Positions 1 to 59,489 of a stretch of DNA of 59,489 bases are shown one piece after another (within the stretch, counting starts at the first letter, position 1; every line of letters starts with the position of its first letter). This DNA is from Clostridia bacterium (GTDB lineage Bacteria > Bacillota > Clostridia > Oscillospirales > Acutalibacteraceae), in NCBI GenBank assembly GCA_017517665.1, contig JAFWYP010000062.1:1-59489 (forward strand), read 5' to 3'. A program made the position numbers and the translations under genes. The notes beneath the pieces are model-generated. The model was not told where the DNA came from and did no database searches. It was given only the letters and a program-made list of their open reading frames with translations.

Positions 1-18
1 CTTTTTGTGATTTTTCAG

Positions 19-123
19 AGGACTCGAAGGGGAGCGGGAGTGAATGACAGTCCGGTGGACTGTCAGAGCCGCGACTGACCGAGGACCGCAGTCCGAGAGT
101 CGAGTCCTGTTTGAGGCGCCAGC
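19..123. other. GC-rich multi-hairpin element with a tRNA-3'-end-like tail
   Basis: The sequence shows a perfect 9-bp outer pairing (AGGACTCGA at 19-27 with TCGAGTCCT at 100-108) enclosing a perfect 8-bp hairpin (46-53 with 57-64, loop GGT) and a second small hairpin (GGAC 83-86 with GTCC 91-94). The right edge, TCGAGTCC...GAGGCGCCA, resembles the T-arm and acceptor end of a tRNA, but no D-arm, anticodon arm or 5' half is present. A strong terminator follows directly. It could be a structured RNA, a mobile palindromic repeat, or an attachment-site scar at a tRNA end. The structure is seen; the function is unknown. Confidence 0.5.
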
Positions 124-157
124 AAAAGGAACCATCCGGTTGGATGGTTCTTTTTGT
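124..157 (+). terminator. Rho-independent terminator
   Basis: GAACCATCC (129-137) pairs perfectly with GGATGGTTC (142-150), loop GGTT, preceded by AAAAG and followed by TTTTTG. The flanking A and T runs make it potentially bidirectional. It ends the transcript carrying the structured element at 19-123. Confidence 0.85.
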
Positions 158-466
158 TTACTCTTAAAGATGATTTGAACATATGACAACGTAACATTAA
201 AAATATGTCGCGGCTGTTAACCGGCTCAAGTGCCGCCGCTTCCTTCGGAAGATACAGGCGGTGTTTGGGCAGTATCACGAATTACTCCAAGCGAGTGAGA
301 CGACTATATTTCTGACGTTAAAAAGCATAAATAAAAAACATTTTTTTTCTTGCTGTACAGCTTAATTTACAAAATTCTAAAAAATGGGTTACAATTCAAT
401 GAATTCAGATTTGTTATATTTTTATTCAAATAAACATGCTTAAATTTATATGTCTTGTGTGGGACA
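158..466. other. Intergenic stretch, no supported gene
   Basis: Positions 160-300 are of average GC and 300-466 are strongly AT-rich. I see no ribosome binding site followed by a credible reading frame on either strand. The left part could hold decayed coding or repeat sequence, but nothing recognisable remains. Confidence 0.5.
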
Positions 467-520
467 CTAAAAAGAATTGGAGCTGCTTCAAAAGTTTTCA
501 TCTTTCATGCAGCCCCTTTT
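467..520 (-). terminator. Terminator of the 550-2162 gene pair
   Basis: On the minus strand GGGGCTGC pairs with GCAGCTCC (plus coordinates 509-516 with 479-486, one G-U pair) across a 22-nt loop, followed by AATTCTTTTTAG. It lies directly downstream of the peptidase-like gene. Confidence 0.7.
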
Positions 521-549
521 GCGTTGTTATTTCAGATGTAGTTTAAGAT

Positions 550-1350
550 TTATGGCAAGTCAATTTCAAAAAAGCCTATTTCTTTATTATATATATCTGT
601 CAGTTTTGCACATGTTGCGGGATTAATGATTAAGTGTCCATTGTTATCAAAGCATGTTACAGGTGTAGACCCCGGCTTGTGTGTCCAATAGCCATATTTG
701 TTGTCTAATCTGTAAAAATGGTGATCCCTACCAAAAACACCGTAACATAATGTTTTCCCTTCAGTTGGTGTGTATGTTTTCGGATCCCAATCTGCAAGGA
801 TTCGCATACCCACTCCATAAGCACTTAAATCTAAACGAATTGCATCAAGATAAGATCTTTTATCATATGGTTGCATTCCGTTAACAAATCCCGGTTGCTT
901 AAAATATGGTGAATTACTATTAAAATCAAAGAGTCCCTTTACCGCATATTCATAACAGTTATCGCCGACTCGTTTAGCACCGCAAAAAAAGTCGGAAAAC
1001 ACATAACCAAACGAACTATGGTATTTAACGAAAACTTGTTCCGAACTTTCAATGACGCGTTGATAACAGGAAAGATCGAAAGCTTTGTATTTTTCGCGCT
1101 CTGCTTTGACTTTATCCAGGAAAGGTTGTAAATACAGATGCCTGTTTAGATAATTGGTTTCTTTACTTATAACACGTTGTTCAAAAGCCATAAATTCCTT
1201 ATCGCTTTCTTTTGCGATTTTTTCTTGGAAGGCAATAATTTTCGCAAATTCATCTTTAGATACAGATTTCATTTCAGAGGAGTTAAGGGAAATCAATCTG
1301 CCGAAAGATGTTTGAAAAGCTGAATCAAATATAGATTTTTTTATTATCAA
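550..1350 (-). CDS. Putative papain-like cysteine peptidase, unknown role
   Basis: 266 residues, no signal peptide, first 90 residues largely charged and helical. The C-terminal half has NCYEYAV (Cys132), an HHFYR segment (His210/His211) and a YWTHKPGS...CFDNNGH segment (around 221-239). This N-C-Y-x-Y-A / H-x-Y-R / WSHKPG-type / D-x-x-G pattern is what I know from a group of uncharacterised papain-fold proteins, so Cys132 and His210 or 211 are the likely catalytic pair (inference). The start is a TTG with AAGGTG about 5 nt upstream. It lies 83 nt downstream of the DUF697-like gene on the same strand and shares one terminator with it, so the two probably form an operon. AT-rich, accessory context. 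A toxin, effector or defence role is possible but not shown. Confidence 0.55.
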   Translation of the reverse strand: MIIKKSIFDSAFQTSFGRLISLNSSEMKSVSKDEFAKIIAFQEKIAKESDKEFMAFEQRVISKETNYLNRHLYLQPFLDKVKAEREKYKAFDLSCYQRVIESSEQVFVKYHSSFGYVFSDFFCGAKRVGDNCYEYAVKGLFDFNSNSPYFKQPGFVNGMQPYDKRSYLDAIRLDLSAYGVGMRILADWDPKTYTPTEGKTLCYGVFGRDHHFYRLDNKYGYWTHKPGSTPVTCFDNNGHLIINPATCAKLTDIYNKEIGFFEIDLP

Positions 1351-1433
1351 AAAAACACCTTCTGACTTCTTTTTTATTAATAACTATGCTTTATTCAATT
1401 AAGATATTTGCTGATTAATTCCAGAATTTCGTC

Positions 1434-2162
1434 TTAAATCTGCATATTCATATTATCGTCAGTATCTTTTGATTGAATCTTCTTTATCAATTTTTGAAAG
1501 GATTTTTTATCTTCTTTACTCATTTTTTTATATAATTCTTTACCTTGTTTTCCATACTTCTTTTTATAAGTATTTGCTGTTTTCCAAATTAATTTTTTTT
1601 CTTCCGATGAAAGCTCTTTCTTGTTAACAATTTTATCTAACATTGGATTATTATCCGAAAACGACAATATTGCAAAAGCTGCCCAGCCAAGTATTTCAGT
1701 TGTGAGCATTGTTGCAGGGATATTGATTGCTCGATCGACAACCTCTCCCGGTCCGAGAATCAAAACCCTTGCTGCAGTACCAATAGCAGAAGTTACAATT
1801 TTGCCCGCAATTACAGAACCGAGAGTGCTGGCAATCAGATGGAGAGGCAAGTTTGTGGTATAGTTGTTAGCCTTAAAAACTGAATACAGCATTCCGATTG
1901 TTTCGGCGGTTAGAAACGGCGTATCAGCACCGGAGCCTAAAACGAGAGTTGTGCATCCATGAGCGACAGCGAAACCATGAATTATGAGCGCGGTGTTTTT
2001 GAGTCGGAATTGTTTGCAGAGTTCATCTGCTAACATTTCGTCCTCGATGCTACCAATGTCTGCAATTTCAGAATCGATAGGACAGGTGGAACATTCTTCA
2101 GCTTTGGGATCAAGCGGAAGATTTTCTGTTGTGAGTTTATCTATTTCGAAACTCCTTTTCAA
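1434..2162 (-). CDS. DUF697-like membrane protein
   Basis: 242 residues from a TTG start. Residues about 55-165 are hydrophobic and Gly/Ala-rich (HGFAVAHG, GADTPFLTAETIGML, LASTLGSVIAGKI, LTTEILGWAAFAIL). This resembles the helical-hairpin DUF697 domain (YcjF and GTPase-associated proteins), in which a His and a T-x-x-Q/E-x-x-M helix are typical. The C-terminal 60 residues are Lys-rich and cytosolic-looking. No GTPase motif is present. The start is uncertain: the TTG has no good ribosome binding site upstream and AAAAGGAG lies just inside the frame. An internal ATG (codon 43, GAGG 5 nt upstream) would begin just before the hydrophobic domain. First gene of a likely two-gene unit with the peptidase-like gene. 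Confidence 0.5.
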   Translation of the reverse strand: MKRSFEIDKLTTENLPLDPKAEECSTCPIDSEIADIGSIEDEMLADELCKQFRLKNTALIIHGFAVAHGCTTLVLGSGADTPFLTAETIGMLYSVFKANNYTTNLPLHLIASTLGSVIAGKIVTSAIGTAARVLILGPGEVVDRAINIPATMLTTEILGWAAFAILSFSDNNPMLDKIVNKKELSSEEKKLIWKTANTYKKKYGKQGKELYKKMSKEDKKSFQKLIKKIQSKDTDDNMNMQI

Positions 2163-2232
2163 TTTATAATTTTTAAACGATTGCCGAATTTTAAAATACT
2201 AATTTCAGTGAGTGATGAGTGTTATTCGGGTC

Positions 2233-2261
2233 AAAATATGAATAAAAATGTGTTTTATCAA
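2233..2261 (-). promoter_or_regulatory. Candidate promoter for the 2162-550 pair
   Basis: On the minus strand TTGATA (2256-2261), 17 nt, then TATTTT (2233-2238). The -10 is a weak match and the region is very AT-rich, so a chance match is possible. Confidence 0.3.
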
Positions 2262-2344
2262 AAGTAGTTTATCTGAAATTATATAATATTTCTAAATAAC
2301 AATTATAATGGATGTGGGTTTATAAGTCAAGAATATTATACTTT

Positions 2345-2440
2345 TTACGTGCCGATACCCATGAACATTTCAAAAATGCCGATAAAGATTGCATAAACAG
2401 ATAAAAATGGTAAGATAAAAATTACTGTTACCGAAGCCAT
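2345..2440 (-). CDS. 31-residue hydrophobic membrane peptide
   Basis: A short frame with a strong AAAGGAG eight nt before an ATG. It encodes MASVTVIFILPFLSVYA, then IFIGIFEMFMGIGT: one long hydrophobic segment with a single acidic residue and no basic residues. The ribosome binding site, its spacing and the uninterrupted hydrophobic run argue for a real product, probably a single-pass membrane peptide. Family unknown to me. No clear partner: the next gene on this strand (DUF697-like) starts about 180 nt downstream. It could be a type I-like toxin or a regulatory peptide; both are guesses. Confidence 0.5.
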   Translation of the reverse strand: MASVTVIFILPFLSVYAIFIGIFEMFMGIGT

Positions 2441-2623
2441 AAAATCGCTCCTTTATTGTTAATGTCATGAAATTCATACCATTTTTGCAGAGAAAAATAA
2501 GCAACTTAAGTTTATATTTGAAAAATCGTGTGTAATTTTTAAAGTTGTTTACGTGTTTTATGAAAAACATATAAAATATGATTATCTTAACAATTTCAAT
2601 TGTTATTTATCAGGTGTTTCATA

Positions 2624-2651
2624 TTGTATTTGATTCTGAAATGTGTATAAT
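2624..2651 (+). promoter_or_regulatory. Candidate promoter of the 2672 gene
   Basis: TTGTAT (2624-2629), 16 nt, TATAAT (2646-2651), about 20 nt before the start codon and just before an AGGAGG. Confidence 0.5.
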
Positions 2652-2671
2652 TGTATTCAGGAGGCGATTCC

Positions 2672-3154
2672 ATGAAAAAGAAAATAATAATCGCAACGGT
2701 TATTATTGCGTTTTTAATCACCGTTCCAACGGTTCTGTTAAAGGCAAATTCTCATAATCTTTCAAATCGAATACCAGATGTTTCGGTTTATATTCCTGAT
2801 GGTTTTTCGGATAAATACGAAGATGCAAAGAAAGATTTTCTTAATGAGTGGCATGAAATATGGATGTATGATTTGAAAGAAAGCGAGATTACGGCGATTG
2901 ACAAGGATTTATCAAACGGAATTTGGAACCCTTTTTCTGATGAACACATCCGATATGCCGATGAAGTTTATTTCGGTGAACTGAAAATCAGTTATAATGA
3001 ATCCGATGAAATGCTTTATTCACTGTATGATTGCAGGGCAGAGGGATTTACGGTAATCGATATAACCGATACGCTTTTATATGCAGAACGACAGATTTTA
3101 TTTGTGTATAACAAAACACAAGGCGATTATTATTGTGTTTATATCGGAATGTAA
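2672..3154 (+). CDS. Exported or membrane-anchored protein of unknown function
   Basis: 160 residues from an ATG preceded by AGGAGGCG (8-nt spacing). Residues 1-25 (MKKKIIIATVIIAFLITV...) form an uncleaved anchor or signal peptide without a lipobox Cys. The rest is acidic and soluble (DVSVYIPDGFSDKYEDAKKDFL, then VYFGELKISYNESDEMLYSLYD), ending FVYNKTQGDYYCVYIGM. I do not recognise a family; the alternating strands suggest a small beta-rich extracellular domain. Its own promoter and ribosome binding site suggest a monocistronic unit. Confidence 0.7.
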   Translation: MKKKIIIATVIIAFLITVPTVLLKANSHNLSNRIPDVSVYIPDGFSDKYEDAKKDFLNEWHEIWMYDLKESEITAIDKDLSNGIWNPFSDEHIRYADEVYFGELKISYNESDEMLYSLYDCRAEGFTVIDITDTLLYAERQILFVYNKTQGDYYCVYIGM

Positions 3155-3187
3155 TTACTTATAATAAAAATCAAAAGGAAGTTTACT

Positions 3188-3748
3188 ATGGAAAAGAAAT
3201 TAAAAGTTGCCAATATCGGCATGAAATTCGGAATGTGCCACGTTGAAGGTGCAATGAGTTACGGTGTGTAAATCGTCGCTATATGCGACCGTAATGAAGA
3301 AAATCTCCGCTTTGCGGGTGAAAGATACAATATTCCCGAATAAAAGCGTTTTACGGATTAAATGGATATTGCCCGTAATCCCGATATAGATATTGTTGCT
3401 GTTTCGGCAAATTCCAAGTTTACCGTTGGTCTTAAATCTGACGGCACCGTTGTTGCAACCGGAAACAATTCATACGGACAGTGCAATATTGCAGGACAAT
3501 CGGGTGTTGTTGCTGTATCGTCGGGATGGAACCATTCTGTGGCATTGAAATCTGACGGAACTGTTGTTTCTTTTGGCGATAATTCGTTTGGACAATGCGA
3601 TGTTGGAAACTGGACTGATATTGTTTATGTTTCCGCAGGATATTATCACACAGTCGGAGTTAAATCTGACGGAACGATTATTTCTACAGGCAAAACAGAT
3701 GAAGGCCAGTGTGATGTTTCTGAATTGCTAAATATAAAACTCAACTGA
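3188..3748 (+). pseudogene. Chimeric pseudogene: Gfo/Idh/MocA N-terminus joined to RCC1 repeats
   Basis: One reading frame starts at ATG 3188 behind AAGGAAG and runs to TGA 3746-3748, interrupted by three TAA codons (3269-3271, 3341-3343, 3359-3361; codons 28, 52 and 58). Codons 1 to about 62 are nearly identical to the start of the intact oxidoreductase at 4798, where the three stop positions read GAA, GAA and TAC. From about 3390 the frame continues as three RCC1-type repeats of about 42 residues each (motifs VVATGNNSYGQC, VVSFGDNSFGQC, IISTGKTDEGQC). The join sits at GATATTGTTG, similar in both parents (DIDIV). The first part would lack the dehydrogenase catalytic domain. A downstream ATG at 3362 could still express the RCC1 part alone, but it has no good ribosome binding site. 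Best read as a recombined, decaying duplicate. Confidence 0.8.
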
Positions 3749-3803
3749 AACAAATAAACATAATGAATTAAAAGAATAATCCGTTTTCTTTGTTAAGATT
3801 TCT

Positions 3804-3838
3804 GACCGCTGATTCATTTTGAAACGGCGGTTTTTTTC
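3804..3838 (+). terminator. Terminator after the chimeric pseudogene
   Basis: ACCGC (3805-3809) pairs with GCGGT (3827-3831), with an inner TTC/GAA pairing, followed by a T7 run. Confidence 0.65.
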
Positions 3839-3895
3839 TGTAATGCTTTTTGTTAATAAATCGTTGATTCTTATGCATATTTCAAGTGAATAATA

Positions 3896-3924
3896 TTGAA
3901 AAGCGTCAGCTCTTGTGATACAAT
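3896..3924 (+). promoter_or_regulatory. SigA-type promoter of the hydrolase-oxidoreductase operon
   Basis: TTGAAA (3896-3901), exactly 17 nt, TACAAT (3919-3924), 34 nt before the ATG at 3959. Both boxes are five of six matches to consensus. Confidence 0.75.
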
Positions 3925-3958
3925 ACATTTACCGATTTAACATTGAAAGGAGTTGTTT

Positions 3959-4813
3959 ATGAAAAAAGGAAAGATATTTCTTAAGATTACAGGTTGCATT
4001 GCGCTGTCTGCAATTGTTTCCCTCGGCGTATGGCAGCTGTATGTCCGTCAGCAGTCTGAAAAATATAACCTCATAACTCTTGAAACTTCAAAATTACCTG
4101 AACCTGTATCTGAATTTGAAGAAGGCTTTGCAGAGCTTTCTGAGGTTAAAATGCATTACCGCATATACGGAAAAGAAGGGCATCCGTTGGTTCTTGTTCA
4201 TGGAAACGGCGGAAGTTTTGATTCTCTTGATGAAGCGGCAACATATCTTGCAAATGATTATAAAGTTTATCTGATTGAAAGCAGATGTCACGGGCAGAGC
4301 AGCGATCCCAGTGAGATTTCTTATGACCTTATGGCAAAGGATATAAAAGAATTCTGCGATAAGATGAATCTTGAGAAACCTTATCTTATGGGTCACAGCG
4401 ACGGCGGTATCAATGCACTTACCGTTGCATATACATACCCTGATTTGCTTGGCGGATTCATTTCCTGCGGAGCAAACACAACTCCTGAAACATTTAAACC
4501 ATATTTCCCGTTAGGGGTATGGGTGCTTAATAAGTTCAAACCCGATAAACTCAACGATATGATGTTGACATTGCCTCAGATGAATAATGACTTGCTTTCC
4601 AAAATAAAATGTCCTGCTTATATTGTTGCAGGGGAATATGATATCATGTGGTTGTCGGACAGCGTGTTTATTCACAAATGTATTCCGTCGAGTGAGATTG
4701 CGATAATCAAAGGCGCAAATCATTCTTCATACATATCGCAAGACGGAAAACAAGCTTATGTTCTTGCGAAAAACTTTTTTGAAAAGGATCAAATAATATG
4801 GATAGAAAATTAA
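3959..4813 (+). CDS. Membrane-anchored alpha/beta hydrolase
   Basis: 284 residues. The ATG at 3959 is chosen over the TTG at 3953 because AAAGGAG lies 6 nt upstream of the ATG. Residues 5-28 form an N-terminal membrane anchor or signal peptide. The alpha/beta-hydrolase fold shows an oxyanion loop HGNGG (81-85), a nucleophile elbow GHSDGG (Ser147), a likely acid Asp228 in GEYDIM and His255 in GANHSSY, a complete triad. The substrate cannot be told from sequence. It overlaps the next gene by 16 nt, so it is co-transcribed with the sugar-type oxidoreductase. A second exported hydrolase with a GFSDGG elbow lies at 50853. Confidence 0.85.
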   Translation: MKKGKIFLKITGCIALSAIVSLGVWQLYVRQQSEKYNLITLETSKLPEPVSEFEEGFAELSEVKMHYRIYGKEGHPLVLVHGNGGSFDSLDEAATYLANDYKVYLIESRCHGQSSDPSEISYDLMAKDIKEFCDKMNLEKPYLMGHSDGGINALTVAYTYPDLLGGFISCGANTTPETFKPYFPLGVWVLNKFKPDKLNDMMLTLPQMNNDLLSKIKCPAYIVAGEYDIMWLSDSVFIHKCIPSSEIAIIKGANHSSYISQDGKQAYVLAKNFFEKDQIIWIEN

Positions 4814-5805
4814 GAGTTGCCAATATCGGCATGAAATTCGGAATGTGCCACGTTGAAGGTGCAATGAGTTACGGTGCGGAAATCGTCGCTATATGCGACA
4901 GTAATGAAGAAAATCTCCGCTTTGCAGGCGAAAGATACAATATTCCCGAAGAAAAAAGATTCACGGATTACATGGATATTGTCAACGATAAGGATATTGA
5001 TATTGTTACCGTTGCTATTCCGGACCAGCAGCATGTTAAAGTTTCATGCGATTTACTTCGTGCAGGCAAGAATGTTCTTTGTGAAAAACCGCTTGCACTT
5101 ACCCGTGAGGACCTTGAAGAAATGGTCAGAGTTGCCGATGAATCGGATGCAAAGTTTATGGTAGGTCAGATTTGCAGATTTACTCCCGCATTTGAGAAGG
5201 CAAAGGAACTTATTGAATCGGGCACGATCGGTGAACTTTATTTTGTTGAATCCGAGTATGCGCACGATTACATGAAGCTTTGCGATAACTGGCGTGCAGA
5301 CCCGAACAGGCACGGTGTTATCGGTGGCGGATGTCATGCTGTTGATCTTCTTCGCTGGCTTGCAGGTGACCCGAAAGAAGTTTTTGCATACGGTACTCAT
5401 AAGCTTCTGCCTATGGTTTCCTATGATGATGCAACGGTTGCAATCATGAAATTTGATAATGATGTTGCGGGTAAGGTTTTTGTTTCGACAGGTTGCAAGA
5501 GAGACTACACAATGCGTACCGTTATTTACGGCACAAAGGGAACGATTATCTGCGACAACACTTCGCCCACAATGACTCTTTTTACAACAGATGAAGATGG
5601 TGTTACAAAGGAAGCGCAGACGATTGAAATTGAGGTAAATAATCATAATGCCGCAAGAGAATTTGAAGTTTTTGCCGATGCTGTTCTTAATGATAAACCG
5701 GTTATAACCGATGCAAGAGAAGGTTCAAAAACGGTTGCAGCCTGCCTTGCAATAGTTGAAGCTTCAACAACGGGAAAGATTGTAAAACCGGATTATAATT
5801 TTTAA
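4798..5805 (+). CDS. Gfo/Idh/MocA-family oxidoreductase
   Basis: 335 residues, the usual family length. An N-terminal Rossmann domain (VANIGMKFGMCHVEGA, with a modified glycine motif, and acidic residues near 34 after strand 2) is followed by the family CEKP motif (EKP at 96-98) and the GGGCHAVD segment (176-183) carrying the catalytic His/Asp. NAD(P)-dependent oxidation or reduction of a sugar, inositol or similar polyol is expected from the family; the substrate is unknown. It overlaps the upstream hydrolase gene and ends at a strong terminator. The first 62 codons have a mutated duplicate at 3188. Confidence 0.88.
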   Translation: MDRKLRVANIGMKFGMCHVEGAMSYGAEIVAICDSNEENLRFAGERYNIPEEKRFTDYMDIVNDKDIDIVTVAIPDQQHVKVSCDLLRAGKNVLCEKPLALTREDLEEMVRVADESDAKFMVGQICRFTPAFEKAKELIESGTIGELYFVESEYAHDYMKLCDNWRADPNRHGVIGGGCHAVDLLRWLAGDPKEVFAYGTHKLLPMVSYDDATVAIMKFDNDVAGKVFVSTGCKRDYTMRTVIYGTKGTIICDNTSPTMTLFTTDEDGVTKEAQTIEIEVNNHNAAREFEVFADAVLNDKPVITDAREGSKTVAACLAIVEASTTGKIVKPDYNF

Positions 5806-5816
5806 TTGATACAACG

Positions 5817-5846
5817 GAACCGATTTTAATAAATCGGTTCTTTTTT
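5817..5846 (+). terminator. Strong terminator
   Basis: A perfect 10-bp stem GAACCGATTT (5817-5826) / AAATCGGTTC (5831-5840), loop TAAT, followed by T6. It ends the hydrolase-oxidoreductase operon. Confidence 0.92.
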
Positions 5847-5847
5847 C

Positions 5848-5876
5848 TTGACAAAAACGCTGAACAATGTTATCCT
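5848..5876 (+). promoter_or_regulatory. Promoter of the padR operon
   Basis: Consensus TTGACA (5848-5853), 17 nt, TATCCT (5871-5876). It begins 2 nt after the preceding terminator's T-run and abuts the large inverted repeat at 5877-5912. Confidence 0.8.
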
Positions 5877-5912
5877 ATACATAGATACTCGATGTATCGA
5901 AAATCTATGTAT
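5877..5912. promoter_or_regulatory. PadR-type operator, 36-bp inverted repeat
   Basis: ATACATAGAT (5877-5886) is mirrored by ATCTATGTAT (5903-5912), and an inner TCGAT/ATCGA palindrome (5889-5900) has the same centre. Only two position pairs of the 36 bp fail to match. It starts immediately after the -10 box, covers the likely start of transcription and ends beside the ribosome binding site of a PadR gene. PadR proteins bind such AT-rich dyads and repress their own operons, so autoregulation is the obvious reading (inference). Confidence 0.75.
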
Positions 5913-5925
5913 GGGAGGTTTTTAT

Positions 5926-6267
5926 ATGAAAATCAGCAAGGAACTTGCCAAAGGAAGCACGGCTCTTTTGGTTCTGAGTGTAATTTCAAAGCGTGATATG
6001 TACGGATATCAGATAATCAAAACAATTGAAATGGAAAGCGAAGAGGTGTTCACTCTCAATGAAGGAACGCTTTATCCCATTCTGCACTCGCTTGAGGCAG
6101 AAAAGAGCCTTGAATCCTATTGGTGCGAGGCGGAGGGAAGAAAGCGCAAATATTATAAGATAACTGCCAAGGGTCTTGAAGAGCTTGCAGGCAGAGAACA
6201 GGAGTGGAAAACCTTTTCGACTGCCGTGGGCAAGGTTCTGGGAGGTGCGAAGCTTGCAGGAGCATAA
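5926..6267 (+). CDS. PadR-family transcriptional regulator
   Basis: 113 residues from an ATG with GGGAGG seven nt upstream. The winged-helix PadR signature is plain: KGSTALLVLSVISKRDMYGY (9-28), EEVFTLNEGTLYPILHSLE and GRKRKYYKITAKGLEEL. The C-terminal tail EWKTFSTAVGKVLGG is the short dimerisation helix of subfamily-2 PadR proteins. The coding sequence is preceded by a 36-bp operator. It overlaps the next gene, a PadR-type partner: a membrane protein with a DUF1700-like N-terminal domain. Likely a local repressor responding to an envelope or small-molecule signal. Confidence 0.92.
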   Translation: MKISKELAKGSTALLVLSVISKRDMYGYQIIKTIEMESEEVFTLNEGTLYPILHSLEAEKSLESYWCEAEGRKRKYYKITAKGLEELAGREQEWKTFSTAVGKVLGGAKLAGA

Positions 6268-7948
6268 TTTTGATAAAATTCTCGACTTTCTCTGTTCGGG
6301 CATCATGTCCAAAAAGGAAAGACAGAATGTGCGTGACGAGCTTTTTGACCATCTTATGTGTAAATACGAAACAAATATTGCAATGGGCATGGATGATGAA
6401 CTTGCAACCGAAAATGCAATAAAAGATTTGGGCGACAGGACAGTTATCAAATACAGACTTTCGCAGGTGCATTCTTATTATCCCAATCTTTCTATGAAAA
6501 AAGCAATGAATCTGTTGACTCTCGGCTTTTGCCTGATGAGTTTTCAGATTAACATTATAATCAATATAATCAATACGGGTGAAATCACAAAATTCATCGG
6601 TCAGATTATAATGATTGTTGCACTGTTTTGCCTGAGTAAATCAAATGACAAGCTGAAAAAAGCTTTTGTTTTCGGTTCTGCGGAATTTACTCTCACAAAG
6701 ATCGCCGTTGCAATTACTCCGGCATTGCCTTCGGTTGTTTTCTGGATACCTCATGTGTTATATATCGCATCGTGCATTGCCAATATTGTCAAATGGTTTT
6801 ATCTTTTTTACGGACTTCGTGATCTTACCGCACCGTTCAAAGAAGAATATAAGAAAACAATACCGTATGGATTTGCATCATTTGTGAATTTATTATCGCC
6901 TGCATATTTCATCTGGCTTTATTCTGCAATGATTGTTTCTGAAAACTCAATTCCGGATATTTCGGAGGTTGCAACGGGAGCAGCATATATTATTATACCG
7001 TTTGCTTTAATTTCAATTATCATAACTCTTGTTGTCTTTGTCATGACTTCAAAATGTCTGTGGCAGAATGATCATGAATATCAGATTGAAACATCGTCAA
7101 AGAAAAAGGCGATAGCGGCAATTCTTGCCGTTGCTGTTGCAATTGTTCCCATGGCTGCGGTTGATTTGTGGATATCATATGAAAAAGCCGACACCGAGGT
7201 TTATACAATTCATGACAGCGATATATCGGAGGATGAATATAACCGTATCTGCGGTAGTCTGCTTTCTTACGGCATACCCGAAAAGCTTGTTTATTCTCTG
7301 CCTGAAAGTGAGATACTGAAGTTTGAAGATTCCATCCCCGCAACTGATTTTGAATATCCGAAAACTTACGATTTGGTATACAGCAATTCCGATTTCGGCA
7401 GATACGGATTTGAATTTGATGCCTACAACTGCGCTATAGGTCTTAAAAATGAAAACGGAGTTATTGACAGCAGATTTATGGTGTGGATTGAGTATAAAGA
7501 AGATATAAAAGGGCATTATTCGGACTATATTCAGATTAAGCCCCCGATGTATAATTTTATCCTTTCCAACGGAACGGAAAAGTGTTCGGATACGGTGTTG
7601 ATTTTATCGGAAGAAAACGGTAAAATAATGAAGAATGAACCGCTTGAAACATATTATGATGATTTTTTTGACGACTCTGTTACAGGAATCAGATTTCAGG
7701 CAAAAGACGGAATGCTGATTTATTTCGGAAAAAACTTTATCGTTGACAATTCGAAGACCGTTACGTATCAGACTGTAAATCTTTATCATAAGATTTTTCC
7801 TTTAACAACAATGAGAAATATTCCTGATGAATATAAAGACGATGTGTTGGGGCTTGTTTCATTCAGTGTTCACGCTCAGCAGTGGGTTGATTTTGATGCC
7901 GACTGGAGTGAATATAACGATACCCTTGAATTGGAGGAAACCGAATGA
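6254..7948 (+). CDS. PadR-partner multi-pass membrane protein
   Basis: 564 residues from a TTG at 6254, chosen because GGGAGG lies 8 nt upstream and the protein then begins MQEHNFDKILDFLCSGI, like other PadR-linked permease-prefix/DUF1700-type proteins. Residues 1-75 form this helical cytosolic domain (KERQNVRDELFDHL, then ATENAIKDLGD). About seven membrane helices follow (roughly 85-310, including LLTLGFCLMSFQ and AIAAILAVAVAIVP). The C-terminal 230 residues are extracytoplasmic and of unknown fold (DTEVYTIHDSDISEDEYNRI and on). It overlaps padR by 14 nt and the phosphatase gene by 4 nt (ATGA), so the three are one operon. Function unknown; envelope-stress or transport roles are typical guesses for this pairing. 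Confidence 0.75.
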   Translation: MQEHNFDKILDFLCSGIMSKKERQNVRDELFDHLMCKYETNIAMGMDDELATENAIKDLGDRTVIKYRLSQVHSYYPNLSMKKAMNLLTLGFCLMSFQINIIINIINTGEITKFIGQIIMIVALFCLSKSNDKLKKAFVFGSAEFTLTKIAVAITPALPSVVFWIPHVLYIASCIANIVKWFYLFYGLRDLTAPFKEEYKKTIPYGFASFVNLLSPAYFIWLYSAMIVSENSIPDISEVATGAAYIIIPFALISIIITLVVFVMTSKCLWQNDHEYQIETSSKKKAIAAILAVAVAIVPMAAVDLWISYEKADTEVYTIHDSDISEDEYNRICGSLLSYGIPEKLVYSLPESEILKFEDSIPATDFEYPKTYDLVYSNSDFGRYGFEFDAYNCAIGLKNENGVIDSRFMVWIEYKEDIKGHYSDYIQIKPPMYNFILSNGTEKCSDTVLILSEENGKIMKNEPLETYYDDFFDDSVTGIRFQAKDGMLIYFGKNFIVDNSKTVTYQTVNLYHKIFPLTTMRNIPDEYKDDVLGLVSFSVHAQQWVDFDADWSEYNDTLELEETE

Positions 7949-8523
7949 GAAACGATGAAATGTATCTTCAGCTTTATCTGATACGTCACGGAGAAAGCAT
8001 GGGAAATATTGAAACTGACAGACCTTTTGATAAAACAAATCCACCGCTTACTATTCACGGAATAGGACAGGCAAGAGCTCTTGGCGAAAGGTTTGCAGCA
8101 CTTGAAAAATATACCCTGTATTCAAGTCCTCTTCAAAGGGCGGTTGATACCGCATCTTTTATAAGTAAAGAAATAATAATTGATTATGATTTGCTTGAAA
8201 ACGGAGTCAGGGCAACCGAAAACGGTTTTGAAGATTATTATGAATCCTCCGAAGAATGTTATGAAAGAGCGAAAAAGGTTGTTGAAAAAATAACAGCGAA
8301 ACACAGAAACCACGAGAATGTCATAGTTGTTGCCCACGGAATGTTTCTCAATCAGTTTATCAAAGCGGCTCTTAATATTCCGTGCGAAGCGATGAGATTA
8401 TCGGTTTATAATGCATCGGTAACAAAAATCAATTTCTGCGATGATGCACCAGTGAAGCTTGCGTTGCAGAACGATGTTTCGCACCTTCGTGAAACAGACG
8501 GAGAAAAACTTTTCTGGATGTAG
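7945..8523 (+). CDS. Histidine phosphatase superfamily protein
   Basis: 192 residues, start ATG 7945 with GGAGG seven nt upstream. The branch-1 phosphoglycerate-mutase-like signature LIRHGES (RHGES 14-18), the SSPLQRA segment (Arg65) and VVAHGMF (His131) give the complete catalytic set with His15 as phospho-acceptor. Substrate unknown; housekeeping phosphatases (alpha-ribazole phosphatase, broad phosphomonoesterases) share these motifs. Third gene of the PadR operon. A distant paralogue lies at 20876-21568. Confidence 0.88.
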   Translation: MRNDEMYLQLYLIRHGESMGNIETDRPFDKTNPPLTIHGIGQARALGERFAALEKYTLYSSPLQRAVDTASFISKEIIIDYDLLENGVRATENGFEDYYESSEECYERAKKVVEKITAKHRNHENVIVVAHGMFLNQFIKAALNIPCEAMRLSVYNASVTKINFCDDAPVKLALQNDVSHLRETDGEKLFWM

Positions 8524-8550
8524 GAAATTTTCAAAACAGCAAAATGATTC

Positions 8551-8579
8551 TTGCAATATCTTACACGGGAATGTATAAT
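8551..8579 (+). promoter_or_regulatory. Promoter of the FAD oxidoreductase
   Basis: TTGCAA (8551-8556), 17 nt, perfect TATAAT (8574-8579), 31 nt before the start codon. Confidence 0.78.
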
Positions 8580-8609
8580 TTAGATATATTCTTGAAAGGG
8601 GAAAGAGCG

Positions 8610-9971
8610 ATGAATTATGATATAGTTATTGTCGGTGCATCAACCGCGGGCAGTTATTATGCAAGAAGAATGGCGGAAAGAGGTTTTTCCGTTCTTGTTA
8701 TTGACAGAAGTGCAAGAGAAACCATCAGCCCCGATTATGATATTTTCCATATGGGTAAAGCAGAAATGGAACGCTTCGGTCTGCCTGAGGTTAAAAAGGG
8801 CGACGGCATTTTTGCCTTTATGTTTGAGGATCAGAATATGTATTCCGCATTCGGAAATCATCCAAAGCCTTCATGCTCTCCCGTTATCGGTATGCATAAG
8901 CATGACTACATAGTTTATATGAACGATTGGGCGATTGAAGCCGGTGCAGAGATTGTTTATAAGGCTTCTTTTGCGGGACTTCTTTTTGATGAAAACGGCA
9001 GAATCAACGGTATTGAATATGAAAAAGACGGCGAAAAAGTTGCTGTCAATTGCCGACTTGTCTGCGATTGTTCGGGCATTCCCGCAGTTGTCAGAACAAG
9101 CCTTCCCGATAATTACGGAGTTGAAAAATTTGAGCTTACCCCCGATGATATGTTTTATGTAATTCTCCGTTATATTGATTTCAAGGAGAAGAGAAGTGAC
9201 TGGCTTCATTCCGATTTCTGGCTGATGTATAAATCATGGATTGCTCCCAGCGGAATGACCGATGCGCTTATCGGTATCGGTTCATGTTCGGGATTTGAAC
9301 AGGCAGAAAAGATGTATGAGCTTTTCACAAAGAATGTTAAAATCCCTGCCCATACCGTTAAATGGACCGAGAGAGGCCGAACACCCTATCACAGAGCACC
9401 CTATTCATTCGTTGCCGACGGCTTTATCGCAATGGGTGATGCCGCTTGCTTAACAAAGCCCAACTGCGGTGAGGGCTGTACGGCTTCGCTTGTTCTTGAA
9501 GATATTGCGGTTGATGCCGCAGCGGCAGCTATGGCAAACGGCGCATACCCAACAAGAGAAGCTCTCTGGTGCATCAATAAAAAGTATAATGATACGCAGG
9601 GCAAGGAATTTGCAAGTCTTATGGCACTCCTTACCGCAATTATCAGACATACTCCGAAGGCAAATGAATTTCTTTTTAAGCATGATGTTATTTTCAGCCG
9701 TAAGATTCTCGGTACAATGGGAGAGGGCGGGCTTGAATTGAGTATTAACGATTATCTCAAAACTCTCATATTTGTTCTTATCGGTCTTATTACAGGCAAT
9801 ATCAAGCTGTGGGAACTCAAGAGCGTTATAAATGCAATTGTCAACAGCGGTATGATGACATCTCTTTATGAACGCTTCCCCGAAACGCCCGACGGTTTTG
9901 ATGAATGGGTAAAAGAAGCCGAAGCAGCATGGAAAAAGGTCGGCAAAATGGCTGAATGGTCGCTTGTATAA
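8610..9971 (+). CDS. FAD-dependent oxidoreductase, geranylgeranyl-reductase-like
   Basis: 453 residues from the ATG at 8610 (AAAGGGG upstream). The N-terminal dinucleotide-binding fold YDIVIVGASTAGSYYA (3-18), ending in an acidic-strand VLVIDR, and a second FAD motif FIAMGDAACLTKPNCGEG (about 270-287) are typical of the GR2/geranylgeranyl-reductase and squalene-monooxygenase-like flavoproteins. Residues about 370-395 are hydrophobic (LKTLIFVLIGLITGNI), suggesting membrane association. Likely acts on a lipid or isoprenoid or a hydrophobic cofactor; the substrate is not determinable. Monocistronic, with its own promoter and terminator. Confidence 0.85.
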   Translation: MNYDIVIVGASTAGSYYARRMAERGFSVLVIDRSARETISPDYDIFHMGKAEMERFGLPEVKKGDGIFAFMFEDQNMYSAFGNHPKPSCSPVIGMHKHDYIVYMNDWAIEAGAEIVYKASFAGLLFDENGRINGIEYEKDGEKVAVNCRLVCDCSGIPAVVRTSLPDNYGVEKFELTPDDMFYVILRYIDFKEKRSDWLHSDFWLMYKSWIAPSGMTDALIGIGSCSGFEQAEKMYELFTKNVKIPAHTVKWTERGRTPYHRAPYSFVADGFIAMGDAACLTKPNCGEGCTASLVLEDIAVDAAAAAMANGAYPTREALWCINKKYNDTQGKEFASLMALLTAIIRHTPKANEFLFKHDVIFSRKILGTMGEGGLELSINDYLKTLIFVLIGLITGNIKLWELKSVINAIVNSGMMTSLYERFPETPDGFDEWVKEAEAAWKKVGKMAEWSLV

Positions 9972-10005
9972 TATTTTAATGATAGAATATTGATTTAAGC
10001 AACAT

Positions 10006-10037
10006 ACTGACTTCGTTTTTTTGCGGAGTCAGTTTCG
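10006..10037 (+). terminator. Terminator of the FAD oxidoreductase
   Basis: ACTGACTTCG (10006-10015) pairs with CGGAGTCAGT (10024-10033, one G-U), followed by a short T-rich run. Confidence 0.75.
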
Positions 10038-10202
10038 TTTTGATTGAATTTTATCGTGGTTGTAAAAGTGTATTTATTCACTTGTGAGGATGCGAGCATC
10101 TCAACATAAGTTTTGAGCTTTTTTCAGCTTCTCTCAAGGTACTCCCTGTTCCTTAAGTTCTGATTTATCTTTTTATACTGTTTGATGTGTCTGTAACTTC
10201 AG
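10038..10202. other. Intergenic, no gene seen
   Basis: It contains a small hairpin (GATGC-GA-GCATC near 10088) and several T-runs but no ribosome binding site with a frame behind it. It could be a remnant of a lost gene or a short RNA; I cannot support either. Confidence 0.4.
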
Positions 10203-10257
10203 ACAAAAATTCCTCCTATGGTAGTTATCTTAATTCTACAATAGGAGGAGTTTTTTT
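10203..10257 (-). terminator. Bidirectional terminator, long stem
   Basis: A 14-bp stem (10211-10224 with 10236-10249, one mismatch) with an 11-nt loop is flanked on the plus side by a T7 run and on the minus side by ATTTTTG. Its position 50 nt past the minus-strand oxidoreductase gene makes it the end of that operon. Confidence 0.8.
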
Positions 10258-10308
10258 GTTATCCGTTTTTTACCGTATCAGTTCAAATGACAGAGGAGAT
10301 TTTTGCTT

Positions 10309-11589
10309 TTATAAAATTACTTTTTCGGGTATACCGTTATTCTCTCTTGATTTGTCTGCAAGGAAAACGACGAGATGTCCCGAGAGTGAGTCGGTGATTG
10401 ATGTGCATGAAACGGAAGGTTCTTCGCCTCGTGCGTAGGCAACAAAGTCTCTCACAAGGTCAAGGTCGCCGCCGCCGTGGGTATCGTCACCGATTTTCAG
10501 ATCGTAAACCGTGTCTTCATGCTCGCGTCCGGGACGGGGATCAATCTTTGAAAGGGTGAATCTTGCTTTTTCAAAATCTCCCTTAATAATGCCTTTTGTA
10601 CCTGTTATGTGAATCGTTCTTGTGCCGCTGCTTGTGCCGCCGACCATGTTGTGAGTGCCTGTTGCGCCGTTTTCAAACATAACGCTGACGGTCTGATGGT
10701 CAACAACGTTGTTGTCGCTCTTGTATGCACATACACCGTAGGGACTTGTTTTGAGAAGTTCGATTTTATCTTCTATTGTGGGAGTTTCAAGATTTTCAAG
10801 AGCATCCCAAACGTAGAAAGACCATCTGTCAGGGTGGTCGATATAAATTCTCTTTGCGGAATAAAGGCATTCATCAACAAGAGGACAGTCAACAAGACAT
10901 CTTGTGCCCGATTTTTCGGGTGCATTTTCTTTAACAAACTGTTTATTGCATCCGAAGCTTGAAACAAGCGCAGGCTTTGTTTCGCTCATGAGCCACATCA
11001 TGATGTCAATGTCGTGACAGCATTTCGCAAGAAGCATTGAGCTGTGGCATTTTTCGGAGTTGTTCCACTTGCCTCTTACGTGGCTTGTTGACATATGATG
11101 ATAGCTTACGAATTCACTCGTCTGAATGCTGATTATTTCACCGATTTCACCTGCTAAAATCAAATCCTTGATTTTTCTGTAAAACGGTGCATAACGGAGA
11201 ACGAAGCAGACCATAACCTTTCTGCCGTATTTTTCAGCGGCTTCAACAAGCTCTCTCGCTTCTTCTTCATTAACCGAAAAGGGTTTTTCGAGAAGCACAT
11301 CATATCCTGCCTTGAGAAGGGGAATGGTTGTTTTAACATGAATATGGTCCATTGTGCCGTTGATGACCGCATCGGCAAATTTGGGTGCAGCTGCAAGCTC
11401 TTCCGCTGTATTAAAACATCTTTCGGGCGGAATGTTATAAAGCTTTGCAATTGAATTCCTGCGGTTTTCATCGGGGTCTGCAACTCCGACGATTTCCATT
11501 TTATCGCTTTCGATATTTGCGAGATTGGCATAAGTCAGACTTCTGTGACCTCCGCCGACTATTACTGTTTTTAAGGGTTTGAGTTCCAT
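10309..11589 (-). CDS. Gfo/Idh/MocA-family oxidoreductase with Cys cluster
   Basis: 426 residues, about 80 longer than the basic family. The N-terminal Rossmann fold (KTVIVGGGHRSLTYA), LLEKPFSVNEEEA (EKP 101-103) and CCHDIDIMMWL (190-200), which carries the family His-Asp pair, are clear. A middle insertion carries CLVDCPLVDEC (Cys231, Cys235, Cys241), with further Cys nearby, which may bind a metal or cluster. Expected to oxidise or reduce a sugar or polyol with NAD(P). Only 3 nt separate it from the upstream GPH transporter gene, so transporter and enzyme probably handle one imported substrate. Confidence 0.87.
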   Translation of the reverse strand: MELKPLKTVIVGGGHRSLTYANLANIESDKMEIVGVADPDENRRNSIAKLYNIPPERCFNTAEELAAAPKFADAVINGTMDHIHVKTTIPLLKAGYDVLLEKPFSVNEEEARELVEAAEKYGRKVMVCFVLRYAPFYRKIKDLILAGEIGEIISIQTSEFVSYHHMSTSHVRGKWNNSEKCHSSMLLAKCCHDIDIMMWLMSETKPALVSSFGCNKQFVKENAPEKSGTRCLVDCPLVDECLYSAKRIYIDHPDRWSFYVWDALENLETPTIEDKIELLKTSPYGVCAYKSDNNVVDHQTVSVMFENGATGTHNMVGGTSSGTRTIHITGTKGIIKGDFEKARFTLSKIDPRPGREHEDTVYDLKIGDDTHGGGDLDLVRDFVAYARGEEPSVSCTSITDSLSGHLVVFLADKSRENNGIPEKVIL

Positions 11590-11592
11590 AAT

Positions 11593-13098
11593 TTATACGC
11601 TTTCGTCAACTGTAATTAATATTTCATTGCTTTTTTGTGTCATTATCTCGTTCATTTCATGTCTTCTCTGCATAAGCTCGGAATACATCTGATTTCTGAG
11701 ATTTCCCGAGAGGGGATAGAGGAATTTCGGAATTACGGCAAGGATGCCTGTTATCTGCGGAATGCCCGTACAGAGAGCAAACAGCCACCATTTTGTTTTG
11801 TCCGACTGTGTACCTACCGTAATGCCCTGAGTATAACCGATTCCGTCAAGAATAAGGCTCTTTATTGATGTCATGGCAACATTCTGTATTTTGGTTATCA
11901 GGTTTCGCGCAACGCCGATTGTTGCTTCCACTCTGTAGCCGTTTTTCCATTCGCAGTAGTCCATTGCTTCGTTATAGAGTTCGGCTTTAACTACTTTTCT
12001 GATACCGAATGCCCATTTGTCAAACCACGCCTGAACGCCGAACAGAATGCACATCAGAAGCCGCTTTTCATAGTTTTTATTGATTGAGCCGATAATGAAC
12101 AGCAGAATAATCCAGAATCGCGTGTAAAGGTCTTCAAATACCCAGATAGCTTTTGTCGAAAAACGCTCTCTGATGGGTTTTACAAAGCCGTAGCTGAGTG
12201 TTCCGTTTATTCCCGAGGGGAGATTCAGAATGGTCAGAAGCGAAGCTGAACCGAGAACATCTATAAAATAGTTCGTATTGCTTGAACCGACACTGAAGCC
12301 ACCGAGAAAATCGGAAATTGTAATAAGAAGCACGGGATAGTTGTTGATAACCGCTTTAAGACCTTGCTTGACACTCGGTGCTTCGATTGATTGCATAACT
12401 CTTTCTCTTGACACAAAGAAGAAATAAAGAGTGAATGCACATGATATAATGCTTGTTCCCAGCCCCATGGCAAGGAAAACATTTTCAAGCTTCCATTTGA
12501 GAATACCGTTATTGATAAGGTCGATAAGAACGCCCATTATGTAGTTAGGCATATCTTCGCCCATAAAGCCTGTCAGAAGCTCTGCCATCGTTATAAGCCG
12601 TGCTCGGTCATTCGGATGCGGTGTTACCGTTGTCATGTAACCTGATTTTGCAATGCTTGTGAATGTGCCTGCCGTTTCGTTAACAACATTGAATGCAAAA
12701 TAATAAATCAGCTTCGGCAGATGAGTGCCCGATGTTCCGGGAAAAATAAAAGGAATCAACCAATAAAGAGCACCCAGAAGAGTCATGGGAATCTGGAATG
12801 CAACAAGATAGGGTCGGAATTTACCCCACCTTGTTCGTGTTTTATCGACAATTGTGGCAATTATCGGGTCGTTGATAATATCCCACGCACCCGTAAACAA
12901 ACTCACAAGAGCATTTGTTTTAAAGTCGATTTTGACAACGTCCCATATGAAACGGTCTGTATACTGACCGATGTTGAATGCGTTTGAAAAGTCATTGAGA
13001 AGATAGGCGAATGTTTCTTTTGCGCCGACATATCTTCGATCATAAACCTTGAACTCGGAAACTTGTCTTTCAGGAGATTTTTCTGTATCGGAATTCAA
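11593..13098 (-). CDS. GPH-family (MFS) sugar:cation symporter
   Basis: 501 residues, TTG start with AAGGGGG eight nt upstream. The glycoside-pentoside-hexuronide transporter signatures are present: WDIINDPIIATIVDKTRTRWGK in the first loop (with GKFRPYL following) and DYCEWKNGYRVE in the central loop. About 12 hydrophobic segments. Likely imports a glycoside, pentose, hexuronide or other carbohydrate. First gene of a two-gene minus-strand operon with the oxidoreductase at 10309. Confidence 0.85.
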   Translation of the reverse strand: MNSDTEKSPERQVSEFKVYDRRYVGAKETFAYLLNDFSNAFNIGQYTDRFIWDVVKIDFKTNALVSLFTGAWDIINDPIIATIVDKTRTRWGKFRPYLVAFQIPMTLLGALYWLIPFIFPGTSGTHLPKLIYYFAFNVVNETAGTFTSIAKSGYMTTVTPHPNDRARLITMAELLTGFMGEDMPNYIMGVLIDLINNGILKWKLENVFLAMGLGTSIISCAFTLYFFFVSRERVMQSIEAPSVKQGLKAVINNYPVLLITISDFLGGFSVGSSNTNYFIDVLGSASLLTILNLPSGINGTLSYGFVKPIRERFSTKAIWVFEDLYTRFWIILLFIIGSINKNYEKRLLMCILFGVQAWFDKWAFGIRKVVKAELYNEAMDYCEWKNGYRVEATIGVARNLITKIQNVAMTSIKSLILDGIGYTQGITVGTQSDKTKWWLFALCTGIPQITGILAVIPKFLYPLSGNLRNQMYSELMQRRHEMNEIMTQKSNEILITVDESV

Positions 13099-13130
13099 AA
13101 AATAAGCCCCCTTATCATCAAATTAAAAGA

Positions 13131-13161
13131 AACAAAGGCTTTGCAGTTGAACCGCAAAGCC
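13131..13161 (-). terminator. Terminator of the YdbC-like gene
   Basis: On the minus strand GGCTTTGC pairs with GCAAAGCC (plus 13154-13161 and 13137-13144) across a 9-nt loop, followed by TTTGTTTCTTTT. Confidence 0.85.
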
Positions 13162-13171
13162 AGTTGAATCA

Positions 13172-13387
13172 TTAAAGGTTTTTGAGTGCATCCTTAAGTG
13201 CTGCCATCTCTTCTTTGCTGAGGGTTACACCCTTGCCCATTTTTTCATGGTCGGGTGCCCATTCACGGATATCGTATTTAGGATCTCTTCCGTTCCAGCT
13301 GATGAGATTGAGCTCCTTTGTCCAACCCTTGGGGTTTTCGGAAAGAACTGCTACGGATTCAACGATTTCATAAGTAAATTCGGGCAT
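13172..13387 (-). CDS. YdbC/PC4-family ssDNA-binding protein
   Basis: 71 residues. The pattern FTYEIVESVAVLSENPKGWT, ELNLISWNGRDPKYDIREW and HEKMGKGVTLSKEEM matches the short Firmicute YdbC family, a bacterial homologue of the PC4/p15 transcription coactivator that dimerises and binds single-stranded DNA or RNA. ATG start with AAAGGAG. Monocistronic with its own terminator. Confidence 0.92.
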   Translation of the reverse strand: MPEFTYEIVESVAVLSENPKGWTKELNLISWNGRDPKYDIREWAPDHEKMGKGVTLSKEEMAALKDALKNL

Positions 13388-13419
13388 GGTGATGCTCCTT
13401 TCGTAATTTATACGCCCTT

Positions 13420-13447
13420 ATTATAATATATATCTTTTAAAAAGTAA
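13420..13447 (-). promoter_or_regulatory. Candidate promoter of the YdbC-like gene
   Basis: On the minus strand TTACTT (13442-13447), 16 nt, TATAAT (13420-13425). The surrounding sequence is very AT-rich. Confidence 0.45.
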
Positions 13448-13552
13448 ATATATATTTTAAAAAAATTTAAAATATAAAGAAATTTTCCGGTAATATCAGG
13501 GACATGTAGTGAATATATATATCATGAAATAAAAAAACAAGGGGAGAAGTTT

Positions 13553-15085
13553 ATGAACCTTAACTGTGAAACAACAAAACTCGGTTTTTGTGATACCGTT
13601 TATGAAACTGCAGCGGAACAATCACTTGATGCGGATATCAGTCTGCCTGATTACTGTCCGGAGATACAGCGTATACTCAAATGCACTGTTTGTCCGGGAA
13701 TAACAGCCGTTCAGAATAATTCAGGAAGAATTACGGCTGACGGTAATGCAGTTGTGAGGATTCTTTATGTAGGTGATAACGGAAAAATATCGGGATATGA
13801 ACAGAGTTATCCCGTGCAGAAATATATTGAATCGTCAAAAATAACGTCTGATTGCGCTGTTAATGTAACCGTTAAAGCTGATTATGCAAATTGCAGGGCG
13901 GTCAATTCAAGAAGAATAGATGTCAGAGCAATGATGAGCTTTTGCTTCAAGGCTGTTAAAAAGCGTGACGAAGAAGTTTTGTGCACATCCGACGGCGCGG
14001 GTATGCAGATTCTTGCGGATGAATTTGATTTTGCATCAATGACGGGTGTCTGTGAAAGACTTTTCGGTATCGGTGAGGTTATTGAAATTCCCGATGATAA
14101 ACCTTCCGCATCGCAAATTATTAATGTTTCTGCCTGTGCAATAAGTTCCGAAACAAAAATAATAAATAACAAAGCACTTGTCAAAGGCGAGTGTGTTGTG
14201 AAAATTTATTATATCGCAGACGGAAATGATTCAATTGAATCTGTTGAACATTCCATGCCGATAAGTCAGATTGTTGAACTTGACGGACTGAATGAAAATT
14301 CGGAATGTTCACTGAAAATCGGAGTATACTCATGCGAAGGTGTTCTTAAAGCGGATTCATCGGGAAATATGAAGCTTATCGAAATTAATGCAAAGCTCGG
14401 CGCTTATCTTGCCGCTTTTGAAAATAAATCTCTTACTCTTATATCCGATGCTTATTCAACCGAATATGAAGTCAGAAATACACCGAAAAGCATGGAAGTT
14501 TTAACTTTTAACGGAAACTTTGATACATCATTTACAAACAAGGTTGTGCTGGAAAGCATAGGTGTCAGCGTTGACTGTATTATTGCTGTATGGTGTTCGG
14601 ATTTGAGATATTCATTTGCATCCAAAGAAGATAAATGTGTTGTTTCGGGAACATATCTTGCAACCATTCTTTATAAAGATTCAGAAAAACAAAACGGTAT
14701 TATTCAGAAAACGGTAGATTTTGATTATTCTGTAAAAATGAACGGTAAAGCGGAAAGAATCGTGTGCCACGGTTCTGCGCAAATTTCAGCCTGCTCATGT
14801 GCTGTTGTCGGTGAAAGCCGTCTTGAACTTAAAACTGAAATGCTTCTTTCCGGAATAATTCTTTCGGGTTCAGTGCGCAAGTACATAGGAAATATTGAAA
14901 TTCTTGATGAAAACGAAAAGCGGGAAAAGCCTTGTGCACTCACGATTTATTTTTGCGACAAGGGCGAGAAACTCTGGGATATTTCAAAAAAATACGGAAC
15001 AACCGTTGATTGTGTAATGCAGGAAAACAATATGGATAGCGATATTACTGAAAAGTCCGGAATGATGCTGATTCCGGGAGTATAA
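13553..15085 (+). CDS. SPOCS (DUF3794) and LysM spore-envelope protein
   Basis: 510 residues. SPOCS/DUF3794 modules are repeated: residues about 25-115 (SLDADISLPDYCPEIQRILK is the hallmark start), about 170-260 (PSASQIINVSACAISSETKI) and a third around 310-430. The C-terminus, about 462-510, is a LysM domain (LTIYFCDKGEKLWDISKKYG, then NNM...MMLIPGV). This architecture is known from SafA-like or inner spore-coat proteins of Clostridia that bind cortex peptidoglycan. Start ATG after GGGGAGAAG. It sits apart from other spore genes. A sporulation sigma promoter would be expected, but I could not identify one with confidence in the AT-rich leader. Confidence 0.9.
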   Translation: MNLNCETTKLGFCDTVYETAAEQSLDADISLPDYCPEIQRILKCTVCPGITAVQNNSGRITADGNAVVRILYVGDNGKISGYEQSYPVQKYIESSKITSDCAVNVTVKADYANCRAVNSRRIDVRAMMSFCFKAVKKRDEEVLCTSDGAGMQILADEFDFASMTGVCERLFGIGEVIEIPDDKPSASQIINVSACAISSETKIINNKALVKGECVVKIYYIADGNDSIESVEHSMPISQIVELDGLNENSECSLKIGVYSCEGVLKADSSGNMKLIEINAKLGAYLAAFENKSLTLISDAYSTEYEVRNTPKSMEVLTFNGNFDTSFTNKVVLESIGVSVDCIIAVWCSDLRYSFASKEDKCVVSGTYLATILYKDSEKQNGIIQKTVDFDYSVKMNGKAERIVCHGSAQISACSCAVVGESRLELKTEMLLSGIILSGSVRKYIGNIEILDENEKREKPCALTIYFCDKGEKLWDISKKYGTTVDCVMQENNMDSDITEKSGMMLIPGV

Positions 15086-15142
15086 AATTAATTCAGGGAG
15101 AGAAACTAAAACCGTAGTAATAATTGTGAAAGGAAATCGCAA

Positions 15143-15454
15143 ATGAAAATTTTTGATATTACGGGTGACAGTTTTACTTCTGAAGTTGAAAATTATAAAG
15201 GTACTGTTCTTATTGATTTTTTCGCTGATTGGTGTACACCGTGCAAGATGCTTTCTCCGATAATTGAGGACGTGGCATGGAAAACTGCAGGTAGTGTCAA
15301 GGTTTGTAAAATAAATGTTGAATCAGAAAAAGAACTTGCTGAAAGATTCGGAGTTATGAGTATACCCACATTGGTTGTGATGAAAAACGGAAAAGTCAGA
15401 AATAAGAGTATAGGTGTTACAGGGAAAAAAGCAATAATGGATATGCTTGAATAG
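15143..15454 (+). CDS. trxA: Thioredoxin
   Basis: 103 residues, the normal length. DFFADWCTPCKML (redox pair Cys31 and Cys34; CTPC rather than CGPC) and the cis-Pro loop MSIPTLVVMKNG are intact. Cytosolic disulfide reductase. ATG with AAAGGAAAT upstream. It follows the spore protein by 57 nt and may be co-transcribed with it. The trx name is a family-level call; paralogues are common. Confidence 0.9.
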   Translation: MKIFDITGDSFTSEVENYKGTVLIDFFADWCTPCKMLSPIIEDVAWKTAGSVKVCKINVESEKELAERFGVMSIPTLVVMKNGKVRNKSIGVTGKKAIMDMLE

Positions 15455-15478
15455 AAATGTTTAAGATTAGACATTTTT
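15455..15478 (+). terminator. Weak terminator after thioredoxin
   Basis: AAATGT (15455-15460) pairs with ACATTT (15471-15476), followed by TT. The stem is short and AT-rich. Confidence 0.45.
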
Positions 15479-15492
15479 GGTGATTTGTACAA

Positions 15493-15521
15493 TTGATTGT
15501 TTTGTCCTTTTGATATATAAT
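15493..15521 (+). promoter_or_regulatory. Promoter of the 45-residue protein gene
   Basis: TTGATT (15493-15498), 17 nt, perfect TATAAT (15516-15521), about 30 nt before the start codon. Confidence 0.8.
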
Positions 15522-15551
15522 ATAGCTACAAAAATAAGGAGGACAAACAAA

Positions 15552-15689
15552 ATGGCAGCTATTACAGAAATTCTTGAAATGATCAAGAACATTCTTGCAT
15601 ACTTCAACGAAGCAGATGCAGCATCAGTTATTGAAATTGTCAAGAACGGTCTTGAAGCAATTTTCGCTAACATTGCTCTTCCTCTTTGA
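15552..15689 (+). CDS. 45-residue amphipathic-helical protein, unknown
   Basis: ATG at 15552 with AAGGAGG eight nt upstream. The product begins MAAITEILEMIKNILAYF and ends EAIFANIALPL. Hydrophobic residues recur every three to four positions over two predicted helices split near NEADAA; the acidic side carries E and D, and few basic residues (three Lys) are present. No signal peptide, Cys or metal motif. It has its own near-consensus promoter, a perfect ribosome binding site and a very strong terminator, the layout of a highly expressed monocistronic small protein. I do not recognise the family. A self-assembling or membrane-interacting helical peptide is plausible (inference). Confidence 0.8.
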   Translation: MAAITEILEMIKNILAYFNEADAASVIEIVKNGLEAIFANIALPL

Positions 15690-15697
15690 GTTGTGCT

Positions 15698-15737
15698 AAA
15701 AAAATCGGTGCAGTTTTTCGGCTGCACCGATTTTTTT
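15698..15737 (+). terminator. Very strong terminator of the small-protein gene
   Basis: A perfect 10-bp GC-rich stem ATCGGTGCAG (15704-15713) / CTGCACCGAT (15722-15731) is extended by flanking A7 and T7 runs, so it can work in both directions. Confidence 0.93.
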
Positions 15738-15811
15738 GTGTGTTCACCCTTGAAATAATTTATCTGTTCTGTTAAACTGTATAATGAATAAATCTTATAA
15801 AGGTGATTTAA

Positions 15812-16567
15812 ATGGCAAAATGTAAGGTTATATCTCACAGAGGCGCTAATCTTGATGCACCGCAGAATACTATTCCTGCATTTGAACGTTCACTTGAAAT
15901 CGGTGTTGACGGATTTGAAACCGATATTCATCTGTCTTCCGACGGCGTTCCCGTTATATGTCATAACTATACAATCGACGAAACATCAGACGGAAAAGGC
16001 GAAGTTATGAAAATGACATATGACGAACTCCGTTCATATGATTTCGGTTCATGGTTTAACGGAAAATTCAAGGGAACAAAGCTTCCTTCGGTTGAAGAGT
16101 TTCTTACACTCTGCGAAACGGCAGATATAGAGATTATGAATATTGAAATAAAACCGCCTCTTGACGGTGATATGACAATTGTTGCAAAAACAATTGATGC
16201 AGTCAAGGCTCACGGTCTTTTTGATAAGCTTCTTATCTCCAGCTTCAGTGCTGATGTTCTTGTTGAATGCAAGAAAGTTGACCCTGAATGTAAAACGGGT
16301 TATCTCTATGCTCCCAACAAAAAGCATTGCTATACCACGATGCTTTTCGGTTATGTTGAGTTTGCGAAGAAAATCGAAGCAGACTATCTTCATCCTCATT
16401 TTCTTTCGGTTAACAGAAGGTATGTCCGCAGACTTCATAAAAACGGTATAGGTATCAATGTCTGGACTGTTGATAAAGAAAAAGTTGCACGAAAGCTTAT
16501 TAAACTCGGCGTTGACGGAATTATAACCAATGACCCGATTATGGTAAATAAGCTTATCGAAGGTTGA
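15812..16567 (+). CDS. Glycerophosphodiester phosphodiesterase
   Basis: 251 residues, start ATG after AAAGGTG. The GDPD TIM-barrel markers are present: ISHRGANLDAPQNT (catalytic His-Arg near 8-9), GFETDIHLSSDGVPVICHN (metal-binding Glu and Asp and the second His) and MNIEIKPP. It splits glycerophosphodiesters into glycerol-3-phosphate and an alcohol. No signal peptide, so cytosolic (UgpQ-like). It ends 5 nt before the tsaE start and probably leads that operon. Confidence 0.92.
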   Translation: MAKCKVISHRGANLDAPQNTIPAFERSLEIGVDGFETDIHLSSDGVPVICHNYTIDETSDGKGEVMKMTYDELRSYDFGSWFNGKFKGTKLPSVEEFLTLCETADIEIMNIEIKPPLDGDMTIVAKTIDAVKAHGLFDKLLISSFSADVLVECKKVDPECKTGYLYAPNKKHCYTTMLFGYVEFAKKIEADYLHPHFLSVNRRYVRRLHKNGIGINVWTVDKEKVARKLIKLGVDGIITNDPIMVNKLIEG

Positions 16568-16572
16568 GTAAT

Positions 16573-17019
16573 ATGGCGAATTATAAAACATATTCATCCG
16601 TTCAGACCGAAGATATCGGAAGTTCTCTTGCAAAATCTGTGAAATACGGCTCTGTTATTGCTATGTTCGGAGATCTTGGTGCAGGTAAAACCGCATTTAC
16701 ACGCGGCTTTGCAAAGGGGATGGATATAAACTGCGATGTCAGCAGTCCGACCTTTGCCCTTGTCAATGAATACCGCGGCAACGGAAAAACGCTTTATCAT
16801 TTTGATATGTACAGAATTACGGGATGGGATGACCTCTATTCTACGGGATATTTTGATTATCTTGATACGGGTGCAACGCTTATCATTGAGTGGAGTGAAA
16901 ATATCGAAGCAATTCTGCCCGAGGATTGCATCAGGGTAACAATCACAAAAACCGATAATCCCGATGAAAGAAATATAGAAATAATTGGAGCTGAACTCAT
17001 TGAAAATACTTGCGGTTGA
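16573..17019 (+). CDS. tsaE: TsaE, tRNA t6A biosynthesis ATPase
   Basis: 148 residues from the ATG at 16573 (AAGG 9 nt upstream). Walker A GDLGAGKTAFTRGFA (about 34-48), SSPTFALVNEY, HFDMYR and the late LIIEWSENI segment are the TsaE signature. It cycles ATP to reset the TsaBD complex that makes N6-threonylcarbamoyladenosine at A37 of ANN-decoding tRNAs. It overlaps tsaB by 20 nt, the usual tsaE-tsaB order; tsaD is not in the window. Confidence 0.95.
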   Translation: MANYKTYSSVQTEDIGSSLAKSVKYGSVIAMFGDLGAGKTAFTRGFAKGMDINCDVSSPTFALVNEYRGNGKTLYHFDMYRITGWDDLYSTGYFDYLDTGATLIIEWSENIEAILPEDCIRVTITKTDNPDERNIEIIGAELIENTCG

Positions 17020-17701
17020 TTCTTCGGCTAAAACGGCGAGCGTTGCCGTAACAGACGGCAAAACTCTTATCAGCGAATGCTTTGTCAATGCGGGACTGAC
17101 TCACAGCCGTACGCTTATGCCGATGGTTGACAATGCCCTTTCTCAGGCTGATATGAAAATTGAAGATATAGATGCATTCTGCGTTAATGCCGGACCCGGT
17201 TCTTTTACGGGAATCCGCATAGGTGTTGCGGCGGTAAAAGGTCTTGCACTCTGTAAGGACAAGCCTTGTGCAGGGGTTTCCACTCTCGAATCTGCGGCTT
17301 ATAATTTTATTGATGAAAACTGCCTTGTTTCCGTTTCCATGGATGCAAGATGCAATCAGGTTTATACCGCGCTGTTCAAATGCGAAAACTCAAAGGTTAT
17401 TCGTCTTTGCGAGGATAAGGCGGTTTCTGTTGATATGCTTTGCGAAGAACTTTCATCTTTTGATGAAAAGATTTATCTTGCAGGTGACGGAGCAGAAATT
17501 TGTTACAATGCCTTCAAAGATAAGCTTAACAATGTTGTTCTTTCCGGAGAAAACAGAAGATTTCAGCGAGCATACGGCGCGGCACTTACGGCGGTAAATA
17601 ATGAAGAAAGTTTTTCATCTTCCGCAAACCTTGCCCCCGTTTACTTAAGACTTCCTCAGGCAGAACGAGAATTGAAATTAAGAATTAATAAGGAGAAATA
17701 A
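17000..17701 (+). CDS. tsaB: TsaB, tRNA t6A biosynthesis scaffold subunit
   Basis: 233 residues from a TTG at 17000, preferred because GGAG lies 9 nt upstream and the protein then begins in the canonical way, MKILAVDSSAKTASVAV. An ASKHA-fold pseudo-enzyme with HSRTLMPMVDNAL and NAGPGSFTGIRIGVAAVKGL (about 67-86), the TsaB hallmark. It pairs with TsaD in t6A formation. It overlaps tsaE and sits 3 nt upstream of rpiB. Confidence 0.94.
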   Translation: MKILAVDSSAKTASVAVTDGKTLISECFVNAGLTHSRTLMPMVDNALSQADMKIEDIDAFCVNAGPGSFTGIRIGVAAVKGLALCKDKPCAGVSTLESAAYNFIDENCLVSVSMDARCNQVYTALFKCENSKVIRLCEDKAVSVDMLCEELSSFDEKIYLAGDGAEICYNAFKDKLNNVVLSGENRRFQRAYGAALTAVNNEESFSSSANLAPVYLRLPQAERELKLRINKEK

Positions 17702-17704
17702 GAT

Positions 17705-18148
17705 ATGATAGCATTAGGTAGCGACCACGCAGGTTTTGAACTCAAGCAGGCAATTATAAAGCACCTTGAGGAAAGGAAAATTGAATATAAGGATTACGGT
17801 CCTTTTTCGGCAGATTCCGTTGATTATGCGGTTTATGCCGAAAAAACGGCAAAAGGTGTTATCGGCGGCGAATGTGAACTCGGTATTCTCTGCTGCGGCA
17901 CAGGTGTCGGTATTTCCATTGCCGCAAATAAGGTTAGAGGGATACGTGCCTGCTGCTGCTCTGACAAGTTTTCTGCGGAAATGACAAGACTTCATAACGA
18001 TGCCAATATGCTTTGCCTCGGCGGCAGAGTTGTCACTCCCGAACAAGCAATAGAACTTGTCGATATTTTCCTTGATACACCTTTCAGCGGTGAAGAACGT
18101 CACGCAAGAAGAATTGCTCAGATAACAGAGCTTGAAGAAAGATTTTAA
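17705..18148 (+). CDS. rpiB: Ribose-5-phosphate isomerase B
   Basis: 147 residues, normal length. IALGSDHAGFELKQ (2-15), CCGTGVGISIAANKVRGIRA (catalytic Cys region around 65) and LHNDANMLCLGGR are the RpiB/LacAB signature. It interconverts ribose-5-phosphate and ribulose-5-phosphate in the pentose phosphate pathway. AAGGAG ribosome binding site. Immediately upstream of upp, linking pentose phosphate and pyrimidine salvage. Confidence 0.95.
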   Translation: MIALGSDHAGFELKQAIIKHLEERKIEYKDYGPFSADSVDYAVYAEKTAKGVIGGECELGILCCGTGVGISIAANKVRGIRACCCSDKFSAEMTRLHNDANMLCLGGRVVTPEQAIELVDIFLDTPFSGEERHARRIAQITELEERF

Positions 18149-18796
<648 letters not shown>

Positions 18797-18808
18797 TATG
18801 CAAATCAT

Positions 18809-18834
18809 AACTCCGTTCGATACGGAGTTTTTTT
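18809..18834 (+). terminator. Terminator after upp
   Basis: A perfect 8-bp stem AACTCCGT (18809-18816) / ACGGAGTT (18822-18829), loop TCGAT, followed by a T run. Confidence 0.9.
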
Positions 18835-18855
18835 GCGAAAATGTTAAAATTTCTC

Positions 18856-18884
18856 TTGCATTTTCAAATGCTTTGTGATATAAT
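18856..18884 (+). promoter_or_regulatory. Promoter of rpsB-tsf
   Basis: TTGCAT (18856-18861), 17 nt, TATAAT (18879-18884). Transcription from here would carry a leader of about 120 nt before rpsB. Confidence 0.8.
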
Positions 18885-18889
18885 TCCAT

Positions 18890-19012
18890 AGCAAATCACA
18901 CGCAGAGCTATTTTTATTATGAGTGCGGATGTCAAAATCCGTTGTAATATCAGGCTTTGCGGCGGTTCGTATCTGACATTAGATACAAAATTTAACTTAG
19001 GAGGAAAAACAA
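18890..19012 (+). promoter_or_regulatory. Structured leader of rpsB
   Basis: The leader has a hairpin GCGGAT...ATCCGT (about 18925-18941) and a perfect 6-bp hairpin GTATCT/AGATAC (18969-18986) shortly before the AGGAGG. Ribosomal protein S2 controls its own synthesis through the rpsB leader in several bacteria, so this is a candidate autoregulatory element. The assignment is inference; I cannot match it to a defined motif by eye. Confidence 0.45.
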
Positions 19013-19735
19013 ATGTCAGTAGTATCAATGAAGCAATTGCTTGAAGCAGGTGTTCATTTCGGACACCAGACCAGAAGATGGAACCCCAAAATGGCTGAGT
19101 ACATCTTCACAGAACGTAACGGCATCTACATCATCGACCTTCAGAAAACAGTAAAGAAGCTCGAAGAAGCCTATATGTTCATCCGTGAAATCGCAGCAGA
19201 CGGCGGTGAAGTTCTCTTCATCGGCACAAAGAAGCAGGCTCAGGATTCCGTTAAGGAAGAAGCTATCCGCTGCGGTATGCCTTATGTCAACGCACGTTGG
19301 CTCGGCGGTATGCTTACAAACTTCAACACAATCCAGAAGAGAATCAAGAGACTCGCTCAGCTCAAGGCTATGGAAGCTGACGGCACATTCGATCTTCTTC
19401 CCAAGAAAGAAGTTACAAAGCTCAACCTTGAAATTGAAAAGCTCGAAAAGTTCATGGGCGGCATCACAGAAATGAAGAAGCAGCCCGCAGCTATGTTTAT
19501 AGTAGACCCCCGCAAGGAAAGAATTGCTGTTCTCGAAGCTAAGAAGCTCGGTATCCCCATCGTTGCTATCGTAGATACAAACTGCGATCCCGACGAAGTT
19601 GACTATGTAATTCCCGGTAACGATGACGCTATCCGCGCTGTTAAGCTCATCGCAGGCGCAATGGCAGACGCTATTATCGAAGGAAGACAGGGCGAGCAGA
19701 CAGCTCCTGCAGCAGAAGCAACAGAGGAGGAATAA
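19013..19735 (+). CDS. rpsB: 30S ribosomal protein S2
   Basis: 240 residues. [33 protein letters not shown] and [20 protein letters not shown] are diagnostic. AGGAGG ribosome binding site. The standard rpsB-tsf gene pair follows, and codon use shifts to the C-ending set expected of highly expressed genes (AAC, ATC, CTC). Confidence 0.98.
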
Positions 19736-19739
19736 TATA

Positions 19740-20837
19740 ATGGCAGCATTTACAGCTAAAGACGTTCAGGCTCTCAGAGAAAAGACAAACGTTGGCATGA
19801 TGGATTGCAAAAAGGCACTCGTAGAAGCTGACGGTGATATGGGTAAAGCAGTTGAAATTCTTCGTGAGAAGGGTCTTGCAACTGCAGCTAAGAAGGCAAG
19901 CAGAATCGCAGCAGAAGGCGTTATCGGTCTTTATTCAGACGGCAGCGCTTCAGCTCTTGTTGAGCTCAACTGCGAAACAGACTTTGTTGGCAACGGCCCC
20001 GAATTCAAGGCTCTTGCAAATCAGATTGCAAAGACAGTTGTTGAAGCAAAGCCTGCTGACCTCGATGCTCTTCTTGCAACAACAATTTCGGAAGGCACAG
20101 TTTCAGTTGCAGATGCAATTCAGGAACTCTTCCTTAAGATTCGCGAAAACCTCAAGCTTCGCCGTTTTGTTCTTGTTGAAGGAACAGCTGTTTCATACAT
20201 CCACGGCGGCGGTTCAGTAGGTGTTCTTGTAAGCTTTGACACAAACGCAGATGCAAACAGCGCTGAATTTATCGCTATGGGTAAAAACATCGCTATGCAG
20301 GTTGCAGCTATGAGCCCCGAATATCTCAGCAAGGATGACATTTCAGATGAAGAACTTGCAAAGATGAAGTCAATCACAATTGACAGCTCACTCAACAAGC
20401 CCGAATCACTTCCCAAGCCCATTCTCAAGAAGCTCTTTGAGAAGGCTTGCAACGAGAAGCTTTTCAGCGATGCAGATATCGCTGCTTATGAAGAACAGAA
20501 GAACAACAACTTCCTCTTCAACTTCCTTTCAAAGGAAGCAGTTGCAACTCTTGCACAGCTCGCAGTAGCAGGCAAGGAAGAATTTGTTAACGACAAGATT
20601 TTTGCAGGTGCTGTTGAAGGTCGTGTTAAGAAGCAGCTTAAGGAAATCTGCCTTCTTGAACAGGCTTTTGTTCGCTCAGACCTCTATGACGGCATGGTAA
20701 GCGGTTACGTTGCACAGGTTGCTAAGGAACTTGGCGCAGACATCAAGGTAACAGGCTTCACCCGTCTTGCAAAGGGCGAAGGCATCGAAAAGAAAGAAGA
20801 CAACTTCGCAGAAGAAGTTGCAAGCATGATGAAATAA
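19740..20837 (+). CDS. tsf: Elongation factor Ts, with extra segment
   Basis: 365 residues from the ATG at 19740 (AGGAGG upstream), longer than the usual 280-310. The N-terminal UBA-like domain (FTAKDVQALREKTNVGMMDCKKAL), the core ELNCETDFVGN and the C-terminal EGRVKKQLKEICLLEQAFV identify it. Most of the excess is a helical stretch of about 60 residues near 215-275 (KACNEKLFSDADIAAYEEQK, then NNNFLFNFLSKEAVATLAQL) before EGRVKKQ. It recycles EF-Tu-GDP. Co-transcribed with rpsB. Confidence 0.97.
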   Translation: MAAFTAKDVQALREKTNVGMMDCKKALVEADGDMGKAVEILREKGLATAAKKASRIAAEGVIGLYSDGSASALVELNCETDFVGNGPEFKALANQIAKTVVEAKPADLDALLATTISEGTVSVADAIQELFLKIRENLKLRRFVLVEGTAVSYIHGGGSVGVLVSFDTNADANSAEFIAMGKNIAMQVAAMSPEYLSKDDISDEELAKMKSITIDSSLNKPESLPKPILKKLFEKACNEKLFSDADIAAYEEQKNNNFLFNFLSKEAVATLAQLAVAGKEEFVNDKIFAGAVEGRVKKQLKEICLLEQAFVRSDLYDGMVSGYVAQVAKELGADIKVTGFTRLAKGEGIEKKEDNFAEEVASMMK

Positions 20838-20845
20838 TTAAAATT

Positions 20846-20874
20846 CTCCCGTACCGACTCGGTACGGGAGTTTT
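20846..20874 (+). terminator. Terminator of rpsB-tsf
   Basis: CTCCCGTACC (20846-20855) pairs perfectly with GGTACGGGAG (20861-20870), loop GACTC, then TTTTG. It also lies at the 3' end of the convergent gene at 20876. Confidence 0.92.
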
Positions 20875-20875
20875 G

Positions 20876-21568
20876 TTATATATTCAATAAGTGAGCAGTT
20901 GAATTTATGTATTCAAATACAATATCGCCGTATTTGTTTGTACCTTCTTTATAGAATTTTACCTTTGTTATTCCCGTGTTATTGAAATCAATATCAAAAG
21001 CAGGAATTTTTTCTTTGTAACCCATAATATAAAAGACCATATATGTTATAAAAGCGGCATGAGAAACAACGGCAACTTTTTCGCCGTTTTTATATTTTGA
21101 ACGCAGAAACTCAATTGCTTTTGCTCCTCTTTCAAAAAGACCTTTTTCGTCGCTTCCTGCAGTTGATTCCATAAGCCTTGATTCGGGGTCAACTCCGTCT
21201 GCAATAACCGCCGTCGGACATAACTTGCGCAATTCATCCATCGAAACAGCGTGATACTCTTCGGGGATACCCATTTCTGTGTAAACGGGATGAATGAACA
21301 GCTTTATTTCTTCGGGCTGTTTTTTTATTATTTCACCTGCTGTTCTGACGGCTCTCATTAATGCGCTTGAATATACGGCATCAAGATTTATTTCGGAGAG
21401 AAACTCGCCTGCGGCAATTGCTTGCTTCAATCCTTTTTCGCTTAAAACCGGGTCAACTCTTTCTGTAAATGTTAAATCTGTTCTGCCGTTGTAACTGATG
21501 TTACCCATGCTTTCACCGTGACGTATAATGTAAAGTTCAAGTTCGATAACAGGTTTGATATTATCCAT
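20876..21568 (-). CDS. Histidine phosphatase superfamily protein
   Basis: 230 residues. LYIIRHGESMGN (RHGES 16-20), YSSALMRAVRTA (Arg near 72) and VAVVSHAAF (His170) give the full branch-1 catalytic set. It is more than a third longer between these motifs than typical small phosphatases and shares the MGNI context with the copy at 7945, suggesting paralogy. Substrate unknown. ATG start with AGGAGG. It faces the tsf terminator and is divergent from thiN. Confidence 0.88.
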   Translation of the reverse strand: MDNIKPVIELELYIIRHGESMGNISYNGRTDLTFTERVDPVLSEKGLKQAIAAGEFLSEINLDAVYSSALMRAVRTAGEIIKKQPEEIKLFIHPVYTEMGIPEEYHAVSMDELRKLCPTAVIADGVDPESRLMESTAGSDEKGLFERGAKAIEFLRSKYKNGEKVAVVSHAAFITYMVFYIMGYKEKIPAFDIDFNNTGITKVKFYKEGTNKYGDIVFEYINSTAHLLNI

Positions 21569-21594
21569 ATTAACCTCCTGGGTTTTATAACTGA

Positions 21595-21623
21595 ATTATA
21601 AAATTAAATTATCATATTGTCAA
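21595..21623 (-). promoter_or_regulatory. Promoter of the 21568 histidine phosphatase
   Basis: On the minus strand TTGACA (21618-21623), 17 nt, TATAAT (21595-21600): a full consensus promoter. Confidence 0.88.
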
Positions 21624-21632
21624 TTTAATTTC

Positions 21633-21660
21633 TTGACAACCGAATATTTAATGGTAAAAT
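21633..21660 (+). promoter_or_regulatory. Promoter of the thiN operon
   Basis: TTGACA (21633-21638), 16 nt, TAAAAT (21655-21660). Its -35 box forms an inverted repeat (TTGTCAA/TTGACAA, 21617-21639) with the -35 box of the divergent promoter. Confidence 0.75.
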
Positions 21661-21686
21661 ATATAATTAATCAAAGAGGTGATTTT

Positions 21687-22301
21687 GTGGGTGTATGTTA
21701 TATCGTGGGCGCGGGTGACTGCACGGAGCTTAGTATAAATAAAAATAAAGACGATTTGATTATAGCCGCAGACGGCGGTTACAGATATCTTATTAATGCA
21801 AATATTAGCCCCGATTTGATTATCGGCGATTTTGATTCTCTCGGAGATATCCCCGATGGAGAGAATGTAATAAGATTGAATCCCGTCAAAGATATAACCG
21901 ATATGGATGCCGCTATGCAAATCGGTATTGAAAAAAGTTATTCCGAATTTCATATTTACGGCGCTTGCGGAGGCCGAATAGACCATACACTCGCTAATAT
22001 CCAGCTTGTTGCATCAGCTGCATCAAAAGATATGAAAGCATTTATTCATGACGGCAAAACGGTTATAACCGCTTTGAGCAACGGTTCGATTGAATTTACA
22101 AATAATTATAAAGGATATATTTCGGTTTTTTCCCATTCCGATGAATGCACGGGAGTAACTATCAAAGGTCTTAAATATCCTCTTGAAAATGCCGTTTTAT
22201 CCAATAAATTCCCTCTTGGAGTAAGCAATGAATTTATCGGTTGCGAGAGTGAAATTTCAATTGCAAACGGAATATTGATTCTTGTTTATAACGCCACCTG
22301 A
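21687..22301 (+). CDS. thiN: Thiamine pyrophosphokinase
   Basis: 204 residues from a GTG at 21687 with AGAGG seven nt upstream; no in-frame ATG precedes the conserved start. Family marks are CYIVGAGDC, IIAADGGYRYL, PDLIIGDFDSLGD, VKDITDMDAAMQIG and GACGGRIDHTLANIQL, the ATP and thiamine binding segments. It makes thiamine diphosphate from thiamine and ATP. Likely co-transcribed with the secreted phosphatase 25 nt downstream. Confidence 0.94.
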   Translation: MGVCYIVGAGDCTELSINKNKDDLIIAADGGYRYLINANISPDLIIGDFDSLGDIPDGENVIRLNPVKDITDMDAAMQIGIEKSYSEFHIYGACGGRIDHTLANIQLVASAASKDMKAFIHDGKTVITALSNGSIEFTNNYKGYISVFSHSDECTGVTIKGLKYPLENAVLSNKFPLGVSNEFIGCESEISIANGILILVYNAT

Positions 22302-22326
22302 TTATAAAAATAAAAGGAGAAAAATT

Positions 22327-23769
22327 ATGAAAACTGTTTCAAAAAGACTATTGTCACTTGCAATTGCAATGATAATTGCAATTACCGCTGCCGTGCCCTC
22401 ATTTGCGGTAAACGATATCACATGGGAAGCATTATGGGCAACGGAATATAATAACGGTGTTATCCTTTTCCCGGGAAAAGATGAAACCGAAATGAATGTT
22501 TCTTGGTATCATTCCGAATATTCAGAGCCTAAGGTTATTGTCAGCAAAAGCATAACTTTTTCCGATGCCAAAACTTTTACGGGCGATTGCATTGAAACCT
22601 ATGACGGTGATTTTGCAAACAGAGCAACAATTACGGGTCTTGAAAAGGGCGAAAGATATTACTATCAGTGCATAAGCGGTGATTTTGAATCAAATGTTTA
22701 TTCTTTTGAAACCGACGAAAATCCCGATGAGTTTTCTGCACTTTACATGACGGATATTCATGTCAGCTATGATAAAAAAGATACAGAAGGTATAAATGAA
22801 GAGCTTGTAAGAACAGCAGGTCTTTTCAATGATATTACAAAAGAAGCGCTTCTTAAAAATGATGATATTTCAATAATTCTTTCAACGGGAGACCAGGCAA
22901 GCGAAGGTCTTGAAAGTGAATATAAGGCGTTTTCATCTGCGCTTGCTGTTAAAAGTATTCCCGTTGCAACAACTATCGGTAATCATGACCGTAAGGGTGT
23001 TGCTTATAAAACATTCGGCAATAAACCCAACGAGCAGAAAAACGCAACTGTTTCGTCATATATCGGTGGGAATTATTGGTTTACAAGAGGAGACGTTCTT
23101 TTCCTTGTTGTTGACTCAAACAACGCCAGCGGAATAGACCACAGAAAATTTGTTAAGGAAGCAGTCAAAGCTAATCCCGATGCAAAGTGGAAGGTTATGA
23201 TGGCGCATCATGATCTCTACAGCGGCAGACTTCCTCACAGAGAAAGCGAAAACGCATTGCTTCGCATTCTCTGGGCACCCATTGCCGATGAGTTCGGAAT
23301 TGACCTTGTTCTCCTTGGACACAGCCATTATTATACCGTAACCAATGTTCTTTATAATCAGAAATCCGTTCAGCCTTATTCGGAAACAATGACTGACCCC
23401 GAAGGCACAATTTATATGGTTTCGGGTTCAATTTCAAGACCCAGAGATGATGACGATATCGGTCTTAACGATGAATGGATCGGCGCATGGAACACTCCCG
23501 ATGACAGACAGATTTATAATGTTCTTGATTTTACGGAGGATTCAATCACAGTTTCATCCTATTATAAAGGCGAAAATGACGCGTTTAATAAATATACAAT
23601 TGTAAAAACTGATAAAGACGGCGGACATCCCGATAAAATTTCTCCGCTTTATAATCCGATTATCAGATTTATCGGAACAATTTACGGATTCTTCAATAAC
23701 ATCGGCGTATATGATGACCTTATCAACAAATACGGATTTGATGTTGACTTCTTTGAAATCGTATTCTGA
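22327..23769 (+). CDS. Secreted metallophosphatase, purple-acid-phosphatase-like
   Basis: 480 residues from the ATG at 22327 (AAAGGAG upstream). A signal peptide (1 to about 27, ending AVPSFA) is followed by a fibronectin-III-like N-terminal domain (about 35-130; TITGLEKGERYYYQC) and a calcineurin-type domain with DIH (143-145), STGDQ (GDQ 188-190), GNHDR (GNHD 218-221), MAHHD and GHSH. The metal-site set is complete. Exported and probably anchored only by its fold; likely scavenges phosphate or cleaves phosphoesters outside the cell. Confidence 0.9.
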   Translation: MKTVSKRLLSLAIAMIIAITAAVPSFAVNDITWEALWATEYNNGVILFPGKDETEMNVSWYHSEYSEPKVIVSKSITFSDAKTFTGDCIETYDGDFANRATITGLEKGERYYYQCISGDFESNVYSFETDENPDEFSALYMTDIHVSYDKKDTEGINEELVRTAGLFNDITKEALLKNDDISIILSTGDQASEGLESEYKAFSSALAVKSIPVATTIGNHDRKGVAYKTFGNKPNEQKNATVSSYIGGNYWFTRGDVLFLVVDSNNASGIDHRKFVKEAVKANPDAKWKVMMAHHDLYSGRLPHRESENALLRILWAPIADEFGIDLVLLGHSHYYTVTNVLYNQKSVQPYSETMTDPEGTIYMVSGSISRPRDDDDIGLNDEWIGAWNTPDDRQIYNVLDFTEDSITVSSYYKGENDAFNKYTIVKTDKDGGHPDKISPLYNPIIRFIGTIYGFFNNIGVYDDLINKYGFDVDFFEIVF

Positions 23770-23779
23770 CAGATAAAAA

Positions 23780-23820
23780 TCACCGCACCAATCCAAAAGA
23801 TTGATGCGGTGAAATTTTTT
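23780..23820. terminator. Shared bidirectional terminator
   Basis: A 14-bp stem (23780-23793 with 23799-23812, one mismatch) with loop CAAAA, followed by T6 on the plus strand and by A/T-rich sequence on the minus strand. It separates the convergent 22327 and 25918 operons. Confidence 0.88.
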
Positions 23821-25918
23821 ATTCCGCTTCTTCAATAAGACCGTAATATCTTCCGAACCAGTAGGGAAGAAGATATGTGCTGGGACATGATGCAACCGAG
23901 GCATTTCCTTCGTCAACCCTGAACATATTGCTGTCATTATAATGAATGATTCTTTCGTCGGCCTCAAGAGCCTCTTTAAGTTGAGGAGCTTCACCCCATT
24001 TTTCTTGCTCGGTATCAAAAACAAGACCTTTTCTTTTTGAATTTATAATCGGAGTACGAATAAAATCAAGCGGGAAATTGCGAAGCTCTTTTATAGCATT
24101 GTCGAGGTCGCAGGGTTCATCGGAGAAAGCACTGCATACAAGATTGAAGAAAATCGTATGTTCGGGTCTTTCGTATTCCCAATGATGACGAAGTCCCATG
24201 AGAAGATATTTTCTGATTGCAGGGTCTTTTTCTATTCGGAGAATTGTTGCTGTTGTAAGGAAGCCGAGATTATCGTCAATGTGGCAGACATGACCGTCAT
24301 CTTTCTTATGCTGTGCGGCGTTGATAAGATAATGCTCGTCAATTGCCAGATGCATGAATTCATCTCTGTATTTTTGCTCGCCTGAAACATGATATGCAAC
24401 ATCAAGGAATGAGAGCATTTCAAGTGAGTTTATGCACTTTTCCCAGAGCCACATACAGTTGCCGTTAAGCTGGTCGAGTGCCCAGTTTGCCCATGTTGTA
24501 GGCAGACCGTCAATATCGCAGAGCTTATAGTTGTTTTCAAGCATATGGTCAACTATATCGCAGATAATTTCTCTGATATACTCTTTTTCTTCATCATTTG
24601 CACATAAATCATAATAAAGTGAGAAACCGAAGAAATGACCAACCATCTCGTCGCTTGAAGTTTCGCCGAGCCACTCGCTTATTCCGTCGGGTGAGGGATG
24701 CCATTCAGAGCCTTCTCTGTCAACAAAAACTCCGAAGTCTTCATCGCCTTCAAATCGAACGGCTCTTGCAGTGAATCCTTTTTTACCCGATACTTTTGCA
24801 AGATAACCCATTGCATACATTGAGCGTCTTGCTGCTTCAAGAACTTTCTCGTCTTTCGTAACTGCATAGCAATATGCAAGCGCACCGATATATGTCTGTG
24901 TCCACAGACCGTCATTATCCGATATTCCGGAAACTCCTGTGCTTATGTCGTGATTTACGATGCTGTGAAGACCTGTTACATATCCCTTTGTACGGATATA
25001 ATGATCCTCTGTAAGTTTAAAGCAATAGTCAGCTTTTTCTTCAAGAGTCATATCCTTTTCAGTGATTTTTGTTACACCCGAATCGGTTGCGGTCCAGATT
25101 GCATCGCCTGTTGCAATTGCATCGTTGAGCTTCGGTTCGCAAGACCATCTGGTTGCGGGCAGGTATTTGCATTTACCGTCTTTGAGAATAATAAGACCTG
25201 CTTCGGAAGAAAGGATAACTCTGCCGTCATTCGCAAAACGGATTCTGAAGATTTCTTCTTCAGGAAGTGCATTAAGTTCGTTGTGACCGTACCAGCCGAT
25301 TTTACCGTCGTAAATATAAACGCCTTTATCTGTGCCGAGCCATGTGAATCCGAGATTTGAATCGTGCTCGATGCAGTTGATTTTTATTTCGGGCATTGAT
25401 GAGTGTTCGTGGCAGATGTTCATCCAGCGTTTTCTTTTACCGTTAACGCAGATGAAAAATTCGGATGTCGCAGCGTTGATTTTTTCGCCTGTAATTGCAA
25501 TGTCGGTAAGCTCGGATTCCGTTCTGAAATATTTCACGAATTTTCCGTCGTTGAATTTATAGAGCCATTCGGGGGTGATAAGATAAATCACATCCGTGCC
25601 GCTGAAACAGATAACTTCTTCATCAAGTGTCTGTAATTCGTTGATGTTTCCGTTTTCCGAAACATAGATTATGTTTTGGGCGGCGAAATAAACTTTGCCA
25701 TTTGCCGAAAAAACAGCCTTTACTGCAGGGCAGGGGAAAGCACCGAGAGTGCCGTCCTTTTTGGTATAGTTAAGACCTTTTTCCGTTCCTATATAAACCG
25801 TACCGTCGCATTCTGCAAGGCAGTAAGCCTTGTTGTCAAGAAGTCCGTTAGCAGAGGTGTAATAGTCGCAGATTCTCTGAGGATATTTTGCGGTTTTGAA
25901 AATTCCGTGTTTTTTCAT
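23819..25918 (-). CDS. Beta-propeller plus alpha/alpha-barrel protein, putative glycan-related
   Basis: 699 residues, no signal peptide. Residues about 20-300 are short WLGTDKGVYIYD- and GTEKGLNY-type repeats, like the propeller of two-component-regulator sensors. Residues about 315-690 are helix-rich with DNDGLWTQTYIGALAYCYAV, DEMVGHFFGFSLYYDL, LPTTWANWALDQLNGN and a final LPYWFGRYYGL. These segments recur in the 592-residue protein at 41614, so the two are paralogous. The helical part resembles (alpha/alpha)6 glycoside hydrolase/lyase folds; catalytic residues cannot be named. Last gene of the birA operon. Confidence 0.65.
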   Translation of the reverse strand: MKKHGIFKTAKYPQRICDYYTSANGLLDNKAYCLAECDGTVYIGTEKGLNYTKKDGTLGAFPCPAVKAVFSANGKVYFAAQNIIYVSENGNINELQTLDEEVICFSGTDVIYLITPEWLYKFNDGKFVKYFRTESELTDIAITGEKINAATSEFFICVNGKRKRWMNICHEHSSMPEIKINCIEHDSNLGFTWLGTDKGVYIYDGKIGWYGHNELNALPEEEIFRIRFANDGRVILSSEAGLIILKDGKCKYLPATRWSCEPKLNDAIATGDAIWTATDSGVTKITEKDMTLEEKADYCFKLTEDHYIRTKGYVTGLHSIVNHDISTGVSGISDNDGLWTQTYIGALAYCYAVTKDEKVLEAARRSMYAMGYLAKVSGKKGFTARAVRFEGDEDFGVFVDREGSEWHPSPDGISEWLGETSSDEMVGHFFGFSLYYDLCANDEEKEYIREIICDIVDHMLENNYKLCDIDGLPTTWANWALDQLNGNCMWLWEKCINSLEMLSFLDVAYHVSGEQKYRDEFMHLAIDEHYLINAAQHKKDDGHVCHIDDNLGFLTTATILRIEKDPAIRKYLLMGLRHHWEYERPEHTIFFNLVCSAFSDEPCDLDNAIKELRNFPLDFIRTPIINSKRKGLVFDTEQEKWGEAPQLKEALEADERIIHYNDSNMFRVDEGNASVASCPSTYLLPYWFGRYYGLIEEAE

Positions 25919-25930
25919 GATTATTTCTCC

Positions 25931-26659
25931 TTATTTAACTGTTATTGATGTTTCAAGATAATTAGATGAACTATTTTCTTTGATAATGAGCTTTCTTTTT
26001 CCGGGATTACAGGTTTTACTTATTTCAAAAGTCCATGAAACAAACCCGTTCGTATCAGCTTTTTTATCTTCAAGAGAACTTGTAGCGGCTGCAGTAGACG
26101 GTGTTTCGTAAAAATCAATTGAATATGTTTTTCCGGGAGTTCCCTGAATGAAAATAGTTGCCTGATTGCCAATCTGAACAGGATCTGTTTTTGTAAGCAT
26201 TGAAATACCGACTGATTTTTCGTTGATTTTGTCATCAACAACAGCTCTTTTTGTTTCTTTGAGCGTCGTTGAAGCAAGTGAGTTTGCTGTTTCAGCCGCT
26301 GTCCTGGTAGTTGCCGTCATAGAATTATTTGTAATTGCGGAAGTAAGGGATTTTTGAGTCGCAGCAGTATTTTTAGTTTCAACAGCGGATTCTTTATTGG
26401 CTTTATCATTTGGCGTATTGGTTATAATCTTTGTGACCGGAACAGTAACGATTTTTTCTGAAACAGAAACAGAAACTTCGCCTTTGGAATCTGTTACATG
26501 AACCGTAACATCTTCTTTTTCGGTAATAAATTCTGTTATTATATTTCTGTCGACAGTTGTTGTGTTATTATTATTTTCGTTTTTGCTGCATGAGGAGAAA
26601 ACAGTCGCTGCCATGCATAAAGCAAGGATAACATCAGATATTTTTTTGAAATTGTTCAT
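25931..26659 (-). CDS. Lipoprotein with Ser/Thr-rich linker
   Basis: 242 residues. The signal sequence ends in a lipobox-like FSSC (Cys near 24), so it is probably lipid-anchored on the outer face of the membrane. A low-complexity Asn/Thr/Ser/Ala region (about 26-150) leads to a beta-rich C-terminal domain of about 85 residues (VQIGNQATIFIQGTPGKTYS, then GFVSWTFEI...GKRKLII), probably Ig-like. No catalytic motif. GAGGT ribosome binding site; 12 nt upstream of the propeller protein gene and 9 nt after the biotin ligase gene. Confidence 0.75.
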   Translation of the reverse strand: MNNFKKISDVILALCMAATVFSSCSKNENNNNTTTVDRNIITEFITEKEDVTVHVTDSKGEVSVSVSEKIVTVPVTKIITNTPNDKANKESAVETKNTAATQKSLTSAITNNSMTATTRTAAETANSLASTTLKETKRAVVDDKINEKSVGISMLTKTDPVQIGNQATIFIQGTPGKTYSIDFYETPSTAAATSSLEDKKADTNGFVSWTFEISKTCNPGKRKLIIKENSSSNYLETSITVK

Positions 26660-26668
26660 AATATTACC

Positions 26669-27349
26669 TCATATTCTGATTGAGATTTCACCCGAGGATA
26701 AAATGTCGGTGCTTCCGTCGGGAAGTTTTATAATCAGGTTGCAGTTTTCATTGATATCAGCCGCAAAACCTTTGAATTCAATATTGTTTTTGAAATAAGT
26801 TACTTCTTTTCCGATAACAAACAGAAGCTGACGGTATTTGTTGATAATCTCGGAATCATCTTGATAATAGTCAAGAATTTTATCTGATATTTTATCGGCG
26901 ATGTACTCTTTGTCACAGTTTATATTAATGCTGCCCGCCGCTTTTAATTCAACAGGAAAATGCTGTGTTGTAATGTTTAATCCTATTCCGAGAGTTATAT
27001 ATGAATTGCCGTTGTTTATAATTCTTTCGGCGAGTATACCGCAAACTTTCTTACCGTTTATGAAAATATCATTTACCCATTTGATTTTCGGGTCAGCGCC
27101 GATAGATGATAAAACCTCGCATACCGCAACGGCCGCCAAAGGAGTGAGCAATTCCGAATTGCCTCTTTCTTCAAAAACAAGAGTCATGTATAATCCCGTG
27201 TCTTTCGGAGAATAAAAGCTGTTACCTCTTCTGCCTCTGCCTTCGGTTTGCTCGTTTGCAATAATAAGAACGGGAAGAGAAAGGTTATCTATATTTTCTT
27301 TTGCATATGTGTTTGTTGAAGGTAAGGTGTCAAAAAAGAGTTTACGGAT
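26669..27349 (-). CDS. birA: Biotin-protein ligase (no DNA-binding domain), apparent non-AUG start
   Basis: About 226 residues. LPSTNTYAKE (9-18), NEQTEGRGRRGNSFYSPKDT (about 32-51, biotinyl-AMP loop), KWVNDI (90-95) and GKKVCGIL (99-106) are the ligase signature. The conserved N-terminus lies upstream of the first ATG (27187), yet there is no ATG, GTG or TTG in that segment. The promoter at 27380-27408 puts the 5' end of the mRNA near 27373, and an AAGGA lies at about 27358-27362. The start is therefore CTG (27358), ATT (27355) or ATC (27349); ATC has the best spacing (9 nt). The N-terminal HTH of repressor-type BirA is absent, so it should only biotinylate carboxylase carriers. Confidence 0.85.
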   Translation of the reverse strand: MRKLFFDTLPSTNTYAKENIDNLSLPVLIIANEQTEGRGRRGNSFYSPKDTGLYMTLVFEERGNSELLTPLAAVAVCEVLSSIGADPKIKWVNDIFINGKKVCGILAERIINNGNSYITLGIGLNITTQHFPVELKAAGSININCDKEYIADKISDKILDYYQDDSEIINKYRQLLFVIGKEVTYFKNNIEFKGFAADINENCNLIIKLPDGSTDILSSGEISIRI

Positions 27350-27379
27350 AAAAATCAGTCCTTGTTTATTGTTAAAATA

Positions 27380-27408
27380 ATTTTATATTATACCAATTTA
27401 ATTGTCAA
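27380..27408 (-). promoter_or_regulatory. Promoter of the birA operon
   Basis: On the minus strand TTGACA (27403-27408), 17 nt, TAAAAT (27380-27385). Confidence 0.8.
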
Positions 27409-27424
27409 TATTATAATTTTTTTA

Positions 27425-27453
27425 TTGACAGCTTAATTAATAAATTGTAAAAT
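27425..27453 (+). promoter_or_regulatory. Promoter of the glycyl radical operon
   Basis: TTGACA (27425-27430), 17 nt, TAAAAT (27448-27453). It is divergent from the birA promoter, with 16 nt between the two -35 boxes. Confidence 0.82.
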
Positions 27454-27484
27454 TATACTAAAACATTTATAAAGGGGGAGTGTC

Positions 27485-28189
27485 ATGAAAATATTGCAAA
27501 AAGGTTTCAACTATTCTCAGGACGGTCCCGGAAACAGACTTGTTTATCATTTGCAGGGATGCAATTTCAGATGTAAATGGTGCTCGAATGCAGACAGCAT
27601 TCCTCTTGATAATTCAAATGCAAAAGAATATTCCGTTGATGAGTTATTCGATGAAATAATGCGAAGCAGAATGATGTTTTTTGACGGAGGCGGTGTTACA
27701 TTCACGGGTGGAGAAGTTTGTGTTCAGTCCGATGAGCTTATTCAACTTCTCAAAAAACTCAAATCTGCCGAAATAAACACTTGCATTGAATCGAATGCAT
27801 CTTTTCCGTCAATAAAAAATGTTGCGGAATATATTGATTATCTTATTGTTGATTTTAAACATTTTGATGATGAAATGCACAGAAAATGGGTCGGTGTATC
27901 TAACAAAACAGTCAAAGAGAACATTGAGTATTTCTTTTCGACAGGCAGACAGATTCATATACGCATTCCCGTTATTCATGGTGTAAACGATAATCCGCAA
28001 GGCTTTGCAGATTATTTTAAATCGTTTGATACATCAAATGCTGTTTTTGAATTCCTTGCATACCATGAATTCGGTAAGGATAAGTGGCAGGGAGAATATG
28101 AAATTTCCGACGGTTTTTTACCAAGCGGAACAATAAAGAAATTTACTGAAATTTTTGAAAATTACGGCATAAAAACCGTTGCTACATAA
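27485..28189 (+). CDS. Radical-SAM glycyl radical enzyme activase
   Basis: 234 residues, ATG with GGGGGAG upstream. The radical-SAM cluster CNFRCKWCSN (Cys26, Cys30, Cys33), GGGVTFTGGE and late DFKHFD/RIPVIHGVND segments define a PflA-type activase. The extra ferredoxin-like Cys insert seen in many glycyl radical activases is missing, so it is PflA-sized. It should abstract H from the Gly of the enzyme encoded 12 nt downstream, using SAM and a reduced [4Fe-4S] cluster. Confidence 0.93.
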   Translation: MKILQKGFNYSQDGPGNRLVYHLQGCNFRCKWCSNADSIPLDNSNAKEYSVDELFDEIMRSRMMFFDGGGVTFTGGEVCVQSDELIQLLKKLKSAEINTCIESNASFPSIKNVAEYIDYLIVDFKHFDDEMHRKWVGVSNKTVKENIEYFFSTGRQIHIRIPVIHGVNDNPQGFADYFKSFDTSNAVFEFLAYHEFGKDKWQGEYEISDGFLPSGTIKKFTEIFENYGIKTVAT

Positions 28190-28201
28190 GGAGAAATGAT
28201 T

Positions 28202-30526
28202 ATGATTAACATTCTTAACAGCAAAAAAATAACGGAAATGGCAAAAAAGCTTTTTGCCGAAAAAAGAGCAGGTATGCGCCTTGACGGCTGGTTTATCGCC
28301 AAAGAAGCCGAGCTTCGTCTTGCCAAAGAATTCGAGGGTGAAAATGAAGAAGTGAAAAAGGCTCTCATTCTTCGTGAAATCGTTAAAACTCTTCCGATTT
28401 ATCTGAGCGATTATCAGATTTTTGCAGGTACTCAGGATGATGCTTTTGCAAGAAGCTACGCACTTATAAATCCTGCTTTTAAAGTTGAAGAGTTCAGCGG
28501 TTACTGTGACCCTGCCGCAGTATTTTCGGATATCGAACCCAACGGTGAATTTACTGCCGAAAGAATTGAAAAAGCAAGAAATGAATTTGCCAAAACAGAA
28601 TATGCCGTAAAGCTCGGTGAAGTTTACGGTAAGGCTGAATGTTATACTAAGGAAGTTATCTTTTTCTTTGAACAGGTAACGGGACATCTTATCCCCGATA
28701 TGCGTTTTGCAATCAAATACGGTGTTAAAGAAATGCTTGCAAAGATTGACGGTAAGGAAGGTAACGGCTACAAAGCTTTTGCAATTGCGCTTGAAAGTGC
28801 AATCATTCTTGCAAACCGTTATGCCGACCTTGCCGCAGAGCAGGCTGAAACAGCTTCACCCGAAAGAAAAGCTCAGCTTGAAATAATGGAGAAAACACTC
28901 CGCAAAGTTCCCGAAAACGGTGCCGAAAATCTTTTTGAGGCTATTCAGGCATTTATTATAATGTGGCAGATTATGTGCCTTGAACAGACTCCCAATCCGT
29001 TTGCATTCTCGGTCGGTAATGCTGACAGAATTTTTGAACCGTACAGAAACGGTGCGGACCGTGAAACAGTCGCAGCTCTTCTCAAGCATTTCCTCGTTTT
29101 CTTCAATGTTGCTGACAGAAGCTGGGCTATTTCGCAGAATATTATCGTCAGCGGCCGAGACCTTTGCGGAAACGATTTAACCAACGAAACTACATATGCA
29201 CTCATGGATGCATATTACGAAATGAATCTTCCTCAGCCTATTCTTTCCGTTAAGCTTCATAAGAATACTCCTGCAAAGCTTTATGAAGAAATGGGCAGAT
29301 TCCTTTTCACTCCCGGTGCACTTACTCCTTCATTCTTCAATGACGATTCACTCTATGAAGTTCTTGCTTCAAAGGGCGTTGACGATAATGACCTTGCGGA
29401 TATTTCGATCGCAGGCTGTCAGGAACCTCTTATCATGGGCAAGGATAACGGCAACACAACAAACAGCTGGCTCAATCTTCCCAAGATTCTCGAAATGACA
29501 CTTACAGGCGGCGTTTCAACAATTACAGGCGAGAAGCTTGTTGACGTTGAAGCCTGCAAGCTTGAAAATATCCGTGAAGAATTCTTTAAGAATGTTGAAA
29601 AGTTTGTTGCAGCCATGGGTGAATGTGCAAACGGCGCATCAGCGGCTCTTTCAACCCAAAGAGTACCTTTCCTTTCTTGTCTCATGGGCGGACTTGAAAA
29701 CGGTATAGATGCAAGAGATATCAATAAGCAGGGTACAAAATATAACGGCAGCGGATGCCTTATCCACGGTGTTTCTGTTATCGCAGACAGCTTCTCCGCT
29801 ATTGATAAACTCCTTGCCGAAAGACCGCAGGATGCCGATAAGCTTGTTGATGCACTTAAAGCAAATTTTGAGGGCTATGAAGAACTCAGAGATTTTCTTC
29901 TTTCTGCCGATAAATTCGGTAATAACATTGAAAAAGTTGATGCGGAAGCGGGCGAAATCGCTTCAAAGGTTGCGGATATTGTTTCCTCAACAAAGAATTA
30001 TCTCGGCAATTCGTTCCGTCCCGATTTCTCATCACCCTCAACTCATCTTCTCTACGGTTACTGGGTAGGTGCAACTCCTGACGGCAGAAAGTCAAGAGAT
30101 ATGCTCGGCTACGGTGTTGACCCTCTTTACGGTAGTGCCGAAAACGGTCTCGGATTCCGTATGCTTTCAAATATGAAGATGCCTTTTGAAAAGATGAACG
30201 GCGGTTATGCTTCGCATCTCGGTATCGACCCCAAATATTTTAAATCCGATTCATACGAAGAAAAGGGCGTTGAATTCAGAGACAAGGTTATAAATCCCTT
30301 GTTCTTCAATCCTCTTAATGAAGGTGTTTCACCTTTCTATCTCTATGTTAACGTTACAACCGCAGAAATTCTCCGTAAGGTTCTTGCAGACCCCAAAAAG
30401 TATGCACCCAGCGGCGTTTATATTATGAGAATTCACGGTACATTCGTTAATTTCCTTGACCTTTCACCCGCTATTCAGCAGGATATCATAACAAGACTTG
30501 ACCCCAATTCAACATCCATCGCATAA
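28202..30526 (+). CDS. Glycyl radical enzyme of unknown substrate
   Basis: 774 residues from the ATG at 28202 (AAGGAG 8 nt upstream; the ATG at 28196 is too close). The PFL-fold landmarks are present: the thiyl-radical site IAGCQEP (Cys406, Glu408, the C-x-E of dehydratase and lyase types rather than the Cys-Cys of pyruvate formate-lyase) and the glycyl loop near the C-terminus, YIMRIHGTFVNFLDLSPAIQ, then QDIITR. Gly746 aligns with the radical Gly of RVSGYAVRF...QQDVITR in PFL, but the usual G-Y-[AS] is G-T-F here. Not PFL, CutC, HypD, IslA or NrdD by motif. A carbohydrate or polyol substrate is suggested by the kinase and isomerase genes behind it (inference). Confidence 0.9.
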   Translation: MINILNSKKITEMAKKLFAEKRAGMRLDGWFIAKEAELRLAKEFEGENEEVKKALILREIVKTLPIYLSDYQIFAGTQDDAFARSYALINPAFKVEEFSGYCDPAAVFSDIEPNGEFTAERIEKARNEFAKTEYAVKLGEVYGKAECYTKEVIFFFEQVTGHLIPDMRFAIKYGVKEMLAKIDGKEGNGYKAFAIALESAIILANRYADLAAEQAETASPERKAQLEIMEKTLRKVPENGAENLFEAIQAFIIMWQIMCLEQTPNPFAFSVGNADRIFEPYRNGADRETVAALLKHFLVFFNVADRSWAISQNIIVSGRDLCGNDLTNETTYALMDAYYEMNLPQPILSVKLHKNTPAKLYEEMGRFLFTPGALTPSFFNDDSLYEVLASKGVDDNDLADISIAGCQEPLIMGKDNGNTTNSWLNLPKILEMTLTGGVSTITGEKLVDVEACKLENIREEFFKNVEKFVAAMGECANGASAALSTQRVPFLSCLMGGLENGIDARDINKQGTKYNGSGCLIHGVSVIADSFSAIDKLLAERPQDADKLVDALKANFEGYEELRDFLLSADKFGNNIEKVDAEAGEIASKVADIVSSTKNYLGNSFRPDFSSPSTHLLYGYWVGATPDGRKSRDMLGYGVDPLYGSAENGLGFRMLSNMKMPFEKMNGGYASHLGIDPKYFKSDSYEEKGVEFRDKVINPLFFNPLNEGVSPFYLYVNVTTAEILRKVLADPKKYAPSGVYIMRIHGTFVNFLDLSPAIQQDIITRLDPNSTSIA

Positions 30527-30535
30527 GGAGCTTAT

Positions 30536-31831
30536 ATGAAAATTATCGGAATAGATATCGGTACAACAAGCATCTGCGGTATAGTCTTTGAAACAGTATC
30601 ACAGAATATTACTGCATCAAAAACTCTCCCGAACAATTCGCTTATCAAAACCGAAAACAGCTATGAAAAAATCCAGAATCCCGAAATAATTATGAACACG
30701 GTTTATGAAATTCTTGACGAATTTTATTCGGATGATGTCGGAGCAATCGGTTTTTCGGGTCAGATGCACGGAATTGTTTATACCGATGAAAACTCGGATG
30801 CCGTAAGCCCTCTCTATATCTGGCAGGATGAACGTGCTGCAAAGGAATATGAAAACGGTAAATCCTATGCGGAACATCTCGGATGTTTTGCGGGTTACGG
30901 ACTTGCAACGGATTTCTATAATGTAAAAAACGGACTCATTCCTCAAAAAGCAAAGTATCTTTGCACGATTGCCGATTATGCGGTTATGAAGCTTTGCGGC
31001 AACAAAAAGCCTCTTGTTCATATCACGAACGCCGCATCTCTCGGATGCTTTGATTTGGTTAATAATAAGTTTACAATTGAAAACTGCCGACTTCCCGAAG
31101 TTACCGCTGAATTCAAAGCGGCAGGTGAATACAAAGGAATTCCGGTCTGCGTTGCACTCGGAGATAATCAGGCAAGCTTTATCGGTTCTGTTTCCGATGC
31201 TGATAATGCTCTTATCAATATCGGAACCGGTTCCCAGATTTCGTGGCTATCTGATGAACTTGTAAATGCGGAAGGTGTTGAAAACAGACCCTTTGACGGC
31301 AAGCGTTATCTTGCGGCAGGCTGTGCTCTTTGCGGCGGCAGAGCATTTGCTATGGTTGAAAAGCTTTTCAGAGAAATTGCAAGTCTCGTTTCCGACAAAG
31401 AAGTAACCTCGATGTATTCTGCAATTGATAAGATTCTTACCGAAAAAACAGAAACCTCTCTTTCGGCTGATTGCCGATTCTGCGGAACAAGAAACTATCC
31501 CTCAATAAGAGGCGGAATATATAATATTTCCGAGGAAAACTTCACAGCTTCGGATATTGCTCTTTCCGTTCTTTACGGTATGTCCGATGAGCTTTATCAA
31601 ATGTATAAAAACGGCGGCAAAAAGGCAGAAAAGCTTGTTTGTTCAGGAAACGGAATAAGAAAAAATGCGGCATTGAGAAGAGTTGTTTCCGAAATGTTCG
31701 GATGCGAAATTAAAATTCCTCTTTTTGAAGAAGAAGCATCGTTTGGTGCGGCTCTTGCGGCATCGGTTGCCTGCGGAATGAGTGCTGATATTTCACAAGC
31801 CTGCAAAATGATAAAATATAAGGAGGTTTAA
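30536..31831 (+). CDS. FGGY-family carbohydrate kinase
   Basis: 431 residues, AGGAG ribosome binding site, 9 nt after the glycyl radical enzyme gene. ATP-binding MKIIGIDIGTTSICGIVF (1-18), the substrate-side SGQMHGIVYTDE and YIWQDERA, and the second-lobe INIGTGSQISWLS and SGNGIRKNAAL are FGGY marks. GQMHG plus WQD is most like the sedoheptulokinase branch, but the substrate cannot be fixed. Within this operon it probably phosphorylates the sugar or polyol that feeds or leaves the radical enzyme. Confidence 0.9.
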   Translation: MKIIGIDIGTTSICGIVFETVSQNITASKTLPNNSLIKTENSYEKIQNPEIIMNTVYEILDEFYSDDVGAIGFSGQMHGIVYTDENSDAVSPLYIWQDERAAKEYENGKSYAEHLGCFAGYGLATDFYNVKNGLIPQKAKYLCTIADYAVMKLCGNKKPLVHITNAASLGCFDLVNNKFTIENCRLPEVTAEFKAAGEYKGIPVCVALGDNQASFIGSVSDADNALINIGTGSQISWLSDELVNAEGVENRPFDGKRYLAAGCALCGGRAFAMVEKLFREIASLVSDKEVTSMYSAIDKILTEKTETSLSADCRFCGTRNYPSIRGGIYNISEENFTASDIALSVLYGMSDELYQMYKNGGKKAEKLVCSGNGIRKNAALRRVVSEMFGCEIKIPLFEEEASFGAALAASVACGMSADISQACKMIKYKEV

Positions 31832-31833
31832 CC

Positions 31834-32853
31834 ATGTTTTATAACGAACCGATTTTCTTTGAAAAAAACAGGGTTTTCAGAGTGTATACGGGCGGAAAGC
31901 TTTTTTCCGATTTCTTCGGTGATGATTCAACCGACGGCTTTTATCCCGAAGAGTGGGTTGCATCAAGTGTTAAGGCTCTTAACGAAGGAAGCACCGACGA
32001 ATATGAAGGTGTTTCAAAAATAAAAGGTATTGATTTGTATCTCAACGATGCTGTTGAAAAGTATAAAGCTGAAATTCTTGGTGACCGAGAAGATATCGGA
32101 ATTCTCACAAAAATACTTGACAGCGCAATAAGATTACCCGTTCAGGCTCATCCCGACAAAGTTTTTTCAGAAAAATATTTTTCATCAAAATACGGCAAGG
32201 AAGAAAGCTGGATTATTCTTGCCACAAGACCCGGAGCAAAGATTTTCTACGGATTCAAAGACGGCGTAACCATGGAAGATTTCAATGCAGCGATTGATGA
32301 AAGCGAAAACAAATCGGATGCAATGGAAAAGCTTCTTTGCTCAATTGATGTCAAAGCGGGGGATGTAATTTATATTCCTGCAAAAATGGTTCATGCAATC
32401 GGAAGCGGATGCCTTCTCCTTGAAGTTCAGGAACCCACGGATTTCACAATTCAGCCCGAACGCTGGTGCGGTGAATATAAGCTTTCCGATAAGGAAATGT
32501 ATCTTGGTCTTGACAGGGAAAAGGCACTTGAATGCTTTGATATGAATAAAAAATATCCCGCCCCCCTCACACCCAAAACCATATCCGATGAAAACGGCGT
32601 AAAATATGAGGCTGTTATCGACGAAACAATAACAAAGAGTTTTTCGGTCAGAACCGCAACCGTCAAAGGCGGGAATTTTGAGCTCGGCAGGGGAGCAGCA
32701 GTCTATGTTGTAACCGAAGGTGAAGGTGTCGTTATCGGCGAAAACTATAACCGTGAAATCAAAAAAGGTGATTATTTTCTCATGCCAGAAAATGCAAAGG
32801 ATAAATTTCGTGTAACCGGTGATTATATTAAAATAACAGAATGTTTTGCATAA
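31834..32853 (+). CDS. manA: Class I mannose-6-phosphate isomerase-like protein
   Basis: 339 residues, AAGGAGG ribosome binding site. Cupin Zn-ligand motif LPVQAHPDK (QAHPDK 104-109), AKMVHAIGSGCLLLEVQ (second His and Glu) and the C-terminal jelly roll ending in KKGDYFLMP place it in the type I phosphomannose isomerases. It interconverts an aldose-6-phosphate and the ketose-6-phosphate. Last gene of the glycyl radical operon, 2 nt after the kinase gene. The name is family-level; specificity for another sugar phosphate is possible. Confidence 0.85.
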   Translation: MFYNEPIFFEKNRVFRVYTGGKLFSDFFGDDSTDGFYPEEWVASSVKALNEGSTDEYEGVSKIKGIDLYLNDAVEKYKAEILGDREDIGILTKILDSAIRLPVQAHPDKVFSEKYFSSKYGKEESWIILATRPGAKIFYGFKDGVTMEDFNAAIDESENKSDAMEKLLCSIDVKAGDVIYIPAKMVHAIGSGCLLLEVQEPTDFTIQPERWCGEYKLSDKEMYLGLDREKALECFDMNKKYPAPLTPKTISDENGVKYEAVIDETITKSFSVRTATVKGGNFELGRGAAVYVVTEGEGVVIGENYNREIKKGDYFLMPENAKDKFRVTGDYIKITECFA

Positions 32854-32859
32854 AAGTAA

Positions 32860-32888
32860 TTGACAGTTTGATTAAATTGATTTAATAT
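32860..32888 (+). promoter_or_regulatory. Promoter of the rubrerythrin-fusion gene
   Basis: TTGACA (32860-32865), 17 nt, TAATAT (32883-32888), 38 nt before the ATG. Confidence 0.7.
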
Positions 32889-32926
32889 TGAAATATCTTC
32901 CAATAATATATATCAGGAGGGATATA

Positions 32927-34102
32927 ATGAATACAAATGCAATGTTCAAAATCGGTTACGGTCTTTATGTTCTTACCGCAAAGGAAAACGGATTTGATAA
33001 CGGCTGTATAATCAACACCGTTTCACAGGTAACGGTAAATCCCAACAGAATTACTGTTGCTGTCAACAAGGCAAATAAAACCCACGATATGATTCTTTCA
33101 AGCGGTGAATTCAATGTGAGCATTCTATCAACTTCCGCCACATTTGATATTTTTAAAGCATTCGGATTCAGAAGCGGTAAGGATGTTGATAAATTCAGCG
33201 ATTTCAAAGCTGTTGAAAGAAGCAATAACGGTCTTTATTACATTACCGAGGCAACAAATGCTTTTATTTCTGCAAAGGTTGTTAATGCAACGGATCTCGG
33301 TACTCATACACTTTTTCTTGCCGATGTTACCGACTGCGAAGTGCTTTCCGATGCAACGAGCGTAACCTATGATTATTATCATAAAAATATTAAGCCCAAG
33401 CCCGAAGTAAAGAAAACCGCAAAGGTTTATTACCGCTGTAAAATCTGCGGTTATATCTATGAGGGTGATGAACTTCCTGCAGATTTTATCTGCCCGCTTT
33501 GCAAACATCCCGCTTCCGATTTTGAAAGAGTTGAAGCGGTTGAAGTAAATAATAAAGGAGAGAATAACATGAATCTTAAAGGTACAAAAACAGAAAAGAA
33601 TCTTATGGCTGCTTTTTCAGGTGAATCAGAAGCAAGAAACAAATACACTTATTTTGCTTCCGTAGCTAAGAAGGAAGGTTTTGAACAGATTGCGGCAATC
33701 TTTACTGAAACCGCAAACAACGAAAAGGAACATGCTAAAATGTGGTTCAAGGCTCTCGGTGCACTTGGTGATACAGCACAGAATCTTCTCCACGCAGCAG
33801 AAGGCGAAAACTACGAATGGACAGATATGTATGCAACATTCGCAAAGGAAGCGGACGAAGAGGGCTTCACGGAGCTTGCAGAAAAATTCCGCATGGTAGC
33901 AGCTATCGAAAAGACCCATGAAGAAAGATACCGTGCACTTCTCAGCAATGTTGAAATGCAGAAGGTATTTGAAAAGGCAGAGGAAACAATGTGGGAGTGC
34001 CGTAACTGCGGTCACCTTGTAATGGGCAAGAAAGCTCCCGAGGTCTGCCCCGTTTGTGCACATCCTCAGGCTTACTTTGAAGTTAGAAAAGAAAACTATT
34101 AA
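32927..34102 (+). CDS. Flavin reductase-rubredoxin-rubrerythrin fusion protein
   Basis: 391 residues from the ATG at 32927 (AGGAGG upstream). Domains: FMN-binding split barrel of the flavoredoxin/flavin reductase type (about 1-155), rubredoxin ([13 protein letters not shown]...FICPLCKHP; Cys171, 174, 189, 192), then a four-helix rubrerythrin ([30 protein letters not shown] di-iron ligands) with a C-terminal rubredoxin-like site (WECRNCGH...CPVC). The join (codons 205-216, [12 protein letters not shown]) translates a perfect internal ribosome binding site: AAAGGAG at 33554-33560 and ATG at 33569. Two ancestral genes have thus become one frame, and free rubrerythrin (177 residues) may also be made. 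Role: peroxide and oxygen detoxification in an anaerobe. Confidence 0.92.
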
Positions 34103-34115
34103 TTTATACAGCATT

Positions 34116-34152
34116 CAACCTCCGATTTTCAAAATCGGGGGTTGATATTTTT
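34116..34152 (+). terminator. Terminator of the rubrerythrin fusion gene
   Basis: A 14-bp stem (34116-34129 with 34131-34144, one G-U) followed by ATATTTTTT. Its right arm overlaps the next promoter's -35 box. Confidence 0.85.
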
Positions 34153-34170
34153 TATAAATAATTATATAAT
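34142..34170 (+). promoter_or_regulatory. Promoter of the cyclophilin lipoprotein operon
   Basis: TTGATA (34142-34147), 17 nt, TATAAT (34165-34170), 30 nt before the start codon. Confidence 0.75.
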
Positions 34171-34199
34171 TAACTAAATAATGTATAATGAGGTGTATT

Positions 34200-34889
34200 A
34201 TGAAGAGAATTTTAAAAATATCAGCATTGATTCTGGCGTTGGCATTGATTTTATGCTCCTGTGCAGATAATGTTACCATATTTACAAGCGGTACATCCGA
34301 TAAAACAACCGTTCCTGCAGGAAATATAAATAATAACGGTTTGTTTGAAAATGATAATTCCGAGTCCGAAGATAACAAATTTTCATCAGGCGAGCATCCT
34401 CGGGTTAAGTTTACAATGGAAAACGGCGGAAGCTTTGTTATCGAGCTCTATCCCGAATATGCACCGCAGACTGTTGAAAATTTTGTTGACCTTGTTTCTG
34501 ACGGATTCTATGACGGACTCACATTCCACAGAGTAGTTGAAGATTTCATGGCTCAGGGCGGCTGTCCCGAAGGTACGGGCAACGGCGGCAGCAGCAAGAA
34601 AATCAAAGGCGAGTTTGCGATAAATGGCTTTGAACAGAATATTCTTTCTCACACAAGAGGCGTTGTTTCAATGGCACGAGCAACATCATACAATTCCGCT
34701 TCATCTCAGTTCTTTATATGCTATTCCGATGCAACCTTCCTTGACGGTCAGTATGCTGCTTTCGGTCTGGTCGTTTCAGGCATGGAAGTTGTTGATTCAT
34801 TCCTCGAAATTGAAAGAACAATGGGCAGCGACGGTGCACTTTCAAAGCCCGTTGAACCCATTGTTATTGAAAAAGCGGAGGTGCTTTGA
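34200..34889 (+). CDS. Lipoprotein cyclophilin-type peptidyl-prolyl isomerase
   Basis: 229 residues from the ATG at 34200 (GAGGT upstream). Signal peptide with a lipobox-type LILCSC (Cys19 or Cys21 lipidated), an acidic/Asn-rich linker, and a cyclophilin domain from about residue 62: TFHRVVEDFMAQGG, SMARATSYNSASSQFFICY, FGLVVSGMEVVDSF. The Phe-His-Arg and Ser-Gln-Phe-Phe motifs are intact, so it should be active in folding of exported proteins. It is followed without a gap by a SecB-like gene. Confidence 0.92.
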   Translation: MKRILKISALILALALILCSCADNVTIFTSGTSDKTTVPAGNINNNGLFENDNSESEDNKFSSGEHPRVKFTMENGGSFVIELYPEYAPQTVENFVDLVSDGFYDGLTFHRVVEDFMAQGGCPEGTGNGGSSKKIKGEFAINGFEQNILSHTRGVVSMARATSYNSASSQFFICYSDATFLDGQYAAFGLVVSGMEVVDSFLEIERTMGSDGALSKPVEPIVIEKAEVL

Positions 34890-35279
34890 TTGAAAAACAT
34901 AACTTTCAAAACATTCAAGGCATCCGAAATCGAGTTTGTGAATAAACATGAAAACGGAACAAGAATTGAGTTTGAAAACAAATATTCATATAATGTCAAA
35001 TATTCGCCGAATAATACCTGCATAGGTGAATTCACCGTTGAAGTTAATGATAAGGCGAATAAGGATAAATTTCATATCAAGGCTGTTGTTCTCGGAATAT
35101 TCACATATAATTCCGAGTCCCCAAAAGAGGTTATTCATGTTGAAACATATAAGGAGCTTTTCCCTTATGTGAGAACAATGATTTCTTCTCTTACGGTTAA
35201 TGCGGGAATTCCTCCTGTTATTATTCCTAATTTTGATATTGAATCTCAGAATATTTACAGATTTGAAAAGACTTGTTAA
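34890..35279 (+). CDS. SecB-like protein
   Basis: 129 residues from a TTG with GGAGG eight nt upstream, starting at the base after the cyclophilin stop. Four alternating strands are followed by LFPYVRTMISSLTVNAGIPP, which matches the most conserved SecB segment (YPYAR...SL...GGFPP). SecB is a tetrameric export chaperone, mainly proteobacterial; Firmicute homologues exist alone or with toxin-antitoxin genes. The position after an exported folding factor suggests a role in secretion or assembly. No toxin-antitoxin pair is adjacent. Confidence 0.72.
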   Translation: MKNITFKTFKASEIEFVNKHENGTRIEFENKYSYNVKYSPNNTCIGEFTVEVNDKANKDKFHIKAVVLGIFTYNSESPKEVIHVETYKELFPYVRTMISSLTVNAGIPPVIIPNFDIESQNIYRFEKTC

Positions 35280-35298
35280 AGAGAAAGAGGTATAAAAA

Positions 35299-36732
35299 AT
35301 GGATATTATGGATCTTGCCATGAAAGGCATATGTGCAATAACAAAAAACTTCGGAAAAAAAGTTCAGAAAAATTCTGTTGCACCCGAAATTGAAAAAGTG
35401 AACCCCGTTGAAATCAAGGGCAAAGGCTATAAAATGGGTTTTGCAAAGACCGAAATTATGCCCGACCTTAACAGCGGAAAAACCTATTGGATTGCAGGTC
35501 ACGGCTCGGGTCATAAAATGGAGGGTGTTCTTTCACCCGTGTTCGTAAGTGCTGTATGGATTGATTGCGGAAACGATGAAGGCATCCTTTGGCTTGGCGG
35601 CGATATCGTCGGTATGACAAGAGTTGAAGTTAATAAAATCCGTTCAATGATTATGGCATCCGATAAAATTAAGGGATGCAAGTGCATCAACTTCAGTTGT
35701 ACTCACAGCCATTCGGGTATAGATACACTCGGTTATTGGGGTAAGCCCAATCTTGTAAGCATTCCTTCCGACGGCAAAGACCCCGAATATATGGAAATGC
35801 TTATGAAAAAAGCTGTTAAGGTTGCCGAAGAAGCTTATGCAAACAGAAAAGGCGGTAAGCTTTTCTACGGTGAAATCAAGGTTGAAAACGGTCTTGAAAC
35901 AAGAAGAGGCTTCCTTGACAGACACGAAATTTTAACAAGATTCCGTTTTGTACCTGCTGACGGTTCAAATGATATATGGATTATGAATTTCGGCGGACAT
36001 CCCAACTCGCTCGGCGGTTCAAACCGTATGCTCAGCGGTGAATATCCCTATTTTATGCGTGAGCAGATTCTTGCCGAAAAGGGTGCAGAGGTTCTTTTCG
36101 GTATCGGTGCAATCGGCGCAATGGATGTTGCTGAACTTGATAAAGATGATAATGTTAACTGCATTAAGCTTCAGGCAAAAATGCTTGCTGATGCGGCTCT
36201 CAAGATTGATAACGATGTTGAGCTTAAACCCGAAATGAAGTTCATTCAGCAGCCCTTCTATCTTCCCGTAGGCAACTATGTTCTTACTCTTCTTGCAATG
36301 CGCCATGTCATGAGCTTCAACGCATATCCTTGCAAGGAAAGCGATACGGGCATTGCAATGATGACAGAAATGACTTATATGTCAATCGGCGGTAAGAATA
36401 TTCTTCTTCTTCCCGGCGAAAGCTTTGTTTCAACCGTTTACGGCGGATATAAAAATGCAGATACATCGCCCACAGGTGAAGGCGGAGAAGTTAACCCCAC
36501 TCCTCTTGCTGAAATCGCAGGAGATCCCGATATGATTGTTTTCGGTGTTTCAAATGACATGACAGGCTATGTTGTACCTCCTAATGATTTCATTCTTCAT
36601 CCTACACAGCCTTATCTTAACGGCTACAGAGATAAGTTTGACCTTAATCATTACCATGAAACAAACTCCATGGGTATCGGTACTCAGAAGGTGATTGCAG
36701 ATACTTTTGCAGATGTTGTTTCAAGATTTTAA
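35299..36732 (+). CDS. Neutral/alkaline ceramidase-like hydrolase
   Basis: 477 residues. FSCTHSHSGIDTLGYW (about 133-148) has the T-H-S-H-S-G motif of the neutral ceramidase N-terminal domain, where His residues bind Zn and a Ser nearby is catalytic. NFGGHPNSLGG, GAIGAMDVA and LLLPGESFVS also fit the fold. The N-terminus (MDIMDLAMKGICAITKNFGK) is weakly hydrophobic; export is uncertain. The normal reaction is amide hydrolysis of N-acyl sphingosine; bacterial members may act on other lipids. 3 nt upstream of a TauE/SafE permease gene. Confidence 0.78.
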   Translation: MDIMDLAMKGICAITKNFGKKVQKNSVAPEIEKVNPVEIKGKGYKMGFAKTEIMPDLNSGKTYWIAGHGSGHKMEGVLSPVFVSAVWIDCGNDEGILWLGGDIVGMTRVEVNKIRSMIMASDKIKGCKCINFSCTHSHSGIDTLGYWGKPNLVSIPSDGKDPEYMEMLMKKAVKVAEEAYANRKGGKLFYGEIKVENGLETRRGFLDRHEILTRFRFVPADGSNDIWIMNFGGHPNSLGGSNRMLSGEYPYFMREQILAEKGAEVLFGIGAIGAMDVAELDKDDNVNCIKLQAKMLADAALKIDNDVELKPEMKFIQQPFYLPVGNYVLTLLAMRHVMSFNAYPCKESDTGIAMMTEMTYMSIGGKNILLLPGESFVSTVYGGYKNADTSPTGEGGEVNPTPLAEIAGDPDMIVFGVSNDMTGYVVPPNDFILHPTQPYLNGYRDKFDLNHYHETNSMGIGTQKVIADTFADVVSRF

Positions 36733-36735
36733 AAT

Positions 36736-37527
36736 ATGCTTCAGTTGATTTATGCGGCTGTTATTCTTGCCGCAACAACTCTCGGTGCATTTGTCGGACT
36801 TGGCGGAGGCGTTATAATTAAACCCGTTCTTGACTTTATAGGCGCTGAACCAAGAATGCAGGTTGATTTTCTGTCATGCGTTGCTGTGTTTACAATGTCA
36901 ATAGTTTCAACCTGCAAGCAGATAAAGGATAAAACAGAGTTTAAGAAGAATATTGTTATACTTATTGCTCTCGGTTCGATTGCGGGCGGATTTCTCGGAA
37001 GTTTTTGCATGGATATGCTTGAGGGTACAACGGATTCAAACATAATCCGCTGTGTTCAGGCGTTTATTCTCGCCTCTTTGCTTTCGGCTGTTTGCTTTTA
37101 TGTTGCCAAAGAACGTAGGTCATTCCGCGTAGAAAACAATATTGTGATATTTTTTGTTGGACTTTCTCTCGGATTTCTCGCATCCTTTTTGGGAATAGGC
37201 GGCGGTCCGATAAATGTTGCCGTATTAACATTGTTCTTCTCTATGAATGTCAAGGAATCGGCTGTTTATTCGGTTGCAATCATCTTTTTTTCTCAGCTTT
37301 CAAAGCTTGTTACAATGTTTGCTGGCTCCGGAATTGAAGCATATTCGCATCAATGGAAAACCCTGATTTTTATTCTTCCTGCCGCAATTCTCGGCGGTAT
37401 AATCGGTTCGGGATTCAACCGCAAGTTTGACGATAAAATAATCAGAAAAGTTTTTACTTTTGTGATGATTGTTCTTGTTATTCTTAATGTTTACAACGGT
37501 GTTAATTATTTTATTGCTGCAAATTAG
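36736..37527 (+). CDS. TauE/SafE-family membrane permease
   Basis: 263 residues, about eight membrane helices in two repeated halves: GAFVGLGGGVIIKPVLDFIG (18-37) and LGFLASFLGIGGGPINVAVL (about 150-169) are the two GxGGG signature loops. The family exports organic anions such as sulfite, sulfoacetate or C2 sulfonates. It directly follows the ceramidase-like gene; a product of that enzyme could be its cargo (inference). Confidence 0.88.
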   Translation: MLQLIYAAVILAATTLGAFVGLGGGVIIKPVLDFIGAEPRMQVDFLSCVAVFTMSIVSTCKQIKDKTEFKKNIVILIALGSIAGGFLGSFCMDMLEGTTDSNIIRCVQAFILASLLSAVCFYVAKERRSFRVENNIVIFFVGLSLGFLASFLGIGGGPINVAVLTLFFSMNVKESAVYSVAIIFFSQLSKLVTMFAGSGIEAYSHQWKTLIFILPAAILGGIIGSGFNRKFDDKIIRKVFTFVMIVLVILNVYNGVNYFIAAN

Positions 37528-37539
37528 AAAGGGAAATAT

Positions 37540-38562
37540 ATGACCCGTAAAGAAATAACGCTTTTAAATCTCGGAAAAAGCCTTGATGACCTTGCAAACC
37601 TTGACCCTAAAGGTTACGGCGTTTGTAAACTGCTGTATAAAGCGGCTTATGATTTTACGGGCAGACCCTTATGTCTTAATGCGGCTGAGCTTTTATGCAA
37701 CACTTTGAAAAAAGATGCTGTTGTATTTATTTTAACGGGATTTGTTTTATCTCCGTTCAATAAAGCCGAAACCGACGGAGTGATTTCATCTTCGTTGCTT
37801 GCGTCGGCACTTGAAAAAATTTTCAATGTCAAAACGGTTATTGTCTGTCCCGATGAAGCAGGTTATGCAATAAAAAGGCTTATGAGTTATCTTGAAACTC
37901 ACAGCGAAATATATATTTTTACAAAAGAATCTGATAAAACCGAAGAAGAATGCGATAAAATTCTCTCGCAGTTTAAACCCGATGCCGTGATAAGTATTGA
38001 ATGTCCATCTGCAAACAAAAACGGCAGATACCATAATGCAGGCGGTATTGATGTAACAAATCTTGAAGCAAAAACAGATTTGCTTTTTGAAAAACTCTGC
38101 AAATCGGGTGTTCCCAATATTGCGATAGGCGATCTTGGTAATGAAATCGGTATGGGAACTATTGCGGATTGTATTGAAAAATCCATTCCCTCTGATTGCG
38201 TATGCTGCGGAAAGGGCGGAATAACAGCGAGAACTAAGGCGGATAATATTATTACCGCAACAGTTTCTGATTGGGGTTGTTATTCTTTGATTTGTATGCT
38301 TGCATATATGACAGGAAAACCCGAGTTGATGCATGATTCAAATTTGCAGGAAAAACTGATGATTTCTGCATCTGAAAACGGTCTTATTGATATGTGGGGA
38401 GAGCATATTCCCGCAATTGACGGCTTCGGTATTAAAATAACGGGACTTATTGTTGACCTTATGCGTGAAACAATGCTTAATGTTATTGGCTGCCGCGATA
38501 AATTTCAAAAACAGTTTGATACTGTTTCAGATAAAAACTCTTTTGCAGGTGAATTGATATGA
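37540..38562 (+). CDS. DUF4392 / D-glutamate cyclase-like protein
   Basis: 340 residues, AAAGGGAAA upstream. VVFILTGFVLSPFNKAETDG (about 65-84), IECPSANKNGRYHNAGGIDV, PNIAIGDLGNEIGMG and VSDWGCYSLICMLAYMT match the DUF4392 domain, which in D-glutamate cyclase interconverts D-glutamate and 5-oxo-D-proline. Cytosolic. It overlaps alanine racemase by 4 nt (ATGA), giving a D-amino-acid gene pair. The activity is inferred from the family. Confidence 0.8.
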   Translation: MTRKEITLLNLGKSLDDLANLDPKGYGVCKLLYKAAYDFTGRPLCLNAAELLCNTLKKDAVVFILTGFVLSPFNKAETDGVISSSLLASALEKIFNVKTVIVCPDEAGYAIKRLMSYLETHSEIYIFTKESDKTEEECDKILSQFKPDAVISIECPSANKNGRYHNAGGIDVTNLEAKTDLLFEKLCKSGVPNIAIGDLGNEIGMGTIADCIEKSIPSDCVCCGKGGITARTKADNIITATVSDWGCYSLICMLAYMTGKPELMHDSNLQEKLMISASENGLIDMWGEHIPAIDGFGIKITGLIVDLMRETMLNVIGCRDKFQKQFDTVSDKNSFAGELI

Positions 38563-39713
38563 TTACAATTAACGAAGCTTTCGGATATCGAAGAAGCTTC
38601 GCTTGCGTCGATGTAGGCGCAATTAAAAATAACTTCGATGAATTGAAAAAGCGTCTGCCTGAAAAAACCAAAACGATGGCGGTTGTTAAAGCTGACGCAT
38701 ACGGTCACGGTGCGATAAAGGTTGCAAAAGCGCTTGCAGACAGAGCTGATTTTTTTGCTGTTGCTGTTATTGATGAAGCGCTCGAGCTTCGCGAAAACGG
38801 TATAAATAATCCTATTCTTATTCTGACTTACACAAGCCCTTATCAGTTTGAAGAGCTTATTAATAACGGATTTATTCCCACAGTATACAGCTTTTCGGAT
38901 GCAAAAAGACTTTCAGAAACTGCTTGCAGACTCAGCAAAAAAGTTGTTATTCATATCGCAGTTGACACAGGAATGAGCCGTATCGGTTTAGCGGATATAC
39001 CTGAAAGTGTTGAGGTTATTAAGAGGATTTCCGAACTTCCCATGGTTGAAATCGAAGGAATATTCAGTCATTTTGCTTGTGCTGATTGTGAGGACAAAAC
39101 CTGTGCAATGGGTCAGAAAAAGAGATTTGACAGTTTTGTTGAAATGGTTGAAAACGCAGGTGTAATTATTCCTCTCAAGCATATGTGTAACAGTGCGGGT
39201 ACGATTGATTTTGATTTCTCTTATGATATTGTCAGAATCGGCATTGCTCTTTACGGACTTTATCCCTCGGATGAGGTTGATAAATCCAAAGTGAAGCTTA
39301 CTCCCGCCATGGAGGTTTACAGCCACATTATTCATATCAAGGATATCGAAAAAGGTGTTTCTGTCGGATACGGACATACTTATACCGCCCCTGAAAAAAG
39401 AACCGTTGCAACCGTTTGTATAGGATATGCCGACGGCTTCAACAGAGCATTTTCAAACAGAGGATATGTTCTTGTTAACGGTAAAAAGGCACCGATTATC
39501 GGTAAGGTCTGCATGGACCAGATAATGGTTGATATAACCGGTATTGAGAATGTGAATATTGGTGATTATGCGGTTATCATGGGCAGAAGCGGCGATGAAA
39601 TTATAACCGCCGAGAAACTCGGTGAAATGAGTGACAGCTTTAATTATGAAATAATATGCACATTCATGCCCAGAATAATCAGAGTTTACTGTGAAGACGG
39701 TAAAATCATATAA
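38559..39713 (+). CDS. alr: Alanine racemase
   Basis: 384 residues, normal length. The PLP Lys lies in AVVKADAYGHG (Lys44); HIAVDTGMSRIG, HMCNSAGTIDF, VGYGHTY (catalytic Tyr) and IGKVCMDQIMVD (active-site Met/Asp of the partner subunit) follow. It makes D-Ala for peptidoglycan. Terminator just downstream. Confidence 0.96.
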   Translation: MITINEAFGYRRSFACVDVGAIKNNFDELKKRLPEKTKTMAVVKADAYGHGAIKVAKALADRADFFAVAVIDEALELRENGINNPILILTYTSPYQFEELINNGFIPTVYSFSDAKRLSETACRLSKKVVIHIAVDTGMSRIGLADIPESVEVIKRISELPMVEIEGIFSHFACADCEDKTCAMGQKKRFDSFVEMVENAGVIIPLKHMCNSAGTIDFDFSYDIVRIGIALYGLYPSDEVDKSKVKLTPAMEVYSHIIHIKDIEKGVSVGYGHTYTAPEKRTVATVCIGYADGFNRAFSNRGYVLVNGKKAPIIGKVCMDQIMVDITGIENVNIGDYAVIMGRSGDEIITAEKLGEMSDSFNYEIICTFMPRIIRVYCEDGKII

Positions 39714-39745
39714 AAATTTCCCCTCTGTTTTACAGAGGGGATTAT
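39713..39745. terminator. Shared terminator of alr and the 40575 gene
   Basis: A perfect 8-bp stem CCCCTCTG (39720-39727) / CAGAGGGG (39733-39740), loop TTTTA. The minus-strand side is followed by AAATTTTTAT, so it serves the convergent gene best. Confidence 0.85.
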
Positions 39746-39750
39746 TGCTT

Positions 39751-40575
39751 TTAAGGCATATAAGGGTTTTCTTCGTATTCATAATCCTCGGGCATAATCA
39801 TAGGACGGAAATAATTGATTGTGTAATCAATTCCCCACTGACCTTTTTTGCCCTGCCAATATTTTGAATGAGGTTCGATTGAAAGCATGCCGTTATAATT
39901 TTTTGTATAAAGAATATCCATAGCTGCGCCCCAGTTGATGCTGTCAAGACCTGCGGGTGCATCGTCATAAACATCGTTATCGAAATAAACGCAGCCTTTG
40001 AGGTGAAAATGATAGAATCTGTCACCCCAGTCACGCATTTCCGCAAGATAATTGCCGTTATCATAAAGACAATGCGAAATGTCGTATTTGATGCCGAGGT
40101 CGGGGAGTGCAGAAAGGACAACTTCCCAAGCCTTGGGTTCAACAATGAAGTTTTCCCAACGGCAGTTATAAACCGCAATCTTAACATTTTTTTCTTTTCC
40201 GAATTCAATAAGCTTGCCAAGATAGTCGATTGCTATGTTGCAGTTTTCGTAAAAGCTCTTGCTGTCAACATAATTTACTCCGCAATTGTAAACGGGGCAG
40301 CCGATAATTGAGGCGGCTTCAATAATGTTCAAATCGTCTTTGAGTGCCTCGGGGATTACATTGCCGTTATCGTTAATTCTTGTCATGCCCCATCTGCCCA
40401 TTGAGCCGACGGGAATGCCGTATTTATCGCTGTAACCTTTGATTTTACTTGCTTTTGAAAGAAATTCTTCTGAATCATAATTGTGGTTTACGCAAAATTC
40501 AACTGCATTAAGACCTTTGTTTTTTACATATTCGAAACAGCCTTCATCCCAACCGTTGATAATACCGAGTTTCAT
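39751..40575 (-). CDS. Sugar phosphate isomerase/epimerase (xylose-isomerase-like TIM barrel)
   Basis: 274 residues. MKLGIINGWDEGCFEYVKNK, GLNAVEFC, YDISHCLYDN and FYHFHLKGC...GMLSIEPHS give the AP-endonuclease-2/xylose-isomerase TIM-barrel metal ligands (Glu, Asp, His, Glu). Typical members epimerise or isomerise sugars or inosose. 3 nt downstream of the DUF2156 gene on the same strand. Confidence 0.85.
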   Translation of the reverse strand: MKLGIINGWDEGCFEYVKNKGLNAVEFCVNHNYDSEEFLSKASKIKGYSDKYGIPVGSMGRWGMTRINDNGNVIPEALKDDLNIIEAASIIGCPVYNCGVNYVDSKSFYENCNIAIDYLGKLIEFGKEKNVKIAVYNCRWENFIVEPKAWEVVLSALPDLGIKYDISHCLYDNGNYLAEMRDWGDRFYHFHLKGCVYFDNDVYDDAPAGLDSINWGAAMDILYTKNYNGMLSIEPHSKYWQGKKGQWGIDYTINYFRPMIMPEDYEYEENPYMP

Positions 40576-40578
40576 ATT

Positions 40579-41469
40579 TCAACAACCTTTCTTTAAATAT
40601 ACAGTATTTTTTTCAAGCAGCTCAATCGGACGGTAAGAAAGCTTTGCCTTTCTTAATCCCTCATCGCCGCTGTCATCCTCACGGTTAACGAATTTTATTT
40701 CGTCGCTCTGTGCATACATCTTAAGAAATTGATTAGTTACCATCTGATATGCACCGTGATATTCAATGTTCGCCTTTTCAATATGGCAAATAAGAGTATC
40801 GCCGATTATTTCACCGACGGAATAGCCTATAATCTTCCCGTCAACCTTAAGTACTCCGCCGAGCAATCCGTATTCTTCATAATTTTCGAGCACATCAATG
40901 CATCGTTCCAATTCATAACGTGCAATATCGTCTTTTTCGGAATTAAAAGAAAAGTTCTTCGTAAATTCAATTGTTTCGGGGATGATTTCTTTCGTTATCG
41001 GTTCAAAAGAAAAATTCTTATAAAGCTTCAGAAATTTATTAATATGATTTCTCGGTGTACTGTATTTTTTGCCTGAAAGATTCATTAACGATTCTTTGTC
41101 ATAGATATAATCAAACATATCTCGGTCAGCTTCGACAACACAGTAGCAATACCGCTTAAAAAGCACAGGAAGCTCGTTTTTGTTAACAGAGCACATAACA
41201 CACGGCAGATTGTTCTTTTCGCAATATTCATCAATCGCATCAAGCCCTGCCTGAATATTCTTGCCTATTGGGAAAGAAAAGCAGCTTTTACCCTTGAACT
41301 TTGATAAAAGTATAAGCGTGCCGTCTGTTATTGCATAGTGATTTCCGTAGTACTCGTGCCACATAATAATTGTCCCTACCGACCTGTCGCACTGTCTTGT
41401 GGGGTAAGCGTTGAAATACGCTTTTAATATCGGATAATCTTCTCTTTCGATTTTTTTGAAATTCAGCAT
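40579..41469 (-). CDS. DUF2156 GNAT-like acyltransferase
   Basis: 296 residues from the ATG at 41469 (AAGGTG upstream, preferred over a TTG nine codons earlier). LNFKKIEREDYPILKAYF, the central YSTPRNHINKFLK and the second-half GLLGGVLKVDGKIIGYSVGE, ending in IKFVNREDDSGDEGLRKAKL, are marks of the DUF2156 fold, related to the C-terminal domain of MprF and to FemX-like aminoacyl-tRNA transferases. Target unknown; lipid or peptidoglycan aminoacylation are the usual guesses. Confidence 0.82.
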   Translation of the reverse strand: MLNFKKIEREDYPILKAYFNAYPTRQCDRSVGTIIMWHEYYGNHYAITDGTLILLSKFKGKSCFSFPIGKNIQAGLDAIDEYCEKNNLPCVMCSVNKNELPVLFKRYCYCVVEADRDMFDYIYDKESLMNLSGKKYSTPRNHINKFLKLYKNFSFEPITKEIIPETIEFTKNFSFNSEKDDIARYELERCIDVLENYEEYGLLGGVLKVDGKIIGYSVGEIIGDTLICHIEKANIEYHGAYQMVTNQFLKMYAQSDEIKFVNREDDSGDEGLRKAKLSYRPIELLEKNTVYLKKGC

Positions 41470-41552
41470 ACTGCACCTTTTGAATTTTTTTATCATTATA
41501 TCATTATGAAAATAAAATGTAAATATTTAAAAAACAAAAGTTAAAATTTTAG

Positions 41553-41581
41553 TTGCATATAGTTTTGTATTCTGTTATATT
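41553..41581 (+). promoter_or_regulatory. Promoter of the glycan-degradation operon
   Basis: TTGCAT (41553-41558), 17 nt, TATATT (41576-41581), 33 nt before the first start codon. Confidence 0.72.
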
Positions 41582-41613
41582 AAATATGTATATTTTAAAT
41601 TAGGGGTGAAGAT

Positions 41614-43392
41614 ATGTCATTACCTTACAAGCTTCAAAACCATGTGTGCAGATTTTGCAGTTTCTATAAACTCGGGGATGAGAAGATTCCTGCAAATCTT
41701 ATGACAGCTGTCAGTGAAAAACCCGACCTTACCGATTTCCCGTACCCTCTTCCTTCAAAAAAGAAGGATTATACCTGCTATGCCAAAACAGGTGATATTG
41801 AATGGTACGGTGCATCAAACGGTCTTACTAGATACGATAAAAATGCTCAGCGAGAAGAAGATATCGTTATGTATTTCAGTGCTGACAGAGATTTGCTTGA
41901 TAATAATGTCAAGGCGATTTTGCCCGATGGAGATAATGTCTGGGTGCTTACCGAAACAGGTGCCGCTTATATTGAAATGCGCTCGATAAGCATGGAAGAA
42001 AAAGCGGACATTCTTCTTGATGAATCCGTTAAATATGTCAGCCGAAGATGGATGTTTGCACAGAAGCGACTTACAGAAGGCAGAAATCTCGATTCAATTC
42101 TACCTTACGGTTCTTCTGATAATGACGGCAGTTTCACCTCGGGTTTTTCAATTGGTGAAATTCTGCGCTATGCCACCTATAAAAAGGAAAAGGGGATTGA
42201 TCATCCCGACACAGTAAAGGCAAAGTATATTGCCACAAAAGCTGTTGAAGCCTGCCTTCTTCTTCTGCATATTTCCTGCAGAGGCGACGGATTTGTTGCA
42301 AGAAGCTATCATACTCCCGATGAACCCGTGCCCGATGACGGACTGTTTTTCAGAATCAACAACGGTAAGGCTTATGTTGTGGAAACAACAAGCTCAAAAG
42401 AAAAAAATATTGTCGGTTATGAAATTGATGCAAGTGCACCTGTTCCCGAAAGACTTGCAAAGCTTTATACCGATCTCGGCTTCACAATTGACGGAATTGT
42501 TTATAAGGCAGATACAAGCAGCGATGAAATTACTCATCATTTCCTTAATATGTATTTTGCCCATGAATATCTTGCCTGCGATGACCCCGAGCTTGACGAG
42601 CTTATTATTATGTCCGCCAAAGGACTTATGAACCATATTATAGATAACGGTTATGAGCTTCACGATTTCACCGGTGAACCCACAACCTGGGCAAAGTGGA
42701 GCGAACCATATTTCCATACCGAATTTGGCTGGGTTGACGGTGCACTCAATACTGCCGAGCTTCTTATGTATCATCTTGTTACAATGAAGATAACGGGTGA
42801 AAAAGGTAAGTGGCTTGAAAGCTATAATTATCTTGTTAATGAGTGCGGATATGCCGATGTTTGTCAGACTCACTTTGACAGACTGTATCAGGCATCAATT
42901 TCGATGAATTTTGATTATCCCGAGGATATTATGTACGGCGATCATATGCTTGCAACCCTTTCCTTCTGGGGTCTCTGCCTTCTTGAAATCGATGAAAAGC
43001 TCCTTGAGAAGTACAGAAAAGGCTTCAAAGCATGGAGAAGTTCAATGGCAAGAGAACATAATCCCGGTTATGACCTTCCTTATTTTATTTCCTGCCCGGA
43101 TGAAAAGCCTGATCTCGATAAGCTTGCGGGCTGGTTCTACAGAACAAATGCAAGCCGTCTTGCGGCAGGTGTAAGCCTTATAGGCAGACATGATGTTCCT
43201 GTCAGAACGCTCAGACTCGGTAAAAAGGAAATTTCCGTTCAGCTTCCTCCCGATGAAACATTTATTGCAAAATATGACCGTGACCCCGTTGAATATAAAA
43301 ACGAAGACTCAGGCGGTATAATGTGCGTTGAAAACTGCTATGTTTATACTTTTGCTTACTGGGTTGGCAGATTCTACGGATTCTTTGAATAA
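41614..43392 (+). CDS. Alpha/alpha-barrel protein, paralogue of the 25918 gene product
   Basis: 592 residues, GGGGTGA upstream. A shorter propeller-like N-terminal part (WYGASNGLTRYD, VKAILPDGDNVWVLTETGAA; about 55-125) precedes a helical domain with SDNDGSFTSGFSIGEILRYA (about 170-189), ITHHFLNMYFAHEYLACDDP, FTGEPTTWAKWSEPYFHTEF and a final TFAYWVGRFYGFFE. These correspond in order to the segments of the 699-residue protein. Likely an (alpha/alpha)6 glycan-active protein; no signal peptide, so a cytosolic role on imported oligosaccharides is more likely than secretion. It heads an operon with GH38 and GH78-like genes. Confidence 0.65.
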   Translation: MSLPYKLQNHVCRFCSFYKLGDEKIPANLMTAVSEKPDLTDFPYPLPSKKKDYTCYAKTGDIEWYGASNGLTRYDKNAQREEDIVMYFSADRDLLDNNVKAILPDGDNVWVLTETGAAYIEMRSISMEEKADILLDESVKYVSRRWMFAQKRLTEGRNLDSILPYGSSDNDGSFTSGFSIGEILRYATYKKEKGIDHPDTVKAKYIATKAVEACLLLLHISCRGDGFVARSYHTPDEPVPDDGLFFRINNGKAYVVETTSSKEKNIVGYEIDASAPVPERLAKLYTDLGFTIDGIVYKADTSSDEITHHFLNMYFAHEYLACDDPELDELIIMSAKGLMNHIIDNGYELHDFTGEPTTWAKWSEPYFHTEFGWVDGALNTAELLMYHLVTMKITGEKGKWLESYNYLVNECGYADVCQTHFDRLYQASISMNFDYPEDIMYGDHMLATLSFWGLCLLEIDEKLLEKYRKGFKAWRSSMAREHNPGYDLPYFISCPDEKPDLDKLAGWFYRTNASRLAAGVSLIGRHDVPVRTLRLGKKEISVQLPPDETFIAKYDRDPVEYKNEDSGGIMCVENCYVYTFAYWVGRFYGFFE

Positions 43393-43404
43393 TGAGGTGC
43401 GACA

Positions 43405-45882
43405 ATGAATAATAAATTACATATCGTAAGCAATGCCCACCTTGATCCTATCTGGCTCTGGAGATGGCAGGAGGGTTGCGGCGAGGTGCTTCAGACTTTC
43501 AGAAGTGCAGTTGACCGCCTTAAAGAATATAAAGGACTTGTTTTTACCTGTTCTTCAGCTTCTTATTATAAATGGGTTGAAGAAATTGATCCCGAACTAT
43601 TTGAAGAAATCAGAAAGCTTGTTAAAAAGGGCAGATGGGTGCCCGTCAACGGTTGGTGGGTTCAACCCGACTGTAATATGCCTTCTGCTGAAAGCTTTGC
43701 ACGTCAGGCACTTTACAGTCAGCTTTATTACTATGAAAAATTCGGAGAAATCTGTAAAACGGGTTATAATGTAGACTCGTTCGGACATAACGCAATGATG
43801 CCACAGCTTCTTAACAAGGGAGGTATGCGTTGCTATGTTATGATGCGTCCGGGTATGCATGAAAACCCCGAAATTCCTGAAAATCTTTTTTGGTGGGACA
43901 GCCCCGACGGCTCAAGAGTTCTGACTTACAGAATTCCGGAATGTTATTGTGTAAACGGTAAGAACGGTATTGACCATGAACTTCAAAATCTCCGTGAAAG
44001 AGTTGAGAATACGGGTCACGGTATGATGTTCTTCTTCGGTGTCGGCAATCACGGCGGCGGACCCACAAAGGGCGACCTTGATTATCTTCTCGAGCTTAAA
44101 GAAAACGGATATGAGGAGCTTGAATATTCTTCCCCCGATGAATATTTTGCTGAAATGTGTGCTGATAAGGAACTTAATCTTCCTGTTTGGAACGATGAAC
44201 TTCAGCATCACGCAAGCGGCTGCTATTCTGCAACCTCAATGGTAAAGCAGCTCAACAGAAAAGCCGAATACTGGCTTGCAAATGCCGAAAAATGGAATAC
44301 CGTTTGCGGCAAGATAACCAATCTTCCCAAGGCAACCGAAGAATTCGGCAAGGCATGGCAGGAAGTTTGTTTCAATCAGTTCCATGATATTTTCTGCGGC
44401 TGTTCGATTATGGAAGCATATGACGATGTGCGTGACTCTATGGGCTATGCAATGAAGATTGCCGCAAATGAAGAAAATAAAGCGATGCTTAAAATTGCAG
44501 GTATGGTTAATACATGGCTTGACGGAGTAACGGATGCTGTTGCAACAAACGCACGCCATCATTGCAGAAATCTCAAATTCCCCAGACCCGTTATTGTTTT
44601 CAATCCCAATTCATTTGATGTTGAAACAAATGTGAGAACATATCATCCTTCAAGAAAGGTTGAAAATGCAGACGGTAAGGACGTTATATTCCAGAATGTC
44701 CGTTCATCCCGTTCAAATGATTCTCATAAAGATACCGTATTCCGTGCAAAGGTTCCTGCAATGGGATATGCAACCTACTGGCTGTGGCACGAAGATTCGG
44801 AATATTGCGAAGACCTCAGTGATAATAAGAGCGATGTTTCCGCAGAGGAACTTACCATTGAAAATAAATATCTTAAAGTTGTTTTTGATGATAAAACAGG
44901 CGGTATCAAGAACCTTGTTTCCAAAGAAGATTCAACAGAATATGTCGGCGGCGAATTCTGCATTCCTACCGTAATTGACAATTCCGAACCCGATACATGG
45001 GCGCATAATATCTTCAAGTTTGATAAAGAAATTGCAAAGATGGAACTTAAGTCAATGGAAGTTGTTGAGTGCGGTGCCGCAAGAGCTGTTATGCGTGTGA
45101 AGCATATCTATAACGGTTCGTATCTCAATCAGGATTTTATTCTTGACTCTGAAAGCAAGCATCTTCGTGTCAAGTGCAGAATTCTCTGGCAGGAGCCTCT
45201 CACAATTCTCAAAATGCCTGTAACCGTTGACGGTGAAAATCCTGTTTCAACCTATGAAATTCCTGCAGGATACATCAAACGTCCCTGCAACGGCGAAGAA
45301 GAACCTGCACTTACATGGGGCGATATCACCGCCGGAAATGGAAACCGCAAGGGTGTAGCACTCATCAGTGACGCTAAATACAGCTATGATTGCCCGAATA
45401 ATACTCTGAAGCTCACAATGCTTCGCAACTGCATTTTTGCGGATCATTATTCAGACAGACCTGCAGCCGATTTCAGCTATACAGACGAAGGACTTCACCG
45501 CTTTGAATATGCGATTTATCCTCATAAGGGCGAAGCTGAAAACAGCGGTGTTCAGAGAATTTCCGCTTTGATTAACTCTAAACCTGTTGCAATTCCCGTA
45601 GGATATCATAAGGGTGACCTTCCTCAGAACAAGAGCTTTGTTAAGGCCAACAAAGATAATGTCCGTCTTGATGCATTCAAATTCTGCGAAGACGGCTCAG
45701 GTGATGTTGTTATGCGTTTCTGCGAAACAGACGGTAAGTACGTTAAAGCGGCAATTGTTTGTGATATTGCAGAAGCTGGGTTCTATTCAGATTTCAATCC
45801 GTTTGAAATCAAAACATTCAGAATCAATGCTGAAGGTTATGTAACCGAAACAAACTTCCTTGAAGGCATTGTAAACGATTAA
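43405..45882 (+). CDS. GH38 alpha-mannosidase
   Basis: 825 residues. HIVSNAHLDPIWLWRWQEGC (His12, Asp14 Zn ligands), VQPDCNMPSAESFARQ, and GYNVDSFGHNAMMPQLL with the likely nucleophile Asp124 give the GH38 catalytic domain. The middle and C-terminal beta-sandwich domains (about 400-825) complete the normal length. Retaining, Zn-dependent removal of alpha-linked mannose; no signal peptide. 12 nt after the barrel-protein gene. Confidence 0.93.
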   Translation: MNNKLHIVSNAHLDPIWLWRWQEGCGEVLQTFRSAVDRLKEYKGLVFTCSSASYYKWVEEIDPELFEEIRKLVKKGRWVPVNGWWVQPDCNMPSAESFARQALYSQLYYYEKFGEICKTGYNVDSFGHNAMMPQLLNKGGMRCYVMMRPGMHENPEIPENLFWWDSPDGSRVLTYRIPECYCVNGKNGIDHELQNLRERVENTGHGMMFFFGVGNHGGGPTKGDLDYLLELKENGYEELEYSSPDEYFAEMCADKELNLPVWNDELQHHASGCYSATSMVKQLNRKAEYWLANAEKWNTVCGKITNLPKATEEFGKAWQEVCFNQFHDIFCGCSIMEAYDDVRDSMGYAMKIAANEENKAMLKIAGMVNTWLDGVTDAVATNARHHCRNLKFPRPVIVFNPNSFDVETNVRTYHPSRKVENADGKDVIFQNVRSSRSNDSHKDTVFRAKVPAMGYATYWLWHEDSEYCEDLSDNKSDVSAEELTIENKYLKVVFDDKTGGIKNLVSKEDSTEYVGGEFCIPTVIDNSEPDTWAHNIFKFDKEIAKMELKSMEVVECGAARAVMRVKHIYNGSYLNQDFILDSESKHLRVKCRILWQEPLTILKMPVTVDGENPVSTYEIPAGYIKRPCNGEEEPALTWGDITAGNGNRKGVALISDAKYSYDCPNNTLKLTMLRNCIFADHYSDRPAADFSYTDEGLHRFEYAIYPHKGEAENSGVQRISALINSKPVAIPVGYHKGDLPQNKSFVKANKDNVRLDAFKFCEDGSGDVVMRFCETDGKYVKAAIVCDIAEAGFYSDFNPFEIKTFRINAEGYVTETNFLEGIVND

Positions 45883-45893
45883 TATTTAAATTC

Positions 45894-45925
45894 AAACCCG
45901 AATTCTTACGAGTTCGGGTTTATTT
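45894..45925 (+). terminator. Intercistronic hairpin, weak terminator
   Basis: AAACCCGAA (45894-45902) pairs with TTCGGGTTT (45913-45921), followed by ATTTAAAA. The weak U-tract suggests partial termination or mRNA processing between the mannosidase and the next gene. Confidence 0.55.
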
Positions 45926-45941
45926 AAAAGGACGTGATTTT

Positions 45942-48071
45942 ATGTCATGGATATGGCTTGATGAAAAATATTATCCCGAATATCAGAATAATTTATTCAA
46001 TACTCTTTACGATTGTGACAATAAAGAAATTAATAAGTATGGTGTTGCCGATTTCTCAAAAACTTTTGGTTTCGGTAAGCAGATAAAGTCTGCAAAAATC
46101 CGAATAAGTGCCGATAATGAATATATTTTATTCATTAACAATGAATTTAAAGGTATCGGACCTGCATTGCCCGGAGGAGATTTCCTTTGTACAGGTAAAG
46201 CACCGAAGCACTATGCGGATGTTTATGAATTTGAATTTAACGAAACCGATAAACTTGAAATATTTGCAAAGGTAAGGCTTCAGCCTGAAATGTGCTGCGA
46301 TTATTCAAGGGGTCACGGCGGTTTTTATCTTTCAGGAATTGTTTGTTTTGAGGACGGCACAACAGAACAAATTGAAACTGATTCAGACTGGATTGCAGAT
46401 GTTGATTTTTCATATAATGGATTCTGCAGTTATGATTCAGGTCTTTATGATATAATTAACAGAAATATTTTACCTCCTCCTTTTTTTAATGCTTCTGAAA
46501 TTGATGACATCTGGAATTTGGAAGATTCTCATATTCCGCCGAGAATATTTAACAAGGTACTTGAAAAGAAAGTTTGTGTGGATGCAGGCAAAACAGAAAC
46601 CTTTGAGTTTGAACTTGATAAAATCTACGGCGTTTATCCTGTTGTAAGCGGTTACTGTATGAGCAATGTCACCCTGAAAATGTGTGAGCTAAAAGGTCAG
46701 GCAGAAACGGAAGAAAAAATTATTTTTGATTATCCCGGCGGTGAATATTATTCTTTCAGAATGCACAGCGCAGGCATGGTGACCCTTATCGTTGAAAACA
46801 CGGATGATACGGAAGCATCTGTAACATTGTCACTGATTGCCCCTTGGTATCCGATTGAAAACGAAGGCACATTTGAAACAAGTAATGCAGGACTTGATAA
46901 AGTTTATGATGTTTGTAAACATACTCTTAAAATCTGCCGTCAGTCCATACATCTTGACAGCACAAAGCATCAGGAGCTTCTTGCCTGCACGGGCGATTAT
47001 AATATTGAAAGCCTTATGACAATGTTCTGCTTCGGTGATATGCGACTTGCAGAGTTTGATTTGATGAGAACCGCTGATTGGCTTGTGATGAATGATGGCG
47101 TTATGTTCCACACAACCTACAGTCTTATATGGGTTCAGATGCTTCGCGATGTTTATATGATAACGGGCAGAAAAGAAGTTTTGATTTATTGTGAAAATGC
47201 TCTTGCAAAGCTTCTTAAGAGATTTGAAACATATAAAGACGGCGGTGAAATAATTGAAAATCCGCCTGATTTCATGTTTGTTGACTGGACTGTTATTGAC
47301 GGCTTTTCCATGCATCATCCGCCCAAGGCACTCGGACAGACAGTTCTCAATGCTTTCTATTATAATGCACTTTTAAATGCATCTGAAATTTATTCGTTTC
47401 TCGGAAAGAATGATATTTCCGAAGAAATCAATATTAAAGCGGAGAATTTCAGGTCAGAGTTTAATGCAATCTTTTTCGATGAAGAAAAACAGCTGTATTT
47501 TGACGGTCTCGGCACGCCTTGCGGCGGTGGAAAACATTATCATCCGGCAAACGTGAACAAGAAATATTTATCAAAATATCCCAATATTCTTGCATCTCTT
47601 TTCGGTCTTGCGGATGCAGAACTTGCAAAAAATATTCTTGAAAGAATTGTTTTTGATGATGCACTTCAGGATATTCAGCCTTATTTCATGCATTATCTGC
47701 TCAATGCAATACGCAAATATGATATGTTTGATAAATACGGAATGAAGCTTCTTGAAAGATGGATTCCCGTTGTGGAAGAATGTGATAAAGGTCTCGCAGA
47801 AGGCTGGATTGCACCCGAAGAAAGCTATTCCTTTGACCATTCCCATGCATGGGGAGGTACTCCCGCATATCAGATGCCAATGGCGATGACGGGACTTGAA
47901 ATTCTTGAACCTGGAATGAAAAAACTGAAAATCACTCCGAAGCTTTACGGTCTTGAATACGCAAAAATCAGTTTTCCGACCGAATACGGAATGATTGAAG
48001 TTATTTTACATAAAGATAAAAAGACTGTCATTAATGCACCCGAATGCATAAAAATTATCAGAGGTGATTGA
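45942..48071 (+). CDS. GH78-like alpha-L-rhamnosidase family protein
   Basis: 709 residues. An N-terminal beta-sandwich (about 1-330; SADNEYILFINNEFKGIGPA is the lectin-like start) leads to a six-hairpin barrel with CRQSIHLDSTKHQELLACTG (acid residues about 330-350), DWTVIDGF and SYSFDHSHAWGGTPAYQMP near the C-terminus, all typical of bacterial alpha-L-rhamnosidase 6-hairpin enzymes. No signal peptide. With GH38 and the barrel protein it makes a plausible intracellular plant- or mucin-glycan unit. Confidence 0.82.
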   Translation: MSWIWLDEKYYPEYQNNLFNTLYDCDNKEINKYGVADFSKTFGFGKQIKSAKIRISADNEYILFINNEFKGIGPALPGGDFLCTGKAPKHYADVYEFEFNETDKLEIFAKVRLQPEMCCDYSRGHGGFYLSGIVCFEDGTTEQIETDSDWIADVDFSYNGFCSYDSGLYDIINRNILPPPFFNASEIDDIWNLEDSHIPPRIFNKVLEKKVCVDAGKTETFEFELDKIYGVYPVVSGYCMSNVTLKMCELKGQAETEEKIIFDYPGGEYYSFRMHSAGMVTLIVENTDDTEASVTLSLIAPWYPIENEGTFETSNAGLDKVYDVCKHTLKICRQSIHLDSTKHQELLACTGDYNIESLMTMFCFGDMRLAEFDLMRTADWLVMNDGVMFHTTYSLIWVQMLRDVYMITGRKEVLIYCENALAKLLKRFETYKDGGEIIENPPDFMFVDWTVIDGFSMHHPPKALGQTVLNAFYYNALLNASEIYSFLGKNDISEEINIKAENFRSEFNAIFFDEEKQLYFDGLGTPCGGGKHYHPANVNKKYLSKYPNILASLFGLADAELAKNILERIVFDDALQDIQPYFMHYLLNAIRKYDMFDKYGMKLLERWIPVVEECDKGLAEGWIAPEESYSFDHSHAWGGTPAYQMPMAMTGLEILEPGMKKLKITPKLYGLEYAKISFPTEYGMIEVILHKDKKTVINAPECIKIIRGD

Positions 48072-48072
48072 T

Positions 48073-49500
48073 TTGCAAATTCTTAAAGGACTCAAACCTG
48101 AAAAAGTTTTTGAATATTTTGAAGCGATTTCCGCAATTCCGAGAGGGTCGGGGAATACCGAAAAAATAAGGGGTTATTGTGCCGATTTTGCAATGCAGAG
48201 AAACCTGAAATATATCTGTGATGATTTCGGTAATATCATTATTTTTAAAGATTCAGTAAAAAACGAAAGCACCGAGCCGGTTATCATTCAGGGTCATCTT
48301 GATATGGTCTGGGAAAAGAATGATGAATGTAATATCAATTTTGAAACCGACGGTCTTGAACTTTGCGTTGACGGTGATTTTGTTTCTGCAAAAGGAACAA
48401 CACTCGGCGGTGATGACGGAATTGCCGTTGCGATGGGGCTTGCACTTCTTGACAGCGATGATATATCCCATCCTCCGCTTGAAATCGTATTCACATCCGA
48501 TGAAGAGGTCGGTATGACGGGTGCAAACGGTATTGACTGCTCCGTTCTGAACGGTAAACGCATGATTAATCTTGATTCCGAAGCGGAAGGTACTCTGTGG
48601 GTCAGCTGTGCAGGCGGTGTAAGGGCAGATGTCGCTTTATCGGTTGAATATGTTGAAAATACAAAACCCGCCTATGAGATTATAGTTTCGGGATTACACG
48701 GCGGACACTCAGGTGCCGAAATTCATAACGGCTACAGAAATGCAAATAAAGTTATCGGTGAACTTCTCGGAAAATTATCCGAAATAATTTCTTTCAATAT
48801 CGTTGATATCGGCGGAGGAACGGCAGATAATGCAATAACCCGTTATTCTCGCTGTGTTATTGCTGCGAATGAAAATGTTGAAAACATAATCAAATTAATA
48901 TCCGATGAAATAAAAGTAAGCATAAAAGATACTGACCCTGATACAGAAATAACAATTCATAAAATCGAAAGCGATTTAAATTGCATGAGTGATAACTCAA
49001 CAAAATCTGTTGTTTCACTTTTGAATGACCTTCCGAGCGGTGTTATTGCAATGAGCAAAGAAATAGAAGGTCTGGTTGAAACTTCACTCAATCTCGGTAT
49101 TATGAAGCGTTCCGAGGGTTGTTTTCACTGCAGTTTTTCCGTAAGAAGCGGAGTGGATTCTGAAAGAGAAAAACTCACTGCAAGGCTGAAAAATACAGCA
49201 GATAATCATTCCGCATCAATCATGTTTTACAGCGCATATCCCGCATGGGAATTTAAAAAGGATTCCGTGCTTCGTGATTTGATGGCTGATGTTTATAAAG
49301 ATATTTACGGAAAAGAAATGACTGTTACCGCTATTCATGCAGGACTCGAATGCGGTCTTTTCTGCGGCAAAATCAAAGGGCTTGACTGCGTTTCTTTCGG
49401 TCCTGATATTTTCGATATTCATACTCCCTGCGAAAAGCTGAGTATTTCTTCAACCCGGAGAACATGGAATTATCTTTTGAAAGTGCTTGAAAAACTCTGA
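48073..49500 (+). CDS. pepD: Beta-Ala-His/aminoacyl-histidine dipeptidase (M20)
   Basis: 475 residues from a TTG at 48073 (AGAGG 8 nt upstream; the GTG at 48064 would overlap the ribosome binding site). IIQGHLDMVWEK (His, Asp), TTLGGDDGIAVAMG, FTSDEEVGMTGANG (bridging and catalytic Glu) and SGLHGGHSGAEIHNGY are the PepD/M20C metal and dimer motifs. Cytosolic dipeptidase of broad range. Its 3' 128 nt are overlapped by the convergent flippase gene. Confidence 0.92.
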   Translation: MQILKGLKPEKVFEYFEAISAIPRGSGNTEKIRGYCADFAMQRNLKYICDDFGNIIIFKDSVKNESTEPVIIQGHLDMVWEKNDECNINFETDGLELCVDGDFVSAKGTTLGGDDGIAVAMGLALLDSDDISHPPLEIVFTSDEEVGMTGANGIDCSVLNGKRMINLDSEAEGTLWVSCAGGVRADVALSVEYVENTKPAYEIIVSGLHGGHSGAEIHNGYRNANKVIGELLGKLSEIISFNIVDIGGGTADNAITRYSRCVIAANENVENIIKLISDEIKVSIKDTDPDTEITIHKIESDLNCMSDNSTKSVVSLLNDLPSGVIAMSKEIEGLVETSLNLGIMKRSEGCFHCSFSVRSGVDSEREKLTARLKNTADNHSASIMFYSAYPAWEFKKDSVLRDLMADVYKDIYGKEMTVTAIHAGLECGLFCGKIKGLDCVSFGPDIFDIHTPCEKLSISSTRRTWNYLLKVLEKL

Positions 49501-50794
49501 TATCACAAACGGAAATCAGTCTGTTGAAGCTCAAAAAGAAATTGATAATTTCGCTTGCATACAGAATAAAAATATAACCTTTGACAGAATATTTTGGCAG
49601 CAAATAATAAACCATGATAACGCATAATAGTGAATCTATGATGTTGTATCGCATGGAATAAACCTGCTGGTCAAGACCTTTAAGCAGTCCGTCCGTAACC
49701 GTGTCAAGATACATTACGGGAACAAGCGGCGAGAGTATTCTTATATACTTCACCGCTTCGTTTGTTTTGTAAATTGCATATGACAAAAACGGTGCAAATA
49801 TAAAACAGAACATTGAACTGACAAGTGAAAAGATAAAAGTTCTTTTTATAGTTCTTGATGCCGACAAACTTATTCCCTGCGTATCACCGAGTTCTTTTCT
49901 TTTTGCCGTTTCGGGAATAAGAAGAGTTGAAAAAGATGATATTACAGCACTCGGATAGAGAAGGAGAGGCATTGCCATTGCATGAATGTTTCCGTAAGCA
50001 GAGAGTGCGGATTTACTGTCTGTTCCCGATTTTTCAAACCCTTTGGGAATCATCAGATGTTCGGCTGTAAGCAGAATGTTTCTTGCACACGCACCGGCTG
50101 CATCAGGCAAAGAAATACGAAGAAAATTTGAAAGCGGAACAGTGTCTTTGTTGGTTTTTGTTTCTGCGGAAAATATTTTTAAAATTCTTGATAAAGAGAA
50201 CGAAAAAATTTCTGCGACCGTCATTCCCGAAACAATTGCTGCAGCGGAGTATGCGGGTGAACTGTTTGCGGTTTTATTCAGAAGAAAGACGGTCAGTAAA
50301 ATTTTAAAAACTTGTTCAAGCATCTGGATAAATGAAAACTGCGGTATTTTTTCGATTGCGGTAAAATATCCTCCGAATGCTGATGACATCGAAACAAATG
50401 GCAGACTGAATGAAAGAATTTTCAAAGGGATTGATGTTTTGCTGTTTCCTATCCATGATATTGATATATAATCAGAAAAAATGAGTAAAATCAGTCCTGT
50501 CAGCGAACCTGTAAATGCCGCATATGATAAGCATAAACCGAGTGATTTGTTAATGTCATATTTGTTGTTTGTATTTATTTCTACGGTTAATCTTGTTGTT
50601 GCAAGTCTTATACCTGCACTCGAAAAAGTAATCGCAAGGGAATATACGCTCATGACAAGCTGAAACAGTCCGATTCCGTCTGAACCTATTTTGTTTGTAA
50701 GATATGCGTTAAAGCTTACACTTACCGAACGCATGATAAGGTTAACTGCAGTCATGATTATAGTGTGTCTGACAATATTGTATTTGTTTTTCAT
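49373..50794 (-). CDS. SpoVB/MurJ-like flippase (MATE/polysaccharide family)
   Basis: 473 residues from the ATG at 50794 (AAGGTG upstream). About 14 hydrophobic helices; IGSDGIGLFQLVMSVYSLAI and AGIRLATTRLTVE near the start are typical of SpoVB/YkvU/YtgP lipid flippases of sporulating Firmicutes, which move peptidoglycan or polysaccharide lipid intermediates. The transmembrane domain ends near RLISVCDI, where family members usually stop. Here the frame runs on for about 42 charged residues (antisense to pepD), ending YQDRKKRSQAL. That tail probably arose by loss of the normal stop codon. Confidence 0.85.
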   Translation of the reverse strand: MKNKYNIVRHTIIMTAVNLIMRSVSVSFNAYLTNKIGSDGIGLFQLVMSVYSLAITFSSAGIRLATTRLTVEINTNNKYDINKSLGLCLSYAAFTGSLTGLILLIFSDYISISWIGNSKTSIPLKILSFSLPFVSMSSAFGGYFTAIEKIPQFSFIQMLEQVFKILLTVFLLNKTANSSPAYSAAAIVSGMTVAEIFSFSLSRILKIFSAETKTNKDTVPLSNFLRISLPDAAGACARNILLTAEHLMIPKGFEKSGTDSKSALSAYGNIHAMAMPLLLYPSAVISSFSTLLIPETAKRKELGDTQGISLSASRTIKRTFIFSLVSSMFCFIFAPFLSYAIYKTNEAVKYIRILSPLVPVMYLDTVTDGLLKGLDQQVYSMRYNIIDSLLCVIMVYYLLPKYSVKGYIFILYASEIINFFLSFNRLISVCDIRVFQALSKDNSMFSGLKKYSAFRREYEYRKYQDRKKRSQAL

Positions 50795-50803
50795 TTTTTC
50801 ACC

Positions 50804-50831
50804 TTGCATGAATTTTAATATGTGTTATAAT
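50804..50831 (+). promoter_or_regulatory. Promoter of the second exported hydrolase
   Basis: TTGCAT (50804-50809), 16 nt, TATAAT (50826-50831), 22 nt before the start codon. Confidence 0.7.
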
Positions 50832-50852
50832 GTTAAAAAAGGAGATGGTTTT

Positions 50853-51677
50853 ATGAAACTTGTCGGCAAAGTAACAGCGGTGATTCTTGTTTTGTCTTTT
50901 GTGTTCAGTTTAATGCCTTTGGCGTATGCGGGAGATGTTGAAATGAAAGAATACGGCTTTGTTGATTGCGGCGATATAAAAATGGAATACGGCATTTACG
51001 GTAATATGAACGCCGAACCTCTTTTGCTTCTCCCTCCCAATGGCGGTGATATGCATTGTTTTGATGACAGCATTCTTCCTGAAATGTCAAAACATTTCAA
51101 GGTTATAACCGTTTCTCCCAGAGGTACGGGTAATTCCGGCTGGGTTGACGGTACAATGAATTTTGAAACAATGGCAGAAGATTTGGTAAAGCTTCTTGAT
51201 TATCTGAACATTGAAAAAACTCATATCTTCGGTTTCAGCGACGGCGGAAATCTCGGATTTGTTTTCACTCTTGCACATCAGGACAGAGTAAAATCGCTTG
51301 TTGTTATGGGTTCAAATATCAACACCTGGGGAACAAATACTTTTGACCAGATTCAGATTACTTATCAGTATATTGTTCTTTGCATTGAAGCGTGGATTAA
51401 GGGCGATGAAGAAACAAAAATCCGCAGAGATATAAAGGGAATGATGGTCGGTCAGCCGAGTCTTACATTCAAAGATATAGCAGAAATCAAAGTTCCTGTT
51501 CTGAATATTTACGGTGAACACGACATGATTCAACGCTGGCATTCAAAGAAGATTACCCGTTCAATTGAAGGTGCACAGGAGCTTATGGTTATCGGAGGCG
51601 GTCACAGCACTTGCTTTGAATATACCGACACTATAATTAATCCCACATTGCTTAAGTTTTACGGTATAACTGCATAA
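50853..51677 (+). CDS. Secreted alpha/beta hydrolase
   Basis: 274 residues from the ATG at 50853 with AAAAGGAG upstream. Cleavable signal peptide (about 1-26, ending PLAYA). PPNGGD stands in for the oxyanion HGxGG, GFSDGG holds the nucleophile (Ser129), and GEHDM and GGGHST supply Asp and His. Sister in type to the hydrolase at 3959 (both have a S-D-G-G elbow and are exported), but the sequences are clearly divergent. Substrate unknown. Confidence 0.87.
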   Translation: MKLVGKVTAVILVLSFVFSLMPLAYAGDVEMKEYGFVDCGDIKMEYGIYGNMNAEPLLLLPPNGGDMHCFDDSILPEMSKHFKVITVSPRGTGNSGWVDGTMNFETMAEDLVKLLDYLNIEKTHIFGFSDGGNLGFVFTLAHQDRVKSLVVMGSNINTWGTNTFDQIQITYQYIVLCIEAWIKGDEETKIRRDIKGMMVGQPSLTFKDIAEIKVPVLNIYGEHDMIQRWHSKKITRSIEGAQELMVIGGGHSTCFEYTDTIINPTLLKFYGITA

Positions 51678-51685
51678 AAATTATA

Positions 51686-51717
51686 TTGACAATTAAACTG
51701 ATATATGTTAATATAAT
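51686..51717 (+). promoter_or_regulatory. Candidate promoter of T-box-valS
   Basis: TTGACA (51686-51691) and TATAAT (51712-51717) are both perfect, but the spacing is 20 nt. A -10 nearer to consensus spacing (around 51707-51713) is weaker. The -35 is probably right; the -10 is uncertain. Confidence 0.5.
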
Positions 51718-51732
51718 TCAAATTTAATAATA

Positions 51733-51993
51733 AAGGTTTTGACGGGGAGGACGGCATAAAGAGCGTTCTCAGAGAGTCGGCGGTTGGTGTGAGCCGATGA
51801 ACAGCGTATGTTGATTGTAGCCCCCGAGCCGAAGGGAAGAAAGCTTTTGCAAGTAGAACCCTTCCGTGAAGCTGCGTTAATGTAAAGGGCTTGTCAGAGC
51901 CCGAAGAGAGGCGCGTTATGCGCAATTTGAGTGGTACCGCGGGTAGAAATTATACTCGTCTCATTGATTATTATCTGTGAGGCGGGTTTTTTT
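51733..51993 (+). promoter_or_regulatory. T-box riboswitch controlling valS
   Basis: The hallmark T-box GAGTGGTACCGCGG (core 51931-51943) is present. Its UGGU can pair with the ACCA end of tRNA-Val. Stem I runs from CGGGG (51743-51747) to CCCCG (51822-51826), with GGTGTGAGCC in its upper part. A GTA (Val) triplet at 51817-51819 just inside the closing strand is the best specifier candidate; a second GTA is at 51806-51808. The terminator is ACTCGTCTCA (51954-51963) / TGAGGCGGGT (51978-51987, two G-U pairs) plus T7. Uncharged tRNA-Val should favour the antiterminator and switch valS on. Confidence 0.93.
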
Positions 51994-52027
51994 ATTTGTC
52001 TCACAAAATGAGAAAGGATGATTTGAA

Positions 52028-54721
52028 ATGGCAAAAGAACTTGCCAAGCAGTATGATCCAAAAAACGTTGAGGATCGTATTTATGACTTCTGGCTCAAAG
52101 GAAAGTATTTCCATGCCAAAACAGAAAATGACAAAAAACCTTATACAATAGTTATTCCTCCTCCCAATATCACGGGTCAGCTTCATATGGGTCATGCACT
52201 TGACAACACTCTTCAGGATATTCTCATCCGCTGGAGAAGAATGCAGGGCTATGACGCACTCTGGCTTCCCGGTACAGACCATGCTTCAATTGCTACCGAA
52301 GCAAAAATCGTTGAAACAATGGCTAAAGAAGGACTCACCAAGGACGACCTCGGAAGAGAAGGCTTCCTTGTTCGTGCATGGGACTGGAAAGAAAAGTACG
52401 GCGGTCGTATTATTGAGCAGCTCAAGAAAATGGGTTCTTCCTGTGACTGGGACAGAGAACGCTTTACTCTTGACGAAGGCTGCAGCAGAGCCGTAAGAGA
52501 AGTTTTCGTAAGACTTTATGAAAAAGACCTCATTTACAGAGGCAACAGAATGGTTAACTGGTGCCCCTACTGCAACACCTCAATTTCCGATGCAGAAGTT
52601 GAATATGATGAGCAGGACGGTAATTTCTGGCATCTTCTTTACACAGTAAAAGAAACCGGCGAACAGCTTGAACTTGCAACAACAAGACCCGAAACTATGC
52701 TCGGTGATACAGCTGTTGCTATCAATGCGGAAGATGAAAGATATGCACATCTTCACGGATGTCATGTTATTCTTCCTCTTCTCAACAAAGAAATTCCCAT
52801 CGTATGCGATGAACACGCCGATATGACAAAGGGAACAGGTGTTGTAAAAATTACACCTGCACACGACCCCAATGACTTTGAGGTTGGTAAGCGTCACAAT
52901 CTTCCCATGGTAAGAACATTTACCTATGACGGATATATGACAGGTGCAAAAGACAAGGCTGTTTATGATGAACTTGTTGCAAGCGGCAAGGCAACTGCTG
53001 ATGAGCCCGAAGTTCTTGACTGCGGAAAGTATGCAGGCATGACAACTTCAGAAGCAAGAAAAGCTATTCTTGCTGACCTTGAAGAAGGAGGATATATCAA
53101 GTATATCGAACCCATCAAGCATGAGGTTGGCACTTGCTACCGTTGCAGCACCAACATCGAACCCATGGTTTCAAAGCAGTGGTTCGTACGCATGGAACCT
53201 CTTGCAAAGCCTGCAATTGAAGCTGTTGAACAAGGCGAAACTGTTTTTGTTCCCGAAAGATTTACGAAGAACTATATGAACTGGATGAGAGGCACACGTG
53301 ACTGGTGTATCTCACGTCAGCTCTGGTGGGGTCACAGAATTCCTGCATGGTACTGTGCAGATTGCGGTGCAACTATTGTTTCCAAAACTGATGTTGATGC
53401 TTGTCCTCATTGCTCAAGCAAAAATATTGCTCAGGACGGCGATACTCTCGATACGTGGTTCTCGTCAGCGCTTTGGCCGTTCTCAACTCTCGGCTGGCCC
53501 GACGAAACATCTGACCTCAAGCATTATTATCCCACAAGTACACTTGTTACAGGCTACGATATCATCGGTTTCTGGGTAAGCCGTATGATTTTCTCTGCTC
53601 TTGAATATACAGGTCAGGTGCCTTTTGATACAGTTCTTATCCATGGCCTTGTAAGAGATGCACTCGGCAGAAAGATGTCTAAGTCACTCGGTAACGGTAT
53701 TGATCCTCTTGAAATAATTGATCAGTTCGGTGCCGATGCACTCAGACTCACTCTTGCAACAGGTAACAGCCCCGGAAATGATATGCGTTTCTCCGACGAA
53801 AAGGTAAGCGCAAGCCGTAACTTTGCCAATAAACTCTGGAATGCATCAAGATTCATTCTTATGAATATCGGCGATGACAAAATTCCCTGTGAACTTCCCG
53901 CCGAACTTGCACTTGAAGATAAGTGGATAATCAGTCTTGTAAACAGACTTGCAAAAGATGTTACCGATAACCTTGAAAAATTTGAACTCGGTATTGCAAT
54001 TGCAAAGCTTTATGATTTTATCTGGGATGTATTCTGCGATTGGTATATTGAAATTGCAAAAATCCGTCTTCAGAAGGGCGGAGATGAAGCACAGAGCGCA
54101 AAGCAGGTTCTTGTTTTTGTTATGGATAAGATTCTCAAGCTTCTCCATCCCTTTATGCCTTTCATTACTGAAGAAATCTGGCAGACAATTCCACATGAAG
54201 GCGAATCAATCATGATTTCCGCATGGCCCGAATTTGACGATGCTCTTTCATATTCAGCCGAAGAAGCTGAAATGGAGAGAATCATGACTGCCGTTCGCGC
54301 TATCCGTAACCGCAGAGCAGAGATGAATGTTCCCCCCTCAAAGAAGGCAAAGGTTTACATTGCAACGGCTTATAAGGCAACATTTGAACAGGGCGGCGTA
54401 TTCATGCAGAAGCTTGCAAGTGCATCCGAAGTTGAAATTGCAGACGCATTTGAACTTGACGGCGCTGTTTGCATTGTTACTCAGGATGCAAAGATTTATA
54501 TTCCCATGGGTGAACTTGTTGATTTTGAAGCGGAAAAGGCAAGACTTAATAAAGAGCTTGCTGCCGTTCAGAAGGACCTTGACTTTGTAAACGGCAAGCT
54601 TTCAAATGAAAACTTTGTAGCCAAAGCACCTGCAAATGTTGTTGCCGCACAGCGTGAACAAGCTGCAAAATATGCAGAAAAAATTGCAATGCTTAAAGAA
54701 AGTATTGCAAAGTTAGGTTAA
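52028..54721 (+). CDS. valS: Valyl-tRNA synthetase
   Basis: 897 residues, normal length. Class I signature HMGH (53-56), KMSKS (549-553), editing domain with TTRPETMLGDTAVA, zinc-type CPYC...CYRC and CADCG...CPHC pairs, and the ValRS C-terminal coiled coil (about 835-895, EAEKARLNKELAAVQKDLDF). Preceded by its T-box leader and an AAAGGATG; own terminator. Confidence 0.98.
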   Translation: MAKELAKQYDPKNVEDRIYDFWLKGKYFHAKTENDKKPYTIVIPPPNITGQLHMGHALDNTLQDILIRWRRMQGYDALWLPGTDHASIATEAKIVETMAKEGLTKDDLGREGFLVRAWDWKEKYGGRIIEQLKKMGSSCDWDRERFTLDEGCSRAVREVFVRLYEKDLIYRGNRMVNWCPYCNTSISDAEVEYDEQDGNFWHLLYTVKETGEQLELATTRPETMLGDTAVAINAEDERYAHLHGCHVILPLLNKEIPIVCDEHADMTKGTGVVKITPAHDPNDFEVGKRHNLPMVRTFTYDGYMTGAKDKAVYDELVASGKATADEPEVLDCGKYAGMTTSEARKAILADLEEGGYIKYIEPIKHEVGTCYRCSTNIEPMVSKQWFVRMEPLAKPAIEAVEQGETVFVPERFTKNYMNWMRGTRDWCISRQLWWGHRIPAWYCADCGATIVSKTDVDACPHCSSKNIAQDGDTLDTWFSSALWPFSTLGWPDETSDLKHYYPTSTLVTGYDIIGFWVSRMIFSALEYTGQVPFDTVLIHGLVRDALGRKMSKSLGNGIDPLEIIDQFGADALRLTLATGNSPGNDMRFSDEKVSASRNFANKLWNASRFILMNIGDDKIPCELPAELALEDKWIISLVNRLAKDVTDNLEKFELGIAIAKLYDFIWDVFCDWYIEIAKIRLQKGGDEAQSAKQVLVFVMDKILKLLHPFMPFITEEIWQTIPHEGESIMISAWPEFDDALSYSAEEAEMERIMTAVRAIRNRRAEMNVPPSKKAKVYIATAYKATFEQGGVFMQKLASASEVEIADAFELDGAVCIVTQDAKIYIPMGELVDFEAEKARLNKELAAVQKDLDFVNGKLSNENFVAKAPANVVAAQREQAAKYAEKIAMLKESIAKLG

Positions 54722-54731
54722 TATTTATTTG

Positions 54732-54759
54732 ACCCCGAAGTTTTTTTCTTCGGGGTTTT
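54732..54759 (+). terminator. Terminator of valS
   Basis: ACCCCGAAG (54732-54740) pairs with CTTCGGGGT (54748-54756), T7 loop, followed by TTTG. Confidence 0.88.
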
Positions 54760-54774
54760 GATTCAGGTGATAGT

Positions 54775-56052
54775 ATGAATTGTAACGAGGCAATCGAATA
54801 TATCCATTCTCTTGAAAAATTCGGTATAAATCCCGGACTTGAGAGAATCCGTGCGCTCTGCAATCTTCTCGGAAATCCGCAGAAGAAACTAAAGGTTATT
54901 CATGTTGCCGGCACAAACGGTAAAGGTTCAACCTCAACAATGATTTCAAATGTTCTGCGTAAAAGCGGATATAATACGGGACTTTTTATTTCTCCTTATG
55001 TAACCGATTTCAGAGAGAGAATTCAGTATAACGGCAACATGATTGATAAATATGACCTTGCGGAGTGCGTTGAAAAGGTTAAAACCGCAATTGATGTTTT
55101 GAATGAAACGGGAATTAATCCGACGGAATTTGAGGCTCTTACTGCCGCTTCATTTATATATTTTGAAATGAAGAAATGCGACTTTGTTGTGCTTGAAGTG
55201 GGTCTTGGAGGCAGACTTGATTCAACAAATGTTATCGAAGCACCTTATGCAACCGTCATAACAAGCATTTCTCTTGACCATACGGCAATTCTCGGCGATA
55301 CAATAGAAGAAATTGCTCATGAGAAATGCGGAATAATCAAATTCGGTGCAGAAACAGTCCTTTATCCGTTTCAGGATGAAAAAGTTTTTCCGATCGTTGA
55401 AAAGACGTGCAAGGACAAATTCAATGATTTAAGAATTCCCGATGTTAGTAAATTAAAAATTATTGAAGAAAAACTCGAAGGAACGGTTGCCGAATATGAC
55501 GGCATTGAATTTTTGCTTCCTCTTGCAGGTGAGCATATGATTTATAATGCCTGCACGGCAATTGAAGCTGTACGCTCGCTTTCAAGACTTGGAATTATTA
55601 TATCCCACAAAGCAATCTCGGAAGGAATTGCAATGTCTGTCATGCCTGCAAGAATGGAACTAATAAAAAAACATCCCGTTATTATCCTTGACGGAGGACA
55701 TAATGAAGGCTGTGCAAAGGTTCTCTCCGATTTTATTAAAAAGCATCTTGACGGTAAAAGAATTATAATGGTTGCTTCAATGATGTCCGATAAAGATTAT
55801 ATGTCGTATCTTTCTGTTGTTGCACCGCTTGCCGATGTCTTTATTGCTACAAGAGTTGATATGCTCCGTGCTTTGCCAAGCGGTGAACTTATGATGAGTG
55901 CATCCGCTTTTTGTAAAAACTGCCATGATGTGCCCAATCCGTCTAAAGCAATTGTCGCAGCACGAAACATTATGCAGGATGATGATGTTCTTATTGTATG
56001 CGGTTCGTTTTATCTTGCAGGAGACATAAGGGACAATCTTCTTAATTTTTAA
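54775..56052 (+). CDS. folC: Folylpolyglutamate synthase/dihydrofolate synthase
   Basis: 425 residues. P-loop HVAGTNGKGSTSTMI (AGTNGKGS 45-52), SPYVTDFRERIQYNG, VGLGGRLDSTNV, SISLDHTAILG and LDGGHNEGCAKVL match the Mur-ligase-like FolC. It adds glutamates to folates with ATP. AGGTG 5 nt before the ATG. It follows valS, a common Clostridial order. Confidence 0.95.
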   Translation: MNCNEAIEYIHSLEKFGINPGLERIRALCNLLGNPQKKLKVIHVAGTNGKGSTSTMISNVLRKSGYNTGLFISPYVTDFRERIQYNGNMIDKYDLAECVEKVKTAIDVLNETGINPTEFEALTAASFIYFEMKKCDFVVLEVGLGGRLDSTNVIEAPYATVITSISLDHTAILGDTIEEIAHEKCGIIKFGAETVLYPFQDEKVFPIVEKTCKDKFNDLRIPDVSKLKIIEEKLEGTVAEYDGIEFLLPLAGEHMIYNACTAIEAVRSLSRLGIIISHKAISEGIAMSVMPARMELIKKHPVIILDGGHNEGCAKVLSDFIKKHLDGKRIIMVASMMSDKDYMSYLSVVAPLADVFIATRVDMLRALPSGELMMSASAFCKNCHDVPNPSKAIVAARNIMQDDDVLIVCGSFYLAGDIRDNLLNF

Positions 56053-56085
56053 CAGCTTCAACAATTCAACAAAATTTTTATATTA

Positions 56086-56117
56086 AATCCTTTATCCTTT
56101 GGGATAAGGGATTTTTT
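56086..56117 (+). terminator. Terminator of folC
   Basis: AATCCTTTATCC (56086-56097) pairs with GGATAAGGGATT (56102-56113, one G-U), loop TTTG, followed by T5. Confidence 0.82.
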
Positions 56118-56137
56118 ATTTGCAAAGGAGTGGAAAA

Positions 56138-56452
56138 ATGGCGATTAATATAACATCAACGCCTGTCAGATTAACAATATCATTGATTGGAGAAATAGAC
56201 CATCATAACGCTTCGGTGTTGAGAATAGAATCGGATGAAGCAATTCAGAAGAGTCTTTCTCCGACTGTTACGCTCGATTTCGGTGAAGTGACATTTATGG
56301 ACAGCTCAGGAATCGGTTTTGTTCTCGGAAGATACAGAATTGTTGAAAGCTATGGCGGTAGCATAGAAGTTATTAATCTTTCAAACAGATTATATATGAT
56401 GATGAAGCTTGCAGGTCTTGAAAAACTTATGAAACTTAAAATGAAAGGGTAA
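56138..56452 (+). CDS. spoIIAA: Anti-sigma-F factor antagonist SpoIIAA
   Basis: 104 residues from the ATG at 56138 (AAAGGAG upstream). A STAS domain with VTFMDSSGIGFVLGRYR; the phospho-acceptor Ser is in DSSGIG (55-60). Unphosphorylated SpoIIAA frees sigma F from SpoIIAB. First gene of spoIIA; a sigma-H promoter is expected but not clear to me. Confidence 0.96.
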   Translation: MAINITSTPVRLTISLIGEIDHHNASVLRIESDEAIQKSLSPTVTLDFGEVTFMDSSGIGFVLGRYRIVESYGGSIEVINLSNRLYMMMKLAGLEKLMKLKMKG

Positions 56453-56457
56453 ATGAA

Positions 56458-56901
56458 ATGAAAGCATTGAATGAAATGAAATTACAGATAGAGAGCCGTT
56501 CTGTCAATGAGGGTTTTGCAAGAGCGACCGTTGCCGCTTTTGCAGCTCAGCTTGACCCGAATATAGAAGATATATCCGATATAAAAACAGCTGTCAGCGA
56601 GGCGGTTACAAACTCTATTGTTCATGGATACCCCGATTCCGTGGGAAAAATTTACATATGGGCAGGTATTTATGAAAACGGACTTTTTAAAGTTAAAATT
56701 AAAGACAGAGGTTTGGGTATCGAAGATGTTAAAAAGGCTCTGGAGCCATTGTTCACAACACTCGGAGGTGAACGTGCAGGTCTCGGATTTGCCGTTATGG
56801 AAAGTTTCTGTGATAAAATTCACGTAACTTCAAAAATCGGGAAAGGAACAACCGTAACGCTTGAAAAGTTCCTGAAAGGTCGAAACTGCGGTGATGACTG
56901 A
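56458..56901 (+). CDS. spoIIAB: Anti-sigma-F factor/serine kinase SpoIIAB
   Basis: 147 residues. GHKL ATPase with N-box AVSEAVTNSIVHGYPD (about 45-60), KDRGLGIEDV and RAGLGFAVMESF. It binds sigma F and phosphorylates SpoIIAA. 5 nt after spoIIAA, and it overlaps sigF by 8 nt. Confidence 0.96.
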   Translation: MKALNEMKLQIESRSVNEGFARATVAAFAAQLDPNIEDISDIKTAVSEAVTNSIVHGYPDSVGKIYIWAGIYENGLFKVKIKDRGLGIEDVKKALEPLFTTLGGERAGLGFAVMESFCDKIHVTSKIGKGTTVTLEKFLKGRNCGDD

Positions 56902-57556
56902 AATAAAAAACCGAAACAGTATAGTTGAAAAAAATCTCGGTCTTGTTCATTCCTGTGTAAAAAGATTTAAGGGCAGGGGAGTTGAATATGATGATTTGTT
57001 TCAGGCAGGCTGTGTGGGCTTGATTAAGGCTGCGGATAACTTTGACGAATCCCGGGGCTTTTCGTTTTCGACATACGCTGTTCCAGTTATTCTCGGTGAA
57101 ATGAAACGCGTTTTCCGTGACGGAGGAACAGTTAAAGTCGGGAGAGCAATAAAAGATAAATCAAGAATAATCATGAAGAAAAAAGACGAAATTGCCGTTG
57201 AACTCGGAAGAGAACCAACAGTGAGTGAGATTTCGGAGATAATCGGAATTGATGTTGCTGAAACGGCAATGCTTCTTAATGCTTCCTTGCCTGCTTTATC
57301 GTTGACTTCCGGAGAAGAAGGCGAATCACAGTTTGATATCCCTGTAGATTCACCCGAAAATGAAATTTCCGATTTTATTGCCTTGCGTCAGGTTGTTGAT
57401 TCTCTTGAGGAAAGAGATAAAAATATTATTGAATTGAGATATAAGAAAGGCTTGACACAACAGAAAACGGCTGATATTCTCGGAATGTCTCAGGTTCAGA
57501 TTTCCCGCCGTGAAAAAGTTATTCTTGAATTTATAAGAAAAAAATTATTGCAATAG
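56894..57556 (+). CDS. sigF: Sporulation sigma factor SigF (SpoIIAC)
   Basis: 220 residues from the ATG at 56894 (a GTG directly precedes it). Region 2: EYDDLFQAGCVGLIKAADNF, then FSTYAVPVILGEMKRVFRDG. Region 3: ELGREPTVSEISEIIG. Region 4: VDSLEERDKNIIELRYKKGL, then MSQVQISRREKVIL. Forespore-specific sigma factor released when SpoIIAA-SpoIIAB switches. Confidence 0.97.
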   Translation: MTEIKNRNSIVEKNLGLVHSCVKRFKGRGVEYDDLFQAGCVGLIKAADNFDESRGFSFSTYAVPVILGEMKRVFRDGGTVKVGRAIKDKSRIIMKKKDEIAVELGREPTVSEISEIIGIDVAETAMLLNASLPALSLTSGEEGESQFDIPVDSPENEISDFIALRQVVDSLEERDKNIIELRYKKGLTQQKTADILGMSQVQISRREKVILEFIRKKLLQ

Positions 57557-57558
57557 CA

Positions 57559-57587
57559 TTGACAAACAATTAAACGGATATTAAACT
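57559..57587 (+). promoter_or_regulatory. Candidate promoter of the DHDPS-family gene
   Basis: TTGACA (57559-57564), 17 nt, TAAACT (57582-57587). The predicted start lies inside the hairpin at 57590-57612, so the hairpin would not block it. Confidence 0.55.
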
Positions 57588-57589
57588 TA

Positions 57590-57619
57590 AAGCGGCAGTA
57601 TTTATGCCGCTTATTTTAT
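57590..57619 (+). terminator. Terminator of spoIIA
   Basis: A perfect 8-bp stem AAGCGGCA (57590-57597) / TGCCGCTT (57605-57612), followed by ATTTTATTT. Confidence 0.75.
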
Positions 57620-57635
57620 TTGAGAGGTTATTAAG

Positions 57636-58556
57636 ATGATTAAAACTATTTCTGACGGTGTGTATCCCACAATGATAACTCCTTTTACGGATGATAACAA
57701 AATTGATTATAACGGCGTTCTCGGTATTCTTGATTTTTATTCCCAAAACGGTGTTGACGGTGTTTTTGCAATCTGTCAGTCAAGCGAAATTTTCTTTCTT
57801 TCTTTTGAGGAAAGACTTGAACTTCTTCGCTTTATTATGAAAAATAAACCTGCGGATATGAGTGTAGTTGCATCCGGCCATACAGCAGATGACCTTGATA
57901 CTCAGATTTATGAAGCAAACGCTTTTATAAATGAAGGTATTGATGCATATGTATTTATTGCAAACCGTTTTGCAAAGCAGGATGAAGATGATTCTGTATT
58001 CCTCAGAAATTATGAGAAAATGGTTTCTTCAATTCCTGAAATCGGTCTCGGCATTTATGAATGCCCTTATCCCTATAAGCGTCTTATGGCTCCCGAAACA
58101 TTAAGACAGTGTGCACTTGACGGAAGACTGAAATTCCTTAAAGATACTTGTTGCCGCATTGCTGAAATTGAAGCAAAGCTTAAAGCTGTTGAAGGTCTCG
58201 GACTTAAAATTTATAATGCGAATTCAGCAACTCTTCTTGAATCTCTCCGTGCGGGTTGTGCCGGTTTCTCCGGCGTAATGGGTAATTTCCATCCAGAACT
58301 TTATTCATGGCTGTGTAAGAATTATAAGACCGAACCTGAAAAAGCTGAGCAGGTTCAGGCATTCATTGCTTTTGCTTCTCTTGCCGAATGCCAGATGTAT
58401 CCTGTCAATGCAAAATATCATTTGGGCCTTTGCGGTGTTGATATCGGTTACAATTGCAGAGTAAAAGATGCCTCCCTATTTACCGATGCAAACAAAAAAG
58501 AGATTGCTCAGATGTATACAGTTGAAAAAATATTCAAAGAAACTTTCGGAATTTAA
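57636..58556 (+). CDS. Dihydrodipicolinate synthase/N-acetylneuraminate lyase family protein
   Basis: 306 residues. TIM-barrel Schiff-base aldolase: GVYPTMITPFTDDNKID start, catalytic Tyr in GIYECPYPY (Tyr141) and Lys169 in FLKDTCC. The usual GTTGE near residue 45 reads CQSSE, so it is not a standard DapA. It probably cleaves or forms a 2-keto-3-deoxy acid bond on an unknown substrate. GAGAGG upstream; own terminator. Confidence 0.85.
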   Translation: MIKTISDGVYPTMITPFTDDNKIDYNGVLGILDFYSQNGVDGVFAICQSSEIFFLSFEERLELLRFIMKNKPADMSVVASGHTADDLDTQIYEANAFINEGIDAYVFIANRFAKQDEDDSVFLRNYEKMVSSIPEIGLGIYECPYPYKRLMAPETLRQCALDGRLKFLKDTCCRIAEIEAKLKAVEGLGLKIYNANSATLLESLRAGCAGFSGVMGNFHPELYSWLCKNYKTEPEKAEQVQAFIAFASLAECQMYPVNAKYHLGLCGVDIGYNCRVKDASLFTDANKKEIAQMYTVEKIFKETFGI

Positions 58557-58566
58557 CAAAACTTGA

Positions 58567-58605
58567 ACATAAATCATTAAAAATGATGTTGATTTATGTC
58601 TTTTA
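58567..58605 (+). terminator. Terminator of the DHDPS-family gene
   Basis: A perfect 10-bp stem ACATAAATCA (58567-58576) / TGATTTATGT (58590-58599), followed by CTTTTATT. Confidence 0.72.
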
Positions 58606-58617
58606 TTATGTTAATAT
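58589..58617 (+). promoter_or_regulatory. Candidate promoter of the terminal epimerase gene
   Basis: TTGATT (58589-58594), 17 nt, TAATAT (58612-58617), overlapping the preceding terminator's right arm. Confidence 0.5.
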
Positions 58618-58665
58618 ATCTTTGTATGATTTTTGTAAAAATTTTTATTCTTGGAGGAATGGAAA

Positions 58666-59489
58666 ATGGCACAGAAAAAGACAGTCTTCCTTACCGGTGC
58701 TTCGGGCACAATGGGTTGGGAAAGCTTCAAGCAGTTCTATGCAAAGAAGAACCAGTTCAACATCGTTGTTCTCCTTCGTGACAGCGAAAAGAACAGAAAG
58801 CAGTTTGCTCCTTATATGAACGATCCCTGCGTTAAAGTCGTATGGGGCGACCTCAAGAAGTACGAAAGTGTTCTTGAATGCGTAACAGGTGCAGATTATG
58901 TTCTTCATGTCGGCGGCATGGTTTCCCCCTCTGCTGACTATTATCCCATCAACACAATCAAGACCAATGTTGGCGCTGCAAAGAATATCGTTAAGGCTGT
59001 TAAGGCACAGCCTGATCCCGATGCTGTTAAGGTTGTTTATATCGGTACTGTTGCCGAAACGGGCGAAAGAGATGACCCCATCCACTGGGCACGTACAGGC
59101 GACCCCATCAAAATCAGCGTCTATGACCATTATGCAACTTCAAAGGTTCTTGCTGAACAGGTTTTTGCCGAATCAGGTCTTAAGCATTGGGTATCACTCC
59201 GTCAGTCAGGTATTCTTTATCCCGAAATCGTTAAGAATATGGAACCCATTATGTACCATGTTGTTATCAACGGTGTTCTTGAATGGGCAACAGTTGAAGA
59301 CTCAGGCCGTCTTATGGTAAATGTCTGCGGCGATGATATTCCCGAAGAATTCTGGAGAAGATTCTATAATATCGGTTCCGGTAAAGAATACAGACTTACA
59401 AACTATGAGTTTGAAGAGCTTCTTCTCGGCTGTATCGGTCTCGGCTCTCCCAAAACACTTTTTGATCCCAATTGGTTTACAACTAAGAA
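58666..59489 (+). CDS. NAD-dependent epimerase/dehydratase, truncated by the window end
   Basis: 274 codons are visible and the frame is open at the edge. ATG 58666 with GGAGG 8 nt upstream; a nearer ATG (58659) is too close. VFLTGASGTMGWESF (7-21) is the TGxxGxxG Rossmann loop of extended SDRs, and YDHYATSKVLAEQVF holds the Tyr-x-x-x-Lys pair. Acts on a sugar nucleotide or related substrate; unresolved. Its codon bias (CTC, ATC, AAC, GAC) suggests good expression. Confidence 0.85.
   Translation, partial: MAQKKTVFLTGASGTMGWESFKQFYAKKNQFNIVVLLRDSEKNRKQFAPYMNDPCVKVVWGDLKKYESVLECVTGADYVLHVGGMVSPSADYYPINTIKTNVGAAKNIVKAVKAQPDPDAVKVVYIGTVAETGERDDPIHWARTGDPIKISVYDHYATSKVLAEQVFAESGLKHWVSLRQSGILYPEIVKNMEPIMYHVVINGVLEWATVEDSGRLMVNVCGDDIPEEFWRRFYNIGSGKEYRLTNYEFEELLLGCIGLGSPKTLFDPNWFTTK

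Follow-up and report, generated by a model that had tools for sequence, protein, structure and literature searches.

Glycyl radical enzymes whose radical site is altered, encoded with a sugar kinase and an isomerase in gut Clostridia, point to an undescribed breakdown of sugars or sugar alcohols

Genome analysis of a Clostridia bacterium of the family Acutalibacteraceae (GenBank assembly GCA_017517665.1) showed, in the analysed window of 59,489 nucleotides (contig JAFWYP010000062.1), four adjacent genes encoding a PflA-type radical SAM activase, a glycyl radical enzyme (GRE), an FGGY carbohydrate kinase and a type I mannose-6-phosphate isomerase-like protein, hereafter PMI2. The GRE represents an unstudied branch of these oxygen-sensitive enzymes in which the radical site is altered, and its pairing with a sugar kinase and an isomerase in gut Clostridia points to an undescribed sugar or sugar-alcohol breakdown. 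Taken as a whole, the chances that these genes form a dedicated anaerobic catabolic module are about even.

All four open reading frames lie head to tail on the + strand: the activase (27485..28189, 234 aa; Radical_SAM 73.7 bits, TIGR02494 164.8 bits with a cut-off of 174.35), the GRE (28196..30526, 776 aa), the kinase (30536..31831, 431 aa) and PMI2 (31834..32853, 339 aa). The gaps are 6 or 12 nt between activase and GRE, 9 nt between GRE and kinase and 2 nt between kinase and PMI2, which agrees with the order and the gaps of 2–12 nt given in the initial annotation; its GRE length of 774 residues is the count from the second ATG, at 28202. The gene of the activase is preceded by a GGGGGAG stretch before its ATG and by a promoter-like site, TTGACA-N17-TAAAAT (27425..27453, + strand), with 11 of 12 consensus matches. 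The one consensus promoter proposed earlier is thus present as a site, but its function as the operon promoter is only plausible, because promoter-like sites are common in the region (20 observed against 13.7 expected from shuffles). The transcription unit probably consists of four genes, since a second TTGACA site found by the promoter-site scan (32860..32889, + strand) precedes the next gene, encoding a flavin reductase-rubrerythrin. This gene was excluded from the operon on account of the intervening site and because it adjoins PMI2 in only some relatives. The arrangement of the unit recurs in many other genomes and is therefore beyond chance.

The PFL-like barrel domain is present in the GRE (PF02901, 343.6 bits, cut-off 24.3). 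The radical glycine G748 and the thiyl cysteine C408 align with G763 and C433 of glycerol dehydratase (GD) and are invariant in 20 aligned family rows. Also invariant in 20 family rows are the CXE eliminase motif, kept in the Cys loop (29417..29425, + strand; alignment) as C408-Q409-E410 with Q replacing V/I, and H164, at whose position His also occurs in GD, PDD, PflD, YbiW and HypD, while the CutC row differs. The Gly loop (R745-I-H-G748-T749; 30428..30442, + strand; alignment) reads RIHGTF instead of RVxG[FWY] in 51 of the 51 scanned loci extending to it, the fingerprint being replaced by RIHGT in 20/20 aligned family members, and a 3-residue insertion stands just before the loop of the GRE. 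PF01228 gave no match at E 0.001 in the window GRE, the sole family member scanned. Aminoacyl radical enzymes likewise depart from RVXG[FWY], but there, according to PMC11528403, the glycine itself is replaced, whereas here it is retained and the flanking residues are changed. By its sequence, the window protein is classed as a divergent GRE, because the glycine, the cysteine and the activase were taken as chemical needs and the fingerprint as diagnostic.

Scores of the window GRE lie below the cut-offs of all curated GRE models, namely TIGR01255 for PFL (60.2 of 994.2 bits) and the NCBIfam equivalogs HypD (170.3/1100), CutC (157.4/1050), HpsG (178.9/1000), HpfG (160.9/1000) and IAD (121.8/1100); identity with PFL, HypD, CutC, HpsG/HpfG or indoleacetate decarboxylase was rejected accordingly. 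In a tree of 34 GREs, eight members of the family group together in a single clade, set off by a very long branch and outside each of the YbiW, PflD, GD/PDD, HypD and CutC clades; isethionate lyase, HplG and the decarboxylases were compared by PDB profile score. The enzyme therefore falls into none of the compared functional groups, whether by cut-offs, PDB scores or the tree, so that the first refuting condition of the initial annotation did not apply to the groups covered. Among solved structures, the GRE profile matches glycerol dehydratase 1r8w best (283 bits), with a higher score than for YbiW or PflD. The CXE motif and His164 are shared with the glycerol/propanediol dehydratases (1r8w, 5i2a), but GD positions H281, S282 and D447, which we take to be contact residues, correspond to F/Y269, A270 and T422 in the family. 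A loop of glycerol dehydratase and other GREs is absent, and in the alignment the pocket appears altered.

The cognate radical-SAM activase is encoded directly upstream of the GRE in 47 of the 50 loci with room for it; the GRE genes of L061-L063 have no neighbouring activase. A Cys-containing insert was seen in aligned activases of L055, L059 and L060 and is absent from that of the window.

The kinase belongs to the FGGY family (FGGY_N 65.6 bits, cut-off 28.8; FGGY_C 41.7 bits, cut-off 27). It shares with XylB and other FGGY kinases both domains and the motifs QMHG, presumably xylulokinase-like, and GDNQA, read here as GDNQAS and presumably containing the catalytic Asp; however, it is shorter than the XylB model (431 vs 481 aa), scores 99.3 bits against a cut-off of 380.25 and forms its own short subfamily. 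Kinase genes were found downstream of the GRE, either adjacent to it or separated from it by a regulator or PMI2 gene, in 47/50 loci with downstream room and in 12/12 such loci of a separate class sample (both counts uncorrected for kinship), and the adjacency spans several families of Clostridia. At L056, L058 and L069 the activase and GRE genes are followed by ArgJ, with no kinase next. Among the genomes with such loci, G061 and G063 lack both the kinase subfamily and PMI2, and G070 encodes two subfamily kinases elsewhere and no PMI2. In genome G035 a kinase gene occurs with GH51 and a NanA-type aldolase and without a GRE; therefore, the kinase can serve another pathway.

PMI2 keeps the xHP, GKxE and HAxG-type motifs of type I isomerases (1qwr, TIGR00218), but scores below the TIGR00218 equivalog cut-off (82.1 vs 116.2 bits). 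Its residues Q104, H106, E124 and H187, candidate counterparts of the Zn ligands Q, H, E and H of type I enzymes, are invariant in nine rows; H, E and H are common to PMI2, 1qwr and the ordinary isomerase, and Q is also found in the latter, while 1qwr has K there. In place of the Arg of the TYR(V/I)YDY motif, PMI2 carries Q, E or S; such a change would fit an isomerase of free sugars, and PMI2 may act before the kinase. Its gene follows in 32/47 loci of the main set and 7/12 of the class sample (kinship uncorrected). Within the genus, a PMI2-type protein is encoded in 20/24 genomes with the GRE and 0/13 without it (Fisher p 6.7e-7, kinship uncorrected), in six of these 20 on another contig than the GRE. 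A second, weaker match to the ordinary isomerase is present in all 20 (at G000:C7 in the window genome), and PMI2 was accordingly ruled out as the ordinary mannose-6-phosphate isomerase. Of 16 GRE-bearing genomes searched, most of them from beyond the genus, only 4 encode PMI2. In G013, G030 and G032 it has a divergent form, 37% identical, whose gene lies away from the GRE, with an MFS gene nearby and, in two of these genomes, RhaA as well. Kinase and isomerase genes are thus both kept beside the GRE in other families, as the conservation check of the initial annotation asked, but PMI2 is often missing beyond the genus. Because PMI2 is not the ordinary isomerase, lacks the motif Arg and may act before the kinase, the earlier step in which it sends the product to glycolysis is conjectural.

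Additional partners are found in relatives. Genes of GH38, of two subtypes, lie inside the unit at nine loci (Pfam was run on three), and in six relatives a GH38 of ~820 aa directly follows PMI2, being 38–40% identical to the product of a GH38-type gene located in the window 10 kb downstream of the operon (43405..45882, + strand; profile match and identity to the relatives' GH38), which is possibly associated with the operon, though outside it. GH51 occurs at L106 and L108-L110 and DUF2961 at L176; since the glycosidase partners vary, they do not agree on one sugar. Ribose/allose-type ABC transporter genes are present near L055 (profile scan) and near L060-L063, L067 and L075 (clustering). L060 (profile scan) and L075 encode an AGE protein resembling D-mannose isomerase, and L182 a protein of the D-lyxose-isomerase family (PF07385), an aldose-epimerase relative and a PfkB kinase. 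FSA scores above its NCBIfam equivalog cut-off in two GRE units, L057 and L172 (identical to L158), and as these were the only ones among the loci examined, FSA was rejected as a general partner; TAL_FSA had no match in the window genome and none in 6 of 14 genomes searched. AKR genes are limited to L061-L063 and ADH genes to L061 and L062. The transporters, glycosidases, sugar isomerases and aldolase of some relatives strengthen the earlier inference that the GRE acts on a carbohydrate or polyol, and an eliminase of this kind is quite likely. Among lineage-specific neighbours of the GRE loci are LCP, EamA, ArgJ, acyl-CoA ligase and others.

By homology, the activase would install the glycyl radical on G748, from which it would move to C408. 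With C408, E410 and H164, the GRE would eliminate water or cleave a C-O bond of a free sugar, sugar alcohol or anhydro-sugar, yielding a deoxy carbonyl sugar. A substrate of manno/lyxo configuration has slightly less than an even chance, and a 1-deoxyketose as the product is rather doubtful. PMI2, as an aldose-ketose isomerase, and the FGGY kinase, in either order, would then make a ketose phosphate; a D-lyxose/mannose-type or AGE-type isomerase may stand in for PMI2 in a small number of other lineages, and in the two lineages with FSA the ketose phosphate may be cleaved into glyceraldehyde-3-phosphate and either hydroxyacetone or a related ketone. Our tentative reading, with the balance somewhat against it, is an undescribed GRE sugar dehydratase with a reshaped loop and its own isomerase and kinase, whose substrate would be a hexose, pentose, alditol or anhydro-sugar in unphosphorylated form and which would give mannose-type sugars a new way into anaerobic metabolism.

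Carbohydrate GREs have a precedent. YbiW and PflD of E. coli open the rings of 1,5-anhydroglucitol-6-P and 1,5-anhydromannitol-6-P (Ma et al. 2024, as cited in PMC12441222); both are missing from the list of known GRE chemistries in the initial annotation. The present family is another branch with other partners. It resembles YbiW/PflD in eliminase-type residues, in a putative carbohydrate-derived substrate and in the FSA gene near two relatives, as in E. coli, and differs in its separate clade, Gly loop and pocket residues and in its FGGY kinase and PMI2 partners; no PTS gene was found among the window neighbours scanned.

A kinase-based version of that pathway is the best of the alternatives, though unlikely. 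Free 1,5-anhydroglucitol or 1,5-anhydromannitol would enter through an ABC transporter; ring opening by the GRE would give 1-deoxyfructose, which the FGGY kinase would turn into 1-deoxyfructose-6-phosphate for cleavage by FSA into hydroxyacetone and glyceraldehyde-3-phosphate. An aldolase step on 1-deoxyfructose-6-phosphate belongs to the YbiW/PflD pathway, and fsaA adjoins ybiW-ybiY in E. coli, in line with FSA in the units L057 and L172. ABC import in place of a PTS fits a kinase downstream of the GRE step, AKR (L061-L063) and ADH (L061, L062) could reduce hydroxyacetone, and 1-deoxyfructose-6-phosphate is given as the YbiW/PflD product in PMC12441222. However, the GRE stands outside both clades with a profile nearer to glycerol dehydratase, FSA is missing from the window operon, as are TAL_FSA matches from its genome, and PMI2 and the mannose/lyxose-type isomerases would have no obvious role.

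Alternatively, radical beta-elimination by the GRE could free a hexose, mannose or a different one, from O-glycosylated polyols such as mannosylglycerol or mannosylglycerate, the kinase and PMI2 then forming a mannose route to fructose-6-phosphate; the alpha-mannosidase-family, PMI-type and mannose-isomerase-like partners speak for it, as do the missing loop and altered pocket. This is nevertheless improbable: GH38 would already cover mannose release, an ordinary isomerase is encoded elsewhere in the genome, and the motif of the kinase is presumably xylulokinase-like and not that of a known mannokinase. Equally improbable is a diol dehydratase of the glycerol/propanediol type that would use a small polyol, together with a glycerol- or tetritol-type kinase, suggested by the top match 1r8w and by the glycerol kinases within the FGGY family, but opposed by the replaced GD residues, the position outside the GD/PDD clade, the presumably xylulokinase-type QMHG motif, another FGGY of the window genome (L093), which we take by its motif to be glycerol-kinase-like, and the isomerases left unexplained. 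A housekeeping GRE, such as an accessory pyruvate formate-lyase, with accidental sugar-gene neighbours, to which the absence of kinase and isomerase at L056, L058 and L069 might point, is very improbable given a Cys loop GCQE in place of the adjacent Cys-Cys pair of PFL, another PF02901 protein encoded at G000:C6 and the kinase adjacency across several families of Clostridia.

If the undescribed sugar dehydratase is real, it adds a GRE branch missed by searches with the standard glycyl-radical fingerprint, widens GRE chemistry towards free sugars and provides a testable gene set by which Clostridia would break down sugars or polyols, namely activase, GRE, kinase and isomerase, with aldolase in two genomes. 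In open-licence PMC literature, no GRE paired with an FGGY kinase was found in the titles and abstract starts of the matches listed, and a joint search for the two families matched no paper. The RIHGT loop allows asking how the residues flanking the radical glycine tune radical stability. According to database records, many of the carrier Clostridia come from ruminant guts.

Four genes of the window lie consecutively on the forward strand and probably form one unit: an activase gene (27485–28189), the gene of a glycyl radical enzyme (GRE) of 776 residues (28196–30526), an FGGY kinase gene (30536–31831) and the gene of PMI2 (31834–32853), a paralogue of ordinary mannose-6-phosphate isomerase (PMI). 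The gaps between them are 6 nt (12 nt with the second ATG), 9 nt and 2 nt; a promoter-like site, TTGACA-17-TAAAAT, lies upstream of the activase gene, and a new TTGACA promoter-like site follows immediately after PMI2, the fourth gene. The next gene (32888–34102) encodes a flavin reductase–rubredoxin–rubrerythrin fusion; because its listed TTG start falls within this promoter-like site, translation more likely begins with the ATG at 32927, which AGGAGGG precedes. Upstream of the unit, the biotin ligase frame (26669–27360) is open 5' of its listed start, without an ATG where relatives begin, and its product is listed with 172 residues (cluster median 229), which indicates either an unusual start or a lost N-terminus.

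Scanning of the genome contigs revealed 53 GRE loci, 59–93% identical, and every title naming a group refers to Clostridia, including Blautia schinkii DSM 10518. Downstream of the GRE gene, either directly or with a regulator or PMI2 in between, the kinase gene is present in 47 of 50 loci that extend far enough (L052, L064 and L068 stop short); L056, L058 and L069 carry ArgJ in its place. PMI2 follows in 32 of 47 loci long enough to show it, with L042, L049, L052, L064, L068 and L074 being too short. The activase gene is located immediately 5' of the GRE gene in 47 of 50 loci with room and is absent there from L061–L063. In an independent sample of the class (391 genomes), the GRE was found in 14 genomes of eight families, the window's own included; the unit contains the kinase in all 12 GRE genomes with room and PMI2 in 7 of these 12. 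Among the 13 genomes other than the window's own, L179, cut at the GRE, was left out, and G084 is spread across two contigs. In the phylum sample of 398 genomes, the GRE was found in the window's own genome only. All these conservation counts are raw, with relatedness ignored.

Within the genus, the GRE is present in 24 of 37 genomes, the window's own included, and a PMI2-type protein (at least 239 bits) is encoded in 20 of these 24 versus none of the 13 genomes without the GRE (Fisher p 6.7e-7). Genomes G073–G076 of the genus, lacking a GRE status by search, stand outside this count; G075 has PMI2, and its stretch L114 also carries the GRE. The four GRE-bearing genomes without PMI2 (G012, G027, G028 and G029) have a listed completeness of 70–84%, and some genomes without the GRE are likewise incomplete, the lowest at 63%. 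PMI2 and the GRE lie on separate contigs in G003, G009, G013, G019, G030 and G032, as well as in G057, a relative from the order. PMI2 of G013, G030 and G032 is a divergent form, 37% identical, with an MFS gene nearby in each of these genomes and RhaA in two. Outside the genus PMI2 is rarer (4 of 16 genomes, all selected as GRE-bearing, a set that includes the genus members G027 and G029, both without PMI2). An ordinary PMI match was also found in all 20 PMI2-bearing genomes of the genus. Of the 24 GRE-bearing genomes of the genus, a selected 8 were tested for the kinase subfamily and all 8 have it, versus 1 of 13 without the GRE (Fisher p 4.4e-5); in this one, G035, the genes of a NanA-type aldolase (360.1 bits, cut-off 281), the kinase and GH51 are consecutive. 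Two kinases of the same subfamily flank a LacI regulator in L148 of G070 (3913–10868), beside ABC sugar transporter genes and without an adjoining GRE. The kinase of Blautia schinkii (L057, 11654–13198) contains an insert, about 50 residues long, that is rich in Ser, Asn and Gly.

The window GRE gives a strong match to PF02901 and no PF01228 match at E 0.001, and its scores fall far under the cut-offs of all listed NCBIfam GRE models: 233.7 of 678.2 bits for TIGR01774, 170.3 of 1100 for HypD and 157.4 of 1050 for CutC; for PRK09983 the score is 168.4 of 1109. The best PDB match of the GRE profile is glycerol dehydratase (GD) 1r8w with 283 bits, followed by 9rco (244), 2f3o (243), propanediol dehydratase (PDD, 217), 8id0 (211), HypD (205) and PflD (204); the score for YbiW is 154. 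In a tree of 34 GREs, with no rows for isethionate lyase, HplG, decarboxylase or benzylsuccinate synthase, the eight family rows included form one group (support 100/100) whose stem measures 2.0 changes per column, compared with 0.64–0.79 for HypD, CutC and PflD and 0.29 for GD/PDD. The closest neighbour of the family is uncertain, with a long-branch warning on one row joining it.

Residues G748, C408, E410 and H164 (window numbering) are invariant in 20 of 20 aligned members. The Gly loop of the family reads APSG(V/I)YI(M/V)RIHGTFVNFLDLSP and is preceded by a three-residue insertion, while the other GREs examined have RVxG[YFW] (RIGGY in L134); the published fingerprint is RVXG[FWY] (PMC11528403). 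The motif RIHGTF occurs in all 51 genome-contig loci reaching the C-terminus, L052 and L068 being cut before it, and in 116 sequence sources overall, window included, many of which represent one genome counted twice. Residues H281, S282 and D447 of GD, which are substrate contacts, are replaced in the alignment by F or Y, A and T. The substrate contacts S334, D339, F340 and T645 of HypD, named in PMC7077986, align with D307, I312, S313 and P614 of the window GRE, the alignment being unsure near S334, where the family is shorter. These altered positions speak for a substrate that would differ from those of the other eliminases compared. By alignment, R608, D610, T616, H617, T422 and F269 are candidates for residues that face C408.

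The glycosidase partners differ among units. GH38 of one subtype is encoded in L038, L040, L043, L045, L070 and L071, and of another in L072, L170 and L173; the subtypes are 23–26% identical to each other (Pfam assignment for L043, L170 and L173, similarity for the remainder). In L170 (6334–9729) the GH38 frame continues into a partial aldo/keto reductase domain, representing a fusion, a deletion or an assembly chimera. GH51 follows the kinase in L106, L108, L109 and L110 (82–100% identical to L106, which was domain-scanned). Fructose-6-phosphate aldolase (FSA) exceeds the equivalog cut-off in L057 (251.9 of 214) and L172 (297.3 of 245.95) and was found in no other GRE unit examined. Past the kinase, L182 contains genes of a PF07385 D-lyxose-isomerase-family protein (258.2 bits, short of the 350 that NF051472 requires), as well as of a PfkB kinase and an aldose-epimerase relative. 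An AGE protein is encoded in L060 (392.5 bits, under the D-mannose isomerase cut-off of 600) and L075. Ribose/allose-type ABC transporter genes are located near L055, L060–L063, L067 and L075 (L055 scanned, the rest by clustering), and the GRE and kinase genes of L055, L057, L059, L060, L067 and L075 are separated by that of a GntR regulator (L055 scanned). ROK-family proteins are encoded near several units, and in L176 DUF2961 and GDSL genes separate the GRE gene from the kinase gene. Mainly because the partner isomerases lean to mannose/lyxose-type sugars, our guess is a substrate of this class.

By homology with GRE eliminases, whose mechanism is described in PMC7077986 and PMC8473560, the enzyme would abstract a hydrogen beside a hydroxyl, with loss of the neighbouring group. 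The Arg of TYR(V/I)YDY in the ordinary PMI of the window's genome and in 1qwr is replaced by Q, E or S in seven aligned PMI2 rows. The kinase carries QMHG and GDNQA, which we read as the motif of xylulokinase-type ketose kinases, and in FGGY pathways a free-sugar isomerase usually stands ahead of the ketose kinase; the missing Arg would fit such an isomerase acting before the kinase. Where FSA is present, it may split the sugar phosphate into a C3 ketone and glyceraldehyde-3-phosphate, which is how it cleaves the YbiW/PflD product. No TAL_FSA match was found in the window's own genome (88.7% complete), so there the product would have another fate, or the gene lies in the missing part.

YbiW and PflD are GREs acting on sugar-derived substrates, according to PMC12441222; compared with them, the present family is a separate branch with other partner genes. 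Among the matches listed from the open-licence literature, none concerned a GRE together with an FGGY kinase.

Two further proteins of the window (23819–25918 and 41614–43392) belong to one similarity cluster; no Pfam match was found for the former at E 0.001 and no NCBIfam match for the latter, whose gene adjoins a GH38-type gene. Both are possibly undescribed glycoside-active proteins. A second uncharacterised GRE group of the same genus (L128, L129, L132 and L137; 721–771 residues) has the motif GCLEKG or GCIEKG and the Gly loop RVGG[YF], with an activase-like gene alongside.
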